A stretch of DNA of 33,386 nucleotides from Nitrospirota bacterium (GTDB lineage: Bacteria; Nitrospirota; Thermodesulfovibrionia; Thermodesulfovibrionales; Magnetobacteriaceae). The first letter of the stretch is position 1. Each line of letters starts with the position of its first letter. The stretch is taken from positions 1-33,386 of the forward strand of contig JADFXG010000034.1 of NCBI GenBank assembly GCA_015233895.1, in the 5' to 3' direction. The notes beneath the pieces are model-generated. The model did no database searches, was not told where the DNA came from, and was given only the letters and a program-made list of their open reading frames with translations. This document shows positions 1 to 33,386 of the stretch, piece after piece. The translations under genes and the position numbers were made by a program.

Positions 1-385
1 TTTTATGAATTGGGTGACCCAAACTCTGCTCAAAAACATCCTTAATTTCTTTAGCAGTAGCTATCTTACCGGTAAGTGCTCTTTCAATAAATGGTTCTAA
101 AAGTGCTTTTTCACTCTCTGTTGTCAAATAGAAATTGCGTCTTCCACCTTTACCTGGTCCCTCAAGTATTTTAGGCCCTAAACGATTATATTGGGATGTC
201 AGATTGCGTACTGTTTGTTCTGCCACTCAAAGATGAAGAGCTATCTCTTTGGCTGACCTCGGCGCTATCAGCGCATTCAGTATTACCAACCATTTCTGTA
301 CTCGCCAAAAGCCTGTGGTCTCCCTTAGCTTCTCTTTTATCTCTTCTGCTGTCAGATGTTCCAACACTTTCGTCTTTTTTATCAT
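1..385 (-). pseudogene. IS630-family transposase, N-terminal part, interrupted by a stop
   Basis: Read from an ATG at 383-385 preceded by an AGGGG ribosome-binding sequence, the minus strand gives a helix-turn-helix protein (APRSAKEIALHL, then VAEQTVRNLTSQYNRLGP, then GKGGRRNFYLT). This resembles the N-terminal DNA-binding part of IS630/Tc1-type transposases. An in-frame TGA at 227-229 (codon 53) falls where relatives usually have glycine, so a single GGA to TGA change would explain it. The same frame stays open from there to base 1, where the window cuts it off. The catalytic DDE domain would lie further left and is not visible. The gene sits about 65 bases past gyrA in the same direction. 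A functional transposase would need readthrough, so I call it a pseudogene. The family assignment rests on the HTH region alone. Confidence 0.72.
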
Positions 386-414
386 TACTACCCCTATGTT
401 TTATTTTTAGAGAT

Positions 415-430
415 AGTATAACATTATACT
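415..430. repeat. Short near-palindrome between gyrA and the transposase remnant
   Basis: AGTATAACATTATACT reads almost the same on both strands (seven of eight arm bases pair). It lies between the transposase start and the gyrA stop, so it could be the IS end, part of the transposase promoter, or chance. No second copy of the element end is in the window for comparison. Confidence 0.25.
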
Positions 431-450
431 TATTAGATTGCTACTTGGTA

Positions 451-2880
451 TTACTCTTCCGGCTTATTATCCTTTTCAGCTGATTTCCCAATTCCTACAA
501 TCATGTTTTCCGGGCCCACGTCCATAATCCTGACCCCCTGGGTGTTTCTGCCGGTTACCGGAATGTTCTCTGCCGGTGTGCGTATCAGTTTGCCTGCCTT
601 AGTGATAAGCATTATCTCATCATCATCACGCACCTGGATGAGCCCCACCGCTTTGCCGCCTTTTTCCGTTATCTTTATTGAGATTACCCCCTGTCCGCCG
701 CGGCTTTGTGCATTATACTCAACTGCCTTTGTTCTCTTACCGTAACCCAGCTCTGTTACCGTTAGCAGGGTTGACCGATCATCTGTTACATCAGCCGACA
801 CTACCTCATCTTTGCTCTTTAAGCGAATGCCGATAACTCCTCGCGCCCCACGCCCCATATCTCTGACATCGTCCTCGTTAAACCTGATGGCATGTCCAAA
901 CTGTGTTCCTATTATCACATCAGATCGCCCGTCTGTCATCTTTACCGCTATCAGCTCGTCATCGTCATCAATTGAAATCGCTATGACCCCCTTGCTGCGA
1001 GGATTGCTGAATTCTGAAAGCTGCGTTTTTTTCACAATACCCTTTTTTGTAAACATCATCAGATAGCCGCTTTGGAATCCTTTAACTGGAAGCGCCGTAG
1101 CCAGTTTTTCACCCGACTGTAACTGAAGCAGATTCACTATCGCCTTGCCCTTTGTTGCGCGCCCGGCCTCCGGTATCTGATAAATCTTAAGCCAGTAGAG
1201 CCGCCCCAAATTGGTAAAAAACAGTATGTGATCATGCGTTGAGCCAATAAATAGTTGCTTAACGTAGTCCTCTTCACGGGTTTCCATCCCAATTGAGCCC
1301 TTACCGCCGCGCCTCTGCCTCCGGTACTCCGAAAGCGGATTTCTCTTTATATAGCCGTTATGGGAAACGGTAATTACCATCTCCTCCTCGGTTATCAAAT
1401 CTTCAACTGAGATTTCTGAGGCATCAGCCACAATGTCAGTGCGTCTCTCATCGGCATACTTTTCCCTGATTTCCAGAAGCTCAGTCTTTATAATTTGAGC
1501 TATTAGCGCCTCACTTGCCAGTATTGCCCTAAGGCGCTCAATCTCCTTTATGACCTCATTGTACTCACTTACGATTTTTTCCCGCTCAAGACCGGTCAAT
1601 CTCTGCAGGCGCATCTCAAGGATTGCGTTAGCCTGTATCTCAGAAAGTGGAAATTCAGTTATAAGACCGCGCCGTGCTATCTCAGGAGTTTGTGCCGCCC
1701 TAATCAGGGTTATTATAGCGTCAAGGTTATCAAGGGCAATTTTAAGTCCCTCCAATATGTGGGCACGCTCCTCAGCCTTTCGTAAATCAAAGCGGGTGCG
1801 GCGAATCACTATCTCACGCCTGTGCCTGAGGAAATGGCTAAGTATGGTCTTAAGCCCCATAACTTTTGGCTGCCCCCCGGCAAGCGCCAGCATAATCACC
1901 CCAAAGGTGGACTCCATTGCCGTGTGTTTGTAGAGATTATTTAAAACCACCTGAGCCATTTCATCCCGCTTTATCTCTATCACCATACGGATGCCGTCAC
2001 GGTCTGACTCGTCCCTCAAATCAGAAATTCCCTCTATCTTTTTCTCTCTTACCAGCTCCGCTATTTTTTCCATAAGACGCGCCTTATTTACCTGATACGG
2101 CAGCTCTGTCACAATGATGCTCTCTCCGCTGCGCCCCCGTTGTTCAAAATTAGCCTTTGCCCGCACCTTTATCTGCCCGCGTCCGGTCTCATAGGCATTG
2201 ATAATCCCCTGTAGTCCAAATATGATGCCTCCGGTTGGAAAATCAGGACCCTTAACGAATTTCATCAAATCACGCGTTTGCACCTCTGACTCCGGCGTTT
2301 CAAGAAGATATACCAGAGCATCAATAACCTCGCCCAGATTGTGCGGAGGAATGTTTGTAGCCATGCCAACGGCAATACCAGAGGCCCCGTTTACGATAAG
2401 ATTTGGCACAGTCGCAGGTAACACTACGGGCTCCTCGGTGGTTTCATCAAAGTTAGGGATGTAGTCAACCGTTTCCTTATCTATGTCGTTAAGTAGCTCC
2501 TCGGCAATCTTAGAAAGCCTCGCCTCAGTGTATCTGTACGCCGCTGCAGGGTCGCCGTCCATGGAGCCAAAGTTGCCCTGCCCGTCAATTAACGGATACC
2601 TCATGTTAAAATCCTGTGCCATACGCACCAGCGCATCATAGACCGCGCTGTCACCATGAGGATGGTACTTCTTTAGCACCTCCCCAACAACACCGGCGCA
2701 CTTTGAGTACCGCCTGGTAGAGAGCAGCCCCTCTCTGAACATTGCATATAGAATTCGTCTTTGAACGGGTTTTAAACCGTCCCTGACCTCAGGCAGCGCC
2801 CTGCCGATTATTACGCTCATAGCGTAATCCAAGTAGCTTACCTTCATCTCCTCTTCTATGTTTATAGCTATCGTTGACAT
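451..2880 (-). CDS. gyrA: DNA gyrase subunit A
   Basis: GyrA is the breakage-reunion subunit of the type II topoisomerase that introduces negative supercoils, working as GyrA2GyrB2. The 809-residue protein has the N-terminal signature [14 protein letters not shown], the quinolone-determining stretch [19 protein letters not shown] (S78 and D82 correspond to E. coli S83 and D87, both drug-sensitive type) and the catalytic tyrosine Y117 in [11 protein letters not shown]. The C-terminal domain has a clear GyrA box (QRRGGKG) followed by beta-propeller repeats, which separates it from ParC. The ATG is preceded by AAGGAAAACC. It follows gyrB by 39 bases and is the last gene of the dnaA-to-gyrA block. 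No terminator hairpin is visible before the transposase remnant downstream. Confidence 0.97.
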
Positions 2881-2919
2881 GGTTTTCCTTCTTTATTTAT
2901 TGGGTTATTTCTGTTTAAA

Positions 2920-5340
<2,421 letters not shown>

Positions 5341-5389
5341 TCACCTCTGTGTTACCTGATTATTTTTAAACAACCGATGTCTAAATTTA

Positions 5390-5848
5390 CTAAATACTCT
5401 TTTTAACCTTTTTTACTAATACAACGCCGGTTTCCGTGTTAAAAATTATCTTTCTCCCCTGGTTTCCGCCAACATCAGAGCCGGCTATCATTATCCTTTC
5501 CTCAGAAAGTATATCCTGAGCTATCATAATGTTACGCTCACCCACATTTAAAAGCCCTGAGGAACTTTCCATTATAGCGCCACCACCAAAAACTTTTGCC
5601 TGCAGATTTCTTTTAGTACAACCAAAAGACATCACCTTCTCTATAAGCTTAGTTATTGCTATGTTTCCAAACTTTGGCGAGGCCAGTCCCTCACCGTTCC
5701 AAAGCGGCAGCAGGTAGTGGTTCATCCCGCCGCATCGCATCTGCGGATCCCACAGGCACACAGATATACAAGAGCCTAACACCGTGGTTATCTCATAGGG
5801 GGTCTTATCGGCAAGCAGAGTTCCCGGATATAAAAAGTGTGTGTTCAT
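5390..5848 (-). CDS. cheD: Chemoreceptor glutamine deamidase CheD
   Basis: CheD deamidates selected glutamines of methyl-accepting chemotaxis receptors and in some bacteria also binds the CheC phosphatase. The 152-residue protein has the catalytic cysteine in VLGSCISVCLWD (C27), the histidine in GGMNHYLLP (H44) and a threonine at position 21, the same numbering as the triad described for Thermotoga CheD. The conserved GKVFGG-type segment appears as AKVFGGGAIM. The length matches the family. It starts seven bases after the histidine-kinase-like gene and no strong Shine-Dalgarno is seen, so translational coupling is likely. No receptor, cheC, cheB or cheR lies in the window, so its targets must be encoded elsewhere. 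Confidence 0.93.
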   Translation of the reverse strand: MNTHFLYPGTLLADKTPYEITTVLGSCISVCLWDPQMRCGGMNHYLLPLWNGEGLASPKFGNIAITKLIEKVMSFGCTKRNLQAKVFGGGAIMESSSGLLNVGERNIMIAQDILSEERIMIAGSDVGGNQGRKIIFNTETGVVLVKKVKKSI

Positions 5849-5855
5849 CTATAAT

Positions 5856-6776
5856 CTAAAACTGCTGCTCATCGTCATCAAACAGAAAATCATTACCCTC
5901 TGAGGAGAAGGAATCCATATCCACCTGACCCTCCAGCTCCTGCAAAGTCAACGTAAACTCCGTCCATTTATCTATCTCAGAGTCAACTGTAATTTTACCG
6001 TTTATCAAATCAACGAGAGTCCTTACTATGCTTAAACCAAGACCATGCCCCTTGTGTGCTTTCATCAAACCAAAGTCAACCTGCACAAATCTGTCAAATA
6101 TTGCTCTCAGATTCTTGTTACTTATCCCTATGCCATAGTCTTTCACCACTATGTGGAGTAATCCATCTGCCTTTGAAAGCTTTATTTCTACAGTGCCGCC
6201 CTCTTTGCTGAATTCTATAGCATTACTTATTAAATTAGTCATAATTAACTGTAGTTTTTCAGAGTCGGTTACAAAAAAGAACTCATTTGCGTTGACCTCT
6301 GTCTCCTGAGCAAAAACAGGTGAGAAAGAAATAGTAACGCCTTTTTTTGCCGCCATCTTACTAAAAGAATCTATGATACTTGAAATAAGCGAAACCATGT
6401 CAACCATTACGTGGGTTAGTGTAGTCTCCCCCGATTCAAGTTCTGCTGCCATAAAGATGTTTTTCAACTGGAAATCCATCACAAATGACTCCTCATGAAT
6501 CAGAGCGGCTATTGATGCAATATCTGCACAATCAAGGGTTAAAGCATTTTCAGAAAGCTGAGCCGAAAGACCCATTATTGCGGTCATAGGGTTGTTTAAT
6601 TCATTTTTTATATTTGACAAGAAATTACTCTTAAGCGCCTCTGACTCCTGAAGCCTTGCATTGACCTCCTCAAGTTTCTTTGTCATCATGCGGATATCGG
6701 AAAGCGCCTTTTCCTTGTCCTCAAAGCGCTTTCTTATCTCTTCTATAAACTCATCGTCTGTTAATTTTTTCATCAT
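5856..6776 (-). CDS. Histidine-kinase-like protein without the usual phospho-acceptor histidine
   Basis: The 306-residue soluble protein has an N-terminal coiled coil (about 15-50), a HisKA-like helix pair and a GHKL ATPase domain. The ATP site looks intact: N-box NLISNAIEFS (N185), G1 box DYGIGIS (D213), F-box IFDRFVQVD and G2 box GHGLGLSIV (243-251). The H-box reads SNIKNELNNPMTAI, so asparagine 58 stands where SHELRTPL kinases carry histidine (codon AAT). It therefore probably cannot autophosphorylate in the standard way. It may act as an allosteric pseudokinase, or belong to a subfamily with another acceptor. The last residues form an acidic tail. There are no transmembrane or input domains. 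It starts four bases after dnaN and is followed by cheD, suggesting a signalling role tied to chemotaxis or to the replication operon. Confidence 0.85.
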   Translation of the reverse strand: MMKKLTDDEFIEEIRKRFEDKEKALSDIRMMTKKLEEVNARLQESEALKSNFLSNIKNELNNPMTAIMGLSAQLSENALTLDCADIASIAALIHEESFVMDFQLKNIFMAAELESGETTLTHVMVDMVSLISSIIDSFSKMAAKKGVTISFSPVFAQETEVNANEFFFVTDSEKLQLIMTNLISNAIEFSKEGGTVEIKLSKADGLLHIVVKDYGIGISNKNLRAIFDRFVQVDFGLMKAHKGHGLGLSIVRTLVDLINGKITVDSEIDKWTEFTLTLQELEGQVDMDSFSSEGNDFLFDDDEQQF

Positions 6777-6780
6777 CGCT

Positions 6781-7887
6781 CTACATCCTCACCGGCATAA
6801 TTACGCATCTGTAACGTTCTACACCCTCTTCCATAAACAGAGTGGGGTTTTGGCTGTCCAGAAATTTAATAACAACATTTTCAGTTTCCATGCTTAACAG
6901 CAGCTCAAGCAGGTACCGCGAGTTATAGCCAACACTCAGCGTATCGCCGTCAAATCTGACATCCATGGAATCCCGCGCCTCACCTAATTCTGGATCGTTT
7001 GCAAATATCTCCATCTCATTTTCACTTATATCTATCTTTATGATTTTACTTTTGTCGCGGTTTATCACTGCAACCCTCTTTAGGACCGCTATAAATTCCT
7101 CACGGGCTATTACGGCCGTTTTGTCGTTATTTTTTGGTATCACCTGATCATAGGCCGGGTAGGAACCCTCTATGAGTTTAGTTAGAAATTCTTTTTCAAA
7201 AAGATTAAATCTGATGTGGTTAGCAGATATATCAAACGATATATCACCCTCGATGCCGGTAAGGAATTTCTTTAGCTCATTTACGGTTTTTCGCGGCACT
7301 ATGAGTTTTAATTCATCGCTAAAGGGAACGTCTATGTCAGTTTCAATAGCGGCAAGCCTGTGGCTGTCAGTGCCAACCAGCATCATCTTTTTCTGCTCTC
7401 CAAAAATATGAAACAGAACACCGTTTAGCGTATAACGCGGGTCGGCCTCACCGGCACTATAGAGTGTCTTTTCAATCATGCCAAGCAAATTGCGGGCATC
7501 TATTATGATTTGTTTGTCCCGTTCAATTTCCGGCCACTGAGGATATTCCTCGCTCTCAATACAAGCTATGCGAAAGTAGCTCTTACCGGCTTTAATCGTT
7601 ACCCAATTATTTTCAGTCTCTTCAAAAACAATTTCTCCGGTAATCTCACGTGCTATTTCGTATAGTTTTTTTGCAGGGAGACAGAATTTTCCCGGCTTTT
7701 GCACACTTGCCACCGTTACCGGCTCCTTTATGGCCATATCCAGGTCGGTTGCATATATGGTGCTGCCATCGGCTCCGACACATAACAGAAAATTACTTAG
7801 CACAGGTGTAGTAGCCTTTTTCTCTATGATGTTCTGGATGTCTGAAAGCCTTTTCTGCAGCTCAAAGCTGTCTATTCTAAAATTCAT
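6781..7887 (-). CDS. dnaN: DNA polymerase III sliding clamp, beta subunit
   Basis: DnaN forms the ring that tethers DNA polymerase III and other factors to DNA. The 368-residue protein has the family length and the three-fold clamp architecture. Recognisable pieces are the N-terminal TTPVLSNFLL segment, TDLDMAI, LVGTDSHRLA in the middle domain and the C-terminal CVIMPVRM, part of the partner-binding groove. A strong ribosome-binding site (GGAGGTGGTGA) precedes the ATG at 7885-7887. It lies 22 bases after dnaA and 4 before the histidine-kinase-like gene. The dnaA-dnaN pair is in the usual order, but recF does not follow. Confidence 0.97.
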   Translation of the reverse strand: MNFRIDSFELQKRLSDIQNIIEKKATTPVLSNFLLCVGADGSTIYATDLDMAIKEPVTVASVQKPGKFCLPAKKLYEIAREITGEIVFEETENNWVTIKAGKSYFRIACIESEEYPQWPEIERDKQIIIDARNLLGMIEKTLYSAGEADPRYTLNGVLFHIFGEQKKMMLVGTDSHRLAAIETDIDVPFSDELKLIVPRKTVNELKKFLTGIEGDISFDISANHIRFNLFEKEFLTKLIEGSYPAYDQVIPKNNDKTAVIAREEFIAVLKRVAVINRDKSKIIKIDISENEMEIFANDPELGEARDSMDVRFDGDTLSVGYNSRYLLELLLSMETENVVIKFLDSQNPTLFMEEGVERYRCVIMPVRM

Positions 7888-7909
7888 ATCTCACCACCTC
7901 CACACGGTT

Positions 7910-9241
7910 TTATGGTTTTATTCTGTTTATTAACTGTTCCACTACTTTTCCGAAGTTTTCATCGTTGCCTATTTTACTTTCAACCTGTTTACAAGCATAA
8001 ATAACCGTAGCATGGTCTTTTCCTCCAAATGACTTTCCTATATCGCCAAGGGATAAATCTGTAAGCTGCTTGATAATATACATAGCCACCTGCCTGGGAA
8101 CAGTGATTTCTTTAGTGCGTTTTTTAGCCTTTATGTCTATAGGTTTTATGTTAAAGTATTCACATACCATTTTTTGTATATGCTCGGCACTGATAGGTTT
8201 GAAATCATCAACAAATATGTCCTTTAAGACGTCTTTTGCCATAGCAATGTTAATAGGGTTTCCCGTAAGGTTAGAGTTTGCCGCAAGTTTTATGAGACAG
8301 CCCTCAAGCTCCCTGATGTTAGACCTGATGCGTGAGGCAAGGTAGTAGGCCATATCATCTTGCAGGAAAATCTTCTGGTTTTCCGCTTTTCTTTGTAAAA
8401 TAGCAACCTTAAGCTCAATTGAGGGCGGCTGAATGTCAGCAATCAATCCCATCGTAAAACGCGACTTCAGACGGTCGGTTATCGAGGTCAGCTCCTTAGG
8501 GGGTCTGTCGGCTGAAATTATTATCTGTTTCTGCCTTTCATAGAGAGCGTTAAAAGTGTGAAAAAACTCCTCCTGCGTTTGAGTCTTGTTTGCTATAAAC
8601 TGGACATCGTCAATAAGCAGAGCATCAAGTCCCCTGTACTTGTCCTTTAATTCTCCCATTTTCTCGTGTCTGATGGCTGATACCACCTCATTGGTAAACT
8701 GCTCTGATGAGACGTACATGACAGCAGCATTTGGGTCTCTGTCTATCACCATGTTGCCTATAGCGCTTATCAGGTGCGTCTTACCAAGCCCTACATCGCC
8801 GTATATAAACAGTGGATTATATGTTTTTCCCAAAGACTCTCCAACGGCAAGAGCTGCTGCATGGGCAAACTGGTTACTTGGCCCCACTACAAAGTTCTCA
8901 AACGTATATTTCGGATTAAGATGAATCCCTTTATTGGCTAATCTAGTTCTGCGGGTTTGCATTATAGTGTCTTTTTTTGCAATCTCGCTTGTCTGCGGCT
9001 GATCCACCTTAAAGACAACATTAATCTGTTTTGAAAGCACAGTCTCTAATGCCTTGTTAAACAGTTGCGGGTAATTGTCCTCTATCCATTCCCTGAAAAA
9101 CCTGTTGGGAACAGACAGCACTGCACTGTGATCTTTAATCTCCAAAGGCTTAACGGGTTTAAACCAAAGCTCAAATGCTGCCCCACCTACGGATTCCTGT
9201 AAAACTCCTTGTACCTTCTGCCAAATCTCTTCAATTTCCAT
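7910..9241 (-). CDS. dnaA: Chromosomal replication initiator DnaA
   Basis: DnaA binds 9-base boxes at oriC and unwinds the origin when ATP-bound. The 443-residue protein shows domain I (about 1-80), a short linker, the AAA+ domain with Walker A GDVGLGKTH (148-156) and Walker B ALLIDDVQF, sensor-type segments (TSITDRLKSRF) and the DNA-binding domain IV signature GGKDHATVIYACKQVES. The start at 9239-9241 is fixed by an in-frame stop three codons upstream. No good Shine-Dalgarno lies within 15 bases; the AAGGAG present is about 45 bases upstream. The region before it carries inverted DnaA-box-like sites, so autoregulation is likely. It is the first gene of the block ending in gyrA. Confidence 0.97.
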   Translation of the reverse strand: MEIEEIWQKVQGVLQESVGGAAFELWFKPVKPLEIKDHSAVLSVPNRFFREWIEDNYPQLFNKALETVLSKQINVVFKVDQPQTSEIAKKDTIMQTRRTRLANKGIHLNPKYTFENFVVGPSNQFAHAAALAVGESLGKTYNPLFIYGDVGLGKTHLISAIGNMVIDRDPNAAVMYVSSEQFTNEVVSAIRHEKMGELKDKYRGLDALLIDDVQFIANKTQTQEEFFHTFNALYERQKQIIISADRPPKELTSITDRLKSRFTMGLIADIQPPSIELKVAILQRKAENQKIFLQDDMAYYLASRIRSNIRELEGCLIKLAANSNLTGNPINIAMAKDVLKDIFVDDFKPISAEHIQKMVCEYFNIKPIDIKAKKRTKEITVPRQVAMYIIKQLTDLSLGDIGKSFGGKDHATVIYACKQVESKIGNDENFGKVVEQLINRIKP

Positions 9242-9254
9242 AAGTTTTCAACAA

Positions 9255-9276
9255 ATTATCAACAATTGTTAATAAT
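9255..9276. promoter_or_regulatory. Head-to-head DnaA-box-like palindrome upstream of dnaA
   Basis: A 22-base near-perfect palindrome (10 of 11 arm pairs match) is formed by TTATCAACA on the plus strand and TTATTAACA on the minus strand, meeting at AATT. It lies 14-35 bases before the dnaA start codon, inside the likely leader. Binding of DnaA here, or folding of the mRNA, could limit dnaA expression. Its role is inferred. Confidence 0.5.
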
Positions 9277-9422
9277 TCCTAAATAACTCCTTTCAAAAAA
9301 TGATAATAAATTGTTCATATCTAAGTATAATTTTAAATTGTTGATAAGTGTGTAATTTGCGCTAAATACCAAACAAAAAAGCAAACACGATAAGTATCTT
9401 TTAAATCTATATTTTTTACAGG

Positions 9423-9479
9423 TTTTCAACATTTTACCGCCCTCTACTGTTACTACTGTTTTCTTTATATATATAGTAA
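9423..9479 (+). other. Basal-unwinding-like element: DnaA box, GC cluster, trios, AT tract
   Basis: In order on the plus strand are a box-like TTTTCAACA (9423-9431), the GC cluster ACCGCCC (9436-9442), five triplets CTA CTG TTA CTA CTG (9444-9458) and an AT-rich tract ending in TATATATATAG (to 9476). Read 3' to 5', the complementary strand gives GAT GAC AAT GAT GAC, close to the DnaA-trio pattern described at Bacillus-type origins. That order (box, GC spacer, trios, unwinding region) is the published layout. The unwinding site would then be on the prfB side. Two triplets end in C, which departs from the strict motif. Confidence 0.5.
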
Positions 9480-9487
9480 TAGAAGGA

Positions 9488-10595
9488 TTAAGCATTTTTT
9501 CTCCGTATTAAATATTCCTTTATAAAAGAACCGATCTCACCATCAAGTACGGCATTAACGTTACCCATCTCGTACCCTGTTCTGTGATCTTTAATCAGCC
9601 TGTATGGATGAAGCACGTATGAGCGAATCTGATTTCCCCACTGAATGTTTTTTTTGTCACCTATGATACCGTCAAGTTTTTTCTCCTGCTCTAAGACCTG
9701 AAGCTCATAGAGCCTGGATTTAAGAATGCGCATGGCTCTTTCCTTGTTTTTGTGTTGAGAGCGTTCATTTTGGCATGAAACCACAATTGACGATGGCAAA
9801 TGAGTAATTCTTACAGCCGATGAGACCTTGTTAACGTGCTGGCCTCCGGCGCCGGAGGCTCTAAAGGTATCAATTTTTAAGTCATCGTCTTTAATCTCTA
9901 CTTCAATATCTTTTTCTATCTCAGGATATGCCAACACGGCGGCAAATGAGGTATGTCTGCGTTTGTTTGTATCAAAGGGGGAAATTCTTACAAGCCTGTG
10001 CACTCCTATTTCAGAGCGCAGGTAACCATAGGCATACGGGCCGCTTATAGTCATCATAACGCTTTTAATTCCTGCCTCATCCCCGTTAAGTAAGTCAATA
10101 ATTTCAGCCTTAAATGAGTTTCTTTCGGCCCATCGTAAGTACAATCTCATAAGCATCTGAGCCCAGTCCTGGCTCTCAGTGCCGCCTGCCCCCGGATGTA
10201 TTTCCACTATTGCGTCACAGTCGTCAAATTTCCCGCTTAGAAGGTGCTTTAACTCAAGAGAGCCAATTTTTTCCACCGTGCTGTTTAATTTCTCTTCAAA
10301 CTCGGTTAAGAAAAGCTGGCCGTCCTCCTCATCAAGTATGGACACAGACTCTGAAAGGTAGTTTACATCCCCCTCCACATCAAAATAAGACTTCACTATA
10401 TCCTGAGCCCTTGACTGCTTTTTCTTTAGCTCTGACACTTTCTCGTGATCAGACCAGTTGTCTTTAACACTAAGCTCTGTCTCTATATCGGATATCTCTT
10501 TAAGCAAAGTTTCCACTTCAAAGATAACCTCTGAGATGATTTAATTGCAGCTCAAGAGGTTTTATTTTTTCTTTTATTTCAACAACTCCTGTCAT
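9488..10595 (-). CDS. prfB: Peptide chain release factor 2, with programmed +1 frameshift
   Basis: RF2 releases finished proteins at UGA and UAA. The main frame (342 codons from 10516) holds the stop-recognition tripeptide SPF (VRISPFDTNKRRH) and the catalytic GGQ (RASGAGGQHVNKVSS). The gene begins further upstream: an ATG at 10593-10595 with GGAGG ten bases before it starts a 25-codon zero frame ending CTT TGA. A +1 slip on CTT continues as GAA GTG GAA in the main frame, giving about 368 residues, the usual RF2 size. The start lies seven bases past the lnt stop, and its GGAGG is made from the last lnt codons, so the two genes are co-transcribed and probably coupled. RF2 scarcity should favour frameshifting (autoregulation), as in E. 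coli. Confidence 0.95.
10518..10532 (-). other. prfB: prfB +1 frameshift site
   Basis: The mRNA-sense sequence is AGAGGTTATCTTTGA, with the slippery CTT at 10521-10523 and the in-frame TGA at 10518-10520. Three bases upstream of CTT is AGAGGT, a weaker internal Shine-Dalgarno than the E. coli AGGGGG. The base after the stop is A rather than the common C. Confidence 0.92.
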
Positions 10596-10602
10596 GTGTA
10601 AT

Positions 10603-12213
10603 CTACCTCCGTTTAATTACCAAAAGTGCAGTGGCTATGATACTGTAAATAAGGCAAACATAAGCAAATACATCTCCAAAAACAGTGTAAAAAGTTATGT
10701 TTCCGTCAGATTTATAAATATCTCCGGTCAGGGTGGTTCTTTCAAAAAGTGGAGTTTTTTGTAATATCAGCCCTTCCGGGCCTACAATAGCTGACACTCC
10801 TGTGTTTGTAGCCCTGATGATATATTTCCCGTTTTCCACAGCCCTAAACACTGCCATTGCAAGGTGTTGGTAAGGTCCGCTTGTATCACCAAACCATGCA
10901 TCGTTACTTATGGTTACGATAAAATCACCGCCATTTCTGTAAAATTTTCTCACCAAATCCGGAAATATAATTTCATAACAAATATGTGTTCCAAAACTCG
11001 CTGTCCCGCCGTCTTTAAACCTGGCCCTTGCCAGCACATAATCGCTGCCGGGGGAGAATTCTCCCATCGAGCCTACAAGCTTATCCACAAAAAAAAGCAA
11101 CTTTCTCAACGGTACATACTCCCCAAACGGTACCATGTGGATTTTATCATAAACGTAATCAATTTTTCCATCTTTTCCTAATAAAACTGCACTATTGGTA
11201 AGAATTAAGTAATTACCCGCTCTGCCTCGAATCAGGTCTGTACCAAACAGTAGATTTTTTCCTAAGCGTTTCTGAAAATCAATGAAGTCCTTTGTGTATT
11301 TCTCTTCGCTCATAAAGTAAAACGTCAGGGATGACTCCGGCCACACGACAAGGTCGGCATTTTTCGGAGTTTTTTCCAAAGTCAGAGTTTCGTATATGCC
11401 GGTAATTTTCTCTCTGTTGTCCCTGTCCATTTTCATTTCCTGCGGAATGTTTCCCTGCACTAATGTAACTGTAACTTTTTCGGTGTAATTTAACGAGGGC
11501 AGTCTCTTAATTCCATAAAAGACGGTGAAAGTTATCAGCAGCGAGGCAATAAGAACCGGTTTGAGTTTTTTAACCGGATTTTCTTTAAGGGTAATATCTT
11601 TTTCAAAAAAAGCCAGAAACAAAGCGGAATTAAAAAACACAATCAAAAAAGATATGCCATAAACAGAGGTGATGTCAGAGATTTGGATTAGATTAATAAA
11701 TTTGTACTGAGAGTAGCCAAGGAGTGACCATGGAAAGCCGGTTATAATGATTCCTTTTAAGTACTCAAGACAGACCCATATAAAGGGCGCTCCGTAGCAG
11801 GCACGCCTGAGAGACCATTTCTTTGCCATAAGCCACAACATGAGAGCAAACACAGCTATATAGAGGCTTTGATACAGACAAAGCAGAAAAACAATAAACA
11901 GGCTTAAAATAAACGGAATACCGCCAAAGTGGTTAAGTGAGTGATAAATCCAGTACTGAGTGCCGAAAAAAAAGAAAAGTCCTGCTATGAGTCCGGAAAA
12001 TATGGCCTGTAGCTTATTTTTTGCAGCCGTAACAGAGTAAAACAGAGGCAAAAGAGCTGCCCATGCAAGGGAAAAGAGCTCTGGTTTTGGGAAAGCAAGA
12101 AACAGCAGCACACCGGAGAGTGACGGCATTAGATAATTAATAAAAAAAGGTTTGGAATTAAGTTTTTTAATTATGCTTGACAACTTACAAGTGAAATTGT
12201 GTAATATATCCAT
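10603..12213 (-). CDS. lnt: Apolipoprotein N-acyltransferase
   Basis: Lnt adds the third acyl chain to lipoproteins at the periplasmic face of the inner membrane, which points to a Gram-negative envelope. The N-terminal half has several hydrophobic membrane segments (including LSGVLLFLAFPKPE and FIVFLLCLYQSLYIAVFALM). The C-terminal half is a nitrilase-type domain with the catalytic residues in VVWPESSL (Glu), YDKIHMVPFGEYVP (Lys) and THICYEIIFPDL (Cys). The frame stays open to 12276, but that extension would be antisense to tRNA-Phe. I place the start at the ATG at 12211-12213 (536 codons plus stop). An ATG at 12127-12129 is a real alternative because it avoids the tRNA promoter. Neither has a clear Shine-Dalgarno. 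prfB follows after seven bases. Confidence 0.9.
   Translation of the reverse strand: MDILHNFTCKLSSIIKKLNSKPFFINYLMPSLSGVLLFLAFPKPELFSLAWAALLPLFYSVTAAKNKLQAIFSGLIAGLFFFFGTQYWIYHSLNHFGGIPFILSLFIVFLLCLYQSLYIAVFALMLWLMAKKWSLRRACYGAPFIWVCLEYLKGIIITGFPWSLLGYSQYKFINLIQISDITSVYGISFLIVFFNSALFLAFFEKDITLKENPVKKLKPVLIASLLITFTVFYGIKRLPSLNYTEKVTVTLVQGNIPQEMKMDRDNREKITGIYETLTLEKTPKNADLVVWPESSLTFYFMSEEKYTKDFIDFQKRLGKNLLFGTDLIRGRAGNYLILTNSAVLLGKDGKIDYVYDKIHMVPFGEYVPLRKLLFFVDKLVGSMGEFSPGSDYVLARARFKDGGTASFGTHICYEIIFPDLVRKFYRNGGDFIVTISNDAWFGDTSGPYQHLAMAVFRAVENGKYIIRATNTGVSAIVGPEGLILQKTPLFERTTLTGDIYKSDGNITFYTVFGDVFAYVCLIYSIIATALLVIKRR
12177..12205 (+). promoter_or_regulatory. Promoter of tRNA-Phe
   Basis: TTGACA (12177-12182), a 17-base spacer and TGTAAT (12200-12205) form a near-ideal sigma-70-type promoter. 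It ends 13 bases before the mature tRNA 5' end. It overlaps the divergent lnt 5' end. Confidence 0.75.
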
Positions 12214-12218
12214 TGTGT

Positions 12219-12291
12219 GGGCAGTTAGCTCAGTCGGTAGAGCAGAGGCCTGAAAAGCCTCGTGTCCGCAGTTCAATTCTGCGACTGCCCA
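12219..12291 (+). tRNA. tRNA-Phe (anticodon GAA)
   Basis: The 73-base cloverleaf is complete. The acceptor stem GGGCAGT pairs with ACTGCCC, the D-arm is GCTC/GAGC, and the anticodon stem GAGGC/GCCTC encloses loop CTGAAAA with anticodon GAA at 12252-12254. The T-arm is CGCAG-TTCAATT-CTGCG. The discriminator base is A. The 3' CCA is not encoded; CTC and a run of T follow, which may serve as the terminator. Confidence 0.97.
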
Positions 12292-12323
12292 CTCTTTTTT
12301 TCTTAGTATAAAAGTGCTTATTC

Positions 12324-12346
12324 ATGGTTTTCCATTTAGTAACCAT
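12324..12346. repeat. Short inverted repeat (ATGGTT/AACCAT)
   Basis: Six-base arms at 12324-12329 and 12341-12346 are separated by 11 bases. A related TAGTTACCATA-like string recurs near 12425-12435. It belongs to the repeat-rich stretch after tRNA-Phe and is individually weak. Confidence 0.3.
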
Positions 12347-12388
12347 ATATTATAAACAAAATTACGGTAAATAAGCTAACAGTGGAGA

Positions 12389-12411
12389 CTTTTTTCCTAC
12401 CGGGAAAAAAG
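12389..12411. repeat. Inverted repeat CTTTTTTCC / GGAAAAAAG
   Basis: Perfect nine-base arms at 12389-12397 and 12403-12411 enclose the loop TACCG. No U-tract follows in either direction, so it is not a standard intrinsic terminator. It may be the remains of a mobile-element end. Confidence 0.55.
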
Positions 12412-12450
12412 CTTTCGTTAAAAATAGTTACCATACATTTACAAAACCAT

Positions 12451-12482
12451 CCATTTATGCTATATATAATAAGCATAAATGG
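12451..12482. repeat. Perfect 11-base inverted repeat before the ATPase pseudogene
   Basis: CCATTTATGCT (12451-12461) and AGCATAAATGG (12472-12482) are exact reverse complements around a ten-base AT loop. It lies 18 bases before the pseudogene ATG, so it could be an operator for that gene or a mobile-element relic. Confidence 0.6.
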
Positions 12483-12500
12483 AAAAACAGGAAAACTCCC

Positions 12501-12952
12501 ATGAAAATCAATGACTTATTAACGCCCTTTAATCCGTGGCAGCACGTTGACAGTGCGGAAAGCGCCTTTAAACATCTGCCCGCGTTTCACCGACCTGTGT
12601 TTGATTCTATTTTCTTTTCACTTAAGAATGTGCCTCAATTATCTCTGTAACCGGTCCACGCCGCGTAGGCAAAAGCACCCTTATCAGGCAAATAATAAGA
12701 AAACTGATTAGGGATAAAACACGTGAGGTTGATTTTGTGGTACAGACGTATGCTGGTAAGTATTTACCTATTGAGGTTAAATACAGACATAGCATTGACT
12801 TTAAAAAACTAAGCAAAGGTATGGGAGCATTGTGTAAACTGTTAGGAAATACCTGGCCCGGCATTGTAGTTTCAAAACAGTGGGATGATTTTGGAATAAG
12901 AGATGACCTGTTTTATATTCCACTTCCGCATTTTCTTCTTTTGTTTGATTAA
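12501..12952 (+). pseudogene. Remnant of an AAA ATPase/DUF4143-type protein
   Basis: The ATG at 12501 opens a frame (MKINDLLTPFNPWQHVD) that stops at 12648-12650. The next frame continues the same protein with the P-loop SIISVTGPRRVGKSTLIRQI, so a frameshift lies near 12633-12647. About 20 residues past the P-loop the sequence jumps directly to a C-terminal nuclease-like segment (EVDFVVQ, LPIEVKYRHSID), ending at TAA 12950-12952. Intact relatives have several hundred residues between these parts, so a large internal deletion near 12730 is likely. These proteins pair an AAA_14 ATPase with a DUF4143 domain and are common in accessory DNA. With two lesions this copy is dead. Confidence 0.8.
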
Positions 12953-13059
12953 CAACGTTGAGGGGCTCTGTAAAAAACTGCGAAACTTTTTATGCAATTC
13001 TTATGTTATTCTTTATTATCATACAGGATACGATGTAATATTATTAAAGGAAAAAAAAA

Positions 13060-14352
13060 ATGAGAGAAATATATAAAGAAGAACAATTTAAGGAATTTAA
13101 GGAAATTCTAAGAAAAAGGGCTCAGGGGATTAACTCAGACCTTGCAGGGACAGTTAGTGAGATTATAAAAAATATACGTGACAGAGGGGATGAGGCATTA
13201 ATACAATATACTCAGCAATTTGACAAGGTAGCTCTTGATAAAATAAGAATACCTGAGAGCGTTATAGAACAAAGCGCGCAAAAAGTTGAGCCAAAAATTG
13301 TAAAAGCTCTGAAACTCTCCATTGAGCGGATAAGGCGTTTTCATAAGCGGCAACTCGAAAAGAGCTGGAGACACTCATATAAGGGGGCGGAGTTAGGACA
13401 GCTTATACGGCCTCTTGAGCGTGTGGGAGTTTATGTGCCGGGAGGCAAAGCCTCATATCCCTCAACTGTGCTCATGAACGTTATACCGGCACAGGTGGCA
13501 GGAGTGAAAGAGATTGCCCTTTGTGTGCCAACACCTCGTGGAGAGCTAAACCCATACGTTATGAGAGCGATATGGGAACTGGGAGTAACAGAGGTTTACC
13601 CTGTTGGAGGCGCTCAGGCTGTGGCTGCTATGGCCTATGGCACTGAGAGCATTAAAAAGGTGGATAAAATCACAGGCCCCGGCAACATGTACGTAGCAGA
13701 GGCTAAAAAACAGGTTTTTGGCGTGGTTGATATAGATATGATAGCAGGGCCCTCAGAGATTCTCATCATTTCTGATGACTCCGGATACCCGGAGTTTATA
13801 GCGGCTGATTTACTCAGTCAGGCAGAACACGATGAGATGGCCTCCTCTGTGCTGATAACAACTTCGGAAACAGTGCTTACCACTGTTAAAAAAATGTTGA
13901 TAAGTAAACTTGAAACTCTTAAAAGAAAAGAAATAGCGGAAAAGTCACTTAGTAATTTCGGAGCACTGGTTTATGCCGGAGATTTAACACAGGCCTTTGA
14001 GTACGCTAATGAGATAGCACCGGAACACCTTGAGATAATGGTTAAAAACCCGGATGAGTGTTTGGATTTGGTGAAAAATGCGGGAGCAGTTTTTATTGGG
14101 AATTATTCACCGGAACCGCTTGGCGACTATTGCGCAGGGCCAAATCACACGCTTCCCACAAACGGCACATCGCGCTTTTTCTCGCCCCTTGGCGTCTATG
14201 ACTTTCTAAAGCGGACGAGTTATATAAAATTTTCAGAGGCCGGCTTTTTGGGCATTGCCGATGTCGTTTATGATTTGGCCTCGTGTGAGGGACTACACGC
14301 CCATGCCGACTCAGTGATGGTTAGATTAAACAAGCTTAAGGGGAGTATGTGA
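13060..14352 (+). CDS. hisD: Histidinol dehydrogenase
   Basis: HisD carries out the last two steps of histidine synthesis, oxidising L-histidinol to L-histidine with two NAD+. The 430-residue length matches the family. The protein contains VYVPGGKASYPSTVLMN, the substrate and zinc region AGPSEILIISDD and LLSQAEHDEMASS, the catalytic Glu-His pair in IAPEHLEIM, and the C-terminal GPNHTLPTNGTSRFFSPLGV. AAAGGA lies nine bases before the ATG. No other his gene is nearby, so the pathway is scattered, or hisD was separated from an operon by the decayed insert upstream. It converges on the helicase-nuclease gene with only 12 bases between stops and no clear terminator. Confidence 0.97.
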   Translation: MREIYKEEQFKEFKEILRKRAQGINSDLAGTVSEIIKNIRDRGDEALIQYTQQFDKVALDKIRIPESVIEQSAQKVEPKIVKALKLSIERIRRFHKRQLEKSWRHSYKGAELGQLIRPLERVGVYVPGGKASYPSTVLMNVIPAQVAGVKEIALCVPTPRGELNPYVMRAIWELGVTEVYPVGGAQAVAAMAYGTESIKKVDKITGPGNMYVAEAKKQVFGVVDIDMIAGPSEILIISDDSGYPEFIAADLLSQAEHDEMASSVLITTSETVLTTVKKMLISKLETLKRKEIAEKSLSNFGALVYAGDLTQAFEYANEIAPEHLEIMVKNPDECLDLVKNAGAVFIGNYSPEPLGDYCAGPNHTLPTNGTSRFFSPLGVYDFLKRTSYIKFSEAGFLGIADVVYDLASCEGLHAHADSVMVRLNKLKGSM

Positions 14353-14364
14353 AAACCCGTAAGT

Positions 14365-17300
14365 TTACCTAACTGCTACACTCCCTTGCATATCTGTGTA
14401 GGCTATAAGGCCACTGCAATTCTTATCCGGATAGAACTCACGCAAAATGCGCAAATACTCTTTTATCTGTGACACGTAGCCTGTTTCATTGTCTGCCCCT
14501 CCGGTTTTATAGTCTATTACGCAGACACTGTCCTTATCAATTACCACCCTGTCCATTCTGAGTGTGACTCCGGAGCTAGTTGTGTACTCCTGTTCATTTT
14601 TTAACACTCTTGATTCCGTATAAATAAAATATGGTTTTATGTCATCCCTGTGTAAAAACCGGAGGAGCAACTCAGCCGTCTCTCCCACATCAAATAAGTT
14701 TCCGTATTCAAGATTTACCATTTCAACAATCCTGCTTAATGTACTTTTAAAATCATCGGATATGAAGTCAACAAAAAAGAGTATTCGGTGGATAAAATCC
14801 CCTCGCTGCTTTTCTCCGATATTTATTGGTGTAAGGTTTACACCAAAGTGATACGGTTTTCTTAATGTGTGAAGTATTGGCAGCACATCAGAAGTGTCTT
14901 CGGAAACCTCTGCGGCTGACACACACTCTCTCTGTCCTGCCTCAGTGCTGCCATCCGGGAAAAGTTCAAACGGATATTTACCTCCATCTGTAGCAAGTAT
15001 CACGTAGAGTTCGCTCTTAGCACGGGTCAGAGAGACGTATAGGGCGTTGAGTTTATTTACAAGCTCTTTGGTTTTCTCCTTTTCGTAGAGATCATTTAAA
15101 GGAGAGTTATCATCATAGTGAGAAATAGCAGCAAGAATCTTTTTATTTAATTTTAAGAGACTTACATCACTATCCCCCTCCAAAATATAATCAAACGGCC
15201 TGTCTTTCTGCCCATACAGGATAACTACAGTGACCGGAAATCCAAGCCCCTTAGACTTATGTACGGTCATCACAGAGACGGCATCCTCAGTCTTTGGCAC
15301 ATCTATATTCCACTCCTGAGATGTACCGTCCCCATGTGCGGCAAAATTAACAAAGTCCCTGAGACTGTTTGTACCGCTCTCTTCAAACGCTTTAATCACC
15401 TCAAGGATTTTTACCAGTGATGCCTCTGAACTCATCTGTGTATGGCCAAATACGTTAAATACACGGTAAATCTCAGTGACAAGGTCATATAGAGGGAAGT
15501 ATCCGGCAGAGTTAAAAAGCTCTTCAAAGAAGCTGCTCCAAAGCTCCGGGTAATCTGCCTGAAAGCACTTATAAAGCGGAGAGCTCTCCCTCCTGTGATT
15601 AAAGAGAAACGTTCGGATTTCATCCAAAGTAATTGTCTGGCCATTAAGAGCCGCCGCACTTTCAAATATCCTGCCGCTTAGAAATGTTGCAAATGAAAGG
15701 TCATCAAGCGGAGAGTCAAGAAAATTAAGAAGAGCAACAACTTCACATGCCGCATTGGTTTTTCTTATATCAAGACTGCTGTATGATATAAACGGGATGG
15801 CCTCAGATTTGCCACTCCGGCTCTCTATGCCTTTTTCGTTAAGCCACGTTGAGATGATGACCACGTCATCGTTTCTCATTGTAAGCACTGCTATGTCTTT
15901 GTATTTATAACCCCTTAATTTTAAGTCATCCAAAATTTCATAGAGTTTTTGTTTTACCGGCTCTGTCTCTGATATTTCATCGCTAATCTGCGGAGAGTTT
16001 ACGGTATCCACTCTGACAAATCCGCAAGAGGATGCACTGCCTGTGTCTTTGGCAGTTTGGGTATAATCTGAAAGGCCACTAAGTTGTGCTGCAAAGTTAT
16101 ATGTCTCATGTTGAGGCATAATGTGCTTAAAAATCTCCTCGTTAAAATCAAGGATGGGCTTTTGCGATCTGAAATTAACGCTGAGTTCCGCCACTCTGTG
16201 CTCGGCAGACAGAAATGGACGCTCCTCCCCACTCTCAGCTTCAAACGATTTCATAATGCTGTAGTCGGCATCCCTGAAGCCATAAATTGCCTGCTTAGTG
16301 TCCCCCACAGCAAAGAGACTCCCCCCCTGTGACAATGAGTTTTCTATCAGAGGGTATAGGTTTTTCCACTGAATCGGGGATGTGTCCTGAAACTCATCAA
16401 TCAGATAGTGATAGATTGTCTCTCCAAGCCTGAAGTACACATCCGGAACAATATCGCCATCAATGTAGAAGGAGAGTTTTCTGCTGATGTCTTCAATAAA
16501 CACCTTACCTTTTTGTTTTTTAGCATGCTGCAGTGTTGCGGCAAAAGCCTCATATGCTCGTATAAACGGGATAAAATACGTGCGGCTGAAGACCTCTGCA
16601 AATTGCCCGATAAGGGACGTAAGGTCTCTCCAGGCCGAGACCGCCTCATCATAGAGTGCTGCCTCCGGGCTTTTTTTAGCAGGTTTTTTAACCGGTGGAT
16701 TTTTTAGTCCCCGATTTATTATGTCTGCAAATTTACCTCTCTGCACGCTCCTTAGTATTTCCCCAAATGAGCTGTTTCCGCTTATTGTAAGCCCCGACTC
16801 TAAGATAAATTCATTAAGTTTTAAAGCGGCGTCTTTTATTTTTCCCTTTATTTTTTCCGCTGCAACCGTATTTCCATAAACAATCTGCACGGACTTCGTT
16901 TTTGAGATTTTTTTGTATATCTTCTTTATTTCATCTAAAATTGTACGCGAGGGATCCCATAGGAACCGGGAATCCTCCGTGCGGTTTTCAATAATTATCT
17001 TTACAATGTCTGAAACCATAGCTCCCTGATGTGTGCCCTCCCTGACACTGCGTAAAAACACCTCAAAGGCATACTCCATGATCTCATCACCATTAAGCAT
17101 GATTTCAAAGTCCGGTTCGTACCCAAGGTCAAGCACCGAGGACTTAAACACCGAGGCCATAAAGCTGTCTATGGTTTTAACCTGAAAGTCTGTATAGTGG
17201 TTTAGTATTTCATCAATCAAAAGACATGCCCGTCTGAGGATTTCCTCCTCCGGCAGGTTTATAATCTCCTTAATTTCTGTGGCTCTTGAATTGTAACCGA

Positions 17301-17535
17301 GGCATATTTCCTTTAGCCACAGGACAATCCGTTGCCGCATCTCTTTAGCAGCATTATTAGAAAATGTAATTGCAAGAATATTCCTGAGGCGGTTTTCAGG
17401 TATCTTACCTGAAAGCACAAACTGCACGTAACGCTTGGTGAGGGTATGGGTTTTACCAGAGCCTGCCGATGCCTTAAGAACGACAACATGAGGAAACACC
17501 TCAGTGTCATCTCGCTTAAGAACGGCATCTGCCAT
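14365..17535 (-). CDS. UvrD-family helicase/PD-(D/E)XK nuclease (AddA/RecB-like)
   Basis: The 1056-residue protein combines an SF1A helicase with a C-terminal nuclease, as in AddA and RecB, which process double-strand ends for recombination and degrade foreign DNA. Helicase motifs in order are Walker A LKASAGSGKTHTL (20-32), LAITFSNNAAKEMRQR, the DExx box YLIDEFQDTS, FAVGDTKQAIYGFRDAD, LSVNFRSQKPIL, VMTVHKSKGLGFP and LYVSLTRAKSELYV. The nuclease core is near the C-terminus: VCVIDYKTG (around 1005) followed by a Q-x3-Y motif in QIKEYLRIL. No addB or recC/recD partner lies in the window. It follows the small lipoprotein gene by 26 bases and may share its transcript. I leave the symbol blank because AddA and RecB are hard to separate by eye. 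Confidence 0.88.
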   Translation of the reverse strand: MADAVLKRDDTEVFPHVVVLKASAGSGKTHTLTKRYVQFVLSGKIPENRLRNILAITFSNNAAKEMRQRIVLWLKEICLGYNSRATEIKEIINLPEEEILRRACLLIDEILNHYTDFQVKTIDSFMASVFKSSVLDLGYEPDFEIMLNGDEIMEYAFEVFLRSVREGTHQGAMVSDIVKIIIENRTEDSRFLWDPSRTILDEIKKIYKKISKTKSVQIVYGNTVAAEKIKGKIKDAALKLNEFILESGLTISGNSSFGEILRSVQRGKFADIINRGLKNPPVKKPAKKSPEAALYDEAVSAWRDLTSLIGQFAEVFSRTYFIPFIRAYEAFAATLQHAKKQKGKVFIEDISRKLSFYIDGDIVPDVYFRLGETIYHYLIDEFQDTSPIQWKNLYPLIENSLSQGGSLFAVGDTKQAIYGFRDADYSIMKSFEAESGEERPFLSAEHRVAELSVNFRSQKPILDFNEEIFKHIMPQHETYNFAAQLSGLSDYTQTAKDTGSASSCGFVRVDTVNSPQISDEISETEPVKQKLYEILDDLKLRGYKYKDIAVLTMRNDDVVIISTWLNEKGIESRSGKSEAIPFISYSSLDIRKTNAACEVVALLNFLDSPLDDLSFATFLSGRIFESAAALNGQTITLDEIRTFLFNHRRESSPLYKCFQADYPELWSSFFEELFNSAGYFPLYDLVTEIYRVFNVFGHTQMSSEASLVKILEVIKAFEESGTNSLRDFVNFAAHGDGTSQEWNIDVPKTEDAVSVMTVHKSKGLGFPVTVVILYGQKDRPFDYILEGDSDVSLLKLNKKILAAISHYDDNSPLNDLYEKEKTKELVNKLNALYVSLTRAKSELYVILATDGGKYPFELFPDGSTEAGQRECVSAAEVSEDTSDVLPILHTLRKPYHFGVNLTPINIGEKQRGDFIHRILFFVDFISDDFKSTLSRIVEMVNLEYGNLFDVGETAELLLRFLHRDDIKPYFIYTESRVLKNEQEYTTSSGVTLRMDRVVIDKDSVCVIDYKTGGADNETGYVSQIKEYLRILREFYPDKNCSGLIAYTDMQGSVAVR

Positions 17536-17561
17536 ATTAAGTGTTTAGCGTTGCAAGATAT

Positions 17562-17993
17562 CTACTTGATTGTCAGAACTGTAAACGGGTTATCTTTTAA
17601 AATCTTATCCACTCTGTAAGGAGGTCCGGTAACAACAAAGTCTGCAACCCCGTTTTCGTCTATGTTATTCCCATGATATACCCACTTGCCAGTCCATGAC
17701 ATTTGCACCTGAATAGTGTTGGCTTTAATATCCACCCACTTAGGTGTAAAAGATAAATCGGCTGATGAGAAGTCTGTTGCTGACGCTTTGAAATTAGAAG
17801 AGAAGCCCTCATCGGTTGTGTATCTTCTCATGGCAGCCTCATCTTTTTGGGCATAGGCTGTTTTCAGCAAGTATATCGTCTCTATAACACTCTGTGCAGT
17901 TTGTGATTCATTAGACACAGGTTTTATAGTTTTTTTAGAACAAGCCATAGTTAAGAATAAAGATATTATTGACAGCACAAGTATTTTTTTCAT
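17562..17993 (-). CDS. Small predicted lipoprotein
   Basis: The 143-residue protein starts with a lipoprotein signal peptide: MKK, a hydrophobic stretch, then LTMAC with C18 as the candidate lipidated residue. The -3 threonine is not ideal. The mature part has an SVIETIYLLKTAYAQKDEAAMRRY helix region and later beta strands (IQVQMSWTGKWVYHG, YRVDKILKDNPFTVLTI), recalling NTF2-like folds such as DUF4878-type lipoproteins; that resemblance is a guess. AAGGAG lies nine bases before the ATG. It sits between the HDOD gene (66 bases upstream) and the helicase-nuclease gene. I do not recognise a specific family. Confidence 0.75.
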   Translation of the reverse strand: MKKILVLSIISLFLTMACSKKTIKPVSNESQTAQSVIETIYLLKTAYAQKDEAAMRRYTTDEGFSSNFKASATDFSSADLSFTPKWVDIKANTIQVQMSWTGKWVYHGNNIDENGVADFVVTGPPYRVDKILKDNPFTVLTIK

Positions 17994-18059
17994 TTTAATA
18001 ACTCCTTATAATTTATAATCAAATTAATAGCCTGCGTATTTTTACTTGAAACGGTAAGC

Positions 18060-18956
18060 TTAACCGTTCTCATCAGCTTTCATTGTTTTTGTTGTTTCAT
18101 CAGCGGTAACATTTCTTACTTGCAGGAAAGCCTTCGCCTCGTCAACCTTAACAGAGAGGGTCTCTAAAATTTCGAGACCTTTCTGAGGGGTCAAACCAAG
18201 GCGCTTCCAATCCGTATCGGTAAGAGGCTCCTTAAGCGCAGCCGCTATGTCGTCGTCATAGCCATTAATTTTACAGTAGTAGTTGGCGATGTAAACGACG
18301 GGCACCATTGGCGATTTTTCATTGCCGCCCGATTTGTTGTGATGGTATCGGATAGATTTGACCAGATCAGGCAACAGAGCCCACTTCTCTGCAATCAATG
18401 CTCCAATTTCTGCATGGTCCATGGAAAAGAATTTTTTTTCTTTAACTATTAATTTTTCAAATTCAGTTGTTTTTTTAGCAATATGGAAATAATCCCGTGG
18501 AAAATGTTTTATTAAAAAAATCTTTCCAATGTCGTGAATTAGCCCTGCAATGAAAAACTCCTCCCGTTTAACAGGGTCTGTAACTACGACAGTTGACAGC
18601 AGTTTACAAGCGACAGCAGTGGCAAGGCTGTGTTCCCAGAATCTGTCCACGTTAAAAGAAGGGCCGTGTGAGGGATTAAACGAGGAAAGCACCTCGGCGC
18701 TTAATGCAAGATTCTTGATGGTATTCATGCCAAGAAGGATAATGGCACGGTTTATGGATGTCACCTTCTGCTGGATGCCAAAGTAGGCGGAGTTAATTAA
18801 ATTTAACACCTTTGTGGTAAGGGTTGGATCGAGTTTTACCACCTGAACAAGGTCTGCTGCAGAGGAGCTGTCATTATTAGTAAGAGACACAATCTTTGCG
18901 ATAGTAGGCGACAGTGCCGGAATCTTTTCTATGTATGCTAAAATTTTCTTTTGCAT
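18060..18956 (-). CDS. HDOD-domain signalling protein
   Basis: The 298-residue cytosolic protein is almost entirely one HDOD domain, a relative of HD phosphohydrolases found in bacterial signalling proteins. Visible landmarks are IPALSPTIAKIVSLTNN, LTTKVLNLINSAYFG, INRAIILLGMNTIKNLAL, the HD motif GLIHDIGKIFL (H141-D142), DHAEIGALIAEKWALLPDLV and IRYHHN. Many HDOD proteins lose the HD pair, but it is kept here together with other histidines (H109, H176). A phosphodiesterase activity is therefore possible but unproven. The C-terminal 40 residues are a charged extension. It lies 136 bases after the WD40 kinase and seems to have its own promoter. No cyclic-di-GMP domain (GGDEF, EAL) is fused or nearby. 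Confidence 0.9.
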   Translation of the reverse strand: MQKKILAYIEKIPALSPTIAKIVSLTNNDSSSAADLVQVVKLDPTLTTKVLNLINSAYFGIQQKVTSINRAIILLGMNTIKNLALSAEVLSSFNPSHGPSFNVDRFWEHSLATAVACKLLSTVVVTDPVKREEFFIAGLIHDIGKIFLIKHFPRDYFHIAKKTTEFEKLIVKEKKFFSMDHAEIGALIAEKWALLPDLVKSIRYHHNKSGGNEKSPMVPVVYIANYYCKINGYDDDIAAALKEPLTDTDWKRLGLTPQKGLEILETLSVKVDEAKAFLQVRNVTADETTKTMKADENG

Positions 18957-19010
18957 ATAAGCCTGTTCTTTTTGGGCTACAGCGCAACCACAACCCAGAG
19001 TTCGGAAATG

Positions 19011-19040
19011 AGTATATCAAAAACAGCAGAGTTTTTTCAA
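19011..19040 (-). promoter_or_regulatory. Candidate promoter of the HDOD gene
   Basis: On the minus strand TTGAAA (19035-19040), an 18-base spacer and TATACT (19011-19016) lie about 55 bases before the HDOD start codon. The -35 region falls within the inverted repeat at 19028-19058. Confidence 0.4.
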
Positions 19041-19058
19041 ATTTTTTTAAAAAACTCT
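19028..19058 (-). terminator. AT-rich hairpin after the WD40 kinase gene
   Basis: Ten-base arms AGAGTTTTTT and AAAAAACTCT pair around an 11-base loop. On the minus strand the hairpin is followed by GCTGTTTTTG. It begins 35 bases after the kinase stop, a suitable place for a weak terminator. The stem is mostly A-T, so partial readthrough into the HDOD gene is likely. Confidence 0.45.
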
Positions 19059-19092
19059 TTATAATTAGTTTAATTTGCTGTAAATTCCAGAC

Positions 19093-22000
19093 TTATTTTG
19101 AAAACTTTTTACTTTCAATTATTTTCAATTCTTTTTTTATAACATCATGGGAAATCCAGCCATAACCGACACAGCCAAGTTTATAGAACAGCTCTTCAAG
19201 GTCTTTGTCTTTCCAGTCTGGTTTTCCCCTGCGGGCAAGGCTCCCTGAGACATAAGGCACAAAGGAGGCAAGAAACAGCTCCAGGTATCCGGCTGCCGAG
19301 TCATCATACCGGCCCTCTTTTGTATCATCTATTTCCCAGTCAAGCGTCCATAGCTTTATCTCTCCGTCGTCACCTGCCGAAAAAGCATGTCTGCCATGAC
19401 GGCTCAACAATACCGAGTTTATCCCTAACTGATGCCCCTTAAACACTCGCACGCAGCTTTCCGACCTGATATCCCAAAGCCGTACTGCATTGTCGTTACT
19501 GCCGGAAAGTAAGAACTTGTTATCTGAGCTTATGCTTACTGTGGTAACGCCTGCCGTGTGTCCCTCAAGAGTTTTTACACATTTTCCCAAAGACAGATCC
19601 CACACTCTTATACTCATGTCCTCGCTGCCGGTTACTGCAAGTTTTCCGTCTAAACTTAACGCTACCGTGTTTATTACATCGGTGTGTCCCTCATAAGTGG
19701 CAAGAATTCCTAAAAAGTTAGCCGTTGTCATCTCCCACATTTTAAGTTTTCCATCAGCACAGCCTGTTATAAAAAACCGGTTATCAGCGTTTAAAGAAAC
19801 AGCCATTACAGGGTCAGGATGGCCGTCGTATGTTCTAATAAGCCGCCCTGTGGTGATATCCCAAACCTTTACGGTTTTATCGTCCCCTGAGGTAACTGCC
19901 AAATGGTGATCGTTACTCAGACATACACTGCGTACCACTCCCTCGTGTCCTTTAAGGGCTCTCATCTGTTTACCTTTTTTTATGTCCCAGAAGCTTATGG
20001 TTTTATCCATTGTGCCTGCCACTGCATACAAACCGTCCTCGCTCAGATGTACACTGGTTATGCCGGCAGGGAATCCCTTAAATGTGTTAATTAAATCGCC
20101 GCTTTCTATATCCCAAAGCCGAATGGTTTTATCTATGCTGCCGGTAAGCAGAAGTTTGCTGTGGCTGTCAGCCGAAATTGATGTAACAGCACCGCTGTGT
20201 CCTTTAAACGTGGTACCCTCCCAGCCGCCCACAAATGTGTGGCGGGGGAAACGTAAATACAGCTTCATCCACAGAGTCAGAGCCTCGATGTCACGGCTAA
20301 ACCCACGCTGTGAGCGTGCTTTTCTTATGTGAGACGCTGCTTTCTTAAAATTGCCCTCCGTAAAACGTTTCTTTGCCTCCGTAAGCTCCTGCGAGTAGGC
20401 TGCCATGGCTGAAAATGCCGCCTCGCTCTTTAGCACCTGAGAGAGCATCATAGGGGCACGGAAAGACTCCCTGTTAGAGGAGACCTCCCAGAATTTTACC
20501 AGTTTATCGTTGCCGCAGGTTGCGGCAAATCTGCCATCCTCTGAAAGAGCCACTGCGTTAACTGGCTCCGTGTGTCCTTCAAAGGTACGCATACATCTGC
20601 CAGAGTCAACCGCCCACTGTATCATTGTCTTATCATGGCTTACCGAGACCAACGTCTTACCGGCTGAATCCACAAAAACTCCGCTTACCGCCTCACCATG
20701 ACCGTACATGGTTTTACTGTATATACGAGTGGTTAAGTCCCATAGTTTCACAGTCTTGTCGGCTCCGGCTGAGGCCATTGTCTGGCCGTTTTTACTTACT
20801 GACATAAAATTAACAGCACCGTTATGCCCCTTAAACGTGTGCAGACATCTCAGGCTGGCAACCTCCCACAGGCGTATTGTGCCGTCTTTGCACGCTGAAA
20901 CCACAAGCTTTCCATCCTTTGTCAGATAAACTGAGGTTACGTCCCCTTTGTGTCCGACAAAAGATCTCAGATACGTGCCCGTGCTTGTATCCCATAGTTT
21001 TATTGTTTCATCCGAGCTGCCGGATAAGGGGTTGCGTCCGCCCGGCTCTATAAACACCGAGGTGACTCCCTCCATGTGGCCTTTAAATGTTTGAAAACAG
21101 TAACCGCTTTTAACATCCCACACTCGTACGGTTTTGTCCAGGCTGCCGGAGATTATAAGAGTTGCATCGGGTAGCATATAGGCCGAAAGGATGCCGTCTG
21201 CGTGTCCTGTAAAAGTTTTCAGACATGTTCCTGTTTCTGTATCCCAAAGGCGCAGCGTTTTATCAAGACTGCCCGATACGGCTATCCTGCCGTCAGCGCT
21301 TAAGCCAACGGCGGTTACAGGTTCATCATGGCCTGTAAAGGTTTTCAGGCAGCCCTTTGACCGCCCTTTTTGAGATTCGGCATACACTATTGCATATCTT
21401 ATGTCTTCAAGGTGCGTTATAGTTGGATCTATATCATTAAGGTACTTTAAGGCAAGTGCGCAGTCGTCCCTTTCAAGGTGCACAAGACCTGCCAGGTATT
21501 TCACGATAGGGTTTTCCGGGTGTGAGCGCTGAACCTCCTCCAACAACCTGACAAGTGCGTTATCGGTCATACTTGCTCCCCGCCACTGCGTCAGTCCGAG
21601 GTTAAAGCTGGATTCCGGATGATGGGGCTGAATCCGAAGCGCCTCTGTCCAGAGCCTTTCTGCCTCCTCCTCTCTGCCAAGGTCAAGGAGAGACACCGCT
21701 CTGTTATTTAGGCTGTCGGCTGTTGCCATACTGACCTCAGGAGCCGTACGGGCATAATTTTTGCCGGTTAACTTTTCATATATTTTTATGAGTTCAGAAG
21801 CCACATCAGACATACTATCCGGCCGTTCTATCGGGTTTTCATTAAAGCATCTGGCAAGGAGTTCAGCTAATTCATCAGGCATAGCGGGCAAACTCTTATT
21901 ACTTAGTCCATCAGCCACACTCTCATGATACCACTTAAGAGCCTCCCCGGCCACCGTGCCCGAGGGCCAGGTCACCTCCCCCGTAAACATCACAAGCACT

Positions 22001-22803
22001 GACACCGCCCATGACCAGATATCTGTTTTAAGAGAGAGTTTTTCCTGATTAGCCTGCTCAGGAGAACAAAAAGCCGGCGTCATCCCTCCCGGAGTTACTA
22101 ATTTATTTAAGCCATAGTCTTCAAAACTATCCTGGCCGTATGACATTCCCACAGCTTTGGCAAGCCCAAAGTCAGTCACTTTGGCTATACCCTCTGAGGT
22201 CATCATAACATTAGCCGGCTTTACATCCTGGTGAATAAGCCCTTTTTCGTGGGCATAGTGAAGCCCCCAGGCAAACTGTATCGAAGCATCAAGGATAGCA
22301 TCCAGTGTGTTTAACTTGCCGTCATGAATCCAGTCGTTTAAACTCCCGCCATCCACGTACTCGGCAAAAACCATTGGGACCTCATCCACCTCCCTTACGT
22401 AGTAGCAGCTGACTATGTGCGGATGGAGTCCCAGATTAACCCACGTCTCAGCCTCCCGCTCGAAATTCTCTGACCCCCCCGCTCTTGCCAGCTCCGCCGA
22501 CTTTGGACATTTCACGGCAAGGTCAACATTCCAGCCCTTATGCTTAACCTTATATACCTTGCCCATTCCGCCCTCACCCAAAAGCCCTGACACCTCGTAG
22601 AGGTCTAAAATGACGTCCCCAACGTTCCACGAACAGCCGGAGCCCTTTTCCATGGTCTGCATAGATGCAGAGGACTGCTCAGTCCGGTATTTTTCTATTT
22701 TAAACGTGCTGCCGCATTTTTTACACTTAGCATTTTTGCCAGTCAAAGATGACGACACACTATATTTCGATCCGCAAGTCGGGCAAGCCGTTATGATAGG
22801 CAT
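19093..22803 (-). CDS. Zinc-ribbon Ser/Thr protein kinase with TPR and 14 WD40 repeats
   Basis: The 1236-residue protein begins with a four-cysteine zinc ribbon (CPTC at 7-10, CKKC at 27-30). A Hanks-type kinase domain follows (about 68-345): G-loop LLGEGGMGKVY, lysine K98, HQDVKPAN (D193), DFGLAK (211-216) and FCSPEQ. The HRD arginine is glutamine, so it is a non-RD kinase. TPR-like helices (about 363-480) lead into seven WD40 repeats (about 484-780). A helical linker of about 80 residues then precedes seven more repeats (to about 1160). Typical blades read TFKGHxxxVTSV, then SGSxDKTIRLWD. Two seven-bladed propellers would offer large protein-binding surfaces. No membrane segment is seen. 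It follows the PP2C fusion by 76 bases. Its substrates are unknown; the HDOD and PP2C proteins are candidates. Confidence 0.93.
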   Translation of the reverse strand: MPIITACPTCGSKYSVSSSLTGKNAKCKKCGSTFKIEKYRTEQSSASMQTMEKGSGCSWNVGDVILDLYEVSGLLGEGGMGKVYKVKHKGWNVDLAVKCPKSAELARAGGSENFEREAETWVNLGLHPHIVSCYYVREVDEVPMVFAEYVDGGSLNDWIHDGKLNTLDAILDASIQFAWGLHYAHEKGLIHQDVKPANVMMTSEGIAKVTDFGLAKAVGMSYGQDSFEDYGLNKLVTPGGMTPAFCSPEQANQEKLSLKTDIWSWAVSVLVMFTGEVTWPSGTVAGEALKWYHESVADGLSNKSLPAMPDELAELLARCFNENPIERPDSMSDVASELIKIYEKLTGKNYARTAPEVSMATADSLNNRAVSLLDLGREEEAERLWTEALRIQPHHPESSFNLGLTQWRGASMTDNALVRLLEEVQRSHPENPIVKYLAGLVHLERDDCALALKYLNDIDPTITHLEDIRYAIVYAESQKGRSKGCLKTFTGHDEPVTAVGLSADGRIAVSGSLDKTLRLWDTETGTCLKTFTGHADGILSAYMLPDATLIISGSLDKTVRVWDVKSGYCFQTFKGHMEGVTSVFIEPGGRNPLSGSSDETIKLWDTSTGTYLRSFVGHKGDVTSVYLTKDGKLVVSACKDGTIRLWEVASLRCLHTFKGHNGAVNFMSVSKNGQTMASAGADKTVKLWDLTTRIYSKTMYGHGEAVSGVFVDSAGKTLVSVSHDKTMIQWAVDSGRCMRTFEGHTEPVNAVALSEDGRFAATCGNDKLVKFWEVSSNRESFRAPMMLSQVLKSEAAFSAMAAYSQELTEAKKRFTEGNFKKAASHIRKARSQRGFSRDIEALTLWMKLYLRFPRHTFVGGWEGTTFKGHSGAVTSISADSHSKLLLTGSIDKTIRLWDIESGDLINTFKGFPAGITSVHLSEDGLYAVAGTMDKTISFWDIKKGKQMRALKGHEGVVRSVCLSNDHHLAVTSGDDKTVKVWDITTGRLIRTYDGHPDPVMAVSLNADNRFFITGCADGKLKMWEMTTANFLGILATYEGHTDVINTVALSLDGKLAVTGSEDMSIRVWDLSLGKCVKTLEGHTAGVTTVSISSDNKFLLSGSNDNAVRLWDIRSESCVRVFKGHQLGINSVLLSRHGRHAFSAGDDGEIKLWTLDWEIDDTKEGRYDDSAAGYLELFLASFVPYVSGSLARRGKPDWKDKDLEELFYKLGCVGYGWISHDVIKKELKIIESKKFSK

Positions 22804-22879
22804 ATTTTTATACTCTTTTTCATAAAATGTTTTTTAATGGTATCAGTATGATGTAAAATGATAATCATATCCGGATGGC

Positions 22880-24631
22880 TCACTGAGTTTTCCAGTAGTA
22901 AATCCGCTCCTCCTTATCAAGGCCTTTAAGCGTATAAGAGCCTATGGGCAGAGCTTTAAGTTGTGAAGTGGGGTTAAGGTTACTCCAGAAGGAGTCGGTC
23001 ATAAGTATGAATTCTTTGTGATGGGCGGTCAGCCGTTCATTTACCTTTGGCTCTCTGTGTCTGAGGTCTTCAAGGGAAAAGACAGCGTGTGCGTTTCGTC
23101 CTGTGCGTTCTCCCTCTGCAGTGAGCCGAACTGAACCCCAGTGCAGGGCTATGGATATTTGAACCGGAATCTTAATGTGGCGCAGTATTCCAGGAGAGAG
23201 TTTTAAAGCTGCGCTCAGCGCTGCGTCAGCTGAGCTAAAAATAGCGAAAAACCCATCCCCGGTGCATTTAAGAAAGGCGTGTTTTTCATTCTGAAGTGAT
23301 TTTTCAAGCAACTGGCCTAGAGCCGATATGACTTTGACAAGGTGAGTTTCACCCAGTTTTACAATTCTGGTTGACCCTACTATGTCAACAACTAAAAGTG
23401 CCTCCGTGCGCTCTTCAAAAAACTCACTGGGTGGAATCAGTATGCTGCCCTCGGAGCTGTAAGCCTCATCGAGGAGGTCATCAGCCTGATTTTCGGCACC
23501 GGGTGGAATTATACCAATCCTTGTGCGTCCAACAGCAAACCACGAGGGCAGAGGCAGGCTCACTGCTCCCTTTATACGTTTGCCGTTTAGGTATGTGCCG
23601 TTTCGGCTGCCCAGATCCTCTAAAATCAACTCACCCCCCTCCACCCTGACAACACAGTGGTTCCTTGATATGGTCTTATCCACCTTCAAACACAGGTTAT
23701 TGTTAGAAGACCTTCCTATCGTAAAAGACGGCGCAGTCACAGGTAAGCTAAACTGCGGCGGAGTTTTATCCAGATTTACAACCAAAGCAGCAAAATCCGT
23801 GGTCTCTGAGGTGTCTTTTTCACCTGAGCCGTACTTTTCGGTGTCAGAGATGGTTACGGGAGTAATGTCGCTGTCAGTGTTGCTATCAGAGAGGTAGTCA
23901 GCTATAATCACGGTGATATTGTCAATGCCGCCGCCCTCGATAGCTGCTTTAATCAGTGAGGCACAGGCTTTTTCCGGCTCAGCGAAGTCCATCAGTGTTT
24001 TCCTTATATCATTGTCGCTGACCATTCCGGTCAGTCCGTCGCTACAAAGCAAAAACCTGTCACCGGGCTGTGGCACCATAAATTTGGTTTCGGGCAGCGC
24101 ATCACCTGTCATACCTATACAACGTGTGATTTTTCCTCTGGCCGGATGGCTTTGAATATCCTCCTGGCTGATTTCTCCGGAGTTTATCAACACCTGTATG
24201 ACAGAGTGGTCCATGGTAAGCTGAGTGAGGGAGCCGTGTCTTAGCAGATATGCTCTGCTGTCTCCCATGTGGGCAACAATGGCCTCCCGGTTTCTTATTA
24301 GCAATAAAACAACCGTGGCGCCCATGCCGGAAAGCCCCGGTTTGGATTTACTTATAAGCCGTACGTGTTCATTAAGCTCGGTGAGGGCTGAGGAAATTGT
24401 CTCGATAGCGTCCGGGCCTCTGAGGCTAACGATGTGGTGCATATATTTAATTAAAAGGCCGGGCAGGTTTTCAACGACTTCTTTGCTGGCAAGATCCCCT
24501 GCGGCATGTCCTCCCATACCATCGGATACAATAAACATGCCGTGTTCCGGGTTCATGGACAGGTTGTCCTCATTTCTTTGGCGAACCAGCCCCTTGTCGG
24601 TTAAGCCTGCGAATGTTATCGCTTTATTCAT
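22880..24631 (-). CDS. PP2C phosphatase-FHA-nucleotide cyclase-like fusion protein
   Basis: Three domains lie in 583 residues. The N-terminal PP2C Ser/Thr phosphatase (1-245) keeps its metal ligands: RQRNED (D22), VSDGMGGHAAG (D37), CSDGLTGMVSD (D198) and GGIDN (D237). An FHA domain (about 300-375) follows, with IGRSSNNNL, SRNH and GSRNGTYLNGKRI, which binds phosphothreonine. The C-terminus (about 408-580) resembles a class III adenylate/guanylate cyclase: the metal aspartates are present (VVDIVGS D416, CTGDGFF D459), as is the HWGSV segment. The helix normally carrying NxxxR reads NAHAVF, so the transition-state arginine appears to be missing and it may not be catalytic. The start overlaps the stop of the FHA kinase gene (ATGA) and has GGAGGG upstream, so the two genes are translationally coupled. 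It is the natural antagonist of the flanking kinases. Confidence 0.93.
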   Translation of the reverse strand: MNKAITFAGLTDKGLVRQRNEDNLSMNPEHGMFIVSDGMGGHAAGDLASKEVVENLPGLLIKYMHHIVSLRGPDAIETISSALTELNEHVRLISKSKPGLSGMGATVVLLLIRNREAIVAHMGDSRAYLLRHGSLTQLTMDHSVIQVLINSGEISQEDIQSHPARGKITRCIGMTGDALPETKFMVPQPGDRFLLCSDGLTGMVSDNDIRKTLMDFAEPEKACASLIKAAIEGGGIDNITVIIADYLSDSNTDSDITPVTISDTEKYGSGEKDTSETTDFAALVVNLDKTPPQFSLPVTAPSFTIGRSSNNNLCLKVDKTISRNHCVVRVEGGELILEDLGSRNGTYLNGKRIKGAVSLPLPSWFAVGRTRIGIIPPGAENQADDLLDEAYSSEGSILIPPSEFFEERTEALLVVDIVGSTRIVKLGETHLVKVISALGQLLEKSLQNEKHAFLKCTGDGFFAIFSSADAALSAALKLSPGILRHIKIPVQISIALHWGSVRLTAEGERTGRNAHAVFSLEDLRHREPKVNERLTAHHKEFILMTDSFWSNLNPTSQLKALPIGSYTLKGLDKEERIYYWKTQ

Positions 24632-26133
24632 AATGCACCCTCCAGCGCTCGCTTAAAATCAAGAGCGGTTTTGATTTTAATTTCAGGCTGGTCTATAAGT
24701 GCCTCATCAATCACCTCGGCCAGCTTCTTAGGTATGTTGGGATTCCTCTTCAGTATGGGTACCGGTTTGCTCTGAAGCACTATGTACCATGGGTCTTTGC
24801 CTTTTGGGAAATCTCTGGGAAAACGCCCGGTAAGCATGTAATAAAATGTGGCTGCCATAGCCCAGACATCTGCCTCCGGTTTTGAGTACTTGAAATTTAT
24901 CACCTGCTGTCTGGACATAAAAACAGGGGTGCCGGCAGATGCTCCGGTGCGGGTGTAACCGCTTAAACCTGCAGCATCAAATGCTTTACCCAATCCAAAA
25001 TCTGCTATTTTTGTTAATCTTGTTCCAGAGGCTTCTGTTAAGAATATGTTAGTAGGTTTTATATCTCTGTGAATTAATCCCTTTAGTGTTACAATAGAGG
25101 CGTCAGCCAGTTTGACGTTAGGAATTTCAAGTGTATGGGCATAGTGCAGCCCGTCAAGAGATTGCAGTATCATATTGGTGGCCTCCTCGACACTTAGCCG
25201 TCCACCCTGTGCCATCATTATTTTATCTATACTGCCCCCCTCGCAGTACTCAAGGGTGAAGTAAAAGGTGCCGCGTGAGTTACCGTAGTCAAGCAGTTGC
25301 ACGACGTTTGGGTGTTTTAAGTGTTTGGTGTTTTCCACCTCCCGAAGAAACATCTCCTTGGAGCGCTCATTGACGGCAACCTCTGAGAGCATCACCTTTA
25401 GAGCAACATCTCTGCCGGTCTCTATATGTTTGGCAAGATAGACGGCGCCCATGCCGCCCTTTCCGATTTCTTTTAATATTTTATATCCGTGGATTTCAAG
25501 TGTATCTTTGTCTTTTTCCTCTGCCGGCACAAGGGATTTCACTACCTGCATGGGATCGTCACGGCAGACGGTGCAAAGCCCTGAGGACTGTTCAACACTG
25601 TCTTTACTGAGGGTTTTTCCACAGCCGGTGCATTTGGCCAATGGGGTAACAGTATCCTTTTGAGTTTTATTTTCAGTGCAGGTCTTACAGATATAACTAC
25701 CGTCCTTGGTTTTGTACTCAGCAATATTATCAAAGGGTAAATCAGACCCGCATACTGAACATGTTGGGGATTCATACGTTTTGACTTTAAAAACAGTCGA
25801 ACCGAGTTTAATTTCATCCCCTTTTTTCAGATCGTATTCGGGAAACTCCAGCTGAGATATTTCGTTAATGTCCTGAGTTTTCTGGCGTTGGCCAATCTTC
25901 ATGCCATTGACATAGGTGCCGTTTAAGCTGCCGAAGTCTTTGATTCTTATGCCGGGTGGGTTTATATCCAAAAGACAGTGGTGGCGGGAAATTGTGCGGT
26001 GTTCATCATCATCGGGAAGGCGGGGGCTGCAGTCAACACCCCTGCCAATTATGCAGGTGGTACGCTCCAAAAATTTATATTTTTTACCTTTGAGCTTACC
26101 CTCCGTAACCTCAAGGACGACTTTTGCCGGCAA
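24628..26133 (-). CDS. FHA-zinc-ribbon-Ser/Thr protein kinase
   Basis: The 501-residue protein has an N-terminal FHA domain (about 5-117: IIGRGVD, SRHH at 49-52, GSLNGTYVNG). Two zinc-finger-like cysteine pairs-of-pairs follow (C125/C128 with C149/C152; C168/C171 with C187/C190), then a Hanks-type kinase domain (about 216-500). The kinase has IGKGGMGAVYLAK, K246, HRDIKPTN (D357) and DFGLGK. The usual APE motif is replaced: GTPVFMSRQQ instead of GTPxYMAPEQ. The start is a TTG at 26131-26133, chosen because GGAGGG lies five bases upstream and no in-frame ATG fits. The first gene of the operon, it is preceded by a long leader. The FHA domain could bind its own autophosphorylated threonines or those of the WD40 kinase. 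Confidence 0.92.
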   Translation of the reverse strand: MPAKVVLEVTEGKLKGKKYKFLERTTCIIGRGVDCSPRLPDDDEHRTISRHHCLLDINPPGIRIKDFGSLNGTYVNGMKIGQRQKTQDINEISQLEFPEYDLKKGDEIKLGSTVFKVKTYESPTCSVCGSDLPFDNIAEYKTKDGSYICKTCTENKTQKDTVTPLAKCTGCGKTLSKDSVEQSSGLCTVCRDDPMQVVKSLVPAEEKDKDTLEIHGYKILKEIGKGGMGAVYLAKHIETGRDVALKVMLSEVAVNERSKEMFLREVENTKHLKHPNVVQLLDYGNSRGTFYFTLEYCEGGSIDKIMMAQGGRLSVEEATNMILQSLDGLHYAHTLEIPNVKLADASIVTLKGLIHRDIKPTNIFLTEASGTRLTKIADFGLGKAFDAAGLSGYTRTGASAGTPVFMSRQQVINFKYSKPEADVWAMAATFYYMLTGRFPRDFPKGKDPWYIVLQSKPVPILKRNPNIPKKLAEVIDEALIDQPEIKIKTALDFKRALEGAL

Positions 26134-26286
26134 AACGCCCTCCGTATGATTATTAATTAATAAAATTGCTGACGCTAACCCGGTTAATTAACCCCTGCTG
26201 CCGTTTTTTAATTGTGCGCTTCTCCATGAATACCCCTTCAGCAGTCAGCGGTTGCCAGAGATAGCGCTTTCATTTCACCACGTCAG
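26134..26286 (-). promoter_or_regulatory. Structured 5' leader of the kinase/phosphatase operon
   Basis: The roughly 145-base leader between promoter and TTG start contains several inverted repeats. A nine-base stem with one bulge pairs 26216-26224 with 26258-26267 (GCGCTTCTC against GAGATAGCGC). CTGCTG (26195-26200) can pair with CAGCAG (26239-26244), and GCTGAC (26168-26173) with GTCAGC (26244-26249). GGTTAATTAACC (26182-26193) and a 14-base AT palindrome (26150-26163) are self-complementary. The overlapping pairings suggest alternative folds. I do not recognise a known riboswitch class. Confidence 0.4.
26153..26227 (-). CDS. Possible 24-residue leader peptide
   Basis: An ATG at 26225-26227 with AAGGGG five bases upstream opens a 24-codon frame (MEKRTIKKRQQG and so on) that ends at TAA 26153-26155, 19 bases before the FHA kinase start. 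Its ribosome-binding site is inside the loop of the leader hairpin. The peptide is basic and has no recognisable relatives. It could be a regulatory upstream ORF or chance. Confidence 0.25.
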   Translation of the reverse strand: MEKRTIKKRQQGLINRVSVSNFIN

Positions 26287-26316
26287 ACTATAGCAAAGTC
26301 ACACTGTTTATGTCAA
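26287..26316 (-). promoter_or_regulatory. Promoter of the kinase/phosphatase operon
   Basis: On the minus strand TTGACA (26311-26316), an 18-base spacer and TATAGT (26287-26292) form a good sigma-70-type promoter. Transcription would start near 26280, giving the long leader. Confidence 0.65.
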
Positions 26317-26506
26317 TATTGGCAGGTTGCAGTGTTTCAACAAAAAAATAGTTTAATGTTTATTTATCACTTAAATTCCCTTATCATAATTCCTTTTTTG
26401 ACAGCTTTGTGGTAATATAATGCAGGTGTACGGGATAAAATATGAAAAAAATCAAAAGTTTTTTTATGTTGAGTAAAATACCAGTAATTGTGTAAATTAA
26501 CAGACT
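26317..26506. other. Divergent intergenic region, plus-strand promoter not resolved
   Basis: The minus-strand promoter and leader fill the other half of this gap. In these 190 bases I see AT-rich DNA with a TTGACA (26398-26403) and a TATAAT (26416-26421) on the plus strand. They are only 12 bases apart, too close to work together. A 17-codon frame (26442-26495) has no supporting feature. Confidence 0.4.
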
Positions 26507-27055
26507 ATGAATATATTTACTATAAATCCTGATGACACAGTTTTACTGATTGTGGATATACAGGAAAAGTTAGTGGCTGCTGTTGAAGACAAAGAGGCAC
26601 TGACAGCTAACACCTTAAACCTTGTTGAGACGGCAAAACTCCACAGTATGCCAATAGTAGTAACCGAACAGTACCCTAAAGGCATAGGTTCCACCATAAA
26701 AGAGCTGAAGGATGCCCTCAAGGGAATTGAAATCTGTGAAAAGATGACATTTAGCGCCTGCGGCATAAAGAATTTCTGCGAGGAAAAGCTTCACAAAAAA
26801 CCAAAGGTGCTGCTATGTGGAATAGAGACACATGTTTGTGTTCTTCAGACCGCTTTGGATTTATTGGCTAAGGGGTATGTAGTTCATGTGGTGAGTGATT
26901 GTGTTTCATCAAGGCGGGGGTACAATAAAGAGGTGGGGTTGCGATTTATGTACGATGCCGGAGCTGTGATAACGACGGCTGAGACGGCAATTTTTCAAAT
27001 ACTAAAACAGGCTGGGACTGACAACTTTAAAGCCATATCAAAGAGGATAAAATAG
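26507..27055 (+). CDS. Isochorismatase-family cysteine hydrolase
   Basis: The 182-residue protein has the family's Asp-Lys-Cys triad: D17 in LLIVDIQEKL, K79 in CEKMTFSACG and C111 in LLCGIETHVCV, with the usual cis-peptide context before the cysteine. The VVTEQYPKGIG segment resembles the YcaC and human ISOC1/2 branch rather than true isochorismatases, so the substrate cannot be predicted. No secretion signal or menaquinone/siderophore genes accompany it. The ATG has no clear Shine-Dalgarno. It is the first gene of an operon with the SspB-like gene (start two bases after its stop), mnmG and rsmG. Confidence 0.9.
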   Translation: MNIFTINPDDTVLLIVDIQEKLVAAVEDKEALTANTLNLVETAKLHSMPIVVTEQYPKGIGSTIKELKDALKGIEICEKMTFSACGIKNFCEEKLHKKPKVLLCGIETHVCVLQTALDLLAKGYVVHVVSDCVSSRRGYNKEVGLRFMYDAGAVITTAETAIFQILKQAGTDNFKAISKRIK

Positions 27056-27056
27056 G

Positions 27057-27509
27057 ATGGGTAATGGAGTAGCGGTGGATTTTTCAAAAGACGTGGATGG
27101 ACTTAAGAGCCGGGTGTTTTACGATATTTTAAATATCGTGGGGCGTGTGTTTGTAATTGTGAAGTATGCTCAGGATGTGATAATAGGGGACAGGGGGTTT
27201 CTGGAAACAGAAAAGCACAACGGACTGGTGCTTGTGTTTAACCAGAGAATGGATTTTACATGGGGCCCTGATGGACTGATTGAGGCGGTGTTACAGTTTG
27301 ACGGCAAACCAGAGGCCTGCAGCATCCCCTCAGAGCATATACTTGCCATATACTCACCCGAGGTTCAGGTGCAGTTTGTCTCCATGTACCAGAGGGAGGA
27401 TATAAACACTCCCAAAGAAAACGTTACAACTGGCACTGATGAAACACAGCAGCAGGCTGCTTTCGATAACGTACTTCGGGTGGATTTCACAAAGAAAAAG
27501 AAAAAGTAG
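27057..27509 (+). CDS. SspB-like protein (possible ClpXP adaptor)
   Basis: The 150-residue protein resembles SspB, which delivers ssrA-tagged proteins to ClpXP. The middle reads GLVLVFNQRMDFTWGP and later CSIPSEHILAIYSPEVQVQFVS, matching the SspB pattern of a beta-rich core with a conserved IPxxxIxAIYxPE strand. A low-complexity tail leads to a hydrophobic-basic C-terminus (NVLRVDFTKKKKK), similar to the ClpX-binding tail LRVVK of E. coli SspB. The assignment comes from this pattern only. The start lies two bases after the isochorismatase-like stop, and mnmG starts four bases after its end, so translation is probably coupled. Confidence 0.6.
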   Translation: MGNGVAVDFSKDVDGLKSRVFYDILNIVGRVFVIVKYAQDVIIGDRGFLETEKHNGLVLVFNQRMDFTWGPDGLIEAVLQFDGKPEACSIPSEHILAIYSPEVQVQFVSMYQREDINTPKENVTTGTDETQQQAAFDNVLRVDFTKKKKK

Positions 27510-27512
27510 CCC

Positions 27513-29399
27513 GTGTCTGCCGTTAAGTCTTACGATTGTATAGTTACAGGGGGTGGGCATGCCGGAACTGAGGCCGCCCTTGCCGCAGCAAAGATGGGGC
27601 TTTCCACATGTCTTTTCACTATGAATCTTGACACAATAGGGCAGCTTTCCTGTAATCCTGCAATCGGAGGACTTGCTAAGGGCCATATTGTAAGAGAGAT
27701 TGATGCCCTCGGAGGCGTGATGGCACAGGCTGCCGATTTTGCCGGTATTCAGTTTCGATTGCTTAACCGCTCTAAAGGGCCTGCCGTATGGTCTTTGCGG
27801 GCTCAGGCTGACAGGGTGCTCTACAGAGTTTATATAAAACGGGTGCTTGAGGAAACAAAGAATCTTGACATCAAACAAGGCACCGTTACCTCTCTCACTT
27901 TTGATAAGTCGAGAAACCGGATAACCGGCGTTGTTACCTCTCTCGGCACTGTGTACCATAGCAAGGCTGTTATAGTAACAACTGGTACATTCCTAAACGG
28001 ATTAATTCACATTGGGCTTCAGAGTTTTTCAGCAGGAAGAGCGTGGGAGTTTCCATCAGTGGGGCTCTCTGAGTCATTAAGTGAGCTGGGCCTTAAAATA
28101 GGCAGGCTTAAAACCGGCACCCCTCCCAGATTAGACGCTAAAACCATAGATTTCAATAAAGCCGAGCCTCAGTGGGGAGACAATCCTCCGGTGCCGTTTT
28201 CCTTTTCGACAAAGGCAATACTGAATCCTCAACTGCCCTGCTATATTACCTACACTAACGAAAAAACCCACGGGATAATACATAAATCGCTTGACCGCTC
28301 TCCGCTCTACAGTGGAAAGATAAGTGGCAAGGGCCCCCGGTACTGTCCCTCGATAGAGGACAAGGTGGTGAGGTTTTCAGAGCGTCTGCGGCATCAGGTG
28401 TTTCTGGAGCCAGATGGCCTGAACACCTCCGAGTACTATGCTAACGGGATTTCAACAAGTTTGCCGCTTGACGTGCAAATTGAGCTGGTACATAGCATTG
28501 CAGGGCTTGAGGGGGCAGAGCTCATGCGTCCCGGTTATGCTGTGGAGTATGACTTTGTGTATCCGGCTTGTCTTAGGCACACGCTTGAGGTTAAAGGCAT
28601 AGAGGGGCTCTATCTGGCAGGCCAGATAAACGGCACCTCAGGGTATGAGGAGGCGGCAGCCCAGGGTCTTATTGCCGGTATGAATGCTGCATTAAAAATA
28701 AAGGGAACGCCGCCGCTTGAGCTTCAGCGCCATGAGGCCTATATCGGGGTCATGATTGATGACCTTGTCACTTTAGGAATCACCGAGCCCTACCGGATGT
28801 TTACCTCACGGGCGGAGTACAGGTTATTACTAAGGAACGACAACGCAGAACTCCGGTTGAAAGAAAAAGGCTATGCCGCAGGGCTTGTTGATGAGAGCAG
28901 GTACGAGGAGTTCAAAAATAAACTAAATAGCTTTAATGCCGAAATGCAGAGGTTTAAAACTCAACGTCTTAAGCCTGATGAGATAAACACATCCCTTATA
29001 GAAAGAGGAATGTCTCCGCTAACTGAGCCCTCAACGCTTGAGCAGTTACTGAAAAGGCCTGGTGTTGATTATGAAATGCTTGAAAGCGTTAGTGCGCCCG
29101 ATGTGGAGTTACCACCTGATTTAAAACTTCTTGTTGAGGCCGAAATAAAATACGAGGGATACATAAAACAGCAGGAGGCGCTTGTTGAGAAAATGAAGAG
29201 ACTTCAGAATAAGCGAATTCCGGATGATTTTAATTATAAGGAAATCGGAGGGCTTTCAACCGAATCACTTATGAAACTTCTTGAAGTAAGGCCGGAGACA
29301 GTTGGGCAAGCGCAGAGAATACCCGGAGTGACCCCATCCTCAATTTCCATGATTTTAGCATACCTTGAAAAAAGAAAAAGAACAGAAAACCAACGCTGA
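27513..29399 (+). CDS. mnmG: tRNA uridine-5-carboxymethylaminomethyl modification enzyme MnmG
   Basis: MnmG (GidA) works with the GTPase MnmE to modify the wobble uridine of several tRNAs, using FAD and a folate. The 628-residue length is typical. The FAD-binding loop is [18 protein letters not shown] (8-25). Other signatures are [33 protein letters not shown] and the C-terminal [18 protein letters not shown]. The start is a GTG at 27513, chosen by alignment to the usual N-terminus; only a purine-rich stretch lies upstream. The frame overlaps the rsmG start by 35 bases. mnmE is not in the window. Confidence 0.97.
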
Positions 29400-30039
29400 A
29401 GCGGCTCTGACTGAGGGCCTGAGGGCGCTGTCTATAGAGCCGTCTGCAAGTATTGTTGAATCCTTTATGACATTTCTGCAGGAGCTTAAAAAGTGGTCAA
29501 AGACTCACAACCTTACTGCTATAACAGAGGATACAGAGATCGTTACAAAGCATTTTCTTGACTCACTGCTCTTTCTTAAAGGAATTCCCGATGAAGCAAA
29601 AACTTTGCTTGACGTTGGCTCCGGTGCGGGGTTTCCCGGGATTCCAATAAAAATAGTACGCCCCGAACTTGTGGTTACACTCATGGAGCCGAGAAAAAAG
29701 CGGGTAGTGTTCCTGAGACATATGATACATATTTTAAAACTCCCTGACACAGATGTGTATGAAGGCAGACTTGAGGACGTTGGAATTGCTGAGAACACCC
29801 CTCGCTATGACTGCGTTGTTGTGAGAGCGGCATTAAGTTTTGCGGATTTTACCCGGCTTGCCTCACCACTCATAGGTACTCACGGCTGCCTTGTACTGGG
29901 AAAAGGGAAAGGATATGAAAGTGAGATTCAAAAAAATACCGATGATTACAAAATTGATATAATTCACAGTAATATTCCACTCACCGAGACAGAGAGATTT
30001 ATTCTGGTAGTAAAACCAGCCGGATTGAGCTCATCCTAA
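29365..30039 (+). CDS. rsmG: 16S rRNA (guanine-527-N7)-methyltransferase RsmG
   Basis: RsmG (GidB) methylates G527 of 16S rRNA. The 224-residue protein has the SAM-binding loop [17 protein letters not shown], the [14 protein letters not shown] segment and the [12 protein letters not shown]-terminal motif. The TTG at 29365 is inside the last codons of mnmG. No ATG or GTG serves better, and the overlap fits coupled translation. The mnmG-rsmG pairing is widespread. parA/parB, which often follow, are absent. Confidence 0.94.
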
Positions 30040-30076
30040 GAAACTTTCCAGAACAATTTGTTTTTAAAGGATTTTT

Positions 30077-30134
30077 ATCCGCAGATTACGCAGATTTTCA
30101 CAGATTGTTTTTTCATCTGCGTCCATCTGCGGAT
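30077..30134. repeat. Inverted repeat of the ATCCGCAGAT type
   Basis: Left arm (30077-30095) begins ATCCGCAGATTACGCAGAT. The right arm (30115-30134) contains ATCTGCG and ATCTGCGGAT and is its near reverse complement. Each arm repeats the CGCAGAT unit. Similar intergenic repeats are common in many bacterial genomes. The hairpin lies 38 bases past rsmG and could also act as its terminator, although no clean U-tract follows. Confidence 0.7.
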
Positions 30135-30290
30135 TATATCTTTTTTTATTACCTATAAATACCTTTTATATCAATCGTTTCATCCTAACAGCCAGCTTTC
30201 TTCTATTTATTAATCAGATAAAATATGTTAAAATCTCCCATACACTAAGTAAGTTTCTATATGTCATAAAAGACAGGAGACCTTGGGAAC

Positions 30291-33206
30291 TTGGGAGAGG
30301 ATGTAAAAGTATATATTTCTTCTACGTATGAAGACCTGAAAGACTACAGGGATGCCGTTATGAAAGCACTACGTAAGATAGAAGCCCAACATGTAAACAT
30401 GGAGGATTACTATGCGAAAGATGACCGCCCTGTAGATGTATGCCTTGCTGATGTTGCTAAATGTGATATATATGTCGGGATATTTGCCCGGCGTTATGGA
30501 TTTATTCCCGATGATTACACTCAATCAATTACAGAGCTTGAATACAGAAAGGCTGTGGAGTTAAATAAACCGACTTTCAATTTTTTACTTAAAGATGAAG
30601 TTGACTGGCCTAATCAATACTGTGCTATTGACAATGATAAAAGATGGCTTAATAAGCTTAAAGACGAACTTAAAGGGAAAAAGACAGTTGCATGGTTTAC
30701 AGGTTGCCATGATCTTGCTCAGGAGGTTATGGCTGCTGTTGCAGGACATCAAAAAAAAATAATCAGACTTCAAATAGGAAAAGGCATGAGCGACCAGTTT
30801 GCAAATCTGGGCGTTGCCGATACCCCCGAAAAGAAAGCTGCCATAGAGGATGTCTTAGTTGCAAGTAAAGAAAAAATGTGGCAAAGCTCTAATAGACAGC
30901 TACAAACGTGGTGTGAACCTATTCCTGTACCGCTTCCCAAACTCAGGGGTACATTTGTAGGACGTGAAACTGAGCAAGAAACACTCCTCCACTGTCTTAA
31001 TTACACAGATAAACGGCTTGTGGTTATCATAGCCCCGGGTGGGTATGGCAAAACGGAGCTAACCACAAAGGTTCTCAGAGAAATCGCCCCCAAAACGACT
31101 ATAACAAACAAAGACATCCAAGGGATATTATATCTAAGGTGTAGTATTGCCGGTGACGTCAATATGGGTACTGTATTTACCGAGGCCGGAAAGATTGCAG
31201 GAACAGTAGAGGCATTTTTTAACGTTTATAAAAACAGGGAAATATCAAACGCAAAAAGACTGGAATACTTTTTTAAAGAACTTAGTATCATCGGCAATGT
31301 CTGGATAGTCCTGGATAATTTTGAAGACCTGCTTGACGCCGATGATACTATAAAAGACGCAGAGCTTAGGGAGTTTTTGGAAACAGCCGTATCAATTGAT
31401 CACACCATCAGAATAATAATTACGAGTCGTGTGTTGCCAAAATTTAAGGGAGACCGCTTAGTAGAAAAGATAGATTTAAGTGAAGGGTTGCCGGAGGAAA
31501 AGGCTGTTGAGTATCTCAGAAAAGAAGGGGCTGAGTACGGCCTTAGAGATGAGGATAAAAGCATACTGTTAGCCTTTGTGAGACGTGTCCATCGTATTCC
31601 CAAAGCCCTTGAATCAGGAATTGGCTACCTTTCCGAACATTTTCCTGGTATAAAACTTAAAGATATTCTTGCAAATGACGGTATATTTTTAGATTTTGAT
31701 AAACACGACCATAAAGAGGGATTAAAGAGTCTTATTATGGAGCAGATTAAACGGTTACATCCCAACTTACAGCTTGTTTTGTCTGTTCTATCTATTTTTT
31801 CAAAGCCTACACCTCAGGAGGCGCTGCGTTACATGCTTCAGGGAATGAGTTATGTTGAATTAGCACAAAATCTGACACGTCTTGAAAGAAACCGGCTAAT
31901 AACTCACAACAACGGCAATTATGACATGCACCCCGTGGTACGGGAACTTGTTTACGATATGATTCCACAAAATACGCTGTCTTCTAATGAAGACGCTGTG
32001 GGCAACAATGGAAAGCCCCCCATGTTTAGCAAAGCTGGGCTGCATATAAAAGCGGCAGAGTTTTTTGAAAATATCAGAAAGCCGGAAAGTGATTGGAAAA
32101 CCATTGACGATCTTGAGCCGCAACTTCAGGAAATTTATCATCAAATACGTGCCGAAAATTATGAAGCAGCAGCAAGGATGTTAAACATAATAGACTTTAA
32201 CTACTTACGGCTCTGGGGGTATCATGGAATTGTCATTGAGTCGCGCCAACAATTTATCGGGAAATTACAAAACAAGGAGCTTGTTGGCATGAATTTTGGT
32301 CGTCTTGGTTCATCATACTGGAATATTGGCCGTGCGAGCGAGTCCATTAAGTTTACAAAACAGGCGCTTCAAATTGCTATGGACAATAACGACAAAATAC
32401 TGATTAGTGCCTCGTTGGGTAACCTCGGTATTGCCTATTACGACATGGGTGAAACCACTAAAGCAATTGATTACGACGAGAAGGCTCTGGCGATAGCCAA
32501 AGAGATTGGAAACAGAAAGGGTGAAGGAGTTGACCTTGGCAATCTTGGTGACGTGTATCTTGCTTTGGGTGAAATCAGTAAAGCAATTGATTACTATAAA
32601 CAAGCAATAGAGATATCCAAAGGTATTGGAGACAGGCGCAATGAAGGAGATACCCTTGGCTGCCTAGGCAATGCCTATTTTAGTTTAAACGATACTGAGG
32701 CAGCAGTTAAATATAGCCTTGAAGCGCTTAAAATCGGAAAGAAAATCGAAACTCCCTTAATAATTACGAAGGTGCTTACTCAGATTGCCTATACTTATCA
32801 ATATGATGGCAATTTAGTGAATGCTGAAAAGTATTATAGAGAATCACTGGAATATGACTTTCCAGTAAATACATGCCATAGTTTGGTTTATCTTGGCGTA
32901 CTTTTACTTGAAAAGAAACAGACAGTTGAGGCTCAGGATTTTATAGACCGTGGAATTACAATTTGCAGGGATATTCTTGAAAAAACGCCAAAACGCTTTT
33001 CGCAGCTTTATACTTTGGCGCTTGCGCTTCTATCTAAAGGAAATGTAACGGAAGCACTTGAAATGTATAAAGAAGCTATTGCAACATGCCCGGCAAAAGG
33101 AGTTTTACAAAGACAGCTAATGACTTTAGATTTACTTGACAGGGCAGTACCGGAATGCCACGGGGTTGACGAGGCTCAGAGGCTCCTGACAGAGGCTCAG
33201 GCATAA
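30291..33206 (+). CDS. DUF4062-STAND NTPase-TPR protein, NLR-like
   Basis: The 971-residue protein has an N-terminal DUF4062 domain (about 5-105: VKVYISSTYEDLKDYRDAV, CDIYVGIFARRYGFIP, SITELEYRKAVE). A STAND-type NTPase follows, with FVGRETEQE (222-230), P-loop APGGYGKTE (248-256), Walker B VWIVLDNFED (D342) and RIIITSR (374-380). A winged-helix-like region comes next, then TPR repeats (from about 675: LGNLGIAYYDMGETTKAIDY, LGNLGDVYLALGEISKAIDY and others). The start is TTG 30291, with AGGAGA ten bases upstream and an in-frame stop before it. STAND proteins with sensing repeats and an N-terminal effector often act in phage defence or signalling; DUF4062 is a predicted TIR-like effector or adaptor. 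No partner gene is visible and the gene stands alone. Confidence 0.9.
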   Translation: MGEDVKVYISSTYEDLKDYRDAVMKALRKIEAQHVNMEDYYAKDDRPVDVCLADVAKCDIYVGIFARRYGFIPDDYTQSITELEYRKAVELNKPTFNFLLKDEVDWPNQYCAIDNDKRWLNKLKDELKGKKTVAWFTGCHDLAQEVMAAVAGHQKKIIRLQIGKGMSDQFANLGVADTPEKKAAIEDVLVASKEKMWQSSNRQLQTWCEPIPVPLPKLRGTFVGRETEQETLLHCLNYTDKRLVVIIAPGGYGKTELTTKVLREIAPKTTITNKDIQGILYLRCSIAGDVNMGTVFTEAGKIAGTVEAFFNVYKNREISNAKRLEYFFKELSIIGNVWIVLDNFEDLLDADDTIKDAELREFLETAVSIDHTIRIIITSRVLPKFKGDRLVEKIDLSEGLPEEKAVEYLRKEGAEYGLRDEDKSILLAFVRRVHRIPKALESGIGYLSEHFPGIKLKDILANDGIFLDFDKHDHKEGLKSLIMEQIKRLHPNLQLVLSVLSIFSKPTPQEALRYMLQGMSYVELAQNLTRLERNRLITHNNGNYDMHPVVRELVYDMIPQNTLSSNEDAVGNNGKPPMFSKAGLHIKAAEFFENIRKPESDWKTIDDLEPQLQEIYHQIRAENYEAAARMLNIIDFNYLRLWGYHGIVIESRQQFIGKLQNKELVGMNFGRLGSSYWNIGRASESIKFTKQALQIAMDNNDKILISASLGNLGIAYYDMGETTKAIDYDEKALAIAKEIGNRKGEGVDLGNLGDVYLALGEISKAIDYYKQAIEISKGIGDRRNEGDTLGCLGNAYFSLNDTEAAVKYSLEALKIGKKIETPLIITKVLTQIAYTYQYDGNLVNAEKYYRESLEYDFPVNTCHSLVYLGVLLLEKKQTVEAQDFIDRGITICRDILEKTPKRFSQLYTLALALLSKGNVTEALEMYKEAIATCPAKGVLQRQLMTLDLLDRAVPECHGVDEAQRLLTEAQA

Positions 33207-33338
33207 ATCTTTTAACCAAACAAATCTTTTTGAATATTTCTTGAATCCTAAAATACCAATCATAAACATCAGAACTTAAAAATCTTTATCGATCTGAGTT
33301 ATACCGAGTTGCAATCTAAACTATAATTTAAAGAGGAG

Positions 33339-33366
33339 ATTACGACGTCGCTACGCTTCTCGTAAT
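33339..33366. repeat. Short palindromic intergenic repeat
   Basis: ATTACGA (33339-33345) and TCGTAAT (33360-33366) enclose a 14-base GC-richer loop, flanked by GAG and GAC. The composition (CGTCGCTACGC in the loop) resembles short repeats scattered between genes in some bacterial genomes. Only one copy lies in the window. The remaining bases from 33207 to the window end show no gene. Confidence 0.5.
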
Positions 33367-33386
33367 GACAGATAGGGATGCTAATG

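Follow-up and report, generated by a model that had tools for sequence, protein, structure and literature searches.

In Bacillus subtilis oriC, the basal unwinding system (BUS) is made of a DnaA box, a GC-containing spacer, consecutive 3'-GA(T/A/C)-5' trios and then AT-rich DNA, an arrangement shared with its predicted relatives, as the accessible text of PMC8287927 and PMC10721633 describes them, and with the locus presented here. A 2021 survey predicted a BUS in 1755 of 2070 origins (85%), and unwinding assays have been done with the DnaA proteins of three Gram-negative-type species, H. pylori, S. elongatus and D. radiodurans (PMC8287927). In a cryo-EM structure, DnaA protomers capture the G-A dinucleotide and leave the third base free; the same source states that the placement of two helicases on opposite strands at one origin is not understood (PMC10721633). 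B. subtilis also carries the DnaD recognition element (DRE), a single-strand element with TnnT spacing, and the paper describing it raises the question of what DnaD-less bacteria use, suggesting DnaA domain I or species-specific proteins (PMC10201434). In Thermotoga maritima, DnaA on separate boxes captures single-stranded TAG repeats (eTrio/ssDUE recruitment; PMC10316083).

The window analysed here, 33,386 nucleotides long, is an entire contig (C34) of a 3.71-Mb genome in 65 contigs. By DnaA, its closest named relatives are Nitrospirota, for example Candidatus Magnetocorallium paracelense (68%). The genes prfB, dnaA, dnaN, a histidine kinase gene, cheD, gyrB and gyrA follow one another in this order on the minus strand, and the prfB-dnaA gap occupies 9242-9487. 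The GTG start of the main prfB frame comes just after a CTTTGA stretch (10515-10530, minus strand), which we take, by eye, to resemble the usual RF2 programmed frameshift site. The histidine kinase and CheD genes (5390-6776, minus strand), lying between dnaN and gyrB, are an unusual insertion in the cluster. The features of the gap and of its two flanking genes are as follows.

7910-9241, minus strand: dnaA (443 aa), with domains Bac_DnaA, DnaA_N and Bac_DnaA_C.
9245-9275, both strands: three DnaA-box variants just before dnaA, read from the sequence, namely TTTTCAACA at 9245-9253 (plus), TTATCAACA at 9256-9264 (plus) and TTATTAACA at 9267-9275 (minus).
9339-9347, minus strand: DnaA box TTATCAACA within the gap, 1 mismatch.
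9423-9431, plus strand: DnaA box TTTTCAACA adjoining the main array, 2 mismatches to TTATCCACA.
9432-9443, plus strand: spacer TTTTACCGCCCT, 12 bp, holding the GC cluster.
9444-9458, minus strand: main DnaA-trio array CAG TAG TAA CAG TAG (plus-strand reading CTA CTG TTA CTA CTG), from sequence and conservation.
9459-9473, no strand assigned: AT core TTTTCTTTATATATA, the presumed site of first melting.
9474-9485, plus strand: mirrored second trio array TAG TAA TAG AAG (dnaA-sense reading CTTCTATTACTA), from shuffles and conservation.
9488-10516, minus strand: main prfB reading frame, with domains PCRF and RF-1; its stop codon is at 9488-9490.

The initial annotation had placed a Bacillus-like unwinding element of a candidate oriC at 9423-9479. 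Box, GC cluster, five triplets and AT tract are all present in the order it gave (9423-9473), and the main array with its triplets, spacer and box is conserved upstream of dnaA across the order, the outcome of the comparison with relatives that the annotation had proposed as a check. Its right-hand limit did not hold: position 9479 falls within the mirrored array (9474-9485), which had gone unnoticed and been taken for AT tract; the stretch TATATATATAG at 9466-9476 overlaps both the AT core and the start of that array. Nor does the locus extend the known distribution of the motif, given the frequency at which the survey cited above already predicted it. By the search rules published in the accessible text of PMC8287927, the main array is, on its sequence, an ordinary member of the BUS class: the box has two mismatches, where at most two are allowed, the box-to-trio spacer measures 12 bp (9432-9443) against a maximum of 16 bp, and five consecutive NAN trios stand on the minus strand, where the rule asks for at least three. 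The Bacillota loci that we examined have the same element order and spacing. In relatives the spacer region holds G/C plus a second, degenerate box, and in 46 of 85 scored upstreams of the order the best box match to the right of the main array agrees in 7 or more of the 9 letters; in the window too the second box by the spacer is degenerate, unlike that of the B. subtilis BUS as described in the sources at hand. Scored by weights that follow the published trio consensus, the main array reaches 12.4, and no other 15-mer on either strand of the 33-kb window has this score. Fifteen-mers scoring as high number four in 800 kb of a same-genus genome, and one is present in 5 of 2000 dinucleotide shuffles of the prfB-dnaA gap. 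Among solved chains, the one closest to the DnaA protein is 8btg, which represents DnaA in the cryo-EM structure of the BUS; the arginine finger R264 is retained, and ISM I190 is conservatively replaced by V.

The gap is very probably, short of proof, the chromosome replication origin. The GC-skew minimum that the initial annotation had proposed as a check was found where expected in one genome and was not sharp in the window's own genus. The complete genome G014, from another family of the order, gives a cumulative skew curve (20 samples of 20 kb) in the shape of a clean V, the minimum of which is at dnaA. In G087, a complete genome of the same genus, the curve (40 samples) is noisy and broad, with a minimum roughly 40-120 kb upstream of dnaA, and gene orientation confounds it there. 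The local minimum of the window lies near 25 kb and not at dnaA; the skew changes sign at about 25000-26500, between diverging gene blocks.

What sets this locus apart from the B. subtilis BUS, as far as the accessible descriptions go, is a second trio-type array, boxless and reversed in polarity, which occupies the opposite strand on the far side of the AT core from the main array, 2 bp from the prfB stop. Its score was reached in none of 300 shuffles of the window's flank. The two-sided motif occurs once in the window and, in 800 kb of G087, at the origin plus one other place. In relatives, the far side of the AT core carries a CTACTATTACTA-type stretch in dnaA-sense reading. In G014 the main array is below the score threshold and is not counted; by eye, TACTACTATCC stands there across a TTTATTTATATATAAAA core.

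The conservation of the mirrored array was assessed on upstream regions of the order, 80 of which were fetched after the array had first been noticed. L004 and L105, with just 10 nt of upstream, were dropped before the counts. In a shuffle test, for which 88 of 113 upstreams were scorable, the mean mirrored score was 8.50, compared with 5.51 for dinucleotide shuffles and 5.01 for arrays of the same polarity, and the array was significant at p<=0.05 in 55 of the 88. A positional test, which uses no shuffles, locates the highest-scoring mirrored 12-mer in the entire upstream (~660 nt) and counts it if it lies 8-25 nt from the main array. L003, L005, L006 and L007, records lacking a genome handle, were dropped before this test (L003 matches L093, L005 matches L142 and L006 matches L159; L007 was scored later as L309). 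In all, 34 of 129 upstreams stayed unscored, namely 24 of 109 (23 with a weak main array, one too short) and 10 of the 20 of the last batch. The mirrored array stood at the 8-25 nt gap in 67 of the 85 scored genomes and was missing by this test in 18; arrays of the same polarity, taken as a control, stood there in 3 of 85. It was present in 42 of 55 genera and in at least one genome of each of 12 scored families; the rate was 21 of 25 in the set where the pattern was noticed and 46 of 60 in the set fetched later. Chance arising from AT-richness is ruled out by the shuffle tests, the same-polarity control and the later-fetched set. It is very likely that the two-array pattern is real.

The pattern has limits within and beyond the order. 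In the last batch of 20 upstreams the mirrored array was found in 5 of 10 scored; none of the 4 from family f10 had it, and 5 of the 6 from other families did. Family f10 (eight upstreams fetched, L293-L300) is a single genus with genomes of about 1.9 Mb, probably Thermodesulfovibrio, and keeps the main array. Among Bacillota, the shuffle test hardly departs from chance (p<=0.05 in 9 of 62), and 17 of 62 have the array by the positional test, each of them a low-scoring, AT-only match on a background that differs because most of the 660 nt there is coding. A score of at least 9 with the right spacing is found in 39 of 85 upstreams of the order and in 0 of 62 in Bacillota. The mirror position is occupied in 1 of 13 scored (20 upstreams) in other classes of the phylum, and in 2 of 4 scored (19 upstreams; L232, fetched for G014, left out) in other orders of the class. 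The mirrored array is weak or absent in Bacillota and in other Nitrospirota classes; a weak version may exist in Bacillota.

One rival account would be that the locus is an ordinary one-sided BUS, in which the main array does everything, the mirrored array being a low-complexity or easily melted edge of the AT core with no protein of its own. An AT-rich flank is indeed the published norm (PMC8287927), no mirror is seen in family f10, and in Bacillota an AT core suffices. However, the dinucleotide shuffles retain composition and lose the mirrored signal, and same-polarity arrays are not enriched at the mirror position. The composition of the triplets also speaks against it. When triplets were picked by their middle T alone, the mirrored array was recovered in 40 of 55 genera, compared with 35% of shuffles, and position 1 was C in 53% of triplets as against 25% in shuffles, which corresponds to G-A on the other strand, the pair of bases held by DnaA protomers in the cryo-EM structure (PMC10721633); a C at this position raises duplex stability rather than lowering it. 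We regard the one-sided account as unlikely.

Another possibility is that the array is the equivalent of the DRE, a plus-strand TAGTAATAG with TnnT repeats, read in single-stranded form by DciA, DnaA domain I or another factor that recruits the helicase. It lies on the strand where a DRE would be, opposite to that of the trios, and the TnnT spacing is present: plus-strand 9474-9485, TAGTAATAGAAG, agrees with the DRE rule of paired TnnT motifs opposite the trios, which is a loose pattern. In this the element resembles the DRE of B. subtilis as presented in PMC10201434 (accessible text). The protein repertoire is compatible as well, since all 27 chosen genomes have DciA and none of the 27 gave a hit to the DnaD-type domain PF07261, for which B. 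subtilis and L. lactis were positive as controls; the lack of a detected DnaD is itself a difference from B. subtilis. On the other hand, the B. subtilis DRE sits opposite the trios themselves, whereas the element here is beyond the AT core. Moreover, the shift at position 3 of the mirrored triplets (A in 55%, against 44% of shuffles) is smaller than that at position 1, so that the GA of a trio is preferred more strongly than the outer T of a TnnT repeat. Finally, f10, without the mirror, has the same loader set (DciA present, DnaD not detected). Such an equivalence appears improbable, to about the same degree as the one-sided account. A link between the mirrored array and DciA presence was ruled out separately, DciA being found in all 27 genomes, mirror-less f10 included. 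Since f10 has the same loaders without the mirror, DciA-type loading does not require the mirrored array, which can be dispensed with and whose occurrence is not tied to the loader.

A third explanation treats the arrays as two arms of an inverted repeat located at the 3' end of prfB, forming an RNA or cruciform hairpin that serves as a terminator or processing signal and has nothing to do with the origin. In the 67 genomes that carry it, the mirrored array comes after the prfB stop in 49, overlaps it in 6 and lies inside prfB in 5, prfB being unrecognised in 7; it is thus just past the stop in most genomes. The arms are complementary by nature, and the folding energy of the stretch in the window is -11.3 kcal/mol (z -2.1), a value that 7 of 200 shuffles match. 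Yet exchanging the left arrays among genomes leaves pairing as good as before (8.71 vs 8.67, with 783 of 2000 permutations at or above), and the MFE is -10.02, compared with -10.18 for swapped arrays (sd 0.25); pairing between the mirrored and main arrays is not fine-tuned. A T tract and a terminator-like site were looked for and not found, and the right arm is the BUS, retained in Bacillota although a strong left arm is lacking there. A hairpin or terminator at the prfB end was rejected on the swapped arms and the lack of a terminator, and we consider it very improbable.

We favour, at even odds, a two-sided BUS at the origin, in which the second array would hold the other strand in bacteria where DnaD is not detected. 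In a fuller form, to which we give appreciably less credit, most members of this one Nitrospirota order would carry convergent trio arrays around an AT core, with DnaA capturing both strands and a landing site for helicase on each. Taken separately, the chances that the mirrored array functions as DnaA-trios are about even, and those of a role for the second helicase less than even. Both arrays, their polarity, spacing and conservation, the lack of an outer box and the presence of DciA without detected DnaD are read from sequence. The pattern is well supported; the mechanism, that is, DnaA binding to the mirrored array and service of this array in second-helicase loading, is what we infer from it.

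In the two-sided BUS, DnaA would load on the box at 9423-9431, form an oligomer that grows over the main trios (minus strand, 9444-9458) and open the AT core, as in the BUS model. Opening of the core would render the mirrored trios (plus strand, 9474-9485) single-stranded at the distal end of a ~42-nt bubble (9444-9485). The two arrays and the core between them span 42 nt, close to the size of the B. subtilis open complex, about 40 nt according to PMC13326638. A second set of DnaA domain-III subunits would then most likely capture the other strand at the mirrored trios; we place a second set there because the array has trio grammar in opposite polarity and no box of its own. These subunits might be carried over, or they might arrive by looping from the boxes close to dnaA. 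Capture in opposite polarity would leave each strand with a DnaA end facing the core, so that the strands are held apart and both are marked for helicase delivery, probably with DciA.

Several points count against this two-sided BUS: the array is missing from f10 and from 18 of the 85 scored genomes, Bacillota have a weak AT-only version, trio-like arrays could also be TnnT sites for another protein, and the skew minimum is not sharp at dnaA in the window's own genus. In addition, no DnaA box adjoins the mirrored array, which leaves DnaA loading there unexplained. A box outside the array is not enriched, at least 7 of 9 letters being matched in 4 of 66 cases, compared with 2.4% of control stretches. 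Two complete BUS modules facing each other are ruled out on this ground. The Thermotoga maritima system suggests a possible use of a boxless array, capture by DnaA bound elsewhere; it differs in that the TAG repeats there are within one DUE strand, with no opposite-polarity pair described in the accessible part of PMC10316083.

In the accessible literature, including the accessible text of PMC8287927, PMC10721633, PMC10316083, PMC8235120, PMC7561715, PMC13220808, PMC13326638, PMC10201434 and PMC5109545, mirrored trio arrays are not reported. A mirrored copy of the trios could contribute to an understanding of how the two strands of DNA are dealt with at the start of replication. For two-helicase placement, conservation of a further trio-like array on the opposite strand offers a concrete, mutable hypothesis and, if the hypothesis is true, DnaD-less bacteria would have a sequence-encoded answer to the loading of two helicases in opposite directions. 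The closely related f10, which is mirror-less, provides a natural comparison.

The boxes near dnaA form a further conserved element of these upstreams. A convergent box pair (TYAYYAACA, then TGTT) within 110 nt of dnaA is present in 68 of 109 upstreams of the order and in 0 of 104 control stretches; it may have a role in dnaA autoregulation or in recruiting single-stranded DNA. The box variant favours TTATNAACA over TTATCCACA.

Follow-up and report, generated by a model that had tools for sequence, protein, structure and literature searches.

A conserved kinase–phosphatase cassette of magnetotactic Nitrospirota carrying a probable pseudocyclase domain

Introduction

Which of the signalling genes clustered in this DNA belong together, and what might a cyclase-like domain be doing at the end of a Ser/Thr phosphatase? 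The window, by which we mean the whole stretch of 33,386 nt that was analysed, comprises positions 1-33,386 (forward strand) of contig JADFXG010000034.1 in assembly GCA_015233895.1, from a Nitrospirota bacterium of the Magnetobacteriaceae. A sequence-only reading had proposed that a promoter and a long leader drive an operon of two Ser/Thr kinases, a phosphatase fused to FHA and cyclase-like domains, and an HDOD protein, acting as a self-contained switch or as a stress/phage-sensing system. Near relatives named in a species scan are Nitrospirae MAGs, Ca. Magnetobacterium casense and Ca. Magnetominusculus. Magnetochrome domains are present in the source genome, which is therefore very probably magnetotactic. 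Pseudokinases are well known; a family-wide fusion of a probable pseudocyclase with a Ser/Thr phosphatase would be a clean case of dead cyclases gaining regulatory roles. Magnetotactic Nitrospirota, in which signalling has scarcely been studied, would also gain a defined phosphorylation module whose partners can be tested.

Results and discussion

Gene layout and cassette membership

The four open reading frames and their domains are located as first described, all on the (−) strand: the FHA-kinase (24628-26133, 501 aa, TTG start), the PP2C-FHA-cyclase-like protein (22880-24631, 583 aa), the WD40-kinase (19093-22803, 1236 aa) and the HDOD protein (18060-18956). At this locus the start codon of the phosphatase overlaps the stop codon of the FHA-kinase by 4 nt. 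The same overlap was found in 13 of 14 readable copies, the remaining copy having 1 nt, and the two genes are paired in all 14 family genomes where both are assembled. Of 19 family genomes, 16 have the phosphatase itself; the assemblies of G206 and G207 are incomplete, and G152 lacks all three cassette genes despite a completeness of 99%. The WD40-kinase lies downstream of the phosphatase in 12 of the 16 genomes, with a gap of 10-96 nt; in G208 and G209 the contig starts within the phosphatase gene. Since the WD40-kinase is unlinked to the other two genes in all four genomes of genus g99, its claim to membership is weaker than theirs. The genes flanking the cassette vary from genome to genome, thus the constant unit is the cassette. 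Values of dN/dS between 0.06 and 0.10 across the three genes indicate strong purifying selection.

The HDOD gene was rejected as a fourth member of the operon. Its orthologues elsewhere are grouped, away from the cassette, with homologues of the next two genes in the window, a small lipoprotein-like gene (17562-17993, (−)) and a UvrD/RecB-like gene (14365-17535, (−)). In G079 about 65 kb separate this group from the cassette, in G096 the two are on different contigs, and the group is also found in G201 and G198. HDOD sits beside the cassette only in the source genome and the near-identical G209, and it has a separate promoter-like site at 19040-19011. The earlier inclusion of HDOD in the operon is therefore not borne out, and we regard the gene as a neighbour. 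The co-occurrence check suggested with that reading, which we ran, gave a divided answer: the three-gene core is not scattered, but the HDOD homologues stand apart from it.

In a search of the phylum (198 genomes) full-length matches were confined to this family. A scan of 84,980 species, using patterns derived from one sequence with which distant relatives could be missed, returned this group and one unrelated PP2C. As far as searched, the three-gene switch is specific to this family. No published description of the cassette was found in the open literature. The constant set in magnetotactic Nitrospirota is thus the FHA-kinase, the PP2C-FHA-cyclase-like protein and the WD40-kinase, and it looks like an internal on/off switch.

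Promoter and leader

A putative promoter, TTGACA-18 nt-TATAGT with an extended −10 element (TTTGCTATAGT), lies at 26287..26316 on the (−) strand; with 11 of 12 positions matched it scores highest in the region. TTGACA at exactly 18 nt from TATAGT recurs in 12 of the 14 regions upstream of FHA-kinase genes, against a chance rate of 0.002 per upstream region (Markov-resampled). The promoter proposed earlier is thereby upheld, and it is predicted to be a conserved promoter of the sigma-70 type. The long leader fared differently as an element. The distance from the −35 hexamer to the start codon ranges from 64 to 222 nt among relatives, alignment within the genus is limited to roughly 85 nt adjoining the start codon, no Rfam family matched the leader, and it folds no better than its shuffles (z −0.28). 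A riboswitch or conserved RNA was rejected on the variable length and the missing Rfam and folding signals.

Kinases and phosphatase

The FHA-kinase, for which 13 of 14 copies use a TTG start, begins with an FHA domain (about 26112-25867, (−)), followed by two zinc-ribbon-like CxxC pairs (25761-25564, (−)) and a Hanks kinase domain (25485-24694, (−); GKGGMG, VALK, HRDIKPTN, DFG). The TRTG motif of its activation loop (T394/T396) is invariant among copies. The WD40-kinase has an N-terminal CxxC zinc ribbon, a Hanks kinase domain (22599-21811, (−)) and 14 WD repeats, each about 42 residues long, in two runs of seven (about 21351-20473 and 20220-19333, (−)) with a linker between; this pattern would fit two seven-bladed propellers. 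Both kinases score above the PF00069 cut-off and keep the glycine loop, the catalytic Lys, H-x-D-x-K-x-x-N and DFG; the catalytic motif of the WD40-kinase is HQD or HRD, varying by genome. Two differently built Ser/Thr kinases are present, as had been claimed, and their catalytic motifs are intact.

The phosphatase consists of a PP2C domain (about 24631-23897, (−)), an FHA domain (about 23785-23504, (−)) and the cyclase-homology domain. It scores above the Pfam cut-off for PP2C and gives 224.8 bits against NCBIfam NF033484 (PP2C, Stp1/IreP; cut-off 230). The metal-binding residues D37, D198 and D237 are invariant in 12 sequences. The phosphothreonine pockets of the cassette's two FHA domains (R31, S49, R50, H51, N71 and R307, S322, R323, H325, N344) are likewise invariant. 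None of the three cassette proteins has a hydrophobic or membrane segment, and all three are predicted to be cytosolic.

The cyclase-homology domain

The cyclase-homology domain occupies 22883..23449 on the (−) strand. Its score against Pfam, 14.4 bits, is below the cut-off of 21.9. The AlphaFold model of the full-length phosphatase was poor (pLDDT 65), and the structure search was therefore limited to this domain, which gave a pLDDT of 89 when modelled alone (14 sequences). The top structural match of the model was Rv1900c (1ybu_B; Z 20.1, rmsd 2.1 over 158 residues). The label "cyclase-like" thus falls short by sequence and is vindicated by the model, in which the predicted fold is that of a class III cyclase. 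Here, as in all 17 copies of the cassette domain, the two metal aspartates and the Lys are unchanged, the base-recognising Asp is replaced by Glu, the transition-state Asn by His and the Arg by Ser. The nearest sibling, a HEAT-repeat cyclase (HEAT-CHD) of the same genomes, keeps Asp, Asn and Arg in 7 of 7. Within the genus, the cyclase domain is the most constrained part of the protein, with a dN/dS of about 0.02 compared to 0.09-0.10 for PP2C; it is therefore functional, but probably not in ordinary cyclase chemistry. Cyclases regarded or predicted as active, namely Rv1900c and its relatives, can have His in place of Asn and Glu in place of Asp, and Lys-Glu pairs are present in mycobacterial cyclase-like proteins (PMC4886424). 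Because the His and Glu changes occur in these atypical mycobacterial proteins, the replacement of Arg by Ser is the main argument for lost activity. The domain shares its fold, the metal aspartates and the His at the Asn position with Rv1900c-type class III cyclases, and differs from them in Ser for Arg and in its fusion to PP2C-FHA. Judged by its residues, it is probably a pseudocyclase.

We note a HEAT-repeat protein in the source genome (L134, 2109-4695, on G000:C5) whose class III cyclase domain looks intact and whose gene adjoins a cNMP-binding gene.

Proposed mechanism

Our overall reading, which we put at about even strength, is that of a cytosolic threonine phosphorylation switch in which the phosphatase carries a probable pseudocyclase as a regulatory domain. 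From the domains and conserved residues we infer the following mechanism. The FHA-kinase would autophosphorylate the TRTG motif of its activation loop, phosphorylate the WD40-kinase, or both. The FHA domain of the phosphatase would dock on such phosphothreonines and bring PP2C to them, allowing it to reset the phosphorylation of the kinases; on this reading the FHA domains would target this kinase rather than other proteins. The WD40-kinase, with its two putative propellers, may serve as scaffold or as output kinase. The pseudocyclase domain would make no cyclic nucleotide; it may instead dimerise and bind a purine nucleotide, setting the activity of the phosphatase. We suggest only tentatively that purine nucleotide in the dead cyclase site gates the phosphatase; the pseudocyclase would then have become a nucleotide sensor controlling how far the two partner kinases are phosphorylated. 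The self-contained writer/reader/eraser switch of the sequence-only reading therefore survives without HDOD: the kinase and phosphatase genes stay linked amid changing flanks, and none of the key residues for catalysis or phosphothreonine binding has been lost.

Alternative explanations

The C-terminal domain might instead be catalytically active as an atypical, Rv1900c-type cyclase, in which case the cassette would couple threonine phosphorylation to cyclic nucleotide production. The invariant metal aspartates and Lys, the His that it shares with its best structural match and the mycobacterial Lys-Glu pairs (PMC4886424) are all consistent with this. We nevertheless consider it rather doubtful, as Ser replaces in every copy an Arg that the HEAT-CHD sibling keeps, and no cNMP-binding gene adjoins the cassette, unlike the HEAT-CHD gene, which has one directly upstream in the two genomes examined. 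In an improbable variant, the phosphatase and the HEAT-repeat cyclase would together form a heterodimeric cyclase, to which the phosphatase contributes the metal-binding half. The cassette domain does retain the metal half and has lost the Asn/Arg half, class III cyclases act as dimers with shared sites (PMC4886424), and HEAT-CHD is found in 7 of 7 family genomes searched; these include G152, which lacks the cassette, and the residue set of HEAT-CHD is complete, thus it needs no partner.

The remaining explanations concern the process served rather than the chemistry of the domain. Control of magnetosome formation or magnetotaxis is quite improbable: magnetochrome domains occur in 17 of 19 family genomes and the cassette in most, yet this overlap weighs little because each trait is typical of the family as a whole. 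Magnetochrome domains are also present in G152, which lacks the cassette, and no recognised magnetosome gene adjoins the cassette. An anti-phage defence system with kinases is very improbable indeed. The PADLOC kinase models PD-T4-6 and mad6, for which no cut-offs are given, match both kinases, but they match Hanks kinase domains generally. The cassette is near-universal in one family and under strong purifying selection, and no recognised defence genes adjoin it in the genomes seen. On these grounds the stress/phage-sensing idea put forward earlier finds no support.

Relation to known systems

The phosphorylation switch that we favour has a close counterpart in a kinase-PP2C-FHA triad of Nitrospirota (e.g. 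L028, L034; L136 in G132, L116 in G152), in which writer, eraser and reader are likewise neighbours. In the triad FHA is a separate gene, and there is no cyclase domain or WD40-kinase, whereas in the cassette the kinase and the phosphatase each carry a fused FHA domain. Besides occurring elsewhere in the phylum, the triad is found along with the cassette in this family (f1), and the two lie side by side in G132; the cassette looks like a fused, elaborated version of the triad. In mycobacteria PknA/PknB, PstP and FhaA/FhaB place kinase, PP2C and FHA in a single operon. The cassette differs from that system in having no PASTA domain, membrane anchor or adjoining cell-wall genes. In the threonine phosphorylation pathway of the type VI secretion system (T6SS), kinase, PP2C and FHA reader (PpkA, PppA, Fha) act on one pathway (PMC3953482, PMC5995506); the cassette has the same three elements, in proteins without a membrane segment. 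The T6SS sheath gene PF05943 gave no match in the source genome, while an E. coli control matched, and phosphorylation control of a T6SS is excluded for this genome. The WD40/TPR Ser/Thr kinases of Planctomycetota also have a kinase domain followed by long WD40 arrays, and they are mostly membrane proteins with the WD40 part predicted outside (PMC11032199). The cassette kinase shares this order and differs in lacking a membrane segment and in having 14 repeats and a zinc ribbon.

Other loci

Elsewhere in the window, gyrA-, gyrB-, dnaN- and dnaA-like genes lie at 451-9241 (−), with CheD and histidine-kinase genes between gyrB and dnaN; this region is likely near the replication origin. At 30291-33206 (+) a DUF4062, AAA and TPR protein has a STAND-like layout, and its PADLOC matches are to generic TPR only.

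Related kinases are found at other loci. In the source genome a paralogous FHA-kinase directly follows motA-motB-like genes and a 122-aa gene that has no Pfam match (L106, 6485-7978 and 8020-8388, in G000:C3:202000-216000), with fliD- and fliS-like genes nearby. A related FHA-kinase in G079 is near the same genes. Phosphorylation control of the flagellar motor by the L106 kinase is possible. A second type of locus, conserved in several genomes, combines an FHA-kinase, a small lipoprotein-like gene and a WD40-kinase of about 1,500 residues without a phosphatase (L105, 6554-13131, G000:C3; L112, 6007-12805, G079). In G209 a further FHA-kinase (48% identical) precedes two very large WD40-kinases, which are 1449 and 1704 aa long (L107, 6804-18037, G209:C277).
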